A stretch of 64,000 bases of DNA, taken from assembly GCF_033025475.1 (NCBI RefSeq), contig NZ_CP130322.1, positions 558,001-622,000 of the forward strand. Direction: 5' to 3'. The position numbers and the translations under genes were made by a program. The notes under the pieces are model-generated. The model ran no database searches, was not told the origin of the DNA, and saw nothing but the letters and a program-made list of their open reading frames with translations. This DNA comes from Sphingomonas sp. C3-2 (GTDB taxonomy: Bacteria; Pseudomonadota; Alphaproteobacteria; Sphingomonadales; Sphingomonadaceae). Positions 1 through 64,000 of the stretch are shown here, one piece after another; within the stretch, counting starts at the first letter, position 1; every line of letters begins with the position of its first letter.

Positions 1-37
1 CAATTCCCCCCGACAGGGCGATCAACGCCAGCCACAT
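1..37 (-). CDS. start of an unidentified gene (5' fragment)
   Basis: An ATG at 37-35 overlaps the TGA stop of the upstream antiporter (TGATG). It opens a frame reading MWLALIALSGGI up to the window edge. The hydrophobic start suggests a membrane or exported protein. With only 12 codons no family can be assigned; the one-base overlap with the preceding gene is the main argument that it is real. Confidence 0.35.
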   Translation of the reverse strand, partial: MWLALIALSGGI

Positions 38-1809
38 CAGCCACACTCCCCTCTGTTCATCGGATTGCCCGGCCGGAACATCATTTCCTTGGCCGCATAG
101 AGATCACCCGCCTCCGCCTGCTTCTCCAGCCGTGCCAGATCGCGGCGGCGATATTCGACCTCAATCTCGTCGATGCGGTCGGACGCGATATCGAGTTCGC
201 GGAGCGCCTCGCGCCCGACGGTTACCGCCGATTCGAAGATTTCACGCACGGTCCCGGCAGCGCCCGCCCGGCTGAACTGGATAAGCTGGCGCCGATCAAA
301 GGCGCGCATCAGGAAACGCGCGTCCGGAAAGGCATGGGTGATGCTTTCGAGCTGTTCGCCATTGAAACTGCGGTCATCAATGCAGAAGACGATCAGACGC
401 GCCTTGTCCGCCCCAGCCTTGCGCAAAAGATCGATCCGGCGACCATCGCCATAATAGACCTTGAGCCCGAAGGTGCTCGACAACTGGATCTGGCTGGGCT
501 TGCGATCGATAAGCGTGACGGCGATCCCCTCCGCCATCAGCATCTGCGCGACAGTCTGCCCAAACCGGCCATAGCCGATGACGAGCGCGCGTGCCTGCGA
601 TGCGGCTTCGGGGCCATCGAGATCGTCGGTCGCGTCACCCGTCTTTTCAAAGCGGCGCGCGAGCGCGAGCAGGAACGGTGTCGTCGCCATCGACAGCGTG
701 ACCACCGCGCTGAACAGGCTGGCGGCCTGCGGCTCGATCAGCAGCGCATCCTGCGCCTGGGTAAAGAGCACGAAACCGAATTCGCCGCCCTGGCTGAGCA
801 ACAGACCAAGGCTGAACGCCAGCCGGTTGCCAAAGCCAAAGGCGCGCGCCAGCAGGAAGATGACCAGCGTCTTGGTGATGACGAGCGCGGCTGCCATGCC
901 GATGACATAGACCGGATAGGTGAGCACCGCCTGGACATCGAGCACCATGCCAACCGCGAGGAAGAATAGCCCGAGCAGGATCGAACGGAACGGCTCGACA
1001 TCGCTTTCAATCTCATGCCGATAGGGTGAATCCGCGAGCATCACCCCGGCCACGAACGCGCCTAGCGCGGCGGACAGATGCAGCATTTCCATGAGCGCGG
1101 ACGCCGCAAAGACCGTGAACAGCCCGATCACGACGAAAAGCTCGCGTTCGCCGAGATGCCCGACCAGCCGCAAGAGCGGCGTCAGAATGAAGCGACCGGC
1201 AAGCACCAGACCGATGATCGCCACCACCGTATAGATGCCAAGCAGCCAGCCCGGCGGTGCGCTGGGATCCGCGGGCGCGCGCGACAGTGCGGCGATGATC
1301 GTGATCAGCGGAATGATCGCGAGATCCTGGAACAACAGGATCGAAAAGGCGCGCTCCCCAAAGGCGGTGTTGATCCGCCCGGAGGATTTGAGGCTGGGAA
1401 GCACCTGCGCGGTCGACGAAAGCGCAAGCGGCAGCCCGAGCGCGATGGCCGCCCCCCAAGTGAAACTGGACGACAGGTAAACCACGCCCGTGATCGCGAT
1501 GCCGCAGAGCACGACCTGCGCCATCCCGATCGCGAAAATCTCCTTTCGAAGCCGCCACAGTCGCGCAAGATTGAGTTCGAGCCCGACGATGAAGAGCAGC
1601 AGGACGATGCCGATTTCGGCGATATCGAGCTTGGATTCCCCGCCCCCGACAAGACCGAGCACATGCGGCCCAATCACCACGCCCGCGACAAGATAGCCAA
1701 GCACCGCGCCCAGCCCCAGCCGCCGGAACAGCATGACGGAGAAGAGCGCCGCGCCCAGCAGCACTACCCCTTCCTTGAGAAGCAGGTCTGCAGGGGCTTC
1801 AGCGGTCAT
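37..1809 (-). CDS. CPA2-family monovalent cation:proton antiporter with TrkA-N domain (KefB/KefC-like)
   Basis: This 590-residue inner-membrane protein has about twelve hydrophobic segments in residues 1-390 (Na+/H+ exchanger fold), then a cytoplasmic Rossmann domain from about residue 408 with the nucleotide-binding GYGRFG at 412-417. The layout matches KefB/KefC/YbaL-type potassium or sodium efflux antiporters, in which the TrkA-N domain gates transport in response to nucleotide or glutathione adducts. The true cation and ligand cannot be read from the sequence. Its start codon overlaps the stop of the NifU-like gene (ATGA), so translation is probably coupled in a radA-cvpA-nifU-like-antiporter cluster. 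Confidence 0.9.
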   Translation of the reverse strand: MTAEAPADLLLKEGVVLLGAALFSVMLFRRLGLGAVLGYLVAGVVIGPHVLGLVGGGESKLDIAEIGIVLLLFIVGLELNLARLWRLRKEIFAIGMAQVVLCGIAITGVVYLSSSFTWGAAIALGLPLALSSTAQVLPSLKSSGRINTAFGERAFSILLFQDLAIIPLITIIAALSRAPADPSAPPGWLLGIYTVVAIIGLVLAGRFILTPLLRLVGHLGERELFVVIGLFTVFAASALMEMLHLSAALGAFVAGVMLADSPYRHEIESDVEPFRSILLGLFFLAVGMVLDVQAVLTYPVYVIGMAAALVITKTLVIFLLARAFGFGNRLAFSLGLLLSQGGEFGFVLFTQAQDALLIEPQAASLFSAVVTLSMATTPFLLALARRFEKTGDATDDLDGPEAASQARALVIGYGRFGQTVAQMLMAEGIAVTLIDRKPSQIQLSSTFGLKVYYGDGRRIDLLRKAGADKARLIVFCIDDRSFNGEQLESITHAFPDARFLMRAFDRRQLIQFSRAGAAGTVREIFESAVTVGREALRELDIASDRIDEIEVEYRRRDLARLEKQAEAGDLYAAKEMMFRPGNPMNRGECG

Positions 1810-2240
1810 CAGTTCTTATCCCTTGCCTTGTGCGCCGCCTCGGCCGCTGCCTCGAAAGCAAGGCGGATGGACGCATGACGCGCGCTGTGCGGTCGCGCGG
1901 CCGCAAAAATATCAAGCCCCGGCCAGTCGCCCGGATCGTCCCGCTCGCCCGCCAGATAAGCCGCAAGCGCCGCGCTGGCGGTATCAAGTTCTTCGGCCGT
2001 GCGCCCAAGCACATGCGCCCCCATGAGCGCAGCAGAGGCCTGCCCCAGTGCGCACGCCTGTACCTGCTGGCCCAGGCGCGCAACGCGGCCGTCGCCGTCC
2101 AGAATGACATCGACGGCTATGCGGCTGCCGCAGACGGGAGAGCGTTTCTCGATGGTCGCATCGGGCTTTTCCAGCCGGTCGAGATGCGGAATGGTGGCCG
2201 CGAGGCGAAGGATGGCGCTGTTATAGAGCGGCGCGTTCAT
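1809..2240 (-). CDS. NifU/IscU N-terminal-like iron-sulfur scaffold family protein
   Basis: This 143-residue protein resembles the NifU_N/IscU scaffold family that assembles Fe-S clusters. Two of the usual three cluster cysteines are visible (C37 in SPVCGS, C63 in QACALG). At the position of the third, the family's HAC context reads H-A-S, with Ser124. It is therefore either a scaffold with altered ligation or a divergent homologue with another job. The gene overlaps both neighbours by 1-4 nt (cvpA upstream, antiporter downstream), so it is expressed as part of that cluster; no isc or suf genes are near. Confidence 0.8.
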   Translation of the reverse strand: MNAPLYNSAILRLAATIPHLDRLEKPDATIEKRSPVCGSRIAVDVILDGDGRVARLGQQVQACALGQASAALMGAHVLGRTAEELDTASAALAAYLAGERDDPGDWPGLDIFAAARPHSARHASIRLAFEAAAEAAHKARDKN

Positions 2241-2794
2241 CCCGCCTCGGCCGTATCATTGCCAGCCGTCTCGCCGTCAGGATCGACCGCACGGCCGCGT
2301 TGTTCCTCGACAAAATCGACCAGCGCACGCCCCGAGGCGTGAAGCAGCGGATAGGTACGCGATTCCCGCATCCAATCGGGGCGCTCGGACGACATGCCGT
2401 AGAGCGTATCGTAAACAAGCGCGGCGGCCAAATAGAGCACGGTCGCGATGATCAATCCCTTGAGCATCCCGAAGCCCACGCCGAGTATCCGGTCAAACGG
2501 GCCCAGCACCGACTGGCGCGTCTGCTTGCCAAGGCTGCGCGCGAGCAGCCGACAGGCAATGAAGGTGACGCCGAATACCAGCGCAAAACCGAGCACCGAA
2601 GCGCCGCTGCCCTCACCCACCCAGTTTTCAGACAAGACGCGCGCGGGTTCGTAGAAGAACTTGACCGCAAGCACCGCGGCCACCCACGCCAGAAGCGACA
2701 GGATTTCGGTGGTAAACCCTCGCAGAAAACCAAGGATTCCGGCGCCGCCGACGAGCAGCAGCACGATGACATCAAGGGCAGAGAACGCAGCCAT
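2237..2794 (-). CDS. cvpA: CvpA family membrane protein
   Basis: This 185-residue protein has four predicted transmembrane segments in the first 125 residues and a polar, acidic C-terminal tail. It starts with a typical CvpA N-terminus (ALDVIVLLLVGGAGILGFLRG). CvpA-like proteins are linked to colicin V export and to envelope stress or bile tolerance in enteric bacteria; the molecular activity is unknown. It lies 9 nt downstream of radA and overlaps the NifU-like gene (ATGA), so it is probably co-transcribed with both. The radA-cvpA neighbourhood is common in alphaproteobacteria. Confidence 0.88.
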   Translation of the reverse strand: MAAFSALDVIVLLLVGGAGILGFLRGFTTEILSLLAWVAAVLAVKFFYEPARVLSENWVGEGSGASVLGFALVFGVTFIACRLLARSLGKQTRQSVLGPFDRILGVGFGMLKGLIIATVLYLAAALVYDTLYGMSSERPDWMRESRTYPLLHASGRALVDFVEEQRGRAVDPDGETAGNDTAEAG

Positions 2795-2803
2795 GACGCT
2801 GAG

Positions 2804-4177
2804 CTAGTCGCGGCGGAGCATATGGTCAACGAATTGACGCAGCGTACGGAATTCGGTGCAGCGCAGTGCCGATTTCTCTTTGCCCGTACCCGCCGGAACG
2901 ACCGCGCGGGTGAACCCCAGCTTGGCCGCCTCCTTGAGCCGCAGATTGCCGTGCGCCACAGGCCGGATCTCACCCGATAGCGAGATTTCTCCAAAGGAGA
3001 TCGAGTCCGAGGCGACCGGCGTCTCACTGAGCGCCGAAATCAGCGCCGCCGCAACCGCAAGGTCGGCCGCGGGATCAGACACACGGTATCCACCGGCAAT
3101 GTTCAGATAGACTTCACAGGTCGAGAAGCTGAGCCCGCAGCGCGCCTCGAGTACGGCGAGGATCATCGCAAGCCGACCGCTGTCCCACCCCACCACCGCA
3201 CGCCGCGGCGTCGCGCCGCTGGCGAGGCGCACGGTGAGCGCCTGAATTTCGACAAGCACGGGCCGCGTGCCTTCAAGCGCGGGAAAGACCGTTGCGCCGG
3301 TGACGGTTTCGTCACGGTGCGTGAGGAAGAGCGAGGACGGGTTGGAGATCTCGCTCAACCCCTCCTGCTCCATCGCAAAGACGCCGATTTCATCGGTGCC
3401 GCCAAAGCGGTTCTTGATCGCGCGCAGGATGCGGTATTGATGGCTGCGTTCGCCCTCAAAGCTGAGCACGGTATCGACCATATGTTCGAGCACACGGGGC
3501 CCCGCAATCGAACCATCCTTGGTGACATGGCCGACCAGCACGAGCGCGGTGCCACGCTCCTTGGCAAACCGGATAAGCTCCTGTGCGGACGCGCGCACCT
3601 GGCTGACCGTGCCGGGGGCGCCTTCGATCAGGTCGCTGTGCATGGTCTGGATCGAATCGATCACGAGCAGCGCGGGTGGCTTACCCTGCCCCAGCGTCGT
3701 CAGAATATCGCGGACCGAGGTGGCGGCGGCGAGTTGCACCGGCGACTTGCCCAGCCCCAGCCTGCGTGCGCGCAGGCGCACCTGATCGGCGGCTTCCTCG
3801 CCCGACACATAGGCGACCGAAAGCCCCTGATCGGCAAGCTTGGCAGTTGCCTGCAGCAGCAGCGTCGATTTCCCGATCCCCGGATCGCCGCCGATGAGCG
3901 TGGCCGATCCTTCGACAAAGCCGCCGCCCAGTGCACGGTCCAGTTCCTTGATGCCGGTCGATGCGCGTTCGGGCAGCGCGATATCGCTGTCGAGCCCGGT
4001 CAGTTCGAACGCGCGCCCGCCCGCCTGCAGGTTATGCTTTGCGGAAAAGGGGGTTACGACCGCACCGGCATCTTCGACCAGCGTGTTCCATTCGGCGCAA
4101 TCGACGCATTGCCCCTGCCATTTCGAGGCTACCGCCCCGCAGGCCTGACACACAAATCGTTTCTGAACCTTCGCCAT
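2804..4177 (-). CDS. radA: DNA repair protein RadA
   Basis: This 457-residue RecA-related ATPase drives branch migration during homologous recombination. Visible features are the N-terminal zinc finger (C10, C13, C24, C27), Walker A GGDPGIGKST near 97-105, the RadA-specific KNRFGG motif at 255-260 and a C-terminal Lon-protease-like domain. The ATG at 4177 was chosen because homologues begin close to the zinc finger; an in-frame ATG 12 codons upstream (4213) would add an uncharged tail with no family match. The gene is divergent from the EEP gene at 4260 across an 82-nt promoter gap and heads the cluster that continues into cvpA. Confidence 0.95.
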   Translation of the reverse strand: MAKVQKRFVCQACGAVASKWQGQCVDCAEWNTLVEDAGAVVTPFSAKHNLQAGGRAFELTGLDSDIALPERASTGIKELDRALGGGFVEGSATLIGGDPGIGKSTLLLQATAKLADQGLSVAYVSGEEAADQVRLRARRLGLGKSPVQLAAATSVRDILTTLGQGKPPALLVIDSIQTMHSDLIEGAPGTVSQVRASAQELIRFAKERGTALVLVGHVTKDGSIAGPRVLEHMVDTVLSFEGERSHQYRILRAIKNRFGGTDEIGVFAMEQEGLSEISNPSSLFLTHRDETVTGATVFPALEGTRPVLVEIQALTVRLASGATPRRAVVGWDSGRLAMILAVLEARCGLSFSTCEVYLNIAGGYRVSDPAADLAVAAALISALSETPVASDSISFGEISLSGEIRPVAHGNLRLKEAAKLGFTRAVVPAGTGKEKSALRCTEFRTLRQFVDHMLRRD

Positions 4178-4259
4178 GCGCGAACGATTAGCATTGCTTC
4201 GGAGAGAAGCCACGCCTTAACGCGTTACAGCAGCACCAGACGCAGGACGCGGGAAAAAC

Positions 4260-4958
4260 ATGCTCGTTGTGGCCAGTTACAATATCCGCAAGGCCATCGG
4301 CACCGACCGGCGCCGCAAGCCCGACCGCACGCTCGACGTGCTGCGCGAGGTGAATGCCGACATCATCGCCTTGCAGGAGGCCGATCGCCGCTTCGGCACC
4401 CGCGCGGGCGTGATCCCTTTGGAAATGCTGGCAGAGCATAGCGACTATCAGGCCGTTCCCTTCGACATGCGGACGCACAGCATGGGCTGGCACGGCAATG
4501 CCATCCTCATCCGCAAGGCCGCGCAGATCCTGCACCGGGAAGTGATCCACCTGCCCGCGCTGGAACCGCGCGGTGCGGTGATGGCGGAAATCCGCCTCCA
4601 CGGCCTGAAATACCGCATCGTCGGAATGCACCTCGATCTGTCGGGCCTGTGGCGGCGGCGGCAGGCGCGCGCGGTGATCGCGCATCTTGAGGCCTGTTCT
4701 GCCCGTCCGATGCCGACGATCCTGATGGGCGACCTCAACGAATGGAGCCGGATGAGCGGCTGCCTTCACGATTTTTCGCGCCATTTCAGCTTTGCCGATT
4801 GCGGCAAGAGTTTCCATGCGCAGCGCCCGATCGCGACGCTTGACCGGATCATGGTGTCCGAACAGCTGCGCATAGCCGAAGCTGGCGTGCATATCAGCAC
4901 CGCCGCGCGGCGAGCATCTGATCATCTGCCCGTCTGGGCGCGGCTGAAACCCGCCTGA
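4260..4958 (+). CDS. endonuclease/exonuclease/phosphatase (EEP) family protein
   Basis: This 232-residue protein has the EEP fold (DNase I, exonuclease III, inositol phosphatase superfamily). Catalytic positions are visible in order: N8 in SYNIR, E40 in LQEAD, the MGDLNEW motif, and the terminal S-D-H (220-222). There is no signal peptide or membrane anchor, so it probably acts in the cytoplasm. The substrate cannot be inferred; phosphodiester or phosphomonoester hydrolysis with Mg2+ is the family chemistry. It is transcribed away from radA, and the patatin gene follows after 50 nt. Confidence 0.85.
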   Translation: MLVVASYNIRKAIGTDRRRKPDRTLDVLREVNADIIALQEADRRFGTRAGVIPLEMLAEHSDYQAVPFDMRTHSMGWHGNAILIRKAAQILHREVIHLPALEPRGAVMAEIRLHGLKYRIVGMHLDLSGLWRRRQARAVIAHLEACSARPMPTILMGDLNEWSRMSGCLHDFSRHFSFADCGKSFHAQRPIATLDRIMVSEQLRIAEAGVHISTAARRASDHLPVWARLKPA

Positions 4959-5008
4959 GGGGTCGCGATGCGCTCGACAATTCCGCCCCCCAATGCCAGT
5001 CTAAGCGC

Positions 5009-7357
5009 ATGAGGGAAAAGGAATTGCGGCTGGCGTTGGTCTGTTATGGCGGCATCAGCCTTGCGGTCTACATGCACGGCATCACCAAGGAAATCTGGCG
5101 ACTGGTGCATGCCAGCCGCGATTTCCACGACGGCGCGCCGGAGACGGAGGGCAGCCGCAAGCTCTACCGCGAACTGCTTGAAGTGATCGAGGCGGAAACC
5201 GGCACCAAGCTGCGGATCATCGCCGACATCATCGCCGGTGCGTCCGCGGGCGGGATCAACGGCATCTTCCTTGCCCAGGCGATCACTTCCGGCCAGTCGC
5301 TCGATCCGCTGACCGATCTCTGGCTCGACTGCGCCGATGTTGAGAAACTGCTGGCGCCCGACGCCCGCCCCCTCTCCCGCTTCTCGAAATTCTGGGCGCA
5401 GCCGCTGGTGTGGATGGCGGCGGGCAAGAGCGGCACGGTGGAGCGGACCGTGGAGCCGGGCACGCGCGATGAAGTACGGCACAAGCTGTCCAGCTTCATC
5501 CGGTCCCGCTGGTTCGAGCCGCCCTTTGGCGGCGCGGGCTTCACCCACCTGCTGCTCGACGCACTCGACGCGATGCGCAACGCACCGCGTGGCCCGCGCC
5601 TGCTCCCCGCCGACCAGCCGCTCGACCTGTTCGTGACCGTGACCGATTATCGCGGGCATCCGGAACGCCTGCGCCTGAACAGCCCGCCCGAGGTGGTGGA
5701 GACCGAACACCGGCTGGTGATCGATTTTTCCAGCCGCGAACATTCAGCCTCCGGCCTTGGCGAGACGCCCGAACTGGCCTTTGCCGCGCGAGCGACCGCG
5801 AGTTTCCCCGGCGCCTTTCCGCCCTTCACGGTGAGCGAACTCGATCAGGTGCTGGAAGAACGCGACGCAAGCTGGCCGGGGCGAAAACCCTTCCTCACCC
5901 GCATATTGCCCCGCCAAAGCGCGGTCGGCATGGTCGAGAGCACCGCGCTCATAGACGGGTCGGTGCTCGCCAACGCGCCTTTCGCGCCCGCGATCAACGC
6001 GCTGAAGCGCCGGCCGGCTCGGCGGGAAGTGGATCGTCGCTTTGTCTATATCGATCCCAAACCCGGCGTCCGCAGCTTCCGGATCACATCGCCCCAGGCC
6101 GACGGCCATGGCGAAACCGCGCCCGTGTTGCCCGGCTTTTTCGGTACGATCTTCGGCGCGCTGTCCGACCTTCCCCGCACCCAGCCGATCCGCGACAATC
6201 TTGATGCGATCGAACAGCGCTCCGCGCGCATCCGGCGGATGCGCGCGATCATCGAGGCCGTTCGCCCCGAGGTGGAGGAATCGATCGAGGCGCTGTTCGG
6301 CATCACCTTGTTCCTCGATCGCCCCACGCCCGTCCGGCTCGCAGGCTGGCGCGCCAAGGCACAGGACCGCGCCGCCAAAACAGCAGGGCACGCCTATCCG
6401 GCCTATGGCCATCTGAAATTGTCGGGCGTGGTGGAGGAAGTGTCCGCAATGCTGGCGCGCCTTGCCGGCCGCGACGATAACGCAGCGATTCAGGATGCCG
6501 TGTTGCACGCCGTGGCCACGCAAGGACTCAACCGGATCACCGGCAAGGGCAGCGGCGCCACCGACACCGCCATCGCCTTTTTCCGTGCGCATGATCTGCG
6601 CTTTCGGATCCGACGCCTGCGGCTGCTGGCGCGCCGGCTGGCGGAACTGCAGGACGAACCCGACGCGCCGCGCGCCGCACTCGATACACTCGCCAAGACC
6701 ATTTATGAATGTCTTGCGCTCTATCTCGACCGCGAGCGCCCCGAATTTTTCGGCCCCGCGCTGCGCGAGGTGGCGGCGAACACCTGCACCGCGCCGCAAG
6801 ACGCACTCGAAGCGCTTGCCCATGCGCGCGATCTGAAGTCGATCGACCGAATGACCGACGATCTGCTCGCGGATGGATTGGCCGGGCTTCCCAAGGCCGC
6901 GCGGCGACAGATGCTGCTCGCCTATCTCGGCTTTCCCTTTTACGACATGGCGACACTGCCTATGCTCCAGGGCGAAGGGCTGGACGAGTTCGACCCCATC
7001 AAGGTCGACCGGATATCGCCCGAAGACGCCACCTCGATTCGCGAAGGTGGCGCCGAAGCGACGCTTAAAGGCATACAGTTCAACAGCTTCGGCGCCTTTT
7101 TCAGCCGTGCCTACCGCGAAAATGATTATCTCTGGGGCCGTCTGCACGGCGTGGATCGGCTGGTCGATATCGTGGTGTCGAGCCTGCCGTCGGGGAGCGC
7201 GATGAAGGCAGGAACCGTGGCCACGATCAAGCGCCGGGCGTTTCTCGCGATCCTTGATGAGGAGGAGCCCCGGCTGCAGGCAATCCCCGAATTGTTCGCC
7301 TCGCTACGCCATGAGATTGGGCCCGATCCCTTGGCAAAGGACGCCAATCCGGAATAG
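5009..7357 (+). CDS. patatin-like phospholipase family protein (patatin-related, DUF3376 type)
   Basis: This 782-residue protein carries a patatin lipase core in residues 7-330. It has a glycine-rich oxyanion loop near 13-16, the nucleophile elbow G77-A-S79-A-G81 and the catalytic Asp316 in LIDGSVLANAPF, so the Ser-Asp dyad is intact. The remaining 450 residues are mostly helical, in the style of the long patatin-related proteins with a DUF3376 tail (TIGR03607 type). There is no signal peptide. Family members hydrolyse acyl esters of phospholipids, but the substrate of this long subgroup is not established to my knowledge. The stop codon lies 35 nt before the LapA gene. Confidence 0.88.
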   Translation: MREKELRLALVCYGGISLAVYMHGITKEIWRLVHASRDFHDGAPETEGSRKLYRELLEVIEAETGTKLRIIADIIAGASAGGINGIFLAQAITSGQSLDPLTDLWLDCADVEKLLAPDARPLSRFSKFWAQPLVWMAAGKSGTVERTVEPGTRDEVRHKLSSFIRSRWFEPPFGGAGFTHLLLDALDAMRNAPRGPRLLPADQPLDLFVTVTDYRGHPERLRLNSPPEVVETEHRLVIDFSSREHSASGLGETPELAFAARATASFPGAFPPFTVSELDQVLEERDASWPGRKPFLTRILPRQSAVGMVESTALIDGSVLANAPFAPAINALKRRPARREVDRRFVYIDPKPGVRSFRITSPQADGHGETAPVLPGFFGTIFGALSDLPRTQPIRDNLDAIEQRSARIRRMRAIIEAVRPEVEESIEALFGITLFLDRPTPVRLAGWRAKAQDRAAKTAGHAYPAYGHLKLSGVVEEVSAMLARLAGRDDNAAIQDAVLHAVATQGLNRITGKGSGATDTAIAFFRAHDLRFRIRRLRLLARRLAELQDEPDAPRAALDTLAKTIYECLALYLDRERPEFFGPALREVAANTCTAPQDALEALAHARDLKSIDRMTDDLLADGLAGLPKAARRQMLLAYLGFPFYDMATLPMLQGEGLDEFDPIKVDRISPEDATSIREGGAEATLKGIQFNSFGAFFSRAYRENDYLWGRLHGVDRLVDIVVSSLPSGSAMKAGTVATIKRRAFLAILDEEEPRLQAIPELFASLRHEIGPDPLAKDANPE

Positions 7358-7392
7358 TGTTGTATGCGCGCAACAATAACAGGGTCCGCTGC

Positions 7393-7737
7393 ATGCAATT
7401 TTTGAGAACGATCTTCTGGGTGATCCTCGCCGTGATGGCGGTGATCTTCGCGGTTGGCAATTGGCACGCCGTGACGATCAACCTCTGGGGGGATGTCCAG
7501 GTCGATTCCAAGCTGCCCGTGCTGCTGTTCGGTGCGTTTCTGCTGGGGCTCGTCCCCACGCTGATCCTGTACCGCGCAACGCGGTGGCGCCTGAAACGCC
7601 GGCTGGAAATCGCCGAGCGCGCGCTGGCCGATGCCCGCGCGCAGCAGGTCGAGACGCCCGCCGTCCCCATTGCCGAGGCTGTGTCGGAAGCGCCGACGCC
7701 CGCCTATGTCCCAACCGCAGTTCCGCCCGGTGTATAA
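7393..7737 (+). CDS. LapA family (DUF1049) membrane protein
   Basis: This 114-residue protein has two transmembrane helices (about 5-24 and 42-62), a basic WRLKRRLEIAERA coiled stretch after the second, and a Pro/Ala-rich tail. The pattern matches LapA/YciS-like proteins, which partner LapB in controlling LpxC and lipopolysaccharide synthesis in enterics; a role in sphingomonads is not established. The start at 7393 (MQFLRTIFW) was preferred over an ATG 12 codons earlier because the earlier residues are polar and atypical. Its TAA shares one base with the pyrF ATG (TAATG), so the two are coupled. Confidence 0.8.
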   Translation: MQFLRTIFWVILAVMAVIFAVGNWHAVTINLWGDVQVDSKLPVLLFGAFLLGLVPTLILYRATRWRLKRRLEIAERALADARAQQVETPAVPIAEAVSEAPTPAYVPTAVPPGV

Positions 7738-8414
7738 TGAGCAATAACCCCATCTATGTCGCCATCGACACGCCCGAACTGGAGCGTGCGAAGCAGATCG
7801 CCAATTCCGTCCGCCATCATGTGGGTGGTATCAAGCTGGGCCTTGAATTCTTTTCGGCCAATGGCCGCGCGGGCATTCGCGAAATGGCCGCGCTCGACCT
7901 GCCGATCTTCCTCGATCTGAAGTTCCACGACATCCCCAACACCGTCGCCAAGGCGATCCAGGCACTCCGCCCGCTCGAACCCGCCATCCTGACGGTGCAC
8001 GCCGCCGGGGGCCGTTCGATGCTGGAAGACGCCAAGGCCGCAGCCGCCAACGGCACCAAGGTCGTCGCGGTCACGATGCTCACCAGCCTCGACGGCAGCG
8101 ACATGAAGTCGATCGGCCTGAATTCCGACCCGCATGAACAGGTTGTCCGCCTGACCGAACTGGCGCGGGAATCGGGCGTCGACGGCGTCGTGTGCTCCGG
8201 CCATGAAGTCGCCGCCGCACGCGAAATCTGGCCCGAGGGCTTCTTCGTGGTCCCCGGCGTCCGCCCGGCGGGCGCCGCCACCGGCGACCAGAAACGCATG
8301 ATGACCCCGCGCGACGCGCTCGACAACGGCGCCTCGATCCTCGTCATCGGCCGTCCGATCACGCAGGCAGAGAACCCCGATCTCGCCGCGCGTGAGATCG
8401 AAGCCACGCTTTAA
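7737..8414 (+). CDS. pyrF: orotidine 5'-phosphate decarboxylase
   Basis: This 225-residue TIM-barrel enzyme makes UMP from OMP, the last step of pyrimidine synthesis. The signature DLKFHDIPNT gives the catalytic Asp60-Lys62-Asp65 set, and K33 in GGIKLG is also present. The start at 7737 overlaps the LapA stop by one base and gives MSNNPIYVAIDT, a normal N-terminus; the reading frame stays open upstream, but that part overlaps lapA. A stem-loop separates it from trpF (8415-8479), so trpF may have partly independent expression. Confidence 0.95.
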   Translation: MSNNPIYVAIDTPELERAKQIANSVRHHVGGIKLGLEFFSANGRAGIREMAALDLPIFLDLKFHDIPNTVAKAIQALRPLEPAILTVHAAGGRSMLEDAKAAAANGTKVVAVTMLTSLDGSDMKSIGLNSDPHEQVVRLTELARESGVDGVVCSGHEVAAAREIWPEGFFVVPGVRPAGAATGDQKRMMTPRDALDNGASILVIGRPITQAENPDLAAREIEATL

Positions 8415-8430
8415 ACGCACGACAAGCGAC

Positions 8431-8460
8431 GCGCCGCCCGCTGCTCGGCAGCAGCGGCGC
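8431..8460 (+). other. GC-rich stem-loop between pyrF and trpF
   Basis: The arms GCGCCGCCCGCTGC (8431-8444) and GCAGCAGCGGCGC (8448-8460) pair around a TCG loop with one small bulge. There is no T-run after it, so it is not a classical intrinsic terminator. It ends 19 nt before the trpF ATG. It could limit read-through, stabilise the upstream message or hinder trpF initiation; the sequence alone does not decide. Confidence 0.5.
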
Positions 8461-8479
8461 GCTTCGTAAAGGCACCGAC

Positions 8480-9124
8480 ATGTCCCGAATCACCGCCAAG
8501 ATCTGCGGCCTTTCGACGCCGGAGACGCTCGACGCCGCCATTGCCGGGGGCGCAAGCCATGTCGGCTTCGTCTTCTTCGCCAAAAGCCCGCGCAATGTGG
8601 ACTTCGATCAGGTCCGCGCGCTGGCGGCGCGCGTTCCCGCGCATGTCGGCAACGCGGGCGTGTTCGTCGATCCCGATGATGCCCTGATCGAAACAGCTAC
8701 GGCCGCCGGGATGCTCGACGTCATCCAGCTTCACGGCAAGGAAACACCCGAACGTGCGGCCGCCATCAAGGACCGCACCGGCCGGGAAATCTGGAAGGCG
8801 CTGTCGATCCGCACGCGCGCAGACCTTGCCCCGGCAGGCGATTATCGCGGCGCAGCCGACCGGCTGCTCTATGACGCCAAGCCCCCGGTGGGCGCCGATC
8901 TGCCTGGCGGGCTCGGCCTGCGCTTCGACTGGCACCTGCTCGAAGGTTTCGTCCATCCCCTGCCCTGGGCACTGTCCGGCGGGCTCGACGCGGCAAATAT
9001 TGCCGAGGCGGTTGGCATCAGCGGTGCCCGGCTGGTAGATATATCCTCCGGCGTGGAAAGCGCGCCGGGCATCAAGGATGTGGACAAGATCGCCGCATTC
9101 CTTAAAGCAACGGCCCAGCTATGA
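8480..9124 (+). CDS. trpF: phosphoribosylanthranilate isomerase
   Basis: This 214-residue protein catalyses the Amadori rearrangement in tryptophan synthesis. It begins with the conserved [14 protein letters not shown] (catalytic Cys in the KICG turn) and keeps [20 protein letters not shown] in the middle and [16 protein letters not shown] near the phosphate-binding end. The length is typical for the monofunctional enzyme. The trpF stop overlaps the trpB start by four bases (ATGA), and trpF-trpB-trpA run as a coupled unit, an arrangement widespread in alphaproteobacteria. Confidence 0.95.
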
Positions 9125-10332
9125 GCATCATCAACTCCCTTCGCAACCAGCCCGACGAGCACGGGCATTTCGGCCAGTTCGGTGGACGTTATGTCGCCGA
9201 GACGCTGATGCCGCTGATCCTCGATCTTGAGCGCGAATATCGCGCGGCCAAGCAGGACCCGGCATTCCAGGCCGAGTTCGACTATCTGCTGAAGCAATAT
9301 GTCGGCCGTCCGAGCCCGCTCTACTTCGCCGAGCGGCTGACCGAGGAACTCGGCGGCGCGAAGGTGTATCTGAAGCGCGAGGAACTGAACCACACCGGCG
9401 CGCACAAGATCAACAACTGCATCGGCCAGATCCTGCTCGCCAAGCGCATGGGCAAAAAGCGGATCATCGCCGAAACCGGCGCTGGCCAGCACGGCGTGGC
9501 AACCGCGACGGTAGCGGCCCTGTTCGGCCTGCCCTGCACCATCTTCATGGGCGCGGTCGACGTCGCCCGCCAGCAGCCCAATGTGTTCCGCATGAAGCTG
9601 CTCGGCGCAGAGGTGCGCGCGGTGGAATCGGGTGCCAAGACGCTGAAGGATGCGATGAACGAGGCGCTGCGCGATTGGGTGGCGAATGTTCACGACACTT
9701 TCTACATCATCGGCACCGCCGCCGGCCCGCACCCCTATCCCGAACTCGTGCGCGATTTCCAATCGGTGATCGGCACCGAGGCGCGCGCGCAGATCCTGGA
9801 GGCCGAAGGCCGCCTGCCCGACATGCTGATCGCCCCCGTGGGCGGCGGATCGAACGCCATCGGGCTGTTCCATGCCTTTCTGGATGACGAGGGCATCGAG
9901 ATCGTCGGCGTCGAAGCCGCTGGCGAAGGCCTTGATACCGACAAGCACGCGGCCAGCCTTGCCGGGGGCAGCCCGGGCGTGCTCCACGGCAACCGTACCT
10001 ATCTGCTTCAGGACGAGGATGGCCAGATCGCCGAGGCACATTCGATTTCGGCGGGCCTCGATTATCCCGGCATCGGCCCCGAACATGCCTGGCTGCACGA
10101 AGTGGGCCGGGTGCGCTACGAACCCGTGACCGATGACGAGGCGCTGGCCAGCTTCCAGCGGCTGTGCAAGCTCGAGGGCATCATTCCCGCGCTCGAATCC
10201 GCGCATGCCCTGGCGGCCGCCGAACGCATCGTTCCGACGATGGACAAGGACAAGATCGTGATCGTCAATCTTTCCGGCCGGGGCGACAAGGATATCTTCA
10301 CCGTGGCCGACGCGCTGGGAGTGCAATTGTGA
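9121..10332 (+). CDS. trpB: tryptophan synthase beta subunit
   Basis: This 403-residue PLP enzyme condenses indole with serine. The PLP lysine is K96 in [13 protein letters not shown], followed by the [15 protein letters not shown] region, and the phosphate-binding [13 protein letters not shown] is present. N-terminal [17 protein letters not shown] is typical of TrpB1. It overlaps trpF upstream (ATGA) and trpA downstream (GTGA), fitting the need for equal amounts of alpha and beta subunits. Confidence 0.97.
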
Positions 10333-11147
10333 GCGATCGTCTTTCCCGCGCCTTTGCCCGTTGCCGCGATGAAGGCCGCGCCGCGCTGGTAACCTTCATC
10401 ACGGGCGGCGATCCGACGCCCGAGGCCACCGATAGCGTGCTCGACGCGCTGGTGGCTGGCGGTGCCGACGTGATCGAAATCGGCATGCCCTTCACCGATC
10501 CGATGGCTGATGGCCCCGCGATCCAGCGCGCCAATCTGCGCGCGCTGGCCGCCGGAACGACGACCGCCGCGATCTTCGATATCGTGCGCCGTTTCCGCAG
10601 CCGCCATGCCGACACGCCTATCGTGCTGATGGGCTATGCCAACCCCATGGTGCGCCGTGGCCCCGAATGGTTCGCCGAGACGGCGGCCGAAGCCGGTGTC
10701 GACGGCGTGATCTGCGTCGACATTCCCGCCGAGGAAGATGCCGCCCTTGGCCCGGCGCTGCGCGCAGCGGGCGTCCACCCGATCCGCCTAGCCACCCCGA
10801 CCACGGACAAGGCACGGCTTCCCGCCGTCCTCGATGGTGCTGGTGGTTTCCTCTATTACGTCTCCGTCGCCGGAATCACCGGGCAGCAACAGGCCGCCCA
10901 GACATCGATCGAAACCGCCGTTGCGGCGCTGAAGGCCGGAACCACGCTTCCCGTGGCGGTCGGCTTCGGCGTTCGTGCGCCCGAACAGGCCGCTGCAATC
11001 GGCCGCGTGGCTGACGGTGTCGTCGTCGGCTCGGCGATCGTCGACATCATCGCCCAACATGGCGCAGCCGCTGGCGCGCCGGTACAGCAATTCGTCGCGT
11101 CGCTTTCCAGCGCGATCGCGACCGCAGGAAAGGAAATGGCCGCATGA
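10329..11147 (+). CDS. trpA: tryptophan synthase alpha subunit
   Basis: This 272-residue TIM barrel cleaves indole-3-glycerol phosphate and feeds indole to TrpB. Catalytic residues equivalent to enterobacterial Glu49 and Asp60 are E50 and D61 in [16 protein letters not shown]. The start is a GTG at 10329 that overlaps the trpB stop (GTGA) and gives [12 protein letters not shown], the expected N-terminus; no ATG is available at this point. The gene overlaps accD downstream (ATGA). Confidence 0.95.
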
Positions 11148-11998
11148 GCTGGCTCGACCGCGTTCGCAACTCGCTTCCCTTCGCCGCCAAGCGCGAGACC
11201 GCCGACACGCTGTGGCACAAATGCCCGTCCTGCTCGCAGATGGTGTTCATCAAGGAATATCGCGAGAACCTGTCCGTCTGTCCGAAGTGCAACCATCACG
11301 GCCGCATCGGCCCGCAGGATCGCTTCACGCAGCTGTTCGACGATGGCAGCTGGACCCAGCTCCCCACCCCGCAGGTGGCGGACGATCCGCTTAAGTTCCG
11401 CGACTCGAAGAAGTATACGGACCGCATCAAAGCCGCGCGTTCGTCCACCGGCGATCATGACGCGCTGCTCAACGCCAGCGGTCGGCTGCTTGGTCACAAG
11501 GTGGTGATCGGCGTCCAGAATTTCGCGTTCATGGGCGGCTCGATGGGCGTGGGCGTCGGCGCGGCATTCGTCGCCGGCATCCGCAAGGCGATTGCCGAAA
11601 GCGCGCCCTATGTCATCTTCACCGCAGCGGGCGGCGCCCGCATGCAGGAAGGCATCCTCTCGCTGATGCAGATGCCGCGCACCACGGTTGCCATCGCCGA
11701 GCTGCACGAAGCGGGCCTACCCTATATCGTCGTGATGACCGATCCCACGACAGGCGGCGTCACCGCATCCTATGCCATGCTGGGCGATGTCCAGATTGCC
11801 GAACCCGGCGCGCTTATCGGCTTTGCCGGCCAGCGCGTGATCGAGAACACCATCCGCGAAAAGCTGCCCGAAGGCTTCCAGCGCGCCGAATATCTGCTCG
11901 ACCACGGCATGCTGGACATGGTGGTCGAGCGCAAGGATCTGCGCGATGAACTCGGCCGCCTGATCGCCTATCTCTGCCCCGAAAAGGCAGCCGCCTGA
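11144..11998 (+). CDS. accD: acetyl-CoA carboxylase, carboxyltransferase beta subunit
   Basis: This 284-residue beta subunit works with AccA to transfer CO2 from carboxybiotin to acetyl-CoA, the first committed step of fatty acid synthesis. The N-terminal zinc ribbon C27-P-S-C30 and C46-P-K-C49 is intact, and the crotonase-like core contains [16 protein letters not shown] and [11 protein letters not shown]. Its start overlaps trpA (ATGA) and folC follows after 4 nt; this trpFBA-accD-folC string is a conserved alphaproteobacterial arrangement. The cognate biotin ligase candidate is elsewhere in the window (49.3 kb). Confidence 0.97.
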
Positions 11999-12002
11999 CG
12001 CC

Positions 12003-13328
12003 ATGGCCGACAAGGCACGTTCTTCCGATCCGGCGGTCCAGAAACAGCTCGACCGCCTGACCATGCTTTCGCCCGGACGCGATGTCCTGGGGCTGGAGCG
12101 GATATCGGAACTGCTGCGTCGGCTGGGCAACCCGCAGGATCATCTGCCGCCCGTCTTCCATGTCGCGGGCACCAACGGCAAGGGTTCGACCTGCGCCTTT
12201 CTGCGCGCGGCGATCGAGGCGGCGGGCCTGCGCACCCATGTCTATTCCTCCCCGCATCTGGTGCGCTTCAACGAACGCATCCGCGTCGCGGGGCAACTGA
12301 TCGATGACGCCGAACTCGCGCCGCTTCTCGCCGAAGTGCTCGACTGTTCGGAAGACATCCACCCCAGCTTCTTCGAAGCGACCACGGCAGCGGCCTTTCT
12401 GGCCTTCACCCGCACGCCGGCCGAGGCCTGCATTATCGAGGTGGGGCTTGGCGGCCGTTTGGACGCGACGAACATCATCCCCGCCCCCGTGGTGTGCGGG
12501 ATCGCACAACTGGGTGTCGATCATCAGGCATTTCTGGGCGAAACCGAGGTAGAGATCGCGGGCGAGAAAGCCGGCATCGCCAAGCCCGGCGTCCCGCTCG
12601 TCACCATGGCCTATAGCGCGCCGCTGACCGAACGGATCGCTGAAGTAGCGGACAGCGCCGGCGCCCCGGTGTTTCGCCGTGGCCTGACCTGGGACGCGAC
12701 GATCTACGCAAACCGGCTGCATTACCGCGACGACAAGGGCAAGTTCGATGCTCCCCTCCCGCGTCTGCCCGGCGAACATCAGGTTACCAATGCCGGGCTC
12801 GCCTTTGCAATGCTGCGCCATCAGAACGCCGTCGCGATCCCCGAAACCGCGCTGAAGGCGGCAACCGGCTGGGCGCAGTGGCCTGCGCGTCTCCACCATC
12901 TTTCGCCAGGCCCACTGACCGCGCTGCTGCCCGAGGGCACCGAATTGTGGCTCGACGGAGGGCACAACCCGGCGGCGGGTGAATCGATCTCCGGCTATTT
13001 CCGCGAGCATCTGAAGGGGCGGACGCTCCACATCGTGCTCGGCATGCTGGAGAATAAGGACCCGATGGGGCTGCTCGCCCATTTCGGGGGGCTTGCCGCA
13101 ACGGTGCACAGCGTGCCCGTGCCGGATCATGCGCACCACAACCCCGAAACACTGGCTGCGATGGCCGCGCGGATCGGGGCGCAGGGGATTGCCGCGCGCG
13201 ATGTGCGCGATGCTCTGATGCAGATTTCCGAGCAGTTGGACCCGATCGAGCCGGCAGCCGTGCTGATCCTCGGATCTCTCTATTTGGCGGGTGAAGTCCT
13301 GACCGCCAACGACCAGTTGCCCGAATAA
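12003..13328 (+). CDS. folC: bifunctional folylpolyglutamate synthase/dihydrofolate synthase
   Basis: This 441-residue Mur-ligase-family enzyme adds glutamate to dihydropteroate and folates. The P-loop GTNGKGST lies at 56-63, followed by SSPHLVRFNERIR, and the second-domain signature LWLDGGHNPAAGES is present near 317-330. The start at 12003 (MADKARSSDP) is 4 nt after accD and gives a normal length. It closes the plus-strand operon; the next gene is convergent with an 7-nt gap, so any terminator must lie within coding sequence. Confidence 0.95.
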   Translation: MADKARSSDPAVQKQLDRLTMLSPGRDVLGLERISELLRRLGNPQDHLPPVFHVAGTNGKGSTCAFLRAAIEAAGLRTHVYSSPHLVRFNERIRVAGQLIDDAELAPLLAEVLDCSEDIHPSFFEATTAAAFLAFTRTPAEACIIEVGLGGRLDATNIIPAPVVCGIAQLGVDHQAFLGETEVEIAGEKAGIAKPGVPLVTMAYSAPLTERIAEVADSAGAPVFRRGLTWDATIYANRLHYRDDKGKFDAPLPRLPGEHQVTNAGLAFAMLRHQNAVAIPETALKAATGWAQWPARLHHLSPGPLTALLPEGTELWLDGGHNPAAGESISGYFREHLKGRTLHIVLGMLENKDPMGLLAHFGGLAATVHSVPVPDHAHHNPETLAAMAARIGAQGIAARDVRDALMQISEQLDPIEPAAVLILGSLYLAGEVLTANDQLPE

Positions 13329-13335
13329 CCCGACT

Positions 13336-13857
13336 TTACGGAAAGCTGGTCCGCACGCGCGGATTCATCCGGCCTACCCAGGCCCAGAACGCATCGCTGA
13401 GAATCGCCAGCATGTCCGCAACCGCCGGTGAATGGATCGACAGGCGGATATCGGCGACCTTGCGCAGGAACAGCTTCGCGCTCGCCGCCGTGACAGGCAA
13501 CCGCGGCATTGCACTTTCACGCACCTGATACAGGTAGATGTTGGGCGATGCGCCCAGCGCCTCCGTACAGCGCCGACGGTACAGGGCACGCAGTTCGCCT
13601 TCGGGGTCGATGCGATTAATCTGCCGGTTCAATATCCAGCGTGAAAGCCAGCGATCCGGCTCGGTCGTCGTTGCGTTGACGATGCCGACATGAACGGACC
13701 AGAGCACGAACGCCGCGCATTCGCGCTGAAGCGACGGCGTCGGGGCAATGCCGTGGGCATCAAGGCACGCAGCAACCCTGCCCTGCAATTGCGCCATGCT
13801 GCCCGGGATCAGCGGCGCATAGTGCCGGCCGCTCCGGCTGAGGTCGAACCAGCCCAT
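13336..13857 (-). CDS. hypothetical protein, second gene of a two-gene unit next to tetR
   Basis: This 173-residue protein has no signal peptide and no clear transmembrane segment; the composition suggests a mainly helical soluble protein. I recognise no family. The ATG at 13857 (MGWFDLSRSG) was chosen because it lies just after the stop of the small gene at 13869, whereas the upstream in-frame ATG at 13935 would sit inside that gene. The 11-nt gap to the upstream small gene implies co-transcription and possible control by the divergent TetR regulator. Function unknown. Confidence 0.65.
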   Translation of the reverse strand: MGWFDLSRSGRHYAPLIPGSMAQLQGRVAACLDAHGIAPTPSLQRECAAFVLWSVHVGIVNATTTEPDRWLSRWILNRQINRIDPEGELRALYRRRCTEALGASPNIYLYQVRESAMPRLPVTAASAKLFLRKVADIRLSIHSPAVADMLAILSDAFWAWVGRMNPRVRTSFP

Positions 13858-13868
13858 GGCAAGCCCGC

Positions 13869-14123
13869 TCAGAAACGCGGCAGGCCGGCCACGTCGTCGG
13901 TTTTGGCGAGCTTGTAATATCCCCGCCGGGACCAAAGCCCCGCACCGACCGTGAAGCGCCCGCTTGCCGCCTCGAGCATCACGAATTCGCCCGGGCGGCC
14001 AAAGGCATCGGCAATGGCTTCACGCGCGGCGCGCACCGCGCCCTCCATGTCGGGCGCTTCGAGCGCAACCGATTCATTCGGGTCGTTTTCTTGCATGCGG
14101 ATGTCGAGACGAAAGACGGTCAA
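13869..14123 (-). CDS. small hypothetical protein divergent from tetR
   Basis: An 84-residue protein is read from a TTG at 14123 preceded by GGAG with six-base spacing; the first ATG (14096) would give 75 residues but lacks a Shine-Dalgarno. The N-terminus (TVFRLDIRMQ) is strand-like, the middle has an Ala-rich helix (DMEGAVRAAREAIADAF), and the end has a GLWSRRGYYKLAK strand pair. I do not recognise the family with confidence. The frame stays open far upstream, but that part is antisense to tetR. It is the first gene after the 22-bp palindrome and is followed 11 nt later by the 173-residue unknown. Confidence 0.55.
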   Translation of the reverse strand: MTVFRLDIRMQENDPNESVALEAPDMEGAVRAAREAIADAFGRPGEFVMLEAASGRFTVGAGLWSRRGYYKLAKTDDVAGLPRF

Positions 14124-14154
14124 GTCATGCTCCGAAAAAGGAAGCTGGCGGAAT

Positions 14155-14176
14155 TTAATCAACAATTGTTGATTAA
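14155..14176. promoter_or_regulatory. perfect 22-bp palindrome, candidate TetR operator
   Basis: Two 11-base half-sites, TTAATCAACAA and TTGTTGATTAA, meet with no spacer and without a mismatch. It lies in the 96-nt divergent gap between the TTG of the small minus-strand gene (14123) and the tetR ATG (14220). Size, symmetry and position are what is expected of an autoregulatory TetR-family operator that also controls the divergent gene pair. Confidence 0.75.
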
Positions 14177-14219
14177 TCATCCCCCCTGTGGCAGTCAACG
14201 GGCCAATGAAAGTCTGGCC

Positions 14220-14852
14220 ATGAAAAATTCGGACGATCCGGGCCGCCGCAAAAGAGGGCGTCCGAAGCGTGAGCTGGCACCACCGCCAGGCGCTATCCTG
14301 AACGCCGCCCTGCGCGCCTTCGCACATGACGGTTTCGAGGGATCGAGCCTGAGGAGCATAGCCGCCGACGCAGGAGTCGACGTGGCGCTCGCCTCCCGCC
14401 AATTTGGCTCCAAGCTCGACCTTTGGAAAGCGACGGTCGACGCACTTTCGGAACGCATGGTCGATACCCAGGCCGAAATCGCCGCCCTCCACCGCGACGG
14501 TGCACCGATTGCTGAGCGCCTGCGCTCCGCACTCAGGCATTTCATCGCCTTCAGCATGGCGGTGCCCGAACTCGGCAAGTTCTTCATCGACGAGACCGCC
14601 AAGGCCGGCGAACGTCGCGATTATGTGCTGGCGCGGATCTGGCAGCCGCACCTTGACGTGATGCGGCCCCTGCTCGAGGAGGGCTTGCGCGCCGGGATCG
14701 TGCGCGGGCGCGATGCCGAGCTGCTGCTGCTCATGCTGATCGGCGCCGTGGCGATGCCGCTGCTGATGACCGACCTAGTGCCGCACGGCAGCGAAAGCGA
14801 GATGATGGAGGCATTGCAGGCGCATGTCACGGCGCTGTTTCTGATCGACTGA
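14220..14852 (+). CDS. TetR/AcrR family transcriptional regulator
   Basis: This 210-residue one-component regulator has a basic N-terminal tail (RRKRGRPKRE, 9-18), a TetR DNA-binding domain (helix-turn-helix about 42-66, SLRSIAADAGVDVALASRQFGSK) and an all-helical ligand-binding domain. The start at 14220 was chosen because upstream in-frame codons run through the palindrome and encode no conserved residues. Repression of itself and of the divergent small genes is inferred from the operator-like palindrome 44 nt upstream; the effector is unknown. Confidence 0.9.
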   Translation: MKNSDDPGRRKRGRPKRELAPPPGAILNAALRAFAHDGFEGSSLRSIAADAGVDVALASRQFGSKLDLWKATVDALSERMVDTQAEIAALHRDGAPIAERLRSALRHFIAFSMAVPELGKFFIDETAKAGERRDYVLARIWQPHLDVMRPLLEEGLRAGIVRGRDAELLLLMLIGAVAMPLLMTDLVPHGSESEMMEALQAHVTALFLID

Positions 14853-14878
14853 ACGCACCCATTCATTATTGATATTGA

Positions 14879-14897
14879 CTTGCAATAGTGATGCAAG
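14879..14897. promoter_or_regulatory. inverted repeat upstream of the DUF6628-like gene
   Basis: CTTGCA and TGCAAG flank a seven-base AT-rich centre (ATAGTGA). It lies 33 nt before the ATG at 14931 and directly after TTGACT, a possible -35 element (14875-14880). The arrangement suggests a dimeric repressor or activator site overlapping the promoter. It differs from the 22-bp palindrome, so probably a different protein binds it. Confidence 0.5.
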
Positions 14898-14930
14898 CCA
14901 CCATCACCTTCCAAGCCGAAGGGATGACTC

Positions 14931-15377
14931 ATGCACGACAGCGCCGAACAGATTTTCGCGGATATCGCGGCTCACCCCACGCACCAGAACGGCCGTCTGC
15001 TTGTCTTTGCAATCCGGCGCATGGCCGTGGGCGGCCTGCACGATGCGCACGCGACGCATGCGGTGCTGGCGCATTTCGGGCTTGGATATAGGCGACCGCT
15101 CATCCTGATGCGCGCCATGATGGCGGAGATCGCGCGCGCATCGCAGCAGACGATCAAGATCGCGCCGTGCTGCTGCCTGCGCATGACCGGCGACGAAGCC
15201 GCCCTGCTGCAGGTGGTCGAGCAGGCATGCGGCAACCCGCACGGCGCGCACGCCATGCTTCAGAAGCTGATGGGCACCGATGCCTGCCTTGGCGTGCTCA
15301 CCACCGCACAGGCGGTGGCGCAGGCCTTTCACGACTTGGGCCGCCCGCTTGCGCTGTTCGGCGCGCGCAACGTCTGA
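14931..15377 (+). CDS. hypothetical protein, DUF6628-like
   Basis: This 148-residue protein contains a distinctive cysteine cluster (IAPCCCLRM) around residue 80 and two similar Ala/His/Leu-rich helical halves. It recalls small sphingomonad proteins annotated DUF6628, a match I make from memory and with moderate confidence. No signal peptide is seen. The Cys cluster and many histidines could bind metal or heme-like ligands, but this is only inference. It is preceded by its own inverted repeat and lies 78 nt after tetR; the next gene is convergent. Confidence 0.7.
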   Translation: MHDSAEQIFADIAAHPTHQNGRLLVFAIRRMAVGGLHDAHATHAVLAHFGLGYRRPLILMRAMMAEIARASQQTIKIAPCCCLRMTGDEAALLQVVEQACGNPHGAHAMLQKLMGTDACLGVLTTAQAVAQAFHDLGRPLALFGARNV

Positions 15378-15383
15378 CGCACA

Positions 15384-16736
15384 TCAGGCGGAGGCTTTTT
15401 CGCCCTCGCCTTCAGCGTCACCATTCACCTTGCCCGCGCTGCCGATCGAACTGTCGATCAGGCCGCTGCGCATCATCAGCCAGAAGAGGAGGATACCGGG
15501 CACCGCCGCGAGCGTGGTGAGCAGATAGAAGTTCACATAGCCCATCGCCTCAATCAGCGCGCCCGCCGTCGTGCCGGTGAGGAAGCGGCCAATGATGCTC
15601 GCCGCCGCCGAGATCAGCGCATATTGCGAGGCGGTGAAGCGTAGGTCGGTGAGCGCGGAGAAATAGGCCACGACGGCGACGCCGCCGATGCCGCTGGCGA
15701 AATTCTCGAACCCGATCGCGCCCGCCATGCCCCAGTTGCTGTGGCCTGCCTGTGCGAGCAGCGCGAAGCTGAAATTGGAAACCGCCATCAGCACGAGGCT
15801 GAGCAGCACCGAACGCTTCATGCCAAGCCGCGCGTACAGGAAGCCGCCGATGAAGATGCCGATCAGATAGGCCCAGAATCCGACGCCGATGTCGTAGATC
15901 GCAATTTCATCGTTGGTGAAACCAAGATCGTCGAACAGCAGCCGAAAGGTGAGATTGGCGAGCGTATCGCCGATCTTGTGGACGAGGATGAAGAGCAGCA
16001 CGAGCATCGCGCCCTGCCGCTTGAAGAATTCGACAAACGGCCCGGTGATCGATGCCGACAGTTCGGCCAGCCCCTTGCGCTGGCTGGCTTCGCGGTGGCG
16101 TTCGGGCTCCCCCATGAACAGCCCGGTCAGCATCGCCGGGAGTGCAAGCCCCGCACAGGCGAGATAGGCCGCCTCCCAGCCCATGCGTGAGGCGACGACA
16201 AGCGCCAGTGCCCCCGCCCCGGCAGATCCGATCCGCCAGCCATATTGCGACATGCCCGATCCCGCACCCAGCTGGCGCGGCTTGAGCAGTTCGATCCGGT
16301 AGCCGTCGATCACGATATCGAAGGTGGCTCCAGCCGCACCGACGAGGATCGCGGCATAGGCCGTCTGCAACAGACTTGTCTGCGGATCGACAAGCGCGAG
16401 GTTGATGACTGCGGCTATCACGAACACACCGGCAAGCAGCAGCCACGAAACGCGCTGCCCCAGCCGCCCGAGCACGGGAATGCGCACGCCGTCCACCACC
16501 CAGGCCCAGAGCCATTTGAGGTTGTAGACCAGAAAGGCGAGCGTGAAGGCGGTCACGGCCTTCTTGTCGATCCCGTCCTGCGCCAGCCGAGTCGTCAGCG
16601 TCGCGCCGATCATGGCGAACGGAAAGCCCGAGGATATGCCGAGGAAGAAGGACGCAATCGGCGCGGCTTCGGTATAGGGGCGCACCCCTTCGGGCAGGCG
16701 CGCGCGCCAACCCATGCTTTCCGTAGCGTTACTCAT
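15384..16736 (-). CDS. MFS permease, AmpG-like (muropeptide or related transporter)
   Basis: This 450-residue protein has twelve hydrophobic segments and AmpG-type sequence in the first half (SFFLGISSGFPFAMIGATLT, NLKWLWAWVVDGVRIPVLG, IDGYRIELL). AmpG imports anhydro-muropeptides for cell-wall recycling; homologues in this group may carry other substrates, so only the family is called. The ATG at 16736 (MSNATESMGW) was chosen; the same frame stays open for another 430 codons upstream, but that part is antisense to the Rieske gene and is not coding. The C-terminal tail is short and acidic. Confidence 0.85.
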   Translation of the reverse strand: MSNATESMGWRARLPEGVRPYTEAAPIASFFLGISSGFPFAMIGATLTTRLAQDGIDKKAVTAFTLAFLVYNLKWLWAWVVDGVRIPVLGRLGQRVSWLLLAGVFVIAAVINLALVDPQTSLLQTAYAAILVGAAGATFDIVIDGYRIELLKPRQLGAGSGMSQYGWRIGSAGAGALALVVASRMGWEAAYLACAGLALPAMLTGLFMGEPERHREASQRKGLAELSASITGPFVEFFKRQGAMLVLLFILVHKIGDTLANLTFRLLFDDLGFTNDEIAIYDIGVGFWAYLIGIFIGGFLYARLGMKRSVLLSLVLMAVSNFSFALLAQAGHSNWGMAGAIGFENFASGIGGVAVVAYFSALTDLRFTASQYALISAAASIIGRFLTGTTAGALIEAMGYVNFYLLTTLAAVPGILLFWLMMRSGLIDSSIGSAGKVNGDAEGEGEKASA

Positions 16737-16856
16737 GCACACCCCCCGAAGACGCGAAATTTCGGAGAAACTAGCGGAAAATTGCGATATGCATAGAGGC
16801 AGTTGGCGGGTCGGTCGCGCCGAGGCGGCCGCCCGTCGCGAGAGGATGTGAAGGGC

Positions 16857-17990
16857 ATGAACGCGCTTACCCCCACGCCCGGCCAATTGGCCCTTGCCGA
16901 TGCGATTGCCCATGGCTGCCCACGCAAGGGCGAGGCGATGACCTTCGTCCCCGCCAGCGCCTATACCGACACGGCGCGCTTCGCGACCGAACAGACGCGC
17001 ATCTTTGCCAGGCGCCCGCAGGTGATTGCGCCCTCGGCGCTCCTCCCCCAACCCAATATGGCGGTCCCGCATGACGGTTTCGGCAAGCCGCTGCTCATCG
17101 CGCGCGATGCGGACGGCAAGGCGCATGTCTTCCTGAATGTCTGCCGCCACCGGGGCACGCGGCTGGTGGAAGGCGATGATCCCGTCTGCGCCGCGCGGCT
17201 CGTCTGCCCCTATCATGCGTGGAGCTACAAGCTGGATGGCTCTCTGGTCGGCCTGCCCCGCCCCGAAAGCTTTCCCGGTTTCGACAAGGCGACGCACGGC
17301 CTGCGTGCGCTCCCCAGTTTCGAGGCCGGTGGCCTCATCTGGTTCTCGTTCGACGAAGCCGCCGATTTTGCCGAGGCAGAGACGCTCGCGCATGATTTCG
17401 ACGCCTTTGCGCTCGGCCAGCAGCACCTCTTTGCCCGGCGCACGCATGATGTGCCCGCCAACTGGAAGCTGATCATGGACGCGTTCCTTGAAAGCTATCA
17501 CGTCCAGCGGCTGCATGCGGGGACGATCGGCCCCTTTTTCCAGGACGGGGTGACGAGCGGCGACACGATCGGGCCGCACCAGCGCTCCGCCGTCGGGCGC
17601 GAGGCTACGGTGGCCGCGCTCGATGCCGCCGACTGGCAGGCGCTGCGCGCCTCGATCACCTTCGCCTATCAGCTGTTTCCCGCAACCGTGATCATCCTCA
17701 GCCCCGATTATGTGAACATCATGGTGCTGATGCCGCAGGCGGTGGACCGCGTGCTGGTGGAAGATTTCATGCTGATCCCCGAACCGCCCACCACCGACAA
17801 GGCGCGCGATCACTGGGAACGCAGCTGGAAGCTGCTCGATCAAGGCGTTTTCGCGGGCGAGGATTTCCGTGCCGCGGCCCTTGGCCAGAACGGACTTGCA
17901 TCGGGCGCGCTCGATCGGATGACGCTGGGAACGCTCGAAACCGGCATTCGCCACTTTCACGACACGGTCGAAGCTGCTCTGACGCCGTAA
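16857..17990 (+). CDS. Rieske aromatic ring-hydroxylating oxygenase, alpha subunit
   Basis: This 377-residue protein has an N-terminal Rieske domain with ligands C96-x-H98 and C117-x-x-H120, followed by the mononuclear iron domain with D208, E212, H215 and H220 in [13 protein letters not shown]. It is the terminal oxygenase of a multicomponent mono- or dioxygenase; the substrate is unknown. No ferredoxin, reductase or beta subunit gene is adjacent, so it must borrow electrons from elsewhere. The start at 16857 ([10 protein letters not shown]) is preferred over an upstream frame extension rich in Arg. It is divergent from the AmpG-like gene. Confidence 0.88.
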
Positions 17991-18099
17991 ACGCTTTGCA
18001 TCCGGCGCAACTGGCGATAATGCGCTGATCAAATTCGCGCGCCGGGCGCCTTGTCGATATCGCCGCGCGCCGATCCTGTCTTACGTCGGAGATAAAGTC

Positions 18100-18990
18100 T
18101 TGGCACCGCCACCCAAAACGCCCTTCCGGGGGCCGAAAGCCAATGGTCCGCGCGGAACCGCTGCACGCCCCGGCCGCCCTGCCCGTCCAGCCCCCAATGG
18201 GCCGCGTGGCGCGGGCGCCAAGCCCGCCGCGCCCAAAAAGCCCGCCAATCCACGCCCCGAAAGCGAGCGTGACGGCAGCCGTATCGCCAAGCTGCTGGCC
18301 CGCGCCGGTGTCGCATCGCGGCGTGAAATCGAACGCATGATCACCGAAGGCCGCATCGCGCTCGATGGCAAGACGATCGACACGCCTGCAACAATCCTGA
18401 AATCGCTCCACGGCATCACGGTCGATGGCACGCCGGTGCAGCAGCCCGCGCCCGCCAAGCTGTTCCGTTTCCACAAGCCGCGCGGCGTCTTGTCCACCGA
18501 GCGCGATCCCAAGGGCCGCCCCACCATTTACGACCGGCTGCCTGCGGGGCTGCCGCGCCTGATGCCGGTCGGACGGCTCGATCTCAACACCGAGGGGCTG
18601 TTGCTCCTCACCAATGACGGCGAACTGAAGCGCCAGCTCGAACTGCCCAGCACCGGCGTCGTGCGCACCTACCGCGCACGCGCATTCGGGCAGGTTTCGC
18701 AGGAACAGCTCGAAGACCTGATCGAAGGTGTCGAGATCGACGGCATTCGCTATGGCTCGATCGACGCCAATCTCGAACGCCGCACGGGCGCCAATACCTG
18801 GATCGAACTCAAGCTGACCGAAGGCAAGAACCGCGAAGTCCGCCGCGTGCTCGAATATCTGGGGCTTGAGGTCTCGCGCCTGATCCGCACCAGCTACGGC
18901 CCCTTCGAGCTTGAGGACATGCCGGTGGGCGCGGTCGATGAAATTCGTCGCCACGACGTGATCACTTTCCGCAACACGCTGAAATCATGA
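18100..18990 (+). CDS. 23S/16S rRNA pseudouridine synthase, RsuA/RluB family
   Basis: This 296-residue enzyme has a disordered Pro/Gly/Arg/Lys-rich N-terminus (1-55), an S4 RNA-binding domain (61-110) and an RsuA/RluB/RluE catalytic core with Asp161 in MPVGRLDLNTEG. The start is TTG at 18100, with GGAG eight bases upstream; no ATG is available before the S4 domain in this frame. The most likely role is pseudouridylation of 23S rRNA (RluB-like), but RsuA cannot be excluded. Its stop overlaps the rsmD start (ATGA). Confidence 0.88.
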   Translation: MAPPPKTPFRGPKANGPRGTAARPGRPARPAPNGPRGAGAKPAAPKKPANPRPESERDGSRIAKLLARAGVASRREIERMITEGRIALDGKTIDTPATILKSLHGITVDGTPVQQPAPAKLFRFHKPRGVLSTERDPKGRPTIYDRLPAGLPRLMPVGRLDLNTEGLLLLTNDGELKRQLELPSTGVVRTYRARAFGQVSQEQLEDLIEGVEIDGIRYGSIDANLERRTGANTWIELKLTEGKNREVRRVLEYLGLEVSRLIRTSYGPFELEDMPVGAVDEIRRHDVITFRNTLKS

Positions 18991-19523
18991 GAATCGTTTC
19001 CGGCGAATGGCGCGGGCGCCCGTTAAAGGCGCCCGAGGGCAAGGCAACCCGTCCGACGAGCGACCGCACGCGCGAAGCACTGTTTTCGATGCTCGTAAGC
19101 CGGTTGGGGGATTTTGAGGGGCTGCAGGTCGCCGATCTCTTCGCCGGAACGGGCGCGCTGGGCCTGGAAGCGCTGTCGCGCGGCGCGGCGCACTGCACCT
19201 TTGTCGAAACCGATCGGCAGGCGGTGACCGCGCTCAACGCCAATATCGACGCGCTGAAGGCGAGCCATCGCACCAGCGTGCGAACCACCTCCGCCGCCGC
19301 CTTTACCGGCGGGCCGTTCGATCTGGTGATGATGGACCCGCCCTATGGCAAGGGGCTGGGGCAACAGGCGCTGAACCGGTTGGTCGAAAGCGGCTCGCTG
19401 GCCGCCGGCGCGCTGGTCAGCCTTGAAACCGGCGTAGGCGAAGAAATTTCGGCCCCGGCGCTGACGCTCGAGGCCGAAAAAAAATACGGCAAGGCGCGGC
19501 TCCTGCTGTTCCGCGCGGGCTGA
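18987..19523 (+). CDS. rsmD: 16S rRNA (guanine(966)-N(2))-methyltransferase
   Basis: This 178-residue Rossmann methyltransferase has the SAM-binding DLFAGTGALG at 50-59 and the catalytic DPPYG at 117-121. MRIVSGEWRGRPLKAPEG at the start is the classic RsmD N-terminus. It modifies G966 of 16S rRNA in the small subunit. Translation is coupled to the pseudouridine synthase by an ATGA overlap, so two ribosome-modifying enzymes share one message. The next gene converges after 9 nt. Confidence 0.93.
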   Translation: MRIVSGEWRGRPLKAPEGKATRPTSDRTREALFSMLVSRLGDFEGLQVADLFAGTGALGLEALSRGAAHCTFVETDRQAVTALNANIDALKASHRTSVRTTSAAAFTGGPFDLVMMDPPYGKGLGQQALNRLVESGSLAAGALVSLETGVGEEISAPALTLEAEKKYGKARLLLFRAG

Positions 19524-19532
19524 GCCTGAGGC

Positions 19533-20813
19533 TCAGCCCCGTCCGCGCAGCGTGATGATCGCGATCAGGCTGACGAGCGCGGCCACGGCGAGATAGACGC
19601 CAACCCAACCAAGCCCGCCCTGATCGGCAAGCGCCTGCGCCGCCACCGGGGTCAGCGCCCCGCCGATGATGCCGCCGACATTGAAGGCGATCGACGATCC
19701 CGTATAGCGCACCCGCGCCGGGAATAGCCCCGGAAGCCAGGCGCCAAGCGGACCGTAGACAAAACCCATCACCAGAAGCGCGAACGACAGAAAGGCCCAG
19801 ATCGCAAGCAGCGATCCGCTGGCGAGCGCGGGCGCGAGCAGCATCCCGGTCAGGATCGCGCCCACACAGCCCCAGCCGAGCACCCGGCCCGCGCTGGTGA
19901 GATCGGCGAACCAGCCCGACAGCGCGATGCCGAGTGCCATGAACAGGATCGCGGCGAGCTGCACGCCCAGAAACGCCTCGCGGTCATAGCCAAGCGAGGT
20001 CGTGCCATAGCCAAGCGCAAAGGCCGTGGTGAGATAGAAGATTGCAAAGCAGACGACCGCACCGAAGGTGCCACCCAGCGTTTCGCGCCAATGATCACGG
20101 AAAAGCTCCGCCATCGGCACCGAAGGCGGGGGGCCTTCTTCCATCGCCTCGGCAAAGGCGGGGGTTTCAGTGAGCTTCAGCCGCACCCAAAGGCCAAGGC
20201 CGACAAGGATGATCGAGGCGAGGAACGGCAGGCGCCAGCCCCAGGCTTCAAACTGTTCGGGCGTCAACACCATGCCAAGGATCAGGAACAGGCCGTTCGC
20301 GGCGATGAAGCCCACCGGCGCACCGAGCTGCGGTACCATGCCGAAGCGCCCACGCCAGCCCGGCGGCGCGTTTTCGACCGCGAGCAGGGCCGCCCCGCCC
20401 CATTCGCCGCCAAGGCCAAAGCCCTGGCCGAAACGCAGAACGCACAAAAGCAGCGGCGCCCACCAGCCGATCGACTGATAGGTGGGAAGGAAGGCGACAA
20501 GCAGCGTCGATCCGCCCATCAGCATCAGCGAGGCGACGAGCGTCGACTTGCGTCCGATCCGGTCGCCGAAATGGCCGAACACGCTGGCGCCGAGCGGACG
20601 CGCGATAAAGGCAACGCTGAGGCTGGCATAGGCGGCGAGCAGTTGCACCGACTTGGATTCCGCCGGGAAGAAGAGCGGGCCGAACACCAGCGCCGCCGCC
20701 GTCGCATAGATGTAAAAGTCGTAGAATTCGACCGAGGTGCCGACCAGACTGGCCAGCAGCACCCTGCGGTTCGAAGGCGCCTCAGCCCCTGCATTGATTG
20801 CACCCGTCGCCAT
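19533..20813 (-). CDS. MFS transporter, metabolite:H+ symporter (MHS) family
   Basis: This 426-residue protein has twelve transmembrane segments. MHS-family marks are visible: VEFYDFYIYATAAALVFGPLFF in the first helix, ARPLGASVFGHFGDRIGRKSTL in loop 2-3, and GFGLGGEWGGAALLAVE. Relatives such as ProP, ShiA, KgtP and CitA import osmolytes or organic acids with protons; the substrate here is not predictable. It stands alone between convergent rsmD and the SMR gene. Confidence 0.88.
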   Translation of the reverse strand: MATGAINAGAEAPSNRRVLLASLVGTSVEFYDFYIYATAAALVFGPLFFPAESKSVQLLAAYASLSVAFIARPLGASVFGHFGDRIGRKSTLVASLMLMGGSTLLVAFLPTYQSIGWWAPLLLCVLRFGQGFGLGGEWGGAALLAVENAPPGWRGRFGMVPQLGAPVGFIAANGLFLILGMVLTPEQFEAWGWRLPFLASIILVGLGLWVRLKLTETPAFAEAMEEGPPPSVPMAELFRDHWRETLGGTFGAVVCFAIFYLTTAFALGYGTTSLGYDREAFLGVQLAAILFMALGIALSGWFADLTSAGRVLGWGCVGAILTGMLLAPALASGSLLAIWAFLSFALLVMGFVYGPLGAWLPGLFPARVRYTGSSIAFNVGGIIGGALTPVAAQALADQGGLGWVGVYLAVAALVSLIAIITLRGRG

Positions 20814-20911
20814 CGTTCCTCCCTTGCTGGCCTGCCCTTAGCTCCGGCCCCGCCATTTTCGAAAGGGAATTTCTGAATTTTTGCGGCGAGCGCAATCTTG
20901 ATCGCGCGTCA

Positions 20912-21232
20912 TCAGCTCTGGGCGAACAATTTTGTGCCCACCACGCCGCAGACGATCATCGCCATGAACAGCATCTGCACCGTGCCGACACGCTCGCCGA
21001 ACAGGATCGCCCCGCCGATGATGACGCCCACCGCGCCAAGCCCGGTCCAGATCGCATAAGCGGTGCCCGCCGATATGCCCTTCATCGCCAGCGACAACAG
21101 CCACATATTGACGAAGGAAAGCCCGATCGGAACGGCGGCGGCCGCAAATGTTTGCTGCACCTGCGCCCATTTCAGGCTGAGCGCCCAGATGATTTCGGTG
21201 ACAACGGCAACAGCCAGGATAACCCATGCCAT
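20912..21232 (-). CDS. small multidrug resistance (SMR) family transporter, Gdx/SugE type
   Basis: This 106-residue protein has four transmembrane helices. The essential glutamate lies in VVTEIIWALSLKWAQ, and GTAYAIWTGLGAVG in helix 3 is characteristic of the Gdx (SugE) guanidinium exporters rather than of EmrE. It works as an antiparallel dimer in the inner membrane. Only one copy is present, so it should be a dual-topology homodimer. The 114-nt upstream leader was checked for a guanidine riboswitch; a hairpin exists but the known consensus was not found. Confidence 0.85.
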   Translation of the reverse strand: MAWVILAVAVVTEIIWALSLKWAQVQQTFAAAAVPIGLSFVNMWLLSLAMKGISAGTAYAIWTGLGAVGVIIGGAILFGERVGTVQMLFMAMIVCGVVGTKLFAQS

Positions 21233-21256
21233 GGGGGAACGGCCCTTTCACGAAAA

Positions 21257-21290
21257 CGGGCTCGTTCGATCCGGTGCAGCCGGAAACCCG
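21257..21290 (-). other. nested hairpin in the leader of the SMR gene
   Basis: On the minus strand CGGG and CCCG enclose an inner CCGG-CTGCA-CCGG hairpin, ending about 25 nt before the SMR start. It could be a structured 5' leader. The sequence GGGTTTCCGG recalls part of the guanidine-I riboswitch, but the downstream conserved segment is absent, so no riboswitch is called. Confidence 0.25.
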
Positions 21291-21346
21291 AAAGAGGCGG
21301 CACCGCCAATCGCCTTAGACAGCGGTCATCGGCCGGTCAATTCGCC

Positions 21347-22231
21347 TTAGTCCGGCATCGCCGTCGCCTGCGCCGGGGCGATGGTGAGCGCCGCGCCGAG
21401 CGATGCTGCAATGATCGCGCCGATCGCCCCCCATTGCACCACGCTCAGCCGTTCGCCCAGAAACACCAGCCCCGAAAGCGCACCGATCGCCGGCTCCATG
21501 CTCATCAGCGTGCCGAATACGCGCGTGGGCAGACGGGTAAGCGCGATCATTTCCAGCGTATAGGGAAAGGCAGACGACAGGATGGCAACCGCCAGCCCCA
21601 TCGGCAGCACCGCCGGATCAAGCAGCGCCGTACCGGCATGGGCGACGCCGATGGGCACGATCAGCACCGCCGCCACCAGTGACCCCCATGCCACCGTGCG
21701 CGTGCCATGATCCGCCCCCGCCTTTTGCCCGAAGACGATGTAGAGCGCCCAGCAGGCGCCCGCCGCCAGCGCGAACAGCGCGCCCACCGGATCGACGCCG
21801 TGCGCGCTGTCCCCGATCGGCAGCAGCAAGGCGATGCCGCCAAGCGCGAGCAATACCCAGAGGAAATCGACCGGCCGCCGCGATCCAAGAATGGCCACCG
21901 CAAGCGGCCCGGTGAATTCCAGCGCAACCGCGATGCCCAGCGGCACCGTGCGGAGCGCCATGTAGAAAAGCAGGTTCATCCCGCCAAGCGATGCGCCGTA
22001 CAGGATGATCGGCCACCAGCCGCCCCGCGCAGGCATGTTGCGCCACGGCCGTGTCAGCACCAGCAGGATGGCCGCAGCAAAGAACAGGCGAAGCGCCGTC
22101 ATCCCGGCCGGGCCCACCAATGGAAACATGCCCTTGGCGAACGATGCGCCGCTCTGGATCGAAACCATCGCGACGATCAGCAGCGCAATCGGGAACGCCA
22201 CCTGTGCAAGCGCGCTTTTGCCCTGGTTCAT
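21347..22231 (-). CDS. EamA (DMT) family transporter, RhtA-like
   Basis: This 294-residue protein has ten hydrophobic helices as two EamA repeats. The stretch ALEFTGPLAVAILGSRRPVDF and the order of repeats resemble RhtA, an exporter of threonine and homoserine; the substrate remains an inference. It starts at 22231 with MNQGKSALAQVAF and is divergent from the uvrD-type helicase across 109 nt. The SMR gene follows downstream on the same strand after 114 nt, so two small-molecule exporters lie in tandem. Confidence 0.82.
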   Translation of the reverse strand: MNQGKSALAQVAFPIALLIVAMVSIQSGASFAKGMFPLVGPAGMTALRLFFAAAILLVLTRPWRNMPARGGWWPIILYGASLGGMNLLFYMALRTVPLGIAVALEFTGPLAVAILGSRRPVDFLWVLLALGGIALLLPIGDSAHGVDPVGALFALAAGACWALYIVFGQKAGADHGTRTVAWGSLVAAVLIVPIGVAHAGTALLDPAVLPMGLAVAILSSAFPYTLEMIALTRLPTRVFGTLMSMEPAIGALSGLVFLGERLSVVQWGAIGAIIAASLGAALTIAPAQATAMPD

Positions 22232-22340
22232 GATGCGGGCGAGTCGAGGCGGAACTGGATCATGCCCGGGGCATCCGGGAGGCGTGGATTGCAGTCAAGC
22301 GCCATTGCCCTGGCGGCATTCGTTCCCTAACTGTTCACGC

Positions 22341-24617
22341 ATGAGTCTTCCCGTCCCCTCGCCCGACCAAATGCCCTATCTTACCGGCCTCAACGATCCG
22401 CAGCGCGAAGCCGTGCTGACGAGCGAAGGGCCTGTGCTGGTGCTGGCGGGGGCCGGCACTGGCAAGACGGCGGCGCTCACCGCGCGGCTGGCGCACCTCA
22501 TCTACACGCGCAAGGCATGGCCATCGGAAATTCTGGCGGTCACCTTCACCAACAAGGCCGCGCGCGAGATGAAGGAACGCGTCGGCCGGCTTGTGGGCGA
22601 CGCGGTTGAAGGCATGCCGTGGCTCGGCACCTTTCACGCGATCGGCGCCAAGATGCTGCGGCGGCATGCCGAACTGGTCGGGCTGCAGACCAATTTCACC
22701 ATTCTCGACACCGACGATCAGTTGCGCGTGATGAAGCAGCTGATCGCCGCGGCCGACCTCGATGAAAAGCGCTGGCCCGCCCGGCAGCTGGCCGGGCTGA
22801 TCGATAGCTGGAAGAACAAGGGGCTGACGCCCGCCGATATCGATGCGGGCGACAGCGAGATGTTCGCCAATGGCCGCGGGCGCGAACTTTATGCGCTGTA
22901 TCAGGAACGGCTGCGCGCGCTCAACGCATGCGACTTCGGCGATCTGTTGCTCCATATGCTCACCATCCTGAAGCGCGACCGCCAAGTGCTCGAGCAGTAT
23001 CAGGAACGGTTCAAATATATCCTGGTCGACGAATATCAGGACACCAACGCCGTCCAATATCTCTGGCTCCGCCTGCTGGCGCAGCGGCGCAAGAACATCT
23101 GCTGCGTGGGTGACGACGATCAGTCGATCTATTCCTGGCGCGGCGCGCAGGTGGAAAACATCCTTAAGTTCGAAAAGGATTTCCCCGGCGCCGCGATCAT
23201 CCGGCTCGAACAGAATTACCGCTCCACCCCGCACATCCTTGGCGCGGCATCGGGCCTCATCGCCCATAATGGCGGCCGGCTGGGCAAGCAGCTGTGGACC
23301 GAAACCGACGCGGGCGAGAAGATTTCGGTTCTGGGTGTGTGGGATGGCCCCGAAGAGGCGCGCCGCGTGGGCGACGAGATCGAGGCGCATCAGCGCCGCG
23401 GCGGCTCGCTCGACGATATCGCCATCCTCGTCCGCGCCCAGCATCAGACGCGCGAATTCGAAGACCGGTTCATCTCGATCGGCATGCCCTACCGCATCGT
23501 CGGCGGCTTCCGCTTCTATGAGCGGCAGGAAATCCGCGATGCGCTTGCCTATTTGCGGCTGGTCAACCAGCCGGCGGACGATCTGGCGTTCGAACGGATC
23601 GTCAACGTCCCCAAGCGCGGGCTGGGCGACAAGGCACTGGCCAAAATCCATATGCTGGCGCGAATGGAGGAAATTCCGCTCGCGCTGGCGGCAACGCGCA
23701 TCCTCGACACCGACGAGCTCACCCCGCAGGCGCGGCGCGCTCTCGGCGGTTTCATTGGGGATGTCATGCGCTGGCGCGACATGGCGAACGACCTGCCCCA
23801 TGCCGAACTGGCCCGCCAGATCCTCGATGAATCGGGCTATACCGCGATGTGGCAGGCCGAAAAATCGAGCGACGCGGCCGGGCGGCTTGAAAACCTCACC
23901 GAACTTGTCCGCGCGATGGAAGAATATGAAACGTTGGGCGCGTTCCTCGAACATGTCAGCCTGGTGATGGACAATGACGCCGCCGCCGAGGACACCAAGG
24001 TGACGGTGATGACGATCCACGCCGCCAAGGGGCTTGAGTTCGACACCACCTTCCTTGTCGGGTGGGAAGAGGGCATTTTCCCGTCGCAGCGCTCGCTCGA
24101 TGAAGGCGGCAATGCCAGCCTCGAGGAAGAACGCCGCCTCGCCTATGTCGCAATCACCCGCGCACGGCGCAAATGCGTGATCATCCACGCCGCCAACCGG
24201 CGCATCTATGGCCAATGGACCAGTTCGATCCCCTCGCGCTTTGTTGCCGAACTGCCGCCCGAACATGTCGAGGCGGAAAGCTCGCTTTCGGGCGGCGAAA
24301 GCCTGTGGCGCGCCAATTGGTCCGAACACAGCGATCCCTTTTCCAACCTGGCACGCGGCGGCGGTCGCGGGCCCGGCTGGCAGCGCGCTGCTGCAGGCGG
24401 CCAGTTCTCGACGCATCCGCAGCGCGCGGCCGAAGCACGCGCCAGCGCGGTGAGCTTTGGCAACAAGGGGCGCAGCGACATGACGCTGGGCCTGCGCGTG
24501 TTCCACCAGAAATTCGGTTACGGCATCATCGCAGAAATCGAAGGCAACAAGCTGGAAATCGATTTCGATACCTCGGGCCGCAAGCGCGTGATGGACAGTT
24601 TCGTCACGATTGCGTGA
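22341..24617 (+). CDS. uvrD: ATP-dependent DNA helicase, UvrD/PcrA type (SF1A)
   Basis: This 758-residue 3'-5' helicase shows all SF1A motifs: Walker A AGAGTGKT at 36-43, motif II DEYQDTN, GDDDQSIYSWRGA, QNYRS, TIHAAKGLEF and the VAITRARRK arginine-finger motif. The C-terminus ends with a Tudor-like domain (GLRVFHQKFGYGIIAEIEG) as in PcrA, which binds RNA polymerase. Expected roles are nucleotide-excision repair, mismatch repair and transcription-replication conflict. The ATG at 22341 was taken; an in-frame ATG ten codons later (MPYLTGLND) is equally possible. The frame stays open upstream but overlaps the divergent EamA gene. Confidence 0.93.
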   Translation: MSLPVPSPDQMPYLTGLNDPQREAVLTSEGPVLVLAGAGTGKTAALTARLAHLIYTRKAWPSEILAVTFTNKAAREMKERVGRLVGDAVEGMPWLGTFHAIGAKMLRRHAELVGLQTNFTILDTDDQLRVMKQLIAAADLDEKRWPARQLAGLIDSWKNKGLTPADIDAGDSEMFANGRGRELYALYQERLRALNACDFGDLLLHMLTILKRDRQVLEQYQERFKYILVDEYQDTNAVQYLWLRLLAQRRKNICCVGDDDQSIYSWRGAQVENILKFEKDFPGAAIIRLEQNYRSTPHILGAASGLIAHNGGRLGKQLWTETDAGEKISVLGVWDGPEEARRVGDEIEAHQRRGGSLDDIAILVRAQHQTREFEDRFISIGMPYRIVGGFRFYERQEIRDALAYLRLVNQPADDLAFERIVNVPKRGLGDKALAKIHMLARMEEIPLALAATRILDTDELTPQARRALGGFIGDVMRWRDMANDLPHAELARQILDESGYTAMWQAEKSSDAAGRLENLTELVRAMEEYETLGAFLEHVSLVMDNDAAAEDTKVTVMTIHAAKGLEFDTTFLVGWEEGIFPSQRSLDEGGNASLEEERRLAYVAITRARRKCVIIHAANRRIYGQWTSSIPSRFVAELPPEHVEAESSLSGGESLWRANWSEHSDPFSNLARGGGRGPGWQRAAAGGQFSTHPQRAAEARASAVSFGNKGRSDMTLGLRVFHQKFGYGIIAEIEGNKLEIDFDTSGRKRVMDSFVTIA

Positions 24618-24670
24618 CGAAACCCGGCATCGCCTGTTTCGCGGAGGATGCTTCGCGGTATAGCTAGGCG

Positions 24671-25846
24671 ATGTCCTTGAGCCTTTCCGAAGCCGAATCC
24701 CTTGTCCGCGACGGGATCGCCGATCTGCGCGGCGGCCGCCTGACCGACGCGAAGGCGCGTTTCGAGCGTGTGATCGCCGCCGATACGAGCCTGCCCAAAC
24801 CCTGGTTGCTGCTCGCACAGGCCTGCCATCATCTGGGCGACGCCAGCGGCGAGGAAGACGCGCTTGACAAGTTGCTCTTGACCGACATGCGCAACCTTGC
24901 CGGGTTGCTGATGAAAGCCGATCTGCGTGCCCGCGCCGGGGACGACCGGGCGGCATCCAGCTTTTACCGCACCGCGCTCAACGTCGCCGGGATCACGGAC
25001 AATGTGCCGCAAATGCTGGTGCCCATGCTCCAGCGCGCCGAGGCCTATCTGAACAGCGCCAGCGCACGGTTCGAGGCCCATCTGGTCAATCGGCTCGGCA
25101 GCGCGGCCGTGCAGCAGTCTGGACTTGGCGGGCGCGTACGCCAGTCGGTCGATCTGCTGCTCGGCAAATCCACGCTTTATCTGCAGCAGCCGTCCTCCTT
25201 CTACTTTCCTGGCCTGCCCCAACGCCAATTTTACGAGCGCGACGAATTTCCCTGGCTCGCCGAGATCGAGGCGGCGGTTCCCGCGATGCAGGAGGAACTG
25301 CGCGCGGTACTGGCCGAAGGGCATGAGTTCACACCCTATGTCGAGGGCTCACCCGATCGCCCGCGCCCGAACAACCACCTGCTTGGCGATCCAAGCTGGG
25401 GGGCGTTCTATTTCTGGAGGAATGGCGCGCGCGTGGCCGAAAACGCCGCGCGCTGCCCACGCACTATGGCTGCGCTCGACCATGCCCCCCAGCCCATCAT
25501 CACCGCGCGTTCACCCATGGCGCTCTATTCGGTGCTCAAGCCCGGCACCCATATCGCGCCGCATCATGGCATGCTCAACACGCGGCTGATCTGCCATATC
25601 CCGCTCATGGTTCCCGGCGACTGTGCGCTGCGCGTCGGCAACGAGACGCGGGCGTGGGAGGAAGGCAAGGCGCTGATCTTCGATGATTCGATCGAGCATG
25701 AGGCATGGAACCGCAGCGACAGCACCCGCGTGATCCTGTTGTTCGAGGTCTGGCGCCCGGAAATCTCGGCAGACGAGCGCGCCGAACTCGCCGCCATCTT
25801 CTCCGCGATCGACGAATATCAGGGCGTGCCCGAAGAGGCGATCTGA
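24671..25846 (+). CDS. TPR-containing aspartyl/asparaginyl beta-hydroxylase family protein
   Basis: This 391-residue protein joins N-terminal TPR-like helices (about 5-130) to a C-terminal AspH-type 2-oxoglutarate oxygenase domain (about 190-370). Iron ligands are H298 and H343; G300 stands where most such enzymes have a carboxylate, and R305 should bind 2-oxoglutarate. NETRAWEEGKALIFDDS is almost identical to vertebrate AspH. The target is unknown; bacterial relatives may hydroxylate proteins or lipid A acyl chains (LpxO). There is no signal peptide, so the reaction is cytoplasmic. TATAGC lies 10 nt before the ATG and may be a promoter for a leaderless or short-leader transcript. Confidence 0.88.
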   Translation: MSLSLSEAESLVRDGIADLRGGRLTDAKARFERVIAADTSLPKPWLLLAQACHHLGDASGEEDALDKLLLTDMRNLAGLLMKADLRARAGDDRAASSFYRTALNVAGITDNVPQMLVPMLQRAEAYLNSASARFEAHLVNRLGSAAVQQSGLGGRVRQSVDLLLGKSTLYLQQPSSFYFPGLPQRQFYERDEFPWLAEIEAAVPAMQEELRAVLAEGHEFTPYVEGSPDRPRPNNHLLGDPSWGAFYFWRNGARVAENAARCPRTMAALDHAPQPIITARSPMALYSVLKPGTHIAPHHGMLNTRLICHIPLMVPGDCALRVGNETRAWEEGKALIFDDSIEHEAWNRSDSTRVILLFEVWRPEISADERAELAAIFSAIDEYQGVPEEAI

Positions 25847-25933
25847 TCACCCGGCCCGCGATATGCGGCGGCTGGCCGAGCGAATATCCATTTGCTTCTG
25901 GATATTTGCCCATGCCCCCTGCATAGCGCGCCG

Positions 25934-26248
25934 ATGCAGCAGTTCGTCGCTCTCTATGCCCAGTTCAAGACCAGCACCGCTCAGTGGATCGGCATCACGA
26001 ACGCCGAATGCCATATCCATGCGGGGCTGCTCATCTATCTGGCGTCCTCGGTCATCCTCCGAAAGCCGCTGCGCTCGCCCGTCCCGCTCCTCATCGTGAT
26101 CGCGGCCGAGGCAGCCAACGAATATTTCGATCGCCTGTCGACCGGCTCGTGGCGCTGGGACGACACGGTCCACGACATATTGTTCACACTGCTCTGGCCG
26201 GCGATCCTCTTCACGCTCGCCCGGCTGCGCAAGCTGAAGTCGGGCTGA
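25934..26248 (+). CDS. small VanZ-like membrane protein
   Basis: This 104-residue protein has an amphipathic N-terminus and about three hydrophobic segments (23-40, 45-62, 80-98). It resembles small VanZ-like or uncharacterised proteins with the pattern WRWDDTVHDILFTLLWPAILF. The start at 25934 (MQQFVALYAQ) fits better than an ATG 14 codons upstream. No function can be assigned. Downstream, base composition changes sharply to the AT-richer unknown gene. Confidence 0.65.
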   Translation: MQQFVALYAQFKTSTAQWIGITNAECHIHAGLLIYLASSVILRKPLRSPVPLLIVIAAEAANEYFDRLSTGSWRWDDTVHDILFTLLWPAILFTLARLRKLKSG

Positions 26249-26303
26249 TCCCCCGTCTGGCCGATCAAGCGGCTGCCCCCTTTTGCCGCTACAACGCGGA
26301 ACG

Positions 26304-27401
26304 CTATCGCGCGGCCATGATGGGTACCGCTCCGCTCATCGCGTTTCGCTGATTTATGTCGGTCATCACAAGAATGACATCGGGCATTTCAAAATTCACG
26401 CGGTATCTGCCTCTCTTTTCAAAGCGCGGGAGGCTTCGAAACTGAGGTCGCGCCAAGCCGGTAAAGCTATATATACTGTCCGCACCAACGGCCCAGACCG
26501 TGTCTCCCGATCGCGCCAAGCCAAAGAATGGCACCGTGTTCAATATATCATCTTCCTCGCTCGCCTTCTGGACAGCCGGCTGAGGCCCCAGCGGCTTAAA
26601 ATACAGCCGCCGAACATTCGTGCCGCACACCTCTACAATGCGGCCATGGGACGATATGTGAACCAACCCAATCGCCGCGACCACGCAACCTGGCTTCGAC
26701 GGCGACGCGACAAGTGCATTTACCGGATCACATTCGGTATTGAGTGGACCACCGCAAAGCGCACCAGAATGATTGCTTTCGATAATTTGGACCGTCCCGT
26801 CACTGCGGCTTATACGCCTCAGCCCACCGCCCCATTCACCGTCGTTGAAACCCACCCAGATTGAATCATCGGCAATCAGAGCCGTTCCGAAAGAGAATAG
26901 CGATTTCAATTCCGGCTTCAGCCTGACTTCCCGAATCCGCTCGCCCTCCATTTCAAGCAAACGGCGATTGGTGATGAGGGAGACGCCTCCCCTATCAGAC
27001 GAACAGGCAAGCGCCTCCAGCCGCTCATTTTCAACCGCGACCGACGCCATGATTTTCCACGTCGATTGCAATCGACGCTGCACCGACCATGCGCCCTTCC
27101 CCGTTTCAACCAACGTGACCAGTTGTCCATCGGATCGGCAAATTTCCAATGCCTTACCACCAAGCTCCACACGCTTTGGCAGAGCCTCATTGGGTTTCAG
27201 GGAAACAAGCGTCCCATCACTGTGCAACACCCAAAGTTGACCGTCCGCAAATACGGCGCGGCTAATATCGATCCGTTCGCCCGTGCCGCCATCCGTGTAA
27301 GCCGCCTGACGGGACAGGAAATAAGCGGCGACGGCAATGCACCCGACAACAGCAACCGCTGTTCCCAAAGCAAGCCAGGGACGGCGCAACAAACTCGGCA
27401 T
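26304..27401 (-). CDS. membrane-anchored protein of unknown function, AT-rich gene
   Basis: This 365-residue protein has one N-terminal transmembrane anchor (about 9-30, LALGTAVAVVGCIAVAAYFL) after a short basic tail, so the rest probably faces the periplasm. The body is strand-rich with repeated W/F-x-hydrophobic and G-D-x-V segments suggestive of a beta-propeller, but no clear family is recognised. The start at 27401 (MPSLLRRPWL) was chosen because the upstream codons belong to the DUF885 gene antisense or overlap region. G+C is conspicuously lower than in its neighbours (26 of 60 bases in 26341-26400). It ends 55 nt from the convergent VanZ-like gene. Origin by transfer is plausible. Confidence 0.7.
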   Translation of the reverse strand: MPSLLRRPWLALGTAVAVVGCIAVAAYFLSRQAAYTDGGTGERIDISRAVFADGQLWVLHSDGTLVSLKPNEALPKRVELGGKALEICRSDGQLVTLVETGKGAWSVQRRLQSTWKIMASVAVENERLEALACSSDRGGVSLITNRRLLEMEGERIREVRLKPELKSLFSFGTALIADDSIWVGFNDGEWGGGLRRISRSDGTVQIIESNHSGALCGGPLNTECDPVNALVASPSKPGCVVAAIGLVHISSHGRIVEVCGTNVRRLYFKPLGPQPAVQKASEEDDILNTVPFFGLARSGDTVWAVGADSIYSFTGLARPQFRSLPRFEKRGRYRVNFEMPDVILVMTDINQRNAMSGAVPIMAAR

Positions 27402-27403
27402 CC

Positions 27404-29143
27404 CTAAAACACCGCCCGCCCATCGCCGCCGAGCATCATCTGCCGAACGAGCGGAATGGGCGGCCCGCCATAGCCAAGGAAGCGATTGTGGAATTCCTTC
27501 CATGCCTTGCGGCCTCCATTTTGCGTGGTCCAATCGTCGCGCAGCTTGCGGATCATGAGCTTGCCGAGCGTGTAGTTCAGATAGGCCGGATCATAGGTGC
27601 CGCGCGCCGCCTGCTGGCGGGCATTGCCCTCATCCTGATAGCATTGCTCGATGAAAAGCTTGCGCGCGCCCTCCTGGCTGAGCGTGCCCGAATGCAGCCC
27701 GATCGCCGAAACGAAGCGGCAATTGCGCAGAAGCGCATTGGAGAGTTGGCCGACATGGGTTTCAGCATCGCCTTCTCCCAGCCCCGCATCCCACATCATC
27801 TCCTCGGTATAATGCGCCCAGCCCTCGGCATAGGCATAGCCAACGAACACCTTGCCAAAGAGCGACTTTGCCCGGTTGGCATGGAGGAAATTGAGGAAAT
27901 GGCCCGGCCACACCTCGTGCACCGAGGTGAACAGCAGATCCTTTTCCCCCGGAATATAGGCCTGTTGCACGGCCGGGCTCCATGCCGGATCGGGCGGCGA
28001 GATATAGAAAACCGAGGGCAGGCCTTTCTCATAGGGCCCGGGAATATCGATATAGGCCGAATTCTGCCGGTTATAGGGCGGTGATTCCTCGACCAGCGCC
28101 TCTTCGGCGCCTGGGATCGAGACGATATCCTTGTCGATCAGGAACTGTTTGAGCATCGGCAACTGCCGGCGCGCGCCGGCAACCGGGCCGCCCTCGGGCT
28201 TGTCGGCATTCAGCTTTACCATGCAGTCGGCAATGCTGGCGCCGGGCGCGAATGTGTCGCACGCCGATTTCAACGCGGCCTGATTACGGCGCAGATCAGC
28301 CCAGCCGATGCGTTCAAGTTCAGCAACCGGGGTATCGACCCGCTCGGTCGCGTATAGCATCCGCTGGAACCGGTCCTTGCCCAGCGCGAAATCCTGCGTC
28401 GCGTCCTTGCGGCCGCTTTCCAGCCAGACCGCCAGTTCCTGCATCGCCTTCGATGCAGCCCCCGCTGCCGTGTCGAATTCGCGCTGCAGTTCAGCGTTCT
28501 TGACCGATGCGAACGCCGCCTTGGCATCACCGACATAATAGCCCGCCAGCCCCTCAAAACCCGCCTTGCCGTAATCGATGAAGCTCAATGGCATCGGGGT
28601 GCGCAGATTGGCGCGGATCTGTGCCGCCGCGGCGGGCACGTTGCGTGCAAAGGCGATGAACGCCCTCATCCGCGTTTCGGCATCGGCATAGGGCCGCGCA
28701 ATATAGACATTGGGGTCCAACCCGGCGCCCAGATAAAAGGCGGGGTTGTGGTGCGGCTGATCGGCATCGCTGAGCCAGAAAAGCTGCCCTTCGGCCACGG
28801 CGATCAGATAATCGCGCTCGAAGCGCTGCGGTTCGGTCAGCGCCTTGGCATCGAATTTGCGCGCATCGGCGATCGAACGCTTCAGGAAATCGGCCTGAGC
28901 GGCAAGCCCTTCGGCACTCCAGTCGGGCAGCTTGCCGTCAAACTCATGGCGCCCCTGATATACGGCGAAACCGGGGTTTTGGACGAAATAACCATCGATG
29001 AAGCGCGAGACGAAAGCATCCCATTCACGCTGGTTCAGCGCTTCAGCTTCGACATCGGCCGCGTTTCTGTTTTCAGGCGCGCAGCCTGTGGCGGCAAAAA
29101 GCGCGCAGGCCGAAGCCGCCGCCAAAAGAGCCCGTCGAACCAT
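27404..29143 (-). CDS. DUF885 family lipoprotein, putative metallopeptidase
   Basis: This 579-residue protein begins with a lipoprotein signal peptide ending in A-T-G-C21, so it is probably anchored in the outer or inner membrane facing the periplasm. The DUF885 signature includes HEVWPGHF, an HExxxxH zinc-binding pattern typical of this peptidase-like family, followed by GYAYAEGWAHYTEE. Substrates are unknown. The ATG at 29143 was selected for the signal peptide; the frame remains open upstream but is antisense to the exporter gene. The stop lies 3 nt before the start of the AT-rich gene. Confidence 0.85.
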   Translation of the reverse strand: MVRRALLAAASACALFAATGCAPENRNAADVEAEALNQREWDAFVSRFIDGYFVQNPGFAVYQGRHEFDGKLPDWSAEGLAAQADFLKRSIADARKFDAKALTEPQRFERDYLIAVAEGQLFWLSDADQPHHNPAFYLGAGLDPNVYIARPYADAETRMRAFIAFARNVPAAAAQIRANLRTPMPLSFIDYGKAGFEGLAGYYVGDAKAAFASVKNAELQREFDTAAGAASKAMQELAVWLESGRKDATQDFALGKDRFQRMLYATERVDTPVAELERIGWADLRRNQAALKSACDTFAPGASIADCMVKLNADKPEGGPVAGARRQLPMLKQFLIDKDIVSIPGAEEALVEESPPYNRQNSAYIDIPGPYEKGLPSVFYISPPDPAWSPAVQQAYIPGEKDLLFTSVHEVWPGHFLNFLHANRAKSLFGKVFVGYAYAEGWAHYTEEMMWDAGLGEGDAETHVGQLSNALLRNCRFVSAIGLHSGTLSQEGARKLFIEQCYQDEGNARQQAARGTYDPAYLNYTLGKLMIRKLRDDWTTQNGGRKAWKEFHNRFLGYGGPPIPLVRQMMLGGDGRAVF

Positions 29144-29299
29144 CGCCTCAGCCTCCCCTGTCCAACCCTCTGTCTTTGCCCGATCTTTGCACCGCGAAAA
29201 GCGACATGCCATGGCCATTCGACGAACGACGTCGGCGAATTTGTTCGTTGCAAGCTTTCCTCGGTTGAAACGGCGGTTTTTGCGGGCATAGAAGACCGC

Positions 29300-30583
29300 G
29301 TGGAAAAACAACGTCATCCCCTCGCCTACCGCGATTTCGCCTGTTACTTCACCGCGCGTCTCACCAGCACGCTGGCGCAGATGGCCATGGTGATCGTCAT
29401 CGGCTGGCAGGTGTACGACATCGCCCGTACCCAGCTTGGCATGTCCCCCAAGGAAGCCGCCTTTCAGCTTGGCTTGATCGGCGTGGCACAGTTCGTGCCA
29501 TTGTTGCTGCTCACGCTCGTCGTCGGCTGGGTGGCCGACCGGATGGATCGCCGCTGGATCGCGCGCGGGGCCGTGGCGCTGGAGGCCGGCTGCGCGCTCG
29601 CGCTCGCCTGGATGACGCACAACGGCACGGTCAGCCTGCCCGCCCTGTTCACGGTCGCCGCCCTTCTGGGCGTCGCACGCGCCTTTGCCAGCCCCGCGCT
29701 GCAGGCGCTTGCTCCCAATCTGGTGCCCGCCGCCGTGCTGCCCACTGCGATCGCGATGAGCTCGATTGCGTGGCAGACCGGATCGGTGTTCGGCCCGGCA
29801 ATGGGCGGCTATCTCTATGCGCATGATCATGCGCTGTCCTATTGGGTCAGCACCGCGCTGTTCGCCGTCGCCTTTGTCGCGTTGACGCTGGTGCGGCCTG
29901 TCCCGATCCCCAAGATCCAGAACACCGCCAAACCATGGCAGCAGATGATCGACGGGCTGCGCTATGTTCGCCAGAACCGGCTGGTGCTGGGCGCGATCTC
30001 GCTCGATCTCTTCGCCGTCCTGCTGGGCGGCGCGACCGCGATGCTCCCCATCTATGCGCGCGACGTGCTGCATGTCGGCGCCGAAGGGCTCGGCCATCTG
30101 CGCGCGGCCCCGGCGGTGGGTGCGGTACTGATGGCGCTGTGGTTCTCGTGGCGGCCGCTGCGCAATGATGTCGGCGTGAAGCTTCTTATTGCCGTTGCCA
30201 TTTTCGGGCTTGCGACCGCGATTTTCGGCATGTCGCGCACCATGCCCCTGTCACTTGCCATGCTCGCCCTTCTGGGCGCAGCCGATATGCTTTCGGTTTA
30301 TGTCCGCCAGTCGCTGATCCAGCTTTACACGCCGGATTCCATGCGCGGCCGCGTGGGTGCGGTGTCGACGCTGTTCATCTCGGGATCGAACGAACTGGGC
30401 GAAGCGCGCTCTGGATTCCTCGCGGCGCTGGCCGGCCCGGTCACCGCAACGGTTGCAGGCGGCATCGGCGCAATCGCGATTGCGGCGCTGTGGGCGCGCT
30501 GGTTCCCAGAACTGCGTCTTGCGCGTACATTCTCGCAACCTGACCATCTTGACGATTTGCCTCTGAAGGAGAACGCGAAATGA
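29300..30583 (+). CDS. MFS exporter, EntS-like (MFS_3 type)
   Basis: This 427-residue protein has twelve transmembrane helices and resembles the EntS/MFS_3 group: [22 protein letters not shown] near the start, [15 protein letters not shown] and the C-terminal [20 protein letters not shown]. Members export siderophores or drugs. The start is GTG at 29300 with AGAAGA upstream; no ATG gives an adequate N-terminus. Its stop overlaps cysK (ATGA), which ties its translation to cysteine synthesis and might hint at export of a sulfur metabolite, though this is only inference. Confidence 0.85.
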
Positions 30584-31500
30584 AGGCCAATTCGATCCTG
30601 GAGACGATCGGCAATACCCCCCATATCCGGGTGCAGCGGCTGTTCGGGCCGGCCGAAGTCTGGATCAAGTCGGAACGCAGCAATCCCGGCGGGTCGATCA
30701 AGGACCGTATCGCGCTTTCGATGATCGAGGCGGCAGAGGCATCGGGCGAACTGAAGCCCGGCGGCACGATCGTTGAGCCCACCTCGGGCAATACCGGCGT
30801 CGGCCTTGCAATGGTTGCGGCGGTGAAGGGCTATAAGCTCATCCTCGTCATGCCCGAAAGCATGTCGCTCGAGCGCCGCCGCCTCATGCTGGCTTATGGC
30901 GCCAGCTTCGATCTCACGCCCAAGGAAAAGGGCATGAAGGGCGCGATCGAACGCGCCAGCGAACTCGTTTCGCAGATGCCCGGCTCGTGGATGCCGCAGC
31001 AGTTCGAAAACCCCGCCAATATCGATGTGCATGTGAAAACCACAGCGCAGGAAATCCTGAAGGACTTTCAGGATGCCCCGCTCGACGCGCTCGTCACCGG
31101 GGTGGGCACCGGCGGCCATATCACCGGCACCGCCGAGGTGCTGAAAAAGGCATGGCCGAACCTCAAGGTCTTCGCGGTCGAACCGACGCTGTCGCCCGTG
31201 ATCTCGGGCGGCCAGCCGGGCCCGCACCCGATTCAGGGCATCGGCGCCGGCTTCATCCCGGCCAATCTGCACACCCAGCTGATCGACGGCGTGATTCAGG
31301 TGGACCCGGCCGATGCCAAGGAAATGGCACGCCGCGCCGCACGCGAGGAAGGCATGCTCGTCGGCATTTCGTCCGGCGCGACGCTGGCCGCCATCGCCCA
31401 GAAGCTGAAAGAACTGCCCGAAGGCAGCCGTGTGCTCGGCTTCAACTACGACACCGGTGAGCGCTATCTTTCGGTGCCGGACTTCCTGCCCGAAAGCTGA
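30580..31500 (+). CDS. cysK: cysteine synthase A (O-acetylserine sulfhydrylase)
   Basis: This 306-residue PLP enzyme makes cysteine from O-acetylserine and sulfide. PLP binds K41 in [11 protein letters not shown], and the TSGNTGVG loop and [10 protein letters not shown] phosphate-binding loop are present. Length and [10 protein letters not shown] favour CysK over CysM. It overlaps the exporter upstream (ATGA), and the SleB-type gene begins 4 nt downstream. Confidence 0.95.
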
Positions 31501-31504
31501 AGGG

Positions 31505-32662
31505 TTGGACGCCGCTTCACTTTTCGGTGAAGAGCCGCCACGCGCCGATCCACTGGCAAGGGCGCTGATCCTTGCCTTTGGGATCGGCACGGTGGCGGCG
31601 GGCTGCGCGGTTGCCTGGGCCGATCCACCCGCGCCTCCCCGCCTCCACAGCACCGCGCGGGCCGCGCCGCTTCCCAAACTCAGCGCGCCGCCCCCGGTAG
31701 AACCGCTCGAAGTGCGCGACCTGACACCTGCCGAGGCCGTCGCATTCAACGCGACGATCCCCTTTTCAACCGCCCCCAACCCGGCTGCCCGCCCGTTCAA
31801 GCTGGCGGTCACCGGCGTGGAACGCGAACGCGCCACCGACTGTCTTGCCGCCGCCATGTTGTACGAGGCGGGTTCGGGCGATCCGCCCGGCCAGCGCGCC
31901 GTGGCGCAGGTCGTGCTCAATCGGCTACGTCACCCGGCTTTTCCGAAAACGGTGTGCGGGGTCGTGTTCGAGGGCGCGGAGCGGACAACGGGGTGCCAGT
32001 TCACCTTCACCTGCGACGGCGCCATGGCCCGCCTGCCCGCACCCGATATGTGGGATCGTGTCCGCACGCTGGCGGCCAAGATTCTGAACGGCGAAGTCTA
32101 TCGCCCGGTCGGCCACGCAACCCATTATCACACCGACTGGGTCGTTCCCTATTGGAGCGACAGCCTCGACAAGATCACCGCCGTCGGCACGCATCTTTTC
32201 TTCCGCTGGCAAGGCTGGTGGGGAACACCCCCCGCCTTTCGCCGCCAGTATGACGGGCCGGAGCCGGAAATCGCGAAGCTCGCAGCGCTTTCACCCGCCC
32301 ATGCCGGCGCCGTGCAATTGGCGGATACGGGGACGACGGGCCTGGTCCCCGCCAGCGTACCGCGTGCGATGACGATCATCGATGGCAGCTTCATCGCCAC
32401 GCTTGATCAGTCCGCCTTGCCCGAAAGCTTCGAAAGCCTGGCGCGCGAAACCTGCGGCACGCGCAGCTATTGCAAGTTCATGGGGTGGACCGATTCCGCC
32501 CAGGTGCCCGGCGCGTTGCCGCTGACCAACGAGGCGATGGCCGCGATGTCGTTCAGCTATCTGCGCGATGAGAAGACGGGCTTTGAAAAGGCGCTGTGGA
32601 ACTGCGCCCAGTTCAAACGCGCGGAGCCGGGCCAATGCATGAAGCCCCGCGCGCTGGGCTGA
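31505..32662 (+). CDS. SleB/CwlJ-type cell wall hydrolase
   Basis: This 385-residue protein has a signal-anchor (about 19-39, RALILAFGIGTVAAGC) and a Hydrolase_2 domain (about 105-230) beginning CLAAAMLYEAGSGDPPGQRA with the catalytic glutamate in YEAGSG. SleB/CwlJ domains act as lytic transglycosylases in spores; in Gram-negatives they remodel peptidoglycan in the periplasm. The TTG at 31505 was taken because the membrane segment would be lost from later starts; the earlier in-frame ATG (31430) lies inside cysK. The C-terminal 150 residues match no domain I know. Confidence 0.78.
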   Translation: MDAASLFGEEPPRADPLARALILAFGIGTVAAGCAVAWADPPAPPRLHSTARAAPLPKLSAPPPVEPLEVRDLTPAEAVAFNATIPFSTAPNPAARPFKLAVTGVERERATDCLAAAMLYEAGSGDPPGQRAVAQVVLNRLRHPAFPKTVCGVVFEGAERTTGCQFTFTCDGAMARLPAPDMWDRVRTLAAKILNGEVYRPVGHATHYHTDWVVPYWSDSLDKITAVGTHLFFRWQGWWGTPPAFRRQYDGPEPEIAKLAALSPAHAGAVQLADTGTTGLVPASVPRAMTIIDGSFIATLDQSALPESFESLARETCGTRSYCKFMGWTDSAQVPGALPLTNEAMAAMSFSYLRDEKTGFEKALWNCAQFKRAEPGQCMKPRALG

Positions 32663-33076
32663 TCAGACGGACAAGAATTCGCCAATCGGCCGCGGCCGGC
32701 GGTGGTTGTCGATCGCAACGAAGGTAAAGATCGCCTGCGTCACCCGGTGTTCGGAATCGCCGTGGCGATCGCGCGCCCAAGCCTCCACCGCGATCCGCAT
32801 CGAGGTACGGCCCACCTTGACCAGCCGGGTATAGACCGACACCTCGTCACCAACGAAAACGGGCTGGTGAAACGCCATGCCCTCGACCGCGATCGTCACC
32901 GCGCGCCCGCGCGCCAGGCGCGACGCAACCGACGACGCAGCAAGGTCCATCTGGCTCATCAGCCAGCCGCCGAAAATATCACCATAGACATTGGCATTGG
33001 CCGGCATCGCGGTGACGCGCACCGTCGGAGCGCCCTCGGGCTTCTCGTTGCTGGAAAAACTGTTTTCTTCAGACAT
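32663..33076 (-). CDS. acyl-CoA thioesterase, YciA-like hotdog fold
   Basis: This 137-residue hotdog protein carries the YciA signature: PANANVYGDIFGGWLMSQMD with catalytic Asp in GDIFGGW, then VEGMAFHQPVFVGDEVSVY. It should hydrolyse short to medium acyl-CoA thioesters in the cytoplasm as a hexamer. The start at 33076 (MSEENSF) was chosen; 33091 (MKVAS) is possible. It ends against the convergent SleB gene with no gap. A TTGGCT/TATTTA pair around 33124-33152 is a candidate promoter. Confidence 0.85.
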   Translation of the reverse strand: MSEENSFSSNEKPEGAPTVRVTAMPANANVYGDIFGGWLMSQMDLAASSVASRLARGRAVTIAVEGMAFHQPVFVGDEVSVYTRLVKVGRTSMRIAVEAWARDRHGDSEHRVTQAIFTFVAIDNHRRPRPIGEFLSV

Positions 33077-33203
33077 GGACGCAACTTTCATTAAACTGCC
33101 GCGCACAGATTGCTGCAACGCAGCATAAATACGCAAGCGCAACTTTCAGCCAAGCGCATAACTGAAACGCAAGCATGGTTCTGCGCCAGAAATAGACCGA
33201 TCC

Positions 33204-33241
33204 AAAACGAAAAGCGGGGCCGGTATCGCTACCCGCCCCGC
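33204..33241 (-). terminator. intrinsic terminator of the acyl-CoA dehydrogenase gene
   Basis: On the minus strand the arms GCGGGGC and GCCCCGC (33235-33241 and 33214-33220) enclose an inner GGTA/TACC stem with a four-base loop. The hairpin is followed by a T-rich tail TTTTCGTTTT (33213-33204). It begins 26 nt after the acyl-CoA dehydrogenase stop and separates that gene from the thioesterase. Confidence 0.85.
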
Positions 33242-33266
33242 GTTTGCAGAATGGTTTTTCAGCGCC

Positions 33267-35060
33267 TCAGAATGCCTCGACCGGCAATGCCATCAGCGAA
33301 TCGGCACCGCCCTCAATCTTGCGGCGCAGCGCACCTGCATCGGGCAACATCCGCTCGCCATAGAAACGCGCCGTCACCAGCTTTGCTTCGTAATAGCCCT
33401 TGTCAGCGGGATCGCCTGCCAGCGCGGCGGATGCGGCCTTCGCCATACGCAGCCACATCAGCCCGACCGAAACGATGCCCAGAATATGCATATAGGGCAC
33501 CGCTGCGGCCCCGGCATTATTGGGGTTCGCCATCGCGTTCTGGAGCAACCACATCGTCGCCGCCTGCAACTCGCCATTGGCCTTTTCCAGCCGCTGCGCG
33601 AAATCGGCCAGCTTCTCGTCGGCCTTGGCGGCGGCGACTTCCTCGCCCACGAGCTTGAAAAATGCCTGGACCGCGCGGCCGCCGTTCATCGCAAGCTTGC
33701 GTCCAACAAGGTCCATCGCCTGGACGCCGTTGGTGCCTTCATAGATCATCGCGATCCGGGCATCGCGGACATATTGCTCCATGCCCCATTCGCGAATGTA
33801 GCCATGGCCGCCATAAACCTGCTGGCTGTTGGTGGCGACGTCATAGCCCTTGTCGGTGCCATAGCCCTTGATCACCGGGGTCAGCAGCGAGATCAGGTCG
33901 TCGGCCGCCTGCCGCTCTTCCTCGGTCTGGGCGTTGTGGCTGAGATCGACGAGCAGCGCGCCCCAGAGGAAGAGCGCACGCAGCCCCTCGGTCAGCGCCT
34001 TGCCCTCCATCAGCATGCGGCGGACATCGGGGTGGACGAACAGCATATCGGCCTTTTCCGCCGGATCGGCGGGGCCGGTCAGCGCCCGCCCCTGCCGGCG
34101 GTCCTTCGCATATTGCACCGCGTTCTGATGGGCGACCTCGGCCTGCGCCAGTCCCTGCAGACCGACTCCCAGCCGCGCGGCGTTCATCATGATGAACATC
34201 GCCGCCAGCCCCTTATTCTCCTCACCGACGAGGAAACCGGTCGCCCCGTCATAGTTCATGACGCAGGTGGCATTGCCGTGGATGCCCATTTTTTCCTCGA
34301 TCGAGCCGCAGCTGACCGCGTTGCGCGCGCCCAGCGAGCCATCGTCGTTCACCATGAACTTGGGCACGATGAAGAGCGAGATGCCCTTCACCGTGTCCGG
34401 CGCCCCCGCAACCTTGGCGAGGACCAGATGGATGATGTTGTCGGTCAGGTCGTGCTCGCCCGCCGAAATGAAGATCTTGGTGCCGGTGATCTTGTAGCTG
34501 CCATCACCCTGCGGTTCGGCGCGGGTGCGGATCATCCCCAGATCGGTACCGGCATGGGGCTCGGTCAGGTTCATCGTCCCGCCCCATTCGCCCGCGATCA
34601 TCCTGGGCGTATATTTCTCTTTCTGCTCCTGCGATCCCTTGGCCAGGATCGCCGAAACCGCGCCGAGGGTCAGTCCCTGATACATGGCAAAGGCCATGTT
34701 CGAACTGATCAGATATTCCTCGAACGCGGTGGAGACGACATGCGGCAGGTTCTGGCCACCAAATTCCTCGGGCATGCTCAGCGTCATCCAGCCGCCCTCG
34801 GCGAACTGGCGATAAGCCTCCTTGAAGCCCGCGGGCGTCGTCACGCTGCCATCGGCATGGCGCGTGCAGCCTTCCGCATCCCCGCTCTGGTTGAGCGGGA
34901 ACAACACTTCGGCCACGAACCGCCCGCCCTCGTTCAGCACGGCGTCGACGGTTTCGGGCGTCACATTCTCGAAACCGGGCAGATTGGCATAGCGATCCAG
35001 CCCGATCACCTCGTCGAGGATGAAGCGCGTATCGCGAACGGGCGCGGTGTAAATCGGCAT
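33267..35060 (-). CDS. acyl-CoA dehydrogenase (FadE-type, with C-terminal extension)
   Basis: This 597-residue flavoenzyme forms the trans-2 double bond in fatty acyl-CoA beta-oxidation. Three dehydrogenase domains run from about residue 40 to 460; the catalytic base is the glutamate in [14 protein letters not shown], and [13 protein letters not shown] is diagnostic. The extra 130 residues at the C-terminus are typical of the alphaproteobacterial 600-residue group. The ATG at 35060 ([10 protein letters not shown]) fits; upstream codons overlap merR. A MerR-type regulator lies 38 nt upstream on the same strand, and the terminator at 33204 ends the unit. Confidence 0.93.
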
Positions 35061-35098
35061 GGTCTCTCTCCGAAGGGAATGTCTTTTTCTGAAGGGGC

Positions 35099-35527
35099 TC
35101 AGCGGTCTGCGCTGATATCGGCGTCTTCCACCGTCACCACGAAACGCGCGAGTTCGTCGATCGCGGCGTCGATATCGACGCGCTGGCGCTTGAGCAGATC
35201 GATCCGCGCCCGGCATTTCTCGATTGTCACACGGCGCTGTTCCTGCCGACCGTCGCCCAGATCATAGAGATCTATCATCTCGCGAATATCAGACAGGCTG
35301 AATCCGACCCGCTTGGCGCGGAGGATCCAGGCAAGCCGCGCGCGATCGCGCTTGGTATATATCCGCGTCGTCCCGCGGCGAACGGGGGAAATCAGCCCCT
35401 CATCCTCATAAAAGCGCAGCGCGCGGGGCGTAATTTCGAATTCCTCGGACAGGTCCGAAATCGAGTAGATATGCCGGTCCCGCACATCCGGCATATCGAT
35501 CGTTGCATGAGTCGATGTCTGGGTCAT
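35099..35527 (-). CDS. MerR family transcriptional regulator
   Basis: This 142-residue protein has the MerR winged helix (about 20-88, [26 protein letters not shown]) and a short C-terminal coiled coil without a cysteine-rich metal site. It resembles the LiuR/acyl-CoA-dehydrogenase-linked MerR regulators of fatty and branched-chain acid degradation in proteobacteria. It is transcribed together with the acyl-CoA dehydrogenase gene, and a set of alternating half-sites precedes its start, consistent with autoregulation. The inducer, perhaps an acyl-CoA, is not known. Confidence 0.88.
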
Positions 35528-35548
35528 GCCGGGCAGGCTATTTAACGC

Positions 35549-35582
35549 TCACGTTAACGTCAATATGTTGACGCTGCGTCAA
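35549..35582. promoter_or_regulatory. alternating CGTCAA/TTGACG half-sites, candidate MerR operator array
   Basis: The stretch contains the palindrome ACGTTAACGT (35551-35560), CGTCAA (35558-35563), TTGACG (35568-35573) and CGTCAA again (35577-35582). The last two form a perfect inverted repeat with a CTG spacer, which overlaps the stop codon of hisI. It lies 22-55 nt upstream of merR, where its promoter should be. Confidence 0.6.
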
Positions 35583-35953
35583 TCGACGCGAACAAGCCCC
35601 TCGCCCTCGATCCGGCGATAAAAGCAGCTGCGCTCGCCGGTATGGCATGCAGGGCCAGCCGCATCGGCGATCACCCAGATCGCATCCTGATCGCAGTCGA
35701 TGCGCATTTTAACGACGCGCAGAACATTGCCCGATGTCTCGCCCTTCATCCACAGCGATTGCCGGCTGCGCGACCAGAAATGCGCGATCCCCGTTTCCTG
35801 CGTCCTGGCCAGTGCCTCGGCATTCATATGCGCCAGCATCAGCACCTGCCCGTCGCCAGAATCGGTGACGACGGCGGTCACCAGCCCGTTGGCGTCATAT
35901 TTGGGATTGAGCGTTGCGCCCGTTTCACGATCGTCTGCCATGGCCTTGCGCAT
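35579..35953 (-). CDS. hisI: phosphoribosyl-AMP cyclohydrolase
   Basis: This 124-residue zinc enzyme opens the adenine ring of phosphoribosyl-AMP in histidine synthesis. Metal-binding residues are visible in DCDQDA and the cysteine pair in [14 protein letters not shown], and [16 protein letters not shown] is the family signature. No HisE domain is fused. The ATG at 35953 was chosen because GGTGGA stands six bases before it; 35941 (MADDRET) is possible. The terminal codons overlap the half-site array of merR. Confidence 0.92.
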
Positions 35954-36113
35954 AATCGATCCACCGCCGCCGGGCACCCGATTTTTCGCGCAATCGTCAT
36001 GAAAATATGAGAGATTACACAGGGCCGCTGCGCAATTGCATGTCAAGAGGGCGACAAAGCCGAACGCACTGCCTATATGCGCCCCGAACGCTGCTGAGCG
36101 ACAGGCGAATCAC

Positions 36114-37571
36114 ATGCTTACCACCAATCCTTTCGACGACGACAAACTCCGCGAGGAGTGCGGTATTTTCGGCATTTCCGGTGCGGATACCGCCTCTGCC
36201 GTGGTGGCCCTTGGCCTCCATGCGCTGCAACATCGCGGGCAGGAAGCCGCTGGCATCACCAGTTTTGACGGCAACCATTTCCACACCCACCGGGCCATGG
36301 GCCATGTTGCTGGCAATTTCGACCGCGACGAAGTGATCCGTGGCCTTCCCGGCCGTGTCGCGTGCGGCCATGTCCGCTATTCCACGACCGGAGAAACCTC
36401 GCTGCGCAACGTGCAGCCACTGTTCGCCGATCTTGCCTCGGGCGGCTTTGCGATCGCACATAACGGCAATATCTCGAATGCGATGAAGCTGCGCCGCGAT
36501 CTCGTGCGTCGTGGTTCAATCTTCCAGTCGACCTCCGACACCGAAACGATCATCCACCTGGTCGCCACGTCGGCGTACCGCACGCTGCTCGACAAGTTCA
36601 TCGATGCGCTGAAGCAGGTCGAAGGCGCCTATTCGCTCATCGTCATGACCCCGGAAGGCATGATTGCCTGCCGCGATCCGCTGGGCATCCGCCCGCTGGT
36701 GATGGGCAAGCTCGACAAGGCCTATATCTTCGCGTCGGAAACCGTGGCGCTCGACGTTGTCGGCGCTGAATATGTCCGCAGCGTCGAGCCCGGTGAAATG
36801 GTCGTGGTGCGCGACGGTGAAATCCAGTCGATGCACCCGTTCGACAAGGTCGGTGCCCGTCCCTGCATCTTCGAACATGTCTATTTCTCGCGTCCCGATT
36901 CGATCGTCGACGGCTCGTCGGTCTATTCGGTCCGCAAGGCGATCGGCGCCGAACTCGCGATCGAAGGGCCGGTCGATGCCGATCTCGTCATCCCCGTTCC
37001 GGATTCGGGCGTTCCCGCCGCGATCGGCTACGCCCAGCAATCGGGCATCCCGTTCGAACTGGGCATCATCCGCTCGCACTATGTCGGCCGCACCTTCATC
37101 CAGCCGGGTGACAAGGTTCGCCACCTCGGCGTGAAGCTGAAGCACAACGCCAATCGTGCGCTCATCGCTGGGCAGCGCGTCGTGCTGATCGACGATTCGA
37201 TCGTACGCGGCACCACGTCGCTCAAGATCGTGCAGATGATGCGCGAAGCCGGCGCGAAGGAAGTGCATATGCGCATCGCCAGCCCGCCGACCAAGCATAG
37301 CTGCTTCTACGGCGTCGACACGCCCGAACGCGCAAAGCTGCTCGCCGCGCGGATGGATCTTGAGGCAATGCGCCAGTTCATCCAGGCCGACAGCCTGTCC
37401 TTCATCTCGATCGAGGGGCTGTACCGGGCACTGGGCGAAAATAACCGCGCTTCCGGCAGCCCGCAATATTGCGATGCCTGCTTCACCGGCGATTATCCCA
37501 CGACGCTGACCGATCAGGACGATCTGGGCCCTGACGACCAGTTCTCGCTGATCGCGGAGCGCGTAAACTAA
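36114..37571 (+). CDS. purF: amidophosphoribosyltransferase
   Basis: This 485-residue enzyme starts purine synthesis by making phosphoribosylamine from PRPP and glutamine. The N-terminal nucleophile Cys16 in EECGIFG implies a 15-residue propeptide that is removed. The PRPP loop VLIDDSIVRGTTS is intact. Four cysteines at the positions used by the Bacillus-type enzyme for a 4Fe-4S cluster are present (RPCIFEH, HSCFYGVD, and the YCDACF pair), so this is probably the oxygen-sensitive Fe-S form. The start at 36114 is the last one before the Cys16 region; upstream codons are not conserved. Confidence 0.95.
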   Translation: MLTTNPFDDDKLREECGIFGISGADTASAVVALGLHALQHRGQEAAGITSFDGNHFHTHRAMGHVAGNFDRDEVIRGLPGRVACGHVRYSTTGETSLRNVQPLFADLASGGFAIAHNGNISNAMKLRRDLVRRGSIFQSTSDTETIIHLVATSAYRTLLDKFIDALKQVEGAYSLIVMTPEGMIACRDPLGIRPLVMGKLDKAYIFASETVALDVVGAEYVRSVEPGEMVVVRDGEIQSMHPFDKVGARPCIFEHVYFSRPDSIVDGSSVYSVRKAIGAELAIEGPVDADLVIPVPDSGVPAAIGYAQQSGIPFELGIIRSHYVGRTFIQPGDKVRHLGVKLKHNANRALIAGQRVVLIDDSIVRGTTSLKIVQMMREAGAKEVHMRIASPPTKHSCFYGVDTPERAKLLAARMDLEAMRQFIQADSLSFISIEGLYRALGENNRASGSPQYCDACFTGDYPTTLTDQDDLGPDDQFSLIAERVN

Positions 37572-37589
37572 ACACTTCCTTCCACTTGT

Positions 37590-37621
37590 GCGGGCCGGGC
37601 GAAAATGATCGTCCGGCCCGC
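37590..37621 (+). terminator. GC-rich hairpin after purF
   Basis: Perfect nine-base arms GCGGGCCGG (37590-37598) and CCGGCCCGC (37613-37621) lie 18 nt after the purF stop and 22 nt before the SDR start. A T-tract is lacking (CAGCGTTTC follows), so this is only a terminator-like structure; it may instead protect the purF 3' end or attenuate SDR expression. Confidence 0.45.
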
Positions 37622-37643
37622 CAGCGTTTCATGGATTACAGGC

Positions 37644-38357
37644 ATGTCGGCAAAACCGCTCGAGGGTAAACTTGCACTTGTCACCGGCGCCAGCCGCGGC
37701 ATCGGCGCGGCGACGGCGGAGGCGCTGGCCGCTGCCGGCGCGCATGTGATCTTGACGGCGCGTACGACCGGTGGGCTTGAAGAGGTTGAGGAACGCATCC
37801 ACAGCGCGGGCGGCCACGCCACCATCGCGCCGCTCGACCTGACCGAAGGCGACAGCATCGCACGCCTCGCCACGGCGATCTCGGGTCGCTGGGACGCGCT
37901 TGACGTCCTCGTGCTCAACGCCGCGATGCTCGGCACGCTCACCCCGGTGACGGCTATCGACGCCAAGGAATTCAACAAGATCCTCACGCTCAACCTGTTG
38001 TCGCAACAGGCGATGCTGACCGCGTTCGATCCCATGCTGCGCAAAAGCTCCAATGCCCGCGTCTTCGCGGTCACGTCCAGCGTCGGAGCCGCACCGCGCG
38101 CCTATTGGGGGGCTTATGGCGCCTCGAAGGCCGCACTCGAAACGCTGGTTCTCGCTTATGGCGAAGAGGTGAAGAACATCTCCAACATCCGCACCGCGAT
38201 CATCGATCCCGGCGCCACCGCCACCGCCATGCGCGCCAAGGCGTTTCCGGGTGAGGATGTCAGCACGATCAAGCAGCCCGGCGCCGTGGGCAGCCGAATC
38301 GCCGCCCTCGCCGCACAGGATCTGGAAACCGGATACCGCGAGCGCGTCGAAGCCTGA
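37644..38357 (+). CDS. short-chain dehydrogenase/reductase (SDR) family oxidoreductase
   Basis: This 237-residue NAD(P)-dependent oxidoreductase has the cofactor motif TGASRGIG at 14-21, the NAA motif at 92-94, and the catalytic Ser near 145-146 with Tyr158 and Lys162 (YGASK). Substrate is unknown. The start at 37644 (MSAKPLEGKLALVTG) was preferred over an upstream in-frame ATG at 37605, which would read through the hairpin. It is separated from purF by that hairpin, so it may be co-transcribed only partly. Confidence 0.9.
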   Translation: MSAKPLEGKLALVTGASRGIGAATAEALAAAGAHVILTARTTGGLEEVEERIHSAGGHATIAPLDLTEGDSIARLATAISGRWDALDVLVLNAAMLGTLTPVTAIDAKEFNKILTLNLLSQQAMLTAFDPMLRKSSNARVFAVTSSVGAAPRAYWGAYGASKAALETLVLAYGEEVKNISNIRTAIIDPGATATAMRAKAFPGEDVSTIKQPGAVGSRIAALAAQDLETGYRERVEA

Positions 38358-38387
38358 CGCACGCCTGAAGCAGCCCCGTTGCCCGCG

Positions 38388-39416
38388 CTATTCGGTCCGG
38401 GGCTCCTTCTCGACCATCCAGGTTTGCCCCTTGCTCAGCAGTTTTTGAAGATCGGCCGCCTTGCCGGTGGACGCCTCGGCATTTTGCGCGGCAACCGCCG
38501 TTTCGAAGGTGGGGCGTGGATCGTCATAGATCACGCCCAAGGCCATCGGGAAGCTGCCAAAGGGCAGTTCCACCAGCATGTGCGCCACCGATCGGTTGAC
38601 GACGTCGTGCACCTGAACCCCGGCACTTTCCCAGTCACCGTCCGTTACCTCGACCACGTCAAGGTGCAGACGATCGAGGTTGAGCTTCAATCCGCGCGTG
38701 CCATTGGCGAAAAGCATCGGCTGCCCATGCTCAAGCCATAGCTGCGCTTCGGGCGCATTCGCCTTGTCTGTGAAGGGTGCGAAGACATCGTCGTTATAGA
38801 CGATACAGTTCTGGAATATCTCGACAAAGGCGGCGCCTTTATGCGCGTGCGCGGCCTTCAGCACATCGGGCAGCTTCTTGTGCACGTCGATCCCGCGCGC
38901 CACAAAACGCGCCCCTGCCCCCAGCGCAAAGGCGCACGGACTCGCGGGCCGGTCGACCGATCCGAAGGGCGTCGAGGGGGAACGCGTGCCAAGCCGTGAC
39001 GTGGGCGAATATTGCCCCTTGGTCAGCCCGTAAATCTCGTTGTTGAACAACAGGATCTGGCAGTCGAGATTGCGACGCAGCAGGTGCATGGTGTGATTGC
39101 CGCCGATCGACAGCGCATCACCATCCCCCGTGATGATCCAGACATCGAGCGCCGGATTGGCGAGCTTCACCCCCGTCGCAATCGCCGGCGCGCGGCCATG
39201 GATGGTGTGGAAGCCATAGGTTTCCATATAATAGGGAAAGCGGCTGGAACAGCCGATGCCCGAGATGAACACCGTGTCCTCCGGGCGCACGCCGAGTTCA
39301 GGCATGGTCCGCTGCACGGCCTTCAATATTGCATAATCGCCGCAGCCGGGGCACCAGCGAACCTCCTGATCCGTTTCCCAATCCTTGGGCGTGCCGATCT
39401 TCGTCATCTCGTTCAT
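38388..39416 (-). CDS. korB: 2-oxoacid:ferredoxin oxidoreductase, beta subunit
   Basis: This 342-residue subunit binds thiamine diphosphate (GDGDALSIGGNH to LLFNNEIYGLT) and carries the WCPGCGDY cysteine pair for a 4Fe-4S cluster. Together with the alpha subunit it oxidatively decarboxylates a 2-oxoacid, most probably 2-oxoglutarate (KorAB-type), reducing ferredoxin and forming acyl-CoA. The gene starts inside the stop of korA (ATGA overlap). It ends 30 nt from the convergent SDR gene. Confidence 0.9.
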   Translation of the reverse strand: MNEMTKIGTPKDWETDQEVRWCPGCGDYAILKAVQRTMPELGVRPEDTVFISGIGCSSRFPYYMETYGFHTIHGRAPAIATGVKLANPALDVWIITGDGDALSIGGNHTMHLLRRNLDCQILLFNNEIYGLTKGQYSPTSRLGTRSPSTPFGSVDRPASPCAFALGAGARFVARGIDVHKKLPDVLKAAHAHKGAAFVEIFQNCIVYNDDVFAPFTDKANAPEAQLWLEHGQPMLFANGTRGLKLNLDRLHLDVVEVTDGDWESAGVQVHDVVNRSVAHMLVELPFGSFPMALGVIYDDPRPTFETAVAAQNAEASTGKAADLQKLLSKGQTWMVEKEPRTE

Positions 39417-41302
39417 GCCAGCGCCTCCTCAATGGCGGCCTCGATTTCGGCGATGCGGAAGGGCTGCCCGCTGACCTTGCTGAGCGAGCGGGCATCGACG
39501 AGGAACTGATCGCGCAACAGCGTCTTCAACTGGCCGCTGTTCATCTCGGGCACGATAATCCGATCGAACCCGCGCAGCAGATCGCCCAGATTGTGCGGCA
39601 GCGGCCAGATATGGCGGAGATGGATATGGCTGACATCCTGCCCCTTGGCGCGTTGTCGGCGCACCGCCTGATGGATCGGGCCAAAGGTCGATCCCCACCC
39701 CACCATCGCCAGCCTGCCCTGCGCCTCGCCCAAACAGACCTGCTGGTCGCCGATGCTGTCCGCGATGCCGAGGATCTTGTTGCGGCGGATATCGGTCATC
39801 GCCTGGTGATTGGCCGGCGAATAATCGATATGCCCCGTCCCCACCGCCTTTTCGATGCCGCCGATACGGTGCATCAGTTCGGGCGTCCCGGGCCGCACCC
39901 AGGGGCGTTTCAGCCTTTCATCGCGGGCATAGGCCTGAAACCCGCCTTCGGGCGCATGATCGAGGAACTGGACCGGAAACGGCGCATAACCGTCCATATC
40001 GGGCACTTTCCACGGCTCAGCCGCATTGGCGATATAGCCGTCGGTCAACAGCATCACCGGCGTCATATATTGCGTGGCAATCCGGCACGCCTCGATCGCG
40101 CAGTCGAACGCATCCGCCGGGGAGCGCGCTGCGATCACCGCGAGCGGGGCATCCCCGTTGCGGCCATAGACCGCCTGGTACAGATCGGATTGCTCGGTCT
40201 TGGTGGGCAGCCCGGTCGACGGCCCGCCGCGCTGCGAATTGACGATCACCAGCGGCAGCTCGGTCATGATCGCAAGCCCAATCGCCTCGGTCTTCAGGGC
40301 GATGCCCGGCCCCGAGGACGATGTCACCCCCAATGACCCGGCATAGGATGCGCCGATGGCCGAGGCGATGGCCGCAATCTCGTCCTCCGCCTGAAAGGTG
40401 GTGACCCCGAATTCCTTCAACCGCGACAAATGATGCAGGATCGCCGACGCCGGCGTGATCGGATAACCGCCGAAGAACATCGGCAATCCCGCGAGCCTGG
40501 CGCCTGCCACCAGCCCCAGCGAAACCGATTCCGCGCCGGTGACCGTGCGGTACAGCCCCGGCTCGACGGGGGCCGGCGCAATATGATGCTGGCGAAATCC
40601 GGCATCGGCGAAATCGCCGCCGATCTCCGCCGTTTCGCCATAGGCATGCCCCGCATTGAGCGCGGCGATATTCGCCTCGGCCAGTTCGGGTGCCTTGGCG
40701 AACTTGGCATGGAGCCAGTCGATGATCGGCTTGCGGTCCCGCCCGAACATCCACAGCGCCAGGCCCAGCGTCCACATATTCTTGCAGCGCAACGCTTCCT
40801 TGTTGCCCAGCCCGAACGGCTTGACGGCCTCGAGCGTCAGCTGCGAAATATTGAACCGGATGAGGTTCCAGCGCGCGAGCGAACCATCGTCCAGCGGATT
40901 TTCGGCATAGCCCGCCTTGGCCAGGTTACGCGCGCCGAACTCGCCCTCATCGGCGATGATCAGCCCGCCCGGCTTCAGCACGCCGACATTGGTCTTCAGC
41001 GCAGCCGGGTTCATCGCGATCAGGACATCGGGCGCGTCGCCCGCCGTCTCTACCGATGTCGATCCGAAATTGATCTGGAAGGCCGATACGCCAAAGGTGG
41101 TTCCCTGCGGGGCCCTGATCTCGGCGGGGAAATCGGGGAAGGTGGCAAGGTCGTTTCCGGCCAGTGCCGTGGACAAGGTAAACTGCCCGCCCGTAAGCTG
41201 CATGCCGTCCCCACTGTCCCCCGCAAAGCGGACGACAACGGCATCGGGTTCGGGACTTGAAGCGGCCTCTTGCGGACCTGCCTCATGGACTGCGGATGCC
41301 AT
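39413..41302 (-). CDS. korA: 2-oxoacid:ferredoxin oxidoreductase, fused gamma-alpha subunit
   Basis: This 629-residue protein joins the gamma domain (about 20-200, VVRFAGDSGDGMQLTGG) to the pyrimidine-binding alpha domain (about 220-600, with FGGYPITPASAILHHL and SSSGPGIALKTE). This fusion is typical of the two-subunit KorAB class found in many aerobic bacteria. No ferredoxin gene is adjacent, so the electron acceptor is encoded elsewhere. The oxygen tolerance of the enzyme and whether it supplements or replaces 2-oxoglutarate dehydrogenase cannot be told here. A 203-nt divergent gap lies upstream. Confidence 0.92.
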   Translation of the reverse strand: MASAVHEAGPQEAASSPEPDAVVVRFAGDSGDGMQLTGGQFTLSTALAGNDLATFPDFPAEIRAPQGTTFGVSAFQINFGSTSVETAGDAPDVLIAMNPAALKTNVGVLKPGGLIIADEGEFGARNLAKAGYAENPLDDGSLARWNLIRFNISQLTLEAVKPFGLGNKEALRCKNMWTLGLALWMFGRDRKPIIDWLHAKFAKAPELAEANIAALNAGHAYGETAEIGGDFADAGFRQHHIAPAPVEPGLYRTVTGAESVSLGLVAGARLAGLPMFFGGYPITPASAILHHLSRLKEFGVTTFQAEDEIAAIASAIGASYAGSLGVTSSSGPGIALKTEAIGLAIMTELPLVIVNSQRGGPSTGLPTKTEQSDLYQAVYGRNGDAPLAVIAARSPADAFDCAIEACRIATQYMTPVMLLTDGYIANAAEPWKVPDMDGYAPFPVQFLDHAPEGGFQAYARDERLKRPWVRPGTPELMHRIGGIEKAVGTGHIDYSPANHQAMTDIRRNKILGIADSIGDQQVCLGEAQGRLAMVGWGSTFGPIHQAVRRQRAKGQDVSHIHLRHIWPLPHNLGDLLRGFDRIIVPEMNSGQLKTLLRDQFLVDARSLSKVSGQPFRIAEIEAAIEEALA

Positions 41303-41505
41303 ATGCGATCATCCTGTCTGGTCTCTCCTAAGCGCATGCTAGGCCGGGCAGGCCTTTGCCGCAAACGAGAAAATCGCGCCCCGCCCGAACTATTGGCGGT
41401 ACCGCGAAAGCCCTAGCGGAAAGCCGGAGAGCAAACAGCGCCGATGGACGAACCGATCCCTCCGCCCTACACATTGCTGCTGCGCGGATGCTTTAGGAGA
41501 GCGAT

Positions 41506-42483
41506 GTGACCCAAGCCTATACCCGACCCGACACCAAGGCCTTTCTCACCTATCTCAACGCCATGCCGGGTCCGCGCATGCACGAATTGCCGCCTGCCGA
41601 TGCGCGTCAGGCGATGCGCGCCATGCGCGATGTGGCCGACGCGCCGATCGGCGATCTGGCGGTGATGCGCGATCTCATGATCCCCGGTTCCGGCGGCCCG
41701 ATCCCCGCGCGGCTGTTCGACGCGCGGGAAAGCCGCGCGCCCGGCCCGGTCATCGTTTTCTTTCACGGCGGCGGCTGGGTACTGGGCGATCTCGACACCC
41801 ATGCTCCTTTCTGTGCCGAGGCTGCCCGCGTGCTCGACCTGCCCGTCGTCGCCGTCGATTACCGGCTGGCGCCCGAACATGTCTGGCCGGCCGCGCCCGA
41901 CGATTGCGAGGCTGCCGCGCGCTGGGTGGCGTCCGCCCCCGAAGCGCTTGGCCGCGGCGTGACGTCGCTCGTCCTCGCCGGCGACAGTGCGGGGGGCAAC
42001 CTCACCATCGTCACCGCCATGGCGCTGCGCGATCGTCCGGCGGCGGTTCCGGTGATTGTTCAGTTCCCCATCTATCCGGCAACCGATTTCTCGCGCCCTT
42101 ATGACAGTCATGACGCTTTTGCGGACGGGCATCTGCTGACCGACGAGGCGATGCAGTGGTTCGGCAATCAATATGCCGCCGATCCCGGCCATGTCCGCTC
42201 GTCGCCCCTGCTCGGCGATCTTGCCGATCTCCCCCCGGCACTCGTCCTGACCGCAAGCCTCGATCCGCTGCGCGATCAGGGACGCGCCTATGCGTCGGCT
42301 TTGGTCGAGGCTGGAATTCCCGTGATTTATCGTGAGGCCAAGGGTAATATCCATGGTTTCATCAACCTTGCCCGTGGCATCCCTTCGTCGGTCGGCGACA
42401 TCGCTGGCGCGCTTGCCGTGCTGAAACAGCTCGTCAACGAAGCGGAAGCCGGGCGCACCATGATGCAGGCTGCCGCTGAATGA
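41506..42483 (+). CDS. alpha/beta hydrolase, hormone-sensitive lipase (family IV) type
   Basis: This 325-residue esterase has the HGGG oxyanion motif at 87-90 and the nucleophile Ser161 in GDSAGGN; the Asp and His lie in the last 90 residues (DPLRD and HGF). Short-chain ester or lactone hydrolysis is likely. The GTG start at 41506 has AGGAGA five bases upstream. Its stop overlaps rppH (ATGA), so the two genes are translationally coupled. A 21-codon frame (41444-41509) runs into the GTG start and was not accepted as a gene. Confidence 0.88.
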
Positions 42484-42962
42484 CCGAATTCGATCACCTT
42501 CCCTATCGCCCCTGTGCCGGCGTGATGCTCGTCAATCACGCCAATCTCGTCTTTGTGGGGCAACGGATCGATAATCCGGAAGATGCCTGGCAGATGCCGC
42601 AGGGCGGTATCGATCCAGGCGAAGAGGCCGAGGCGGCCGCGATCCGCGAACTGGGGGAAGAAACCGGGGTTTCCGCAGGCCTTGTCGATATCCTCGCCCG
42701 CACGCGCGAAGACCTTGTCTATGATCTGCCGCCCGAACTGGTCGGCAAGGTCTGGAAGGGCCGGTTTCGCGGCCAGCGCCAGAGCTGGTTCCTCGCCCGT
42801 TTCAATGGCGCGGACAGCGATATCGACATCCAGACCGCGCATCCCGAATTCCGCGCATGGCGCTGGGTGGAACCGGTGCAGCTTCCCAGCCTGATCGTTC
42901 CGTTCAAACGCAAGCTGTACGAAGATATCGTCACCGAATTCTCTCCCTATCTCGCCGCATAG
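42480..42962 (+). CDS. rppH: RNA pyrophosphohydrolase
   Basis: This 160-residue Nudix protein carries the box [20 protein letters not shown] with the expected Glu and Arg positions and the RppH-type N-terminus ([19 protein letters not shown]). It removes pyrophosphate from 5'-triphosphorylated RNA and opens the way to decay, acting together with endonucleases such as RNase E or RNase J (also encoded in this window). Start and upstream stop overlap (ATGA). The HWE kinase gene follows after 12 nt. Confidence 0.93.
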
Positions 42963-42974
42963 AAAGGCCAGCCC

Positions 42975-44471
42975 TTGAGCCCCGAAGAAGCCGTTCGCGA
43001 AGCCAAACTTCATGAATATGGAATATTCGGGACTCCCCCTGAAAAGCCGTTCGACGACATTGCTGAGTTCGCGGCCGAATTATGCGAATGCCCGATCGCA
43101 ATCGTGAACCTCGTGGGCACCGAACGCCAATGGTTCAAGGCGATCCGGGGGCTCGACGCCCGCGAGGCCCCCACCCGCAATTCGTTCTGCGCGCATGCCA
43201 TGCACGAAAAAACGCTCATGACGGTCGAGGATGCGCGGCTGGACCCACGCTTCAGCGCGCACCCCTTCGTCACCGGCGCACCGCATATCCGCTTTTATGC
43301 GGGCGTGCCGCTCACCTCGCCCGAAGGCTTTCCGCTCGGCGCACTCTGCGTGATCGACACCAAGCCCCGCGCGCCGCTCAACGCGCTGCAGACGCAAGGG
43401 CTGAACGTGCTCGCGGCGCAGGTGATGAACATGCTCGAACTCCGCCGCCGCCTGCTCCGCAAGGAAGAGGAAGACCGGCATCTGGCGGAAACCGACCAGA
43501 AATTCCGCCTCATCGCAGACACGATGCCCCAGATGGTCTGGTCCACCACGGCAGAGGGACGTGTCGATTTCTACAATAGCCGCTGGTACGAATTCACTGG
43601 CGCTTCCCGGCAGGACGCCTTTGATGTCGCCGTGCCGCCCATGTTCCACCCCGATGACCGGGAACGCGTACGCCGTGCCTGGCACGCGGCCCTCGCCGAG
43701 GGCGGTTCCTATGCCATCGAATATCGGCTGCGCCATCACAGCGGCGATTATCGCTGGACGACATCGCGCGCTCTGCCCCTCCGCGATCGGGAGGGCAGCG
43801 TGACACGCTGGCTCGGCACCACGACCGATATCCACGACACAAGGCTGGCGCTCGAGGAACGCGAGTTGGTGGCGCAGGAACTGAACCACCGGATCAAGAA
43901 TATTTTTGCGGTAATCGCGGGGCTGATCAACCTTTCCGCGCGCAAGCATCCAGAGTTTTCGGCGTTGGCAGAGGATCTGCGCGATCGGGTGACCGCGCTT
44001 GCCCGCGCGCATGATTATGTCCGCAAACCGCACGGTACGGCGGCCGAAGAAACGCGAACGCGAACCAGCCTGCATGGCATGCTGGGGGAATTGTTCGCGC
44101 CCTATAACGACGCACAATCCGGCCGCATTTCGATAGAGGGCGACGACACCGAGATCGACGACCGTTCCGCCACCCCCATCGCGCTTCATTTTCATGAACT
44201 TGCCACCAACGCCGCCAAATACGGCGCCTTGTCCGCCCCGGGCGGAAAGGTTCGTGTCCGGATCATCGCCGATCCCGCCAACTGCACCATCCAGTGGCAG
44301 GAAACCGGCGGCCCCCCGGTCACCACTCCGCCCACGCGCGAAGGTTTTGGGGCGCAGCTTATCCGCCTGAGCGGAGAGCATCAGCTGCGCGGCACGATCG
44401 CGCGCGACTGGCACCCTGAAGGGTTAAGGCTTGCGATTTCTATCCCGCTGGAATCGCTGTCGCGAACCTAG
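42975..44471 (+). CDS. GAF-PAS hybrid histidine kinase of the HWE/HisKA_2 class
   Basis: This 498-residue protein has a GAF domain (about 25-155), a PAS domain with PAC (about 172-290) and an HWE-type kinase. The phosphoryl His305 lies in QELNHRIKNI, and the N-box HFHELATNAAKYG is intact. There is no transmembrane segment, so it senses a cytoplasmic signal, possibly light or redox if the PAS/GAF domains bind a chromophore, but no LOV cysteine motif (NCRFLQ) is seen. The start is TTG at 42975 with AGAAAGG upstream. A single-domain response regulator is encoded 0.5 kb away on the opposite strand and may be its partner. Confidence 0.9.
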   Translation: MSPEEAVREAKLHEYGIFGTPPEKPFDDIAEFAAELCECPIAIVNLVGTERQWFKAIRGLDAREAPTRNSFCAHAMHEKTLMTVEDARLDPRFSAHPFVTGAPHIRFYAGVPLTSPEGFPLGALCVIDTKPRAPLNALQTQGLNVLAAQVMNMLELRRRLLRKEEEDRHLAETDQKFRLIADTMPQMVWSTTAEGRVDFYNSRWYEFTGASRQDAFDVAVPPMFHPDDRERVRRAWHAALAEGGSYAIEYRLRHHSGDYRWTTSRALPLRDREGSVTRWLGTTTDIHDTRLALEERELVAQELNHRIKNIFAVIAGLINLSARKHPEFSALAEDLRDRVTALARAHDYVRKPHGTAAEETRTRTSLHGMLGELFAPYNDAQSGRISIEGDDTEIDDRSATPIALHFHELATNAAKYGALSAPGGKVRVRIIADPANCTIQWQETGGPPVTTPPTREGFGAQLIRLSGEHQLRGTIARDWHPEGLRLAISIPLESLSRT

Positions 44472-44493
44472 CCCAAAAGAACCGAAGGCCCGC

Positions 44494-44922
44494 ATGCACA
44501 CCGCAATCGAAGATCTTTTCGACCGCTATGAAAAGCACACAAATGCGGCATTGGCGGGCAGCCCGAACATGGACGCGATCCTCGATATGTATGACGCGGC
44601 GTTTATCGGATCGTCACCCATAGGCGTCATGGCGGGCACCAACGACAAGGATTTTCACAAGGCGCTTGCCGCTGGTTTCGAGCGCAATCGCCAGATCGGC
44701 GCGAGACGTATGGAGATCGAAAACCTGCGCATAGAGCAGGTCGACGCAATCCATGCGCTCGCCCATATCGATTGGCGCGCAATCTATGACAGCAAAGCAT
44801 CCTCGAAAATAATCGCCTTTTCGAATGCCTATCTGGTCCGCATCGAAAATGGGCAGGCACGCATATTCGGATGGATCACCGGCGATGAAAACGCTGTGCT
44901 GCGCAAGCACGGCATCATTTGA
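44494..44922 (+). CDS. NTF2/SnoaL-like fold protein
   Basis: This 142-residue protein looks like a cone-shaped alpha+beta (NTF2/SnoaL-like) polypeptide: an N-terminal helix pair (IEDLFDRYEKHTNAAL, DAILDMYDAAFIGS) followed by strands ending in ARIFGWITGDE. Such proteins can be enzymes or ligand-binding modules; nothing specific is visible. The start at 44494 (MHTAIEDLF) is 22 nt after the kinase stop, so the two are probably co-transcribed. It converges with the response regulator. Confidence 0.65.
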   Translation: MHTAIEDLFDRYEKHTNAALAGSPNMDAILDMYDAAFIGSSPIGVMAGTNDKDFHKALAAGFERNRQIGARRMEIENLRIEQVDAIHALAHIDWRAIYDSKASSKIIAFSNAYLVRIENGQARIFGWITGDENAVLRKHGII

Positions 44923-44964
44923 TCGTTCGCCGAACAACCCGACGATACCGCCCTAGTTCAGGGC

Positions 44965-45351
44965 TTAATGGAATACGGGTGGATGTTCCCCGCGCGCTTC
45001 GGTTCGCTGATCGACATAATCCATCATCGCGCCAAGGCTTTTACAGGTGAAGGGCTTGGTCATCACACCGATCGCGCCATCAAGCCCGCTCCCGATCTGC
45101 GCCGGATTGGCGGTCACGAACACCACCGCGACGCCGTAACGGCTTGCCAGTTCCCGCCCGATATCCGGGCCGGTCGCGCCGTCACGCAGATTGACGTCGA
45201 CCAGCGCAAGATCTACTTTTTCTGCATAGGCGAGCGCATCCTTGCGATCCGCCGCGATCGCCACAACCTCTGCGCCCATATCGTTGAGACGCCATTCGAG
45301 ATCGAGGGCGACCAATATTTCATCTTCGACGATAAGTACGCGGCGTTGCAT
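44965..45351 (-). CDS. single-domain response regulator
   Basis: This 128-residue protein is a stand-alone receiver domain: acidic D10/E11, phosphoacceptor D52 in LALVDVNL, T80 and K99 in VMTKPF. There is no output domain, so it should work through protein contact, for example in a phosphorelay. A GNRA-capped hairpin and a second stem-loop lie in its 5' leader region (45352-45522). The nearby HWE kinase is the obvious candidate partner, an inference from position only. Confidence 0.9.
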   Translation of the reverse strand: MQRRVLIVEDEILVALDLEWRLNDMGAEVVAIAADRKDALAYAEKVDLALVDVNLRDGATGPDIGRELASRYGVAVVFVTANPAQIGSGLDGAIGVMTKPFTCKSLGAMMDYVDQRTEARGEHPPVFH

Positions 45352-45412
45352 TTCAACGACAATCCTGTTGCAGACCGATAGCGTAATGCACGACCACCCA
45401 CTTTGTTTCCGA

Positions 45413-45474
45413 TGGGGCGATATGGTTTGCCCCCACGATCAATTTTAGGAATCATGGGTTGCCTTTCGGCAACA
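45413..45474 (-). other. two hairpins in the divergent leader of the response regulator
   Basis: On the minus strand GTTGCC-GAAA-GGCAAC (45473-45458) is a perfect stem with a GNRA tetraloop. A second stem pairs GGGGC with GCCCC (45433-45414). They lie between the response-regulator start (45351) and the DUF481 start (45523). They could shape the 5' leader of the regulator message. Confidence 0.4.
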
Positions 45475-45522
45475 GGACGCGAAAAATAGGGCTCCCCCTT
45501 TGCAATGCCCCCGCGATCCGAG

Positions 45523-46500
45523 ATGATTTCAACCAACCGACTTGTCGTCCCCGCCCTGTTCCTGACCGCCCTTGCCTCCGCAACCGCGCAGGCCACCCTG
45601 CCCGATCCCGCGCGCGTGATGGTCGAGGCGGCGCTGGCCGGCGGCGATGACGCCGAGATCGCGACCGTCCAGAAATATGCGCAAAAGGCGTGGCCGGAAA
45701 ATGCCGCCGAGATCGAGGCACAGGTCAATGCCTGGCGCACGGCCAAAACCGCAGCGGCGCTCGCAGTTGCCTCTCCCGAAACCAACACGACCGATGCGGG
45801 CACCACCGCCAATACGAAGACGGCCGAAGCCGACGAGAAACAGCGCGCTGAACGCAAGCCCGTCCCATGGAAGGGCAAGGGTGAGCTGGGCGGCTATCTG
45901 GCCAAGGGCAATTCGGATTATTTCGGGATCAATGCTGGAGTCTCGCTCAAGCATGAGGGCGAGATCTGGCGCCAGACGGTAAAGGCGCAGGCCGATTATC
46001 AGGAGAATGACGGGGAGGCGACACGCCAGCGGTTCGTTTTCGCGTATCAGCCCAATTTACGCGTCAACGACCGAACCTATGTCTACGGCCTCACCCAATA
46101 TGAACATGACCGGTTTCTCGGCTATGACAGCCGCTATTCGCTGTCGACCGGGATTGGGTATCGAAGCCCCACCGACAAGAAGGTAAGCCTCGAACTGGAA
46201 GCAGGCCCGGCTTATCGTTTCACCAATTTCGTCGATGGCGGTTCGGAATCAACGCCTGCCGCGCGCGGATCGATAAGCCTCGAATGGAAACTGGCGCCCA
46301 CGCTCACTTTTGCGCAGAACGCCGCCGCCTATCTCGACGGTCTCAATAACACGGTGAACACAACCAGCGCGCTCAATGCCAAGCTGTTCGGACCGCTTTC
46401 CGCGCGGCTCAGCTACAACGTCCAGTACGAAAGCGCCCCGCCCGATGGCAAGGAAACCACCGACACGATGAGCCGTGTCTCGCTCGTCTATGATTTCTGA
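45523..46500 (+). CDS. DUF481 family outer-membrane beta-barrel protein
   Basis: This 325-residue protein has a signal peptide (about 1-24, MISTNRLVVPALFLTALASATAQA). A low-complexity Thr/Ala/Lys linker follows, then a DUF481 beta-barrel from about residue 115 with alternating polar/aromatic strands and a C-terminal Phe (VYDF). Family members include YdiY-like acid-induced salt-stress proteins; the function is unknown. The start at 45523 makes the signal peptide compact; 45505 is possible. The next gene is convergent. Confidence 0.83.
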   Translation: MISTNRLVVPALFLTALASATAQATLPDPARVMVEAALAGGDDAEIATVQKYAQKAWPENAAEIEAQVNAWRTAKTAAALAVASPETNTTDAGTTANTKTAEADEKQRAERKPVPWKGKGELGGYLAKGNSDYFGINAGVSLKHEGEIWRQTVKAQADYQENDGEATRQRFVFAYQPNLRVNDRTYVYGLTQYEHDRFLGYDSRYSLSTGIGYRSPTDKKVSLELEAGPAYRFTNFVDGGSESTPAARGSISLEWKLAPTLTFAQNAAAYLDGLNNTVNTTSALNAKLFGPLSARLSYNVQYESAPPDGKETTDTMSRVSLVYDF

Positions 46501-46518
46501 GCGGGCCGTGCCTGCGGA

Positions 46519-46782
46519 TCAGCGCTCGTAGAAATTGAACATATCGGGCGTGATCCAGCCCTGCATATAGTTCAGATAGAAAAGCGCGAAGGCAACCGCC
46601 GAAACGATCGTGGTATAGGCGATGACGCGACCGGGGCGGAAATTGGCGGGCGCGCTGTCCGCCTGCCCCGGAATTTTCGGAACGCCGGCCTCGTCATGCG
46701 TCTTCACGCCAAAGGGCAGCACCACAAAGGCGCTCATCACCCAGAACAGAAGATAAATGGCGACAACCGACGTCCATTTCAT
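46519..46782 (-). CDS. DUF1467 family membrane protein
   Basis: This 87-residue protein has two transmembrane helices (about 6-25 and 55-75) separated by a polar loop, the layout of DUF1467. The phrase LLFWVMSAFVVLPFGVKTHDE is characteristic. Function is unknown. It begins 5 nt after the RNase J stop, an order kept in many alphaproteobacteria, and ends the long minus-strand cluster. Confidence 0.85.
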   Translation of the reverse strand: MKWTSVVAIYLLFWVMSAFVVLPFGVKTHDEAGVPKIPGQADSAPANFRPGRVIAYTTIVSAVAFALFYLNYMQGWITPDMFNFYER

Positions 46783-46787
46783 TGCGT

Positions 46788-48449
46788 TCAGACCCTTATA
46801 ATCAAAACATCCACAACCGGCTTCTTGCCTGTCCAGTGCACCGCACGGCGGCGTACGCCCAGCCTGATCTGCTCACGCAGGCTATCTTCATCGCGCGCGC
46901 CCTTTTCAACCGCAAGCCGCGCCGCTTCGACCGCATCTTCAAGGAACGCGGCTCGATCTTCCTCGACGGGCACGCCCTGAAGCCGAATCTGCGGCGTACC
47001 GCGCAGACTGTCCTGCGCATCGAGCGCGACCGCGACCGAAATCTGGCCGTGCATCGAAATCTTGCGACGATCGTTCATCGTCGAACCGTCCGACGGCAGG
47101 ATGACATCGCCGTCCAGCACAAGCCGTCCGACATGCTCGCGACCAATCCGCAGCGGGCCGTTGGGCGCAAGGCGCAGCACATCGCCATTTTTCTGAACGA
47201 TGCCGCGCGGCACCCCTTCCGACAGCGCAAAGCGCGCCTGCTCCACCATGTGGCGCATTTCACCGTGGACGGGCAGGATGATTTCCGGCCGGATCCACTT
47301 GTACATCTTGGCAAGCTCGGGGCGGCCCGGATGGCCCGATACGTGCACATCGGCCTGGCGGTCGGTCACCATGATGACACCCGCCTCGGCCAGCGCGTTC
47401 TGGATGCGCCCGATGGCAATCTCGTTACCGGGGATCTGCTTCGACGAGAAGACGACCGTATCGCCTGCGCTCAGCTTGATGACATGCGATCCTTCGGCGA
47501 TGCGCGACAGCGCAGCGCGCGGCTCGCCCTGCCCGCCGGTCGCCACGATCATCACTTCGCTGGGCGGCAGCCCCATAGCGGTGTCGAAATCGACGACCTC
47601 GGGGAAATCCTTGAGATAGCCGACGCTCTTGGCCACGCGCAGAATGCGGTCGAGCGACCGTCCGGCCACGCACAGCGTGCGTCCGGTATCCTTGGCGACA
47701 CGACCCAGCGTCTGCAGACGCGCGGCGTTGGATGCAAATGTGGTGACGAGCACCCGTCCCTTGGCGCGCGCAATCGCCGCATCGAGCCCGGCGCGAACCG
47801 AGCCTTCGGAACCCGATGGCTCGGGATTGAACACGTTGGTGGAATCGCAAACGAGCGCCAGCACGCCCTTGTCCCCAATCGCGGTCAGTTCTTCCGGGGT
47901 CGAGGGTTCGCCAAGCTGCGGCGCATCGTCGAGCTTCCAGTCGCCGGTGTGGAAAATGCGGCCATAAGGCGTGTCGATCAGGACGGCGTTGCCTTCGGGG
48001 ATCGAATGGGCGAGCGGCACATAGGTGATGCCGAACGGCCCAATCGTGAAGCTCCCCTCATTCTCGATGATGTTGAGCTCGATCTTGTCGCTGATCCCCT
48101 CTTCATCGAGTTTTCCACGGATAAGCCCGGCGGTGAACGGCGTGGCGTAAAGCGGCACGCCAAGCTCGGCCGCCATATAGGGCAGCGCGCCGATATGGTC
48201 TTCATGGCCATGCGTCAGCACGATGCCGAGAAGATCGTCGAGCCGTTCCTCGATAAACGCCAGATCGGGCAGGATCAGTTCGACACCGGGGCAGGACGGA
48301 TCGGAAAAGGTAATCCCGCAATCCACCATCAGCCACTTGCCCTTGGTGCCATAGAGATTGACGTTCATGCCAATCTCGCCAGACCCGCCAAGCGCCAGAA
48401 AAAGCAGTTCGTCTCCGGGCGTCGTCACGTCGATCCATCCATTCTTCAA
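46788..48449 (-). CDS. rnj: ribonuclease J
   Basis: This 553-residue metallo-beta-lactamase/beta-CASP enzyme cleaves RNA as an endonuclease and as a 5'-3' exonuclease. Zinc ligands are H80, H82, D84 and H85 in LTHGHEDHIGALP, followed by the RNase J-type FTAGLIRGKL and HPGRPELAKMYKWIRPEIILPVHGE. It participates in rRNA 5' maturation and mRNA decay after RppH action. coaX lies 51 nt upstream on the same strand. Confidence 0.93.
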   Translation of the reverse strand: MKNGWIDVTTPGDELLFLALGGSGEIGMNVNLYGTKGKWLMVDCGITFSDPSCPGVELILPDLAFIEERLDDLLGIVLTHGHEDHIGALPYMAAELGVPLYATPFTAGLIRGKLDEEGISDKIELNIIENEGSFTIGPFGITYVPLAHSIPEGNAVLIDTPYGRIFHTGDWKLDDAPQLGEPSTPEELTAIGDKGVLALVCDSTNVFNPEPSGSEGSVRAGLDAAIARAKGRVLVTTFASNAARLQTLGRVAKDTGRTLCVAGRSLDRILRVAKSVGYLKDFPEVVDFDTAMGLPPSEVMIVATGGQGEPRAALSRIAEGSHVIKLSAGDTVVFSSKQIPGNEIAIGRIQNALAEAGVIMVTDRQADVHVSGHPGRPELAKMYKWIRPEIILPVHGEMRHMVEQARFALSEGVPRGIVQKNGDVLRLAPNGPLRIGREHVGRLVLDGDVILPSDGSTMNDRRKISMHGQISVAVALDAQDSLRGTPQIRLQGVPVEEDRAAFLEDAVEAARLAVEKGARDEDSLREQIRLGVRRRAVHWTGKKPVVDVLIIRV

Positions 48450-48500
48450 TTCGGCGGCAGAGGCCCGGTGTCAGGCCGCTGCACCACCCTTATTTATCGT

Positions 48501-49277
48501 TCAGGCCGTAGCGCGCTCGTAAAGCATCGCGAGGCCACGGATCGTCAGATCCGGCTCAATACTGTCGAAAACATCGCTATGCGCTTCAAACAGCGCAGCC
48601 AGCCCACCGGTTGCAATCACGGTGACGGGGCGGCCGATTTCGGCCTTCATGCGGGCAACCAGCCCTTCCATCATCGAGACATAACCCCAGTAAATGCCGA
48701 TATGCATCTGGTCTTCAGTCGTGCGGCCGATGACGCTGCGGCTTTCGGGTGCCTCGATCGCAATGCGCGGCAGCTTGGCGGCTGCCGCCACCAGCGCGTC
48801 GAGCGACAGGTTGATGCCGGGCATGATGATCCCGCCCTTATACGCACCGGTATAGTCGACGACCTCGAACGTGGTCGCCGTGCCGAAATCGATCACGATC
48901 TTGTCGCCCTTATGGGCGGCATGCGCGGCGATCGAATTGAGCACGCGGTCGGCCCCCACCGTGCGGGGCTCGACAACGTCCAGCGTCACGCCCCATTCGG
49001 CGCTCCCCTGCCCCGCGATCAGCGGTTCGACCTTGAAATATTTCTCGGACAGCACCGACAGATTGTGCAACGCGCGGGGCACCACCGTGCCGATGATGAC
49101 TGCTGTCACATCGGCAAGGGCATAGCCCTCCAGATCGAGCAACTGGCGCAGCCAGACGGCATATTCGTCGGCGGTGCGGCGCGGATCGGTGGCGATGCGC
49201 CAGCGCGCGCGAATATCGCCGTCCTTGATCAGCGCAAAGACGACATTGGTGTTTCCGGCATCGATTGCGAGCAGCAT
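48501..49277 (-). CDS. coaX: type III pantothenate kinase
   Basis: This 258-residue ASKHA-fold enzyme makes 4'-phosphopantothenate, the first step of coenzyme A synthesis. Visible motifs are [12 protein letters not shown] at the N-terminus, [11 protein letters not shown] and the ATP/metal-binding [13 protein letters not shown]. Type III kinases lack feedback inhibition by CoA and need a monovalent cation. Its start is 8 nt from the birA stop, and the birA-coaX pair is conserved, both being coenzyme-related. Confidence 0.95.
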
Positions 49278-49285
49278 GGAAAACC

Positions 49286-49942
49286 TCAGATCAGGAAAAT
49301 ATCGGCGGCGTGAATGACACGAGATGTGCCATCCGCCAAGCGCAGGATAAGCGCGCCATCGCCGTCGAGGCCGTCGAAAAGGCCGGGGACCGATTCCCCG
49401 TCAGGCAGATTGGCGACAAGCGCGGTGCCCTTGGGGTGCGCCCATTCCAGCCAGCGCGCGCGAATGGGGCCAAGCCCCTCCCCACGCCAGCGCCCCAGCC
49501 AGCGCGCGAAAGCGGCGGCCAGTTCCTCCAGGAACAACGCGGCATCAGGCGCGCCGTACGGCGCAAGGCTGGCAATGGCGCGGTCGGAGATGTCGACCGC
49601 CGTCACCAGATTGACACCGATACCGAGAATGACCGCGTCGCCCGAGCGCTCGAGCAGGATGCCCGACAGCTTGGCCCCGTCGATCATCACATCATTGGGC
49701 CATTTCACCGTCAGCGGCGCGCGCCCGGTCCAGAGCGAGACGACCTCGGCCAGCGCGATTGCCGCGACAAAGCCGAGCGTTGCCGCTGTCGGATCGCCGG
49801 GGCGCAATCGGATGATCGTGCTGGTGAAGAGATTGCCGGGGGCCGAAAGCCAGGCCCGGCCCTGTCGCCCGCGGCCGGCGGTCTGCTCGACCGCCCGGAG
49901 CCAGACTCCCTCGGGCTCGCCTTGTGCGGCGAGCCCGAGCAT
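49286..49942 (-). CDS. birA: biotin-[acetyl-CoA-carboxylase] ligase (start uncertain)
   Basis: This 218-residue ligase activates biotin to biotinyl-AMP and attaches it to the AccB carrier protein. The conserved [13 protein letters not shown] and [19 protein letters not shown] are present; there is no N-terminal DNA-binding domain, so it is not a repressor. The first ATG (49942) leaves out the well-conserved opening VASTRSTNED, which is encoded in frame just upstream but has no ATG, GTG or TTG. Only ATA (49981), GTC (49984) or CTG (49990) could start it; the CTG overlaps the nuoN stop as CTGA. Translational coupling from a non-standard codon is possible. Confidence 0.85.
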
Positions 49943-49986
49943 GTCCTCATTCGTCGACCGTGTCGACGCAACGGTTCGTATGACTG

Positions 49987-51429
49987 TCAGAAAAGTGCCT
50001 GCGCAGCATTCATCGTCGCGACGCCCAGCGCCGGGATGAGGAAGTAACCGAGCGGCGAAACGAACAGCGCGGAAACCGCGATAATGCCCGTTTCGACGAC
50101 GCTGTCCGACGGTGCATAGGCCGAGGCCGGTTCGTCGAAGTACATCGTCTTGATGATCTTCAGATAATAGAAGGCACCAATGACCGAGGCGGCGATACCC
50201 AGCGCCGCGAGCGGCCAGAGGCCGGCGCCAACGGCGGCATCGAACACCAGGAACTTCGCCCAGAAACCGAGCAGGGGCGGAATGCCAGCGAGCGAGAACA
50301 TGAAGATCGCCAGTGCCGCCGCAAGCGCCGGACGCGTACGCGACAGGCCCGAAAGGCTGGCAATGGTTTCAACATGATTGCCCTCGGCATCGCGCATCTG
50401 CAGCACGCAAAGGAAGCTGCCGATGGTCATGACGACATAGACGATCATGTACGTCATCACCGCGGCAACGCCTTCGGCGGTGCCTGCGGCAAGACCGATC
50501 AGCGCAAAGCCGACATTGTTGATCGACGAATAGGCGAGCAGGCGCTTGATGTTGCGCTGGCCAATACCGGCAACCGCACCCAGAACGATCGACGCGAGTG
50601 CCGCGAAGATGATGATCTGGCGCCATGCATCCGATGCCGGGCCCATCGCTTCGATCGCCACGCGCACCAGCAGTGCCATCGCGGCCACCTTGGGCGCGCT
50701 TGCAAAGAAGGCGGTAACCGGGGTCGGCGCGCCTTCATACACGTCGGGCGTCCACATGTGGAACGGCACCGCGCTGACCTTGAACGCCAGGCCCGCAAGA
50801 ACGAACACGACGCCGAACAGTTCGCCGGTCGAGAATTCGTCGCTGATCGCAGCGGCGATGCCGTCGAACATGGTGGTGCCGGTGAAGCCGTAAAGCAGCG
50901 AGACGCCGTAGAGCATCATGCCCGAGGCGAGCGAGCCAAGGACGAAATACTTCAGGCCCGCTTCCGCCGAACGCGTGTCGCGGCGCATGAAGCTTGCGAG
51001 CACGTACGAGGCAAGGCTGTTGAGTTCGAGGCCGACATACAGCGTCAGCAGGTCGTTGGCCGAAACCATCATGCCCATGCCGACAGCGGCAAGAACGATC
51101 AGCACCGGATATTCAGCGCGAACCGCCCCGCTCTGCCGCGAGAAGAAGCCGGGCGCAACAACCACGGCAACGGCCGCCGATATATAGATGAGCACCTTGG
51201 CCAGAGCGCCGAAGGCATCGGCGCGGTACAGACCGTCAAAGGCGAGGCCGCCATTGCCGGCCGGGCCGGTGAGCGCGAAGCCCGCCGCCACGAACAACAG
51301 GACCGAGAGCCAGCTGATCGCGCGGGTCGAGCTGTCGCCGACGAAAGCGGCGACCATCAGCATGACCAGTGCGCCGAGGGACAGGATGACCTCCGGCAGC
51401 ACCATCATCAGGGAGCTTGCATAATCCAT
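49987..51429 (-). CDS. nuoN: NADH-quinone oxidoreductase subunit N
   Basis: This 480-residue antiporter-like subunit of complex I has fourteen transmembrane helices. Proton-channel residues lie around FMRRDTRSAEAGLKYFVLGS and FKVSAVPFHMWTPDVYEGAP (Lys and Glu/His of the channel). Its ATG shares one base with the nuoM stop (TAATG). As the last nuo gene it is followed directly by birA. Confidence 0.95.
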   Translation of the reverse strand: MDYASSLMMVLPEVILSLGALVMLMVAAFVGDSSTRAISWLSVLLFVAAGFALTGPAGNGGLAFDGLYRADAFGALAKVLIYISAAVAVVVAPGFFSRQSGAVRAEYPVLIVLAAVGMGMMVSANDLLTLYVGLELNSLASYVLASFMRRDTRSAEAGLKYFVLGSLASGMMLYGVSLLYGFTGTTMFDGIAAAISDEFSTGELFGVVFVLAGLAFKVSAVPFHMWTPDVYEGAPTPVTAFFASAPKVAAMALLVRVAIEAMGPASDAWRQIIIFAALASIVLGAVAGIGQRNIKRLLAYSSINNVGFALIGLAAGTAEGVAAVMTYMIVYVVMTIGSFLCVLQMRDAEGNHVETIASLSGLSRTRPALAAALAIFMFSLAGIPPLLGFWAKFLVFDAAVGAGLWPLAALGIAASVIGAFYYLKIIKTMYFDEPASAYAPSDSVVETGIIAVSALFVSPLGYFLIPALGVATMNAAQALF

Positions 51430-52967
51430 TAGTGCGCTCCCTCATGCGCTTCAGTTTTCACAACGGGTTTGCCTTCCGTAACCAGGGCGTCGCCAGCGGG
51501 CTTCGCGCGCTCGATACGTTCGACGAGGATACCCACGTCCTTGCGCATCGGGGCGAGGAAGCTTTCCGGATAGACACCCATCCACATCGTCACGGCTGCG
51601 ATCGGAGCGAGCAGCCAGAGTTCGCGTGCCGACAGGTCGGGCATGGCGCGGACGTCTTCCTTGTCGAGCGGACCGAAGGCGATCCGACGATAGAGGTAGA
51701 GCATATAGGCCGCACCCAGGATGATGCCGGTGGTGCAGATCAGCGCCGCCCAGCTCGACACCTGATAGACGCCGGCGAGCGAAAGGAATTCGCCGACAAA
51801 GCCGCTCGTGCCCGGAAGGCCGATCGACGCCATGGTGAAGAGAAGGAAGAACAGCGCATATTTCGGCATGTTCTCGGCAAGGCCGCCATAGCGCGAGATT
51901 TCGCGGGTATGGAGACGATCATAGATCACGCCGACGCACAGGAAGAGCGCGCCCGAGACCAGACCGTGGCTGAGCATGATGATCAGCGCACCTTCGATGC
52001 CCTGACGGTTGAAGGCGAACAGGCCGATCGTCACGATCGCCATGTGCGCGACCGACGAATAGGCGATCAGCTTCTTCATGTCTTCCTGCACCAGCGCGAC
52101 GAGCGAGGTGTAGACGACGGCAACCATCGACAGGCCCAGAATGACCCAGACCAGAAGGCTGGAGGCTTCGGGGAACATCGGCAGCGAGAAGCGGAGGAAA
52201 CCATATCCGCCAAGCTTCAGCAGAACGCCCGCCAGAATGACCGAACCTGCGGTCGGCGCCTGAACGTGCGCATCGGGAAGCCAGGTGTGCACCGGCCACA
52301 TCGGCATCTTCACCGCGAACGAGGCGAAGAAGGCGAACCAGAGCCAGGTCTGCGCATGCACCGGGAAATCATAGTTCAGCAGATCGGGGATGTAGGTGGT
52401 GTTGGCTTCACGGGCCATCCACAGCATCGCGATCAGCATCAGCACCGAGCCGAGCAGCGTGTAGAGGAAGAATTTGTAGCTCGCGTAGATCCGGTCCGCG
52501 CCGCCCCAGATGCCGATGATCAGATACATCGGAATAAGGCCGGCTTCGAAGAAGATGTAGAACAGGAACAGGTCCTGCGCCGCGAATACGCCGATCATCA
52601 GCACTTCCATGAACAGGAAGGCCGCCATGTATTCCGGCACGCGCTTCTGGATCGCTTCCCAGCTGGAAAGGATGCAGATCGGCATGAGGAAGACAGAGAG
52701 CATGATAAGCATCAGCGAGATGCCATCGATACCGAGCGCCCAGGCGAAACGCCCAAAGATCGGCAGATGTTCGACGAACTGCCACTGCGCGGCAGTGGCG
52801 CCCTGATCGAAGTTCACCCAGAGCATAATGCCAAGGGCAAAATCGATCAGGGTTGCGCCCAGTGCGATCCGCCGGGCGTTAGCCGCGCTGGCGAAAAGAC
52901 AGGCGATCGCGGCCGCCATCGGAATGGCGAGCATGATCGAGAGAATGGGAAAGCCTAGCTGGTTCAT
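51429..52967 (-). CDS. nuoM: NADH-quinone oxidoreductase subunit M
   Basis: This 512-residue proton-pumping antiporter-like subunit has about fourteen helices, with the channel segment [21 protein letters not shown] and the [21 protein letters not shown] motif. The ATG at 52967 ([10 protein letters not shown]) overlaps the nuoL stop (ATGA); the in-frame ATG five codons earlier would extend into nuoL. It is part of the membrane arm of complex I. Confidence 0.95.
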
Positions 52968-55018
52968 TTTGTGATCGCCCACACGGCCCAGGTCGCAGCG
53001 GCGGCAAGGCCGATCAGCATCACAAAGGCATAGCTAGCAAGGAAGCCGGACTGGAGCTTGGCGGTAAGGCCATTGCCCTTCACGACCAGGTCGGCGACGC
53101 CATTGGGGCCGAACCGATCGATCGTGCCCTGATCGCCCTTCTTCCAGAAAAGACGGCCGAACCAGAAAGCAGGCTTAACGAAGATCAGATTATACAGCTC
53201 ATCAAAATACCATTTGTTGAGCAGGAAGTCATAGAGCGCGCGGAACTGGGCCACGAACTTCTCCGGAATGTCGGTGGAACGGATATAGGCGCGCCACGCG
53301 ATGAACAGACCGATCAGCATCACGCCGAACGGCGTGAACTTCACCCATGTCGGCACTTCGTGCGCGGCATGCATCAGGTGCGCGTCGAACGACAGGGCAC
53401 CGTTCCAGAACGCGCCACCTTCTTCAGAGCCGATGAAGCTGTGATGGAAGGCGAAACCGGCGGCAACCGCACCCACGGTGAGCACACCGAGCGGAACGAG
53501 CATGCTGAGCGGGCTTTCATGGGGATGATAGCCGCCCGTGCCTTCCTTCGGCAGTGCGTGATGCGGATCTTCGGCGTGCTCGTTGCTTTCGTGTGACGTG
53601 TCCTCATGTTCGTGGTGCAGCGCGTGCTGGATGTGCTCGGAGGCGGCCCAGCGCGGCTTGCCGAAGAAGGTGAGGAAGATCAGACGCCACGAATAGAAGC
53701 TGGTGAGCAGCGCGGCGAACGAACCGACGAAGAAGGCGATCTGGCCGTTCGAGCCCGACGCGAACGCCGCCTCGAGGACCATGTCCTTCGAATAGAAACC
53801 GGCAAAACCGATGCCAAGGAGCGGCAGACCAACGCCGGTGATGGCGAGCGTACCGGCCATCATCGCCCAGAAGGTGAGCGGGATTTCCTTACGCAGGCCG
53901 CCATAATAGCGCATGTCCTGTTCGTGGTGCATCGCGTGGATCACCGAACCCGCGCCAAGGAACAAAAGCGCCTTGAAGAATGCGTGGGTGAACAGGTGGA
54001 ACATCGCCGCTCCATATGCGCCAACGCCTGCGGCGAAGAACATATAGCCCAGCTGCGAGCAGGTCGAATAGGCGATGACGCGCTTGATGTCGTTCTGCAC
54101 GGTGCCGACAGTGGCTGCGAAAAGGCAGGTGGCGGCGCCGACAAAGGTGATCACGCCCAGCGCGACCGGGCTCAGTTCGAACAACGGCGAAAGACGGCAG
54201 ACCATGAAGACGCCGGCGGTGACCATCGTCGCCGCGTGGATGAGCGCCGACACCGGGGTCGGGCCTTCCATCGCGTCGGGAAGCCAGGTGTGCAGGCCGA
54301 GCTGCGCCGACTTGCCCATCGCGCCGATGAACAGCAGCAGACAGATGACCGTGATCGTGTCTACGCGCAGGCCGAGGAACCCGATGGTCGACCCCGCCAT
54401 GCTGGGTGCGGCTTCGAGGATCTCGGGGATCGAAAGCGTGCCGAACACCAGGAACAGGCCGAACATGCCCATCATGAAGCCAAGGTCACCGACGCGGTTG
54501 ACGACGAATGCCTTGATCGCCGCGGCGTTGGCCGAGGGCTTCTTGAACCAGAAACCGATCAGCAGATACGATGCCAGACCCACGCCTTCCCAGCCGAAGA
54601 ACATCTGAACCAGATTGTCGGCCGTCACGAGCATGAGCATCGCGAAGGTGAAGAGCGAGAGATAGGCGAAGAAGCGGGGCTGGTCGGGATCTTCCGACAT
54701 ATAGCCCCAGCTATAGAGATGGACGAGCGCCGACACCGAGGTGATGACGACCAGCATGACCGCCGTCATCGTGTCGACACGGAGCGACCAGCTGACGTTC
54801 AGGTCACCCGACTTGATGAAGTCGAGAACGGGAATAACCTGCGCCGGAACATCGCCGCCAAGATGCGCGATGAAGATCGGCCAGCTCAGAAGACACGAGA
54901 GGAACAGGGCGCCCGTGGTGACCGATTTGGCCGCCACATTGCCGAGCGCCTTGTTGCCGAAGCCCGCGATAAGCGCCGCGAGCGCCGGCAGGAATACGAT
55001 TGCGTGGATGGACGACAC
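52964..55018 (-). CDS. nuoL: NADH-quinone oxidoreductase subunit L
   Basis: This 684-residue distal proton-pumping subunit contains the typical [29 protein letters not shown] segment shortened here to its two motifs [13 protein letters not shown] and [10 protein letters not shown]. The lateral helix follows near the C-terminus. A histidine-rich loop (about residues 458-501, eleven His) lies before the last transmembrane helices. It ends overlapping nuoM (ATGA) and starts 7 nt after nuoK. Confidence 0.95.
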
Positions 55019-55025
55019 TGGAGCG

Positions 55026-55331
55026 TTACCCCTTCATCCGGTTGACGTCGTCGACGGCAATGGTGCCGCGGCCACGGAAGAAGATCACCATGATCGCAAG
55101 GCCGATCGCGGCCTCGCCAGCGGCGACCGTAAGGACGAACATCGAGAAGATCTGGCCGACCATGTCACCCAGATGGGCGCTGAACGCGACGAGATTGATG
55201 TTCACCGAAAGCAGAATGAGCTCGATCGCCATCAGGATGATGATCACATTCTTGCGGTTGATGAAGATGCCGAGCACGCCCATCACGAAGAGGACCGTGC
55301 TCACCACCAGATAATGCTGGATGCCGATCAC
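55026..55331 (-). CDS. nuoK: NADH-quinone oxidoreductase subunit K
   Basis: This 101-residue membrane-arm subunit has three transmembrane helices. Conserved glutamates in helix 2 ([14 protein letters not shown]) and helix 3 ([14 protein letters not shown]) sit in the proton path. Start overlaps the nuoJ stop by four bases. Confidence 0.95.
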
Positions 55332-55939
55332 AGCTCTACCCCCTGCCCGATGGGCTGATTGATGTTGCGGATGGCGTCTTCCGGACGGCGCTTGACCTGC
55401 TCGCTGATGTTCTGCGGACGGGTGCCGCCACGCGTACGGTGCGTGAGCACGATCGCGCCGATCATCGCTACGAGAAGCACAAGGCCTGCCGCTTCGAAGA
55501 CATAAAGATAACGGGTGAACAGCACGCCGCCGAACGCCTGAATGTTGGGCAGATCGCCCGCCATCGGCGCCGCGCGCTGTGCGAGCTCAATGCCGCCGGC
55601 CTTCCAGGCGCCCATCGCGAAAATCATTTCGCCGGCAAGAACCAGCGCGATCAGCACACCGAACACCGCATATTTGGCGAAACCCGCGCGGAGTTCGGCA
55701 AAGTCGATGTCGAGCATCATGACCACGAAGAGGAAGAGCACCGCGACCGCGCCGACATAAACGATGACAAGCAGCATCGCGATGAATTCGGCGCCGGCGA
55801 GCAGCATGAGGCCTGCCGCATTGAAGAAGGCCAGGATCAGCCACAGCACGGAATGCACCGGGTTGCGCGACAGGATCGTCAGCGCAGCACTGGTGACCAG
55901 TACAATGGCGAACAGGTAAAAGGCTAATATCTGTATCAC
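55328..55939 (-). CDS. nuoJ: NADH-quinone oxidoreductase subunit J
   Basis: This 203-residue membrane-arm subunit has five transmembrane helices; helix 3 carries the conserved [19 protein letters not shown], which includes the pi-bulge region near the quinone channel. The start is GTG at 55939 with GAGAAG five bases upstream; an ATG 16 codons earlier gives a polar extension unlike homologues. The C-terminal 40 residues are polar and variable. Confidence 0.93.
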
Positions 55940-56005
55940 GTCAGCTTCTCGTTTCCCGTTCGTTTCGAACCCCGCCTGCGGCGGCAATTTCAGATGCGCG
56001 GGCCA

Positions 56006-56491
56006 TCAGCGGTACGGCGCATCAGCGGCGATGTTGGCAGCGATCGAACGCTCCCACTTGTCGCCATTCGCGAGCAGCTTTGCCTTGTCGTACATCAGCT
56101 CTTCGCGGGTTTCGGTTGCGAACTCGAAGTTCGGCCCTTCGACGATGGCGTCCACCGGGCAGGCTTCCTGACAGAAACCGCAATAGATGCACTTCGTCAT
56201 GTCGATGTCGTAGCGCGTGGTGCGGCGGCTGCCGTCTTCGCGCGGTTCGGCCTCGATCGTGATCGCCTGTGCGGGGCAGACGGCTTCGCACAGCTTGCAC
56301 GCGATGCAACGCTCTTCCCCATTGGGGTAACGGCGCAGCGCGTGCTCACCGCGGAAACGCGGGCTGAGCGGGTTCTTCTCATAGGGATAGTTGATCGTCG
56401 CCTTGGGCTTGAAGAAATACTTCAAGGTCAGGGCGTGGGCCTTCACAAACTCCCAGAGCGTGAAGGTTTTTACGATATGCGCGAGGCTCAT
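56006..56491 (-). CDS. nuoI: NADH-quinone oxidoreductase subunit I
   Basis: This 161-residue subunit of the peripheral arm carries the two 4Fe-4S clusters N6a and N6b: [12 protein letters not shown] and [12 protein letters not shown]. Start overlaps the nuoH stop (ATGA). A 66-nt gap separates it from nuoJ. Confidence 0.96.
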
Positions 56492-57537
56492 GCTACGCCT
56501 CCATAACGGGTAAGCATCAGATATCCGGACACGAGGAAGACCCAGAACAGCGAGATCGGGAGGAAGACCTTCCAGCCAAGCCGCATGAGCTGGTCATAGC
56601 GGTAGCGGGGAACGGTGGCTTTCACCCAGGAAAAGACGAAGAAGAAGAACAGGATCTTGGCGAGGAGCCAGAAAATGCCCGGCACGGCGTACAGCGGCGC
56701 CCAGTCGATCGGCGGCAGATAGCCACCCCAGAACAGGACCGCGTTCAGCGCGCACATCAGAAGGACGTTGGCATATTCGCCAAGCCAGAAGAGCGCGAAG
56801 GACATCGACGAATATTCGGTCTGGTAACCCGCGACGAGTTCCGATTCCGCTTCGGTAAGATCGAACGGCGCGCGTGCGGTTTCAGCAAGCGCCGAAATCA
56901 GGAACATCACCGCCATCGGGAAGAGCAGCGGGTTGAAGCCGAAGGCGTTCACCACCCCGAAAATATGCCCCTTCTGTTCCTCAACGATCCCGCTCAGGTT
57001 GAAAGTGCCTGCGAAGAGAACGACCGAGATCAGGATGAAACCGATCGAGACTTCATAGGAAACCATCTGAGCAGCACCGCGCAAGGCGCTGTAAAAAGGG
57101 TATTTTGAGTTCGACGCCCAGCCCGCCATGATGATCCCGTACACCCCAAGCGACGAGGCCGCGAGAATGTAGAGCAGGCCGACATTGATATCGGCGAGAA
57201 CCATGTCCTGTCCGAACGGAATGACCGCCCAGACGATCAGCGCCACCGTGAAAGTGATGATCGGCGCGAGAAGGAAGAGGCCCCGGTTCGCGGCCGACGG
57301 GATGATCGTTTCCTGAAGGAAAACCTTCAGGCCGTCCGCGAACGACTGGAGAAGACCGAGCGGACCGACCACGTTCGGGCCACGGCGCAGCGCCATAGCC
57401 GCCCAGATCTTGCGGTCGGCGTAAATGATCATCGCAACCGCCAGCATCAGCGGCAGCGCGATGAACAGGATCAGGAGGAGCGTGGCGACAAACCAGCCCA
57501 GTCCAAAACCCAGATAAGTCTGGAAGAATTCGGTCAT
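56488..57537 (-). CDS. nuoH: NADH-quinone oxidoreductase subunit H
   Basis: This 349-residue subunit has eight transmembrane helices and forms the quinone site entry; the conserved loop [20 protein letters not shown] contains the acidic residues of the E-channel. The ATG at 57537 ([10 protein letters not shown]) overlaps the nuoG stop (ATGA); upstream codons in the same frame are inside nuoG. Confidence 0.95.
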
Positions 57538-59546
57538 TCCGCGGCCTCCAGGAACTGCTCGCCATGGATCAGCTCGGAAGAGCAGCGCTCCATCGTCGGG
57601 GACGCGCGGCAGATCGCATTCGTCAGGTAGAAATCCTTGATCGGATAGGCCGCCAGCGTGCCTTCCGCCTTGGTGTCGAGCGCCGGCGGCGCCCAATCAT
57701 AATTCGCAAGCCCTTCGACGCCGAGCGCCGGAACTTCCGAAATCATCGCAGCGCGCAGTGCGTCGAACGTATCGAACGGCAGCGCCTGACCGATCACGCC
57801 CGAAAGCGCGCGGAAGATCGTCCAGTCGTCGCGGGCGTCGCCCGGTGCGAACACCGCGCGTTCGCCGTGCTGCACCCGGCCTTCGGTGTTCACATAGGTG
57901 CCCGGCTTTTCGGTATAGGCCGCACCCGGCAGGATGACGTCCGCCACATGAGCACCGGCATCGCCGTGATGGCCGACATAGACCTTGAAGCTGTTTTCGA
58001 ACTTCGAGAAATCGACTTCGTCTGCGCCAAGGAAGAAGCTGAGCTTCGGTGCCTTGGCAACGATGTCGGCGATGCCGCCCTTCTGGGCGTAACCGAGCAT
58101 CAGGCCGCCCATGCGCGCCGCTGCCATGTGCAGCACGTTGAAGCCGTTCCAGCCTTCGCGCACCAGGTTCAGCGACGAAACGAGGCCAAGCGCCGCGCCA
58201 TGCGCGCCCTTGAGCGCTGCACCGCCGACGATCACGACGGGTTTTTGTGCATTTGCAAAGGCTTCTGTCACTTCCTTGGGAAGTGCGTTCAGCACTGCCA
58301 AGTCGCTGCCCAGCCATTCGGTGTGATAGGTGAGATCGATTTCGGGGCCAACCGCGAACACCTTGGCGCCGTGCTTGCGCACAGCCTTGCGGATGCGCGT
58401 GTTGATCAGCGGGGCTTCCCAACGCACGTTCGAACCGACGACCAGAATGACGTCGGCTTCTTCGAGGCGGGCGATGGTGGTGTTGAAATTGACCGCGCCG
58501 AGGTTCGACACGTCATAGGCCATGCCGGTCTGGCGGCCTTCGAGCATGTCCGAACCAAGCGAACGGACCAGCGCCTTGGCGGCGTACATCGTTTCGCAGT
58601 CGACAAGGTCGCCCGCAATCGCGGCAACGCTGCCCTGTGCGGTCTTGGCGACCGACGCGATCGCGTCGAACGCTTCTTCCCAGCTCGCGGCAACCAGCTT
58701 GCCATCCTTGCGGATGAACGGACGATCGAGACGGCGGCGGATCAGACCGTCAACGGCGTGGCGCGTCTTGTCCGACGCCCATTCCTCGTTGACCTCTTCA
58801 TTGATGCGCGGCAGCGCGCGCAGAACCTGGCGCCCACGGCTGTCGAGGCGGATGTTGGTGCCAACGGCGTCCATCACGTCAATCGCGAAGGTCTTCTTCA
58901 GCTCCCACGGACGCGCTTCGAAGGCATAGGGCTTCGAGGTGAGCGCACCGACGGGGCAGAGGTCGACGACATTGCCCGAAAGCTCGCTCGTCACCGCCTT
59001 TTCAAGGTACGAGGTGATCTGCATGTTTTCGCCGCGGTACAGCGCGCCGATTTCCTCGACGCCGGCCACTTCTTCGGCGAAACGGACGCAGCGCGTGCAC
59101 TGAATGCAGCGCGTCATCGTCGTCTTGACAATGGGGCCCATATATTTTTCGGTAACCGCGCGCTTGTTCTCGTCATAGCGCGACTGGCCCTTGCCGTACG
59201 CAACCGACTGGTCCTGCAGATCGCATTCGCCGCCCTGATCGCAGATCGGGCAGTCGAGCGGGTGGTTGATCAGGAGAAACTCCATCACCCCTTCGCGCGC
59301 CTTCTTGACCATCGGGCTGTCGGTACGGATTTCCTGGCCCTCGGCGGCCGGCAGCGCGCACGAAGCCTGGGGCTTCGGCGGTCCGGGCTTCACCTCGACC
59401 AGGCACATCCGGCAATTGCCGGCGATCGACAGACGTTCATGATAGCAGAAACGGGGAATTTCCTTCCCCGCGAGCTCGCAAGCCTGCAGGACGGTGGCGC
59501 CCTGCGGGACTTCGAGTTCGATGCCGTCTACTGTTACCTTAGGCAT
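57534..59546 (-). CDS. nuoG: NADH-quinone oxidoreductase subunit G
   Basis: This 670-residue peripheral subunit has an N-terminal ferredoxin-like domain (2Fe-2S ligands around [15 protein letters not shown]), the H-C3 4Fe-4S motif [12 protein letters not shown], the pair [16 protein letters not shown] and a degenerate molybdopterin-type domain. The ATG at 59546 ([13 protein letters not shown]) was selected; earlier in-frame codons belong to nuoF antisense or overlap. A 2-nt gap separates it from nuoF. Confidence 0.95.
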
Positions 59547-59548
59547 AG

Positions 59549-60865
59549 TTACTCTGCCGCCTCCATAACGGCTGCGCCGCCCTTGTTGTCGTTGATCCGA
59601 CGTTCGATTTCCGGACGGAAATGACGGATCAGACCTTGGATCGGCCATGCGGCCGCATCGCCAAGGGCGCAGATGGTGTGGCCTTCGACCTGCTTGGTGA
59701 CTTCGAACAGCATGTCGATTTCCGAGACGTCGGCCTTGCCTTCGCGCAGGCGTTCCATCACGCGCCACATCCAGCCCGTGCCTTCGCGGCACGGCGTGCA
59801 CTGGCCGCAGCTCTCATGCTTGTAGAAATAGCTGATCCGGCTGATCGCGCGGACGATGTCGGTCGACTTGTCCATCACGATGACAGCGGCGGTGCCAAGG
59901 CCCGAGCCCAGACCGCGCAGACCGTCAAAATCCATCGGCGCGTCCATGATCTCGGCTGCGGGCACCAGCGGAACCGACGAACCGCCCGGGATCACCGCGA
60001 GCAGATTGTCCCAACCGCCGCGAATGCCGCCGGCATGCCGGTCGATCAGTTCACGGAAGCTGATGCCCATGCTTTCCTCGACGACGCAGGGCTTGTTCAC
60101 ATGCCCCGAAATCTGGAACAGCTTGGTGCCCTTGTTGTTCTCGCGCCCGATGGAGGAGAACCAGGCCGCGCCGCGACGCAGGATCGTCGGGACAACCGCG
60201 ATCGACTCCACGTTGTTCACCGTGGTCGGGCAGCCGTAAAGGCCGGCACCGGCCGGGAATGGCGGCTTCAGGCGGGGCTGGCCCTTCTTGCCTTCGATGC
60301 TTTCGATCTGCGCGGTTTCCTCGCCGCAGATATAGGCCCCTGCCCCGCGATGCACGAACAGGTCGAAATCATAGCCCGAACCGGCGGCATTCTTGCCGAG
60401 CTTGCCCTTGGCATAGGCTTCGGCAACCGCCGCCATCAGCGTTTCGGCCTCGCGGATGAATTCACCGCGAATATAGATATAGGCTGCGCGCGCGCGCATC
60501 GCATAACCGGCGATCAGCGCGCCTTCGATCAGCTTGTGCGGATCGTGGCGGATGATTTCGCGGTCCTTGCACGAACCGGGCTCGGATTCGTCGGCATTGA
60601 TGACGAGGAAGCTGGGACGGCCGTCCTTCGATTCCTTGGGCATGAAGCTCCACTTCATGCCGGTCGGGAAGCCTGCGCCCCCGCGCCCACGCAGACCCGA
60701 GGCCTTGATCTCCTCGATGATCGCGTCCTGGCCGCGCGCCATGAGCGTCTTGGTGTCGTCCCAGTCACCGCGCATCATCGCAGCGTCGATATTCCACGGC
60801 TGGAAACCGTAGAGATTGGTGAAAATGCGGTCCTTGTCCGCCAGAGGCGCGATGGTCACTTCCAT
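59549..60865 (-). CDS. nuoF: NADH-quinone oxidoreductase subunit F
   Basis: This 438-residue subunit binds NADH and FMN ([17 protein letters not shown]) and cluster N3 ([13 protein letters not shown]). It accepts hydride from NADH and passes electrons to the chain of clusters. The start overlaps the end of nuoE by ten bases. Confidence 0.96.
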
Positions 60866-61524
60866 TCCCCCCGGTAGTCGTGATTGGCCGAAGCCATTTC
60901 CTTCAGCGTCGACGGGCCACCTTCAGGGCAGCTCGTCTGACGATCGATCTGCGGGCCGGCCTTGGGGCTTTCGCCGCGCGCCAGCGCATCGAGCACCGCC
61001 GTCATAGTGTCGAAGGTAAGGTCTTCGAAATTGTCGTCGTTAATCTGAACCATCGGTGCGTTGGTGCAGGCGCCCAGACATTCAACCTCGGTCAGCGTGA
61101 ACAGGCCGTCGGCGGTCGTGCCGCCCTTGACCATGCCCTTCGCCTTGCACGCCGCCATCACATCGTCCGAACCACGCAACATGCACGGCGTCGTGCCGCA
61201 CACCTGAACGTGAAAACGGCCAACGGGTGCCAGATTGTACATGGTGTAGAAGCTGGCGACTTCATGGACGCGGATGAACGCCATGCCCAGCTGCCGGCCG
61301 ATATATTCCATCACGGGAACGGGCAGCCAGCCCTGGGTATTGGTTTCGGCGCCCACCTGGCGCTGGGCCAGATCGAGCAGCGGCATCACCGCCGACTGCT
61401 GGCGCCCGTCCGGGTAGCGACCGATGATTTCCTTCGCCTTTTCGACGTTGGCGGGGGTCCATTCGAATTCCCCCCAGCGGGCGCGGACCTCGGCCTCGTC
61501 GGGAATTTGGGGTGCGTCAGCCAT
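60856..61524 (-). CDS. nuoE: NADH-quinone oxidoreductase subunit E
   Basis: This 222-residue subunit carries the 2Fe-2S cluster N1a with ligands in [10 protein letters not shown] and [13 protein letters not shown]. It is longer than the enterobacterial form because of a C-terminal extension of about 50 residues, usual in alphaproteobacteria. It overlaps nuoD by one base and nuoF by ten. Confidence 0.95.
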
Positions 61525-62738
61525 TAGCGGTCACATTCTCCGAACACCACGTCGATTGCCGAAAGCACCGCGGTGGTGTCGGCAAGCATGTGGCCCTTCA
61601 TCATGAAGTCCATCGCCTGAAGGTGCGAAAAGGCCGTCGGGCGGATCTTGCAGCGATAAGGCTTATTGCTGCCGTCAGACACCAGATAGACGCCGAATTC
61701 GCCCTTGGGGCTTTCGGTCGCGACATAGACCGAACCCGCAGGCACGTGGAAACCTTCGGTATAGAGCTTGAAGTGGTGGATGAGCGCTTCCATCGAACGC
61801 TTCATCTCGCCGCGCTTGGGCGGAACCACCTTGCGGTCGAGGCTGGCGATCGGCCCTTCGGGCATCTGCGCCAGACACTGTTTCATGATCCGGGCCGACT
61901 GGCGAACCTCTTCGATACGGACCATGATGCGGTCATAGCAATCGCCGCGCGTGCCGACCGGAATGTCGAATTCCATGCGGTCGTACACGTCATAGGGCTG
62001 CGCCTTGCGGAGATCCCAGGGGATGCCCGCCGCACGGATCATTGGGCCCGAAAAGCCCCATTTCAGCGCATCTTCCTTGCTCACCGTGCCGATATCGACA
62101 TTGCGCTGCTTGAAGATGCGGTTGTCCGCGAACAGCGAAACCGCGTCCTCGAACAGCTTGGGCATGCGGTTGTCCAGCCAGTCGCCGATATCGGCGAGCA
62201 GTTCCAGCGGTGCATCCTGGTGGACACCGCCGGGACGGAAATAGGCCGAGTGCATGCGCGCGCCGCTGACGCGTTCGAAGAAGTTGAGGCAATCCTCGCG
62301 GATTTCGAACAGCCACAGGTTCGGCGTCATCGCGCCCACGTCCATGACGTGCGCGCCGATGTTGAGCATGTGGTTACAGATGCGCGTCAGTTCGGCGAAG
62401 AACACGCGCAGATACTGCGCCCGCAGCGGCACTTCGATGTCGAGCAGCTTTTCGATCGCGAGCACATAGCTGTGCTCCATGCCCAGCGGCGAGCAGTAAT
62501 CGAGGCGGTCGAAATAGGGCAGCGCCTGCAGATAGGTCTTGTACTCGATCAGCTTTTCGGTGCCGCGGTGCAGCAGGCCGACATGCGGATCGACGCGTTC
62601 GACGATTTCACCGTCAAGCTCCATCACCATGCGCAGCACGCCGTGCGCGGCGGGATGCTGGGGACCGAAGTTGATGGTGTAGTTCTGGATCTCGACTTCG
62701 CCGGAAGTCGTCGGTGCGGCTTCGAGTTGCTCAGCCAT
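61524..62738 (-). CDS. nuoD: NADH-quinone oxidoreductase subunit D
   Basis: This 404-residue subunit, with NuoB, builds the quinone reduction site. [21 protein letters not shown] near the start includes the quinone-contacting His; C-terminal [15 protein letters not shown] is the family end. It is separate from nuoC here, unlike the fused nuoCD of enterobacteria. Confidence 0.96.
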
Positions 62739-63361
62739 TATTCCTTGCCTCCCGCGGCCTTTTCATCGCCGGGCAGCACATATTCTGCGCCTTCCCAGGG
62801 CGACATGAAGTCGAACGAGCGGAAATCCTGTGCCAGCTTGACCGGCTCATAGACCACGCGCTTGGCTTCTTCCGAATAGCGCAGCTCGACATAGCCCGTG
62901 AGCGGGAAGTCCTTGCGCTGCGGATGCCCGCGAAAACCGTAATCGGTCAGAATACGACGAAGATCGGCGTTGCCGGTGAACAGCACGCCGTACATGTCGT
63001 ACACTTCGCGCTCCAGCCAGCCCGCAACGGGCCAGATGCCGGTGACGCTCGGCACCGGCTTGTCCTCGTCGGTCCAGACATGAACGCGGATACGATGGTT
63101 CTTCGTCACCGACAAAAGGCAGTAGACGACCTCGAAGCGCTCAGGATTTTCCGGCCAGTCGACGCCGGCGATTTCCATCAGCTGCTGATAGCCGCAGGTT
63201 TCGCGCAGCGCGTCCATCGCCGCCACCAGCGCATCGCGCTGGACGGTGATGGCCACTTCGCCATTCGCCTCGACGCCGTCGACAAATGCCGACCCGATTG
63301 CGGCGCGAACCGCGTCGATCACGCCTTCGTTGCTGGCATATTTTGGTGCACAATTTGCCAT
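62738..63361 (-). CDS. nuoC: NADH-quinone oxidoreductase subunit C
   Basis: This 207-residue peripheral subunit has the typical [20 protein letters not shown] and [19 protein letters not shown]. The ATG at 63361 lies one base after the nuoB stop; a TTG four codons upstream is in frame and was not used. Its stop shares one base with the nuoD start. Confidence 0.95.
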
Positions 63362-63362
63362 A

Positions 63363-63917
63363 TCAGCGCTCAATCGTCCCCGAACGGCGGATCTTCCGCT
63401 GCAACTGCATCACGCCGTACAGCAGCGCCTCCGCAGTCGGCGGGCAGCCGGGGACATAGATGTCGACCGGAACGACGCGATCACAACCGCGCACCACCGA
63501 ATAGCTATAGTGATAATAGCCGCCACCATTGGCGCAGCTACCCATGGAAATGACGTATTTGGGCTCCGACATCTGGTCGTAGACGCGGCGGAGCGCGGGC
63601 GCCATCTTGTTGCAGAGCGTGCCCGCAACGATCATCACGTCCGACTGGCGCGGCGAGGCGCGCGGCGCGGCGCCGAAGCGCTCAAGGTCGTAACGCGGCA
63701 TGTTGACGTGGATCATTTCCACCGCGCAGCATGCCAGGCCAAAGGTCATCCACCAGAGCGATCCGGTGCGGGCCCATTGGAACAGTTCCTCGGTCGAGGT
63801 AACAAGGAAACCCTTGTCGTTCAGTTCGCCGTTAAGATCGTTGAAGAAAGCCTGATCCGGCGCCGTTCCCGGCGCGGGCATGTTGCTTGCTTCGGCGGGA
63901 TTAAGGATCACTCCCAT
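63363..63917 (-). CDS. nuoB: NADH-quinone oxidoreductase subunit B
   Basis: This 184-residue subunit holds cluster N2, the last electron donor to quinone: ligands in [22 protein letters not shown] and VPGCPP. The ATG at 63917 ([10 protein letters not shown]) overlaps the end of nuoA by ten bases; an ATG seven codons upstream is in frame but lies in nuoA. Confidence 0.95.
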
Positions 63918-64000
63918 TCCAGCGCTCCCTTCTTCCACGCATAAACAAGGCCGAGCGCAAGCTCGCCCAGGAATATCATCATGGCGGCCCAGCCGGCCCA
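63908..64000 (-). CDS. nuoA: NADH-quinone oxidoreductase subunit A, C-terminal part
   Basis: The last 30 codons are inside the window and read to a TGA at 63910-63908. The sequence ends [21 protein letters not shown], the typical NuoA C-terminus with the third transmembrane helix and final W-E. The gene continues beyond the window edge. It overlaps nuoB by ten bases. Confidence 0.93.

Follow-up and report, generated by a model that had tools for sequence, protein, structure and literature searches.

A single reverse-strand open reading frame of 365 residues (26304..27401; ATG at 27401, TAG at 26304) looks foreign by its GC content and codon use in the 64,000-nucleotide stretch of DNA analyzed here (the window), which lies in the one contig of 3.53 Mb that makes up the genome of its host, Sphingomonas sp. 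C3-2. The locus raises the question of how such a gene came to stand among its neighbors and what its product might do. Our findings indicate that the product of this foreign-looking single gene is probably a propeller-shaped protein, anchored in the membrane and linked by disulfides, that belongs to a rare family absent from the family databases searched.

Composition and codon use

The low GC content that had drawn attention to the gene in an earlier note is real: positions 26341-26400 hold exactly 26 G+C in 60 bases, and just 2 of the 1066 sixty-base lines of the window hold that few or fewer. The second such line, 53161-53220, is the lowest of the window (22 of 60). Over its whole length the gene has a GC content of 0.562 against 0.632 for the window, 3.0 standard deviations below the mean among 1098-base sliding windows, in keeping with the description of an AT-rich gene in GC-rich surroundings. 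There is one comparable dip elsewhere, from about 44.4 kb; this second low-GC stretch (44431-45351) carries two called genes whose GC3 is about 0.64, one of them unmatched in Pfam and the other with a response-regulator receiver domain.

The GC contrast is a matter of codon choice, because GC3 deviates with the amino acids held fixed: the synonymous-codon GC3 is 0.581, while host codon use would give 0.781 for the same residues (z of -9.7). The raw GC3 of the gene is 0.598, compared with 0.770 +/- 0.043 for 55 window genes called by a crude codon score. The gene itself was missed by the codon-score caller, presumably because its codon use scored below threshold. Among 31 window genes (this one plus 30 hand-picked from the called genes, three with adjusted starts) it has the lowest synonymous-GC3 z, the next being -3.0, and the lowest CAI-like index, 0.433, followed by 0.584, so that the survey of codon adaptation and GC3 along the window that had been proposed singles it out as the most deviant gene. 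Amino-acid composition was ruled out as the cause of the low GC, as the same amino acids with host codon use predict a GC content of 0.635, a value derived from a reference pool in which uvrD was out of frame.

Insertion site

Comparison with two congeners, G004 and G002, places the gene on a segment (26249..27403) inserted between two convergent resident genes, one for a small membrane protein (25934..26248, forward strand), which matches no Pfam family at its cut-off, and one of the DUF885 family (27404..29185, reverse strand), assigned by Pfam search and by the congener comparison. At the empty site in G004 these two genes converge with their stop codons 4 bases apart, and in G002 the stop codons are 7 bases apart, the small gene there having been matched by protein and by eye, with no DNA alignment. 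The site is thus empty in both congeners in which the flanking genes have stayed side by side; the remaining two have no close DUF885 relative and are uninformative on this point. In the window, 2 bases separate the DUF885 stop codon from the ATG of the acquired gene, and co-transcription with the DUF885 gene is therefore possible. No promoter-like sites were found in 26150-29300, and terminator-like sites in that interval number 2 against 3.6 in shuffles.

The earlier note had seen neither flanking repeats nor mobile genes, and this holds: a repeat search of 25500-28300 returned just short or imperfect pairs, none bordering the gene, and no mobility genes flank it. The nearest tRNA of the window lies at 32678, more than 5 kb away, and no Rfam RNA element reaches its gathering threshold in 20000-34000. 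On the other side of the small membrane protein gene, the interval between it and uvrD (24618-26248, small gene included) is a variable slot that holds a TPR/aspartyl-asparaginyl hydroxylase gene in the window, an L,D-transpeptidase (YkuD) gene in G004, and a GFA-family gene together with an L,D-transpeptidase (YkuD) gene in G002.

Distribution among relatives

The gene is present in 7 of 397 sampled genomes of the family, spread over 6 of 96 genera, in 3 of 385 genomes of the class sample and in 3 of 398 of the phylum sample, the host genome being included each time and at most five first-look candidates scored per genome, so that weak members may be missed. It occurs in none of four congeners. 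A failed search is an unlikely cause of this patchiness, since an 18-row profile at E 1e-10 and the single sequence at E 0.001 recover the same seven family genomes. As a rough control, the upstream aspartyl/asparaginyl hydroxylase gene was looked for and turned up in 26 of 59 relatives (the host genome being counted), many of these rows being distant paralogues that in G002 and G004 are located elsewhere in the genome. A DNA search at E 0.001 showed no further copies in the host genome. One family member, G264, retains the C-terminal part alone (L007 1501-1725; query residues 287-361, in a frame of 118 residues), which is likely a remnant of the gene.

The relatives thus do not carry the same gene at the same site in most cases, the outcome that the earlier note had named as fatal to its suggestion of transfer, and that suggestion is strengthened by the odd codon use, the 7 of 397 genomes, the absence from all four congeners and the two empty sites. 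Acquisition by transfer is supported, and from parsimony and codon use we infer a gain here and not a loss in all four congeners. The closest homologue is just about 50% identical, and no donor with similar DNA was found. Carriage by phage or plasmid was considered and set aside: the single protein matched nothing in 72,556 plasmid or 50,697 phage records, four stretches of viral contigs matched the motif pattern described below but none is a relative, and PADLOC and PHROGs matched neither the window protein nor any of the 18 alignment rows at E 0.01. A viral structure library gave moderate matches to varied proteins, many of them unnamed.

Homologues and their surroundings

Two alignments were used, A1 with six members and A2 with 18 rows. 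A scan of named records with A1 and the pattern G[FT]NxGE[WF]GG returned 17 loci, while the single-protein scan returned none. The named loci belong to Sphingomonas, Blastomonas, Asticcacaulis, Caulobacter, Brevundimonas and Dawidia, and the others come from metagenome-assembled genomes (MAGs) of Sphingomonadales, Lysobacterales, other Proteobacteria, Acidobacteria and Methanoperedens. Some of these are not independent finds, as L026, L032 and L031 come from genomes G171, G005 and G304, respectively, and L039 from G1025.

The neighbors of the gene differ in nearly every lineage. Among 20 loci, with up to seven nearest genes each, called by a crude codon score and some of them doubtful (for example in L028), there is no convincing conserved neighborhood. 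Common neighbors occur in the near-duplicate pairs L031/L032 and L039/L040. uvrD is among the neighbors in the window and in L039 (56% identity) but not in L040, a close relative of L039, and L029 and L036 have one common neighbor pair of 37% identity, receptor-like by eye; we treated both cases of sharing as chance. In Sphingomonas sp. CBMAI 2297 (L027 5518-7615) the homologue lies within a ribosomal protein operon, with the L30 gene on one side and the L15 gene on the other, and in G433 a CTP synthase gene is its closest neighbor on one side. Recombinase or transposase genes were found near homologues in two cases only. In S. edaphi, the homologue is followed by a resolvase gene; 2.4 kb ahead of it stands a DUF6538 gene whose phage-integrase match is weak and falls short of the cut-off, and an SMC-like ATPase gene is found further out. 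For Sphingomonas sp. MA1305, there are transposase genes at distances of 1.6 and 3.7 kb.

Other features of these loci may be recorded here. In the Methanoperedens MAG (L041 2313-4267) the distant homologue directly follows a tubulin/FtsZ-family gene, which its start overlaps, and the same contig opens with a CRISPR-like array (1-700) of nine to ten repeats spaced 72-75 bases. Three homologues (L032 5326-7011, L035 5167-6732 and L038 909-2387) have longer N-terminal parts before the same propeller, by eye either an apparently secreted extra part of more than 200 residues or several apparent membrane helices, in which no Pfam family was recognized.

In a tree of 21 rows the window protein falls near the other Sphingomonas rows, without a starred clade, and three rows with very long branches are of unsure placement. 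Rows from Sphingomonadaceae and Caulobacteraceae occur on both sides of a well-supported split (100/99), a pattern that would fit either transfer or an old duplication with heavy loss.

Family searches

The claim that no family is recognized for the product stood up to library searches. Neither Pfam nor NCBIfam has a family that reaches its cut-off with the window protein, and the one sub-threshold Pfam row is the KIB1-4 propeller (E 0.21, 11.5 bits against a cut-off of 27.4). Across the alignments, weak rows were returned for the NCBIfam glycosylhydrolase F510_1955 (1 of 6 rows of A1, E 0.0016), for the NCBIfam fimbrial usher and DUF1150 (1 of 18 rows each, E 0.012 and 0.017) and for Pfam Mcl1_mid and FBA_3 (1 of 18 rows each, E about 0.02). 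Searching PDB sequences with a profile brought up 18 rows at an E of 1 or below, led by the designed "Cake" propellers (6tjb-6tji; E 0.00019 at best, profile positions 166-186), artificial and symmetric proteins whose match covers one short stretch, with no stretch passing alone. Below these came weak YncE-type propellers (E 0.035) and others, and SEC13 appeared in the corresponding A1 search at E 0.23. To judge by titles and the openings of abstracts, none of the papers that one literature search listed is evidently on this gene, and a second search on seven-bladed periplasmic propellers in islands found nothing.

Of the known families, Reg_prop (PF07494) invites comparison. In our own reading, the window protein around "iWvG-n-G--GGL-ri" in blade 4 resembles a Reg_prop blade, and one distant homologue, L042, lies just above the cut-off of that family (20.7 against 20.4 bits; 1 of 18 A2 rows). 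BT4673 (PDB 3ott) is row 5 of the Foldseek search and 4a2l a weak profile row (E 0.09); both are periplasmic sensor propellers of two-component regulators. The window protein itself has no Reg_prop match at E up to 1 and by the Pfam test is not a member. It differs from these regulators in being one propeller domain without a kinase or regulator domain, and in having three cysteine pairs and the NxGE[WF]GG and H motifs described below.

Predicted fold and location of the product

The structure prediction that had been suggested as a check bears out both the N-terminal helix and the beta-propeller proposed earlier. The AlphaFold2 model, made from 18 rows (pLDDT 85.8, pTM 0.81; weak at residues 32-41, 276-281 and 351-356), predicts one N-terminal membrane helix at residues 7-33 (27303..27383, reverse strand), preceded by basic residues, and then propeller strands at residues 43-365 (26307..27275, reverse strand), which we grouped by eye into seven blades. 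Besides the propeller, the 365-residue protein has just this helix in the model, the order predicted for a membrane-anchored propeller, and several homologues likewise have basic and hydrophobic N-termini. Several of the structure matches from Foldseek and VIA-align are seven-bladed propellers. Foldseek TM-scores are moderate, mostly 0.4-0.5, and among the VIA-align matches listed Rrp9, virginiamycin B lyase, YncE (Z 17.7) and many WD40 propellers score within Z 17.5-19.8; from such near-ties the fold alone follows, and not the family.

The six cysteines beyond the helix form the pairs 88/133, 216/224 and 239/259. In the 18 rows of A2, the two members of a pair occur or are missing together in all 54 row-pair cells, being jointly present in 9, 14 and 16 rows for the three pairs and mixed in none; after four more homologues and realignment the count is 66 of 66, although some rows are near-duplicates and the cells are not independent events. 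The Methanoperedens and Dawidia rows have none of the three pairs. In G140 the partner of C216 is a few columns off in A1 and in place on realignment, so that this pair is alignment-dependent. Because cysteine pairs that are kept or lost together point to disulfides, the co-variation supports three putative disulfides in an exported domain, and the propeller would lie in the periplasm, where the earlier note had placed it.

Conserved loops as a candidate site

Conservation is strictest in a few polar residues, N186, E189 and H248. The motif GFNDGEWGGGL (residues 184-194; 26820..26852, reverse strand) spans, in blade 4, the last part of strand B and the B-C loop, and is a candidate ligand or active site, and GLVHISSHG (residues 245-253; 26643..26669, reverse strand), with the invariant H248, occupies the B-C loop of blade 5. 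Across the 18 rows of A2, eleven positions never vary (G63, G184, N186, G188, E189, G191, G192, P226, G245, H248 and G253), and N186, G188, E189, G191, G192 and H248 are kept in all 22 rows of an enlarged realignment. Residues 184-192 lay in the scan pattern and their conservation in A2 is partly built in; all seven full homologues found without the pattern (G214, G171, G005, G304, G140, G433 and G585, of which G005 and G304 are near-duplicates) nevertheless keep N186, G188-E189, G191-G192 and H248. With residues 184-192 left out, the B-C loops exceed the other loops in conservation by a modest margin (0.49 versus 0.38-0.39; 16 rows, the near-duplicates L031 and L040 omitted).

By the model strands, strand B of blade 4 closes with N186, and the B-C loop after it holds E189 and W190; the corresponding loops of blades 5 and 7 hold H248 and N350, the latter kept in 19 of 22 rows (not in L039, L040 and G585). 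The B-C loops of a propeller share one face, and the loops of N186, E189 and H248 should lie there. A conserved polar loop of this kind can also be structural instead of a ligand site.

Discussion

The reading that we favor, and hold to be moderately likely, is the gain of one gene whose product is an anchored periplasmic disulfide propeller, ligand-binding or enzymatic, carried as optional cargo. The host lineage would have gained the gene between two convergent residents, immediately after the DUF885 gene, to which it may owe its transcription. Its product would be anchored in the inner membrane and hold a seven-bladed propeller in the periplasm, stiffened by three disulfides. A ligand, small or peptidic, would most likely be bound by this propeller, and perhaps chemically altered, at a predicted polar site on one face made up of N186, E189, H248 and perhaps N350. 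The neighboring genes contain no clue to a substrate. Atypical codon use, patchy presence and an empty site in relatives are what horizontally acquired cargo should display, whereas the mobility genes or repeats that should accompany it are missing from this site. The label of optional cargo would suit a gene that is rare, has varied surroundings and in one case lies in a region with recombinase genes.

The main rival is that the protein is a passive periplasmic scaffold or assembly factor for other proteins, in the manner of BamB or Ycf48, with the conserved loops as a docking surface, which we regard as a lesser but real possibility. Propellers often act as scaffolds; the Foldseek matches include Ycf48 and a chain of the E. 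coli beta-barrel assembly machine, and BamB turned up weakly by sequence (E 0.18). YncE and BamB are periplasmic propellers, soluble or lipid-anchored, that most members of their groups retain. Any scaffold that serves a core machine would be expected to be widespread, but this gene is found in few genomes of its own family and has no fixed partner gene at any of the 20 loci, and its strictest conservation is polar and narrow. Nor do we know of the NxGE[WF]GG motif in YncE or BamB. A bolder form of the favored reading, with little direct support and rather doubtful, is that the product inactivates a toxic compound in the periplasm, as a single-gene seven-bladed propeller with an acid and a histidine on one face like virginiamycin B lyase (Vgb; 2z2n). 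Vgb is among the top structural rows (VIA-align Z 19.0, 252 aligned residues, rmsd 4.2), it is a seven-bladed propeller encoded by a single gene, as is predicted here by a fold match that is not specific, and both the invariant E and H residues and a rare, single-gene, transferable distribution would fit a niche detoxification gene. Against this, Vgb scores within one Z unit of WD40 propellers at 13% identity, and it is absent from the 18 rows up to E 1 of the PDB profile search. Neither Pfam nor NCBIfam listed a Vgb family for the window protein. Vgb is cytoplasmic and has no membrane anchor.

That the gene is ancestral to the family and was lost almost everywhere, with weak selection and not transfer behind its odd composition, seems to us improbable. 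The nearest homologues do come from the same family, and Sphingomonadaceae are represented in each of the two deep groups of the tree, but the codon use is unlike that of the genome, all four congeners lack the gene, it occupies unrelated positions in other genomes, and members occur in MAGs of Acidobacteria, Lysobacterales and Methanoperedens. The Acidobacteria and Methanoperedens rows moreover group together (98/94) inside an otherwise proteobacterial set, though the Methanoperedens branch is long and unsure in place and MAG contigs can be misbinned. We give very little credence to a functionless remnant or phage moron, which the low GC and the apparently truncated G264 homologue might suggest, as the gene is open and full length here with its motifs intact, and no phage or viral-contig homologue was found.

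Our preferred reading, the gain of a single gene for an anchored periplasmic propeller, can be extended into a more speculative proposal to which we attach rather low probability, namely that these proteins form a roaming, hitherto undescribed single-gene family of disulfide-bonded periplasmic propellers, with a range that runs from Sphingomonads as far as Acidobacteria, and perhaps to archaea, and with NxGE[WF]GG and H loops that make up a new active site protecting the cell against an external compound. To judge from the loci found here, members of this family seem to insert singly and cleanly at widely differing sites, one of them a ribosomal protein operon, and in most cases no mobility genes can be seen alongside; the movement of such genes is still poorly understood. 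In summary, an unnamed low-GC open reading frame becomes a definable protein family with a predicted fold and location, a candidate site and a testable phenotype.
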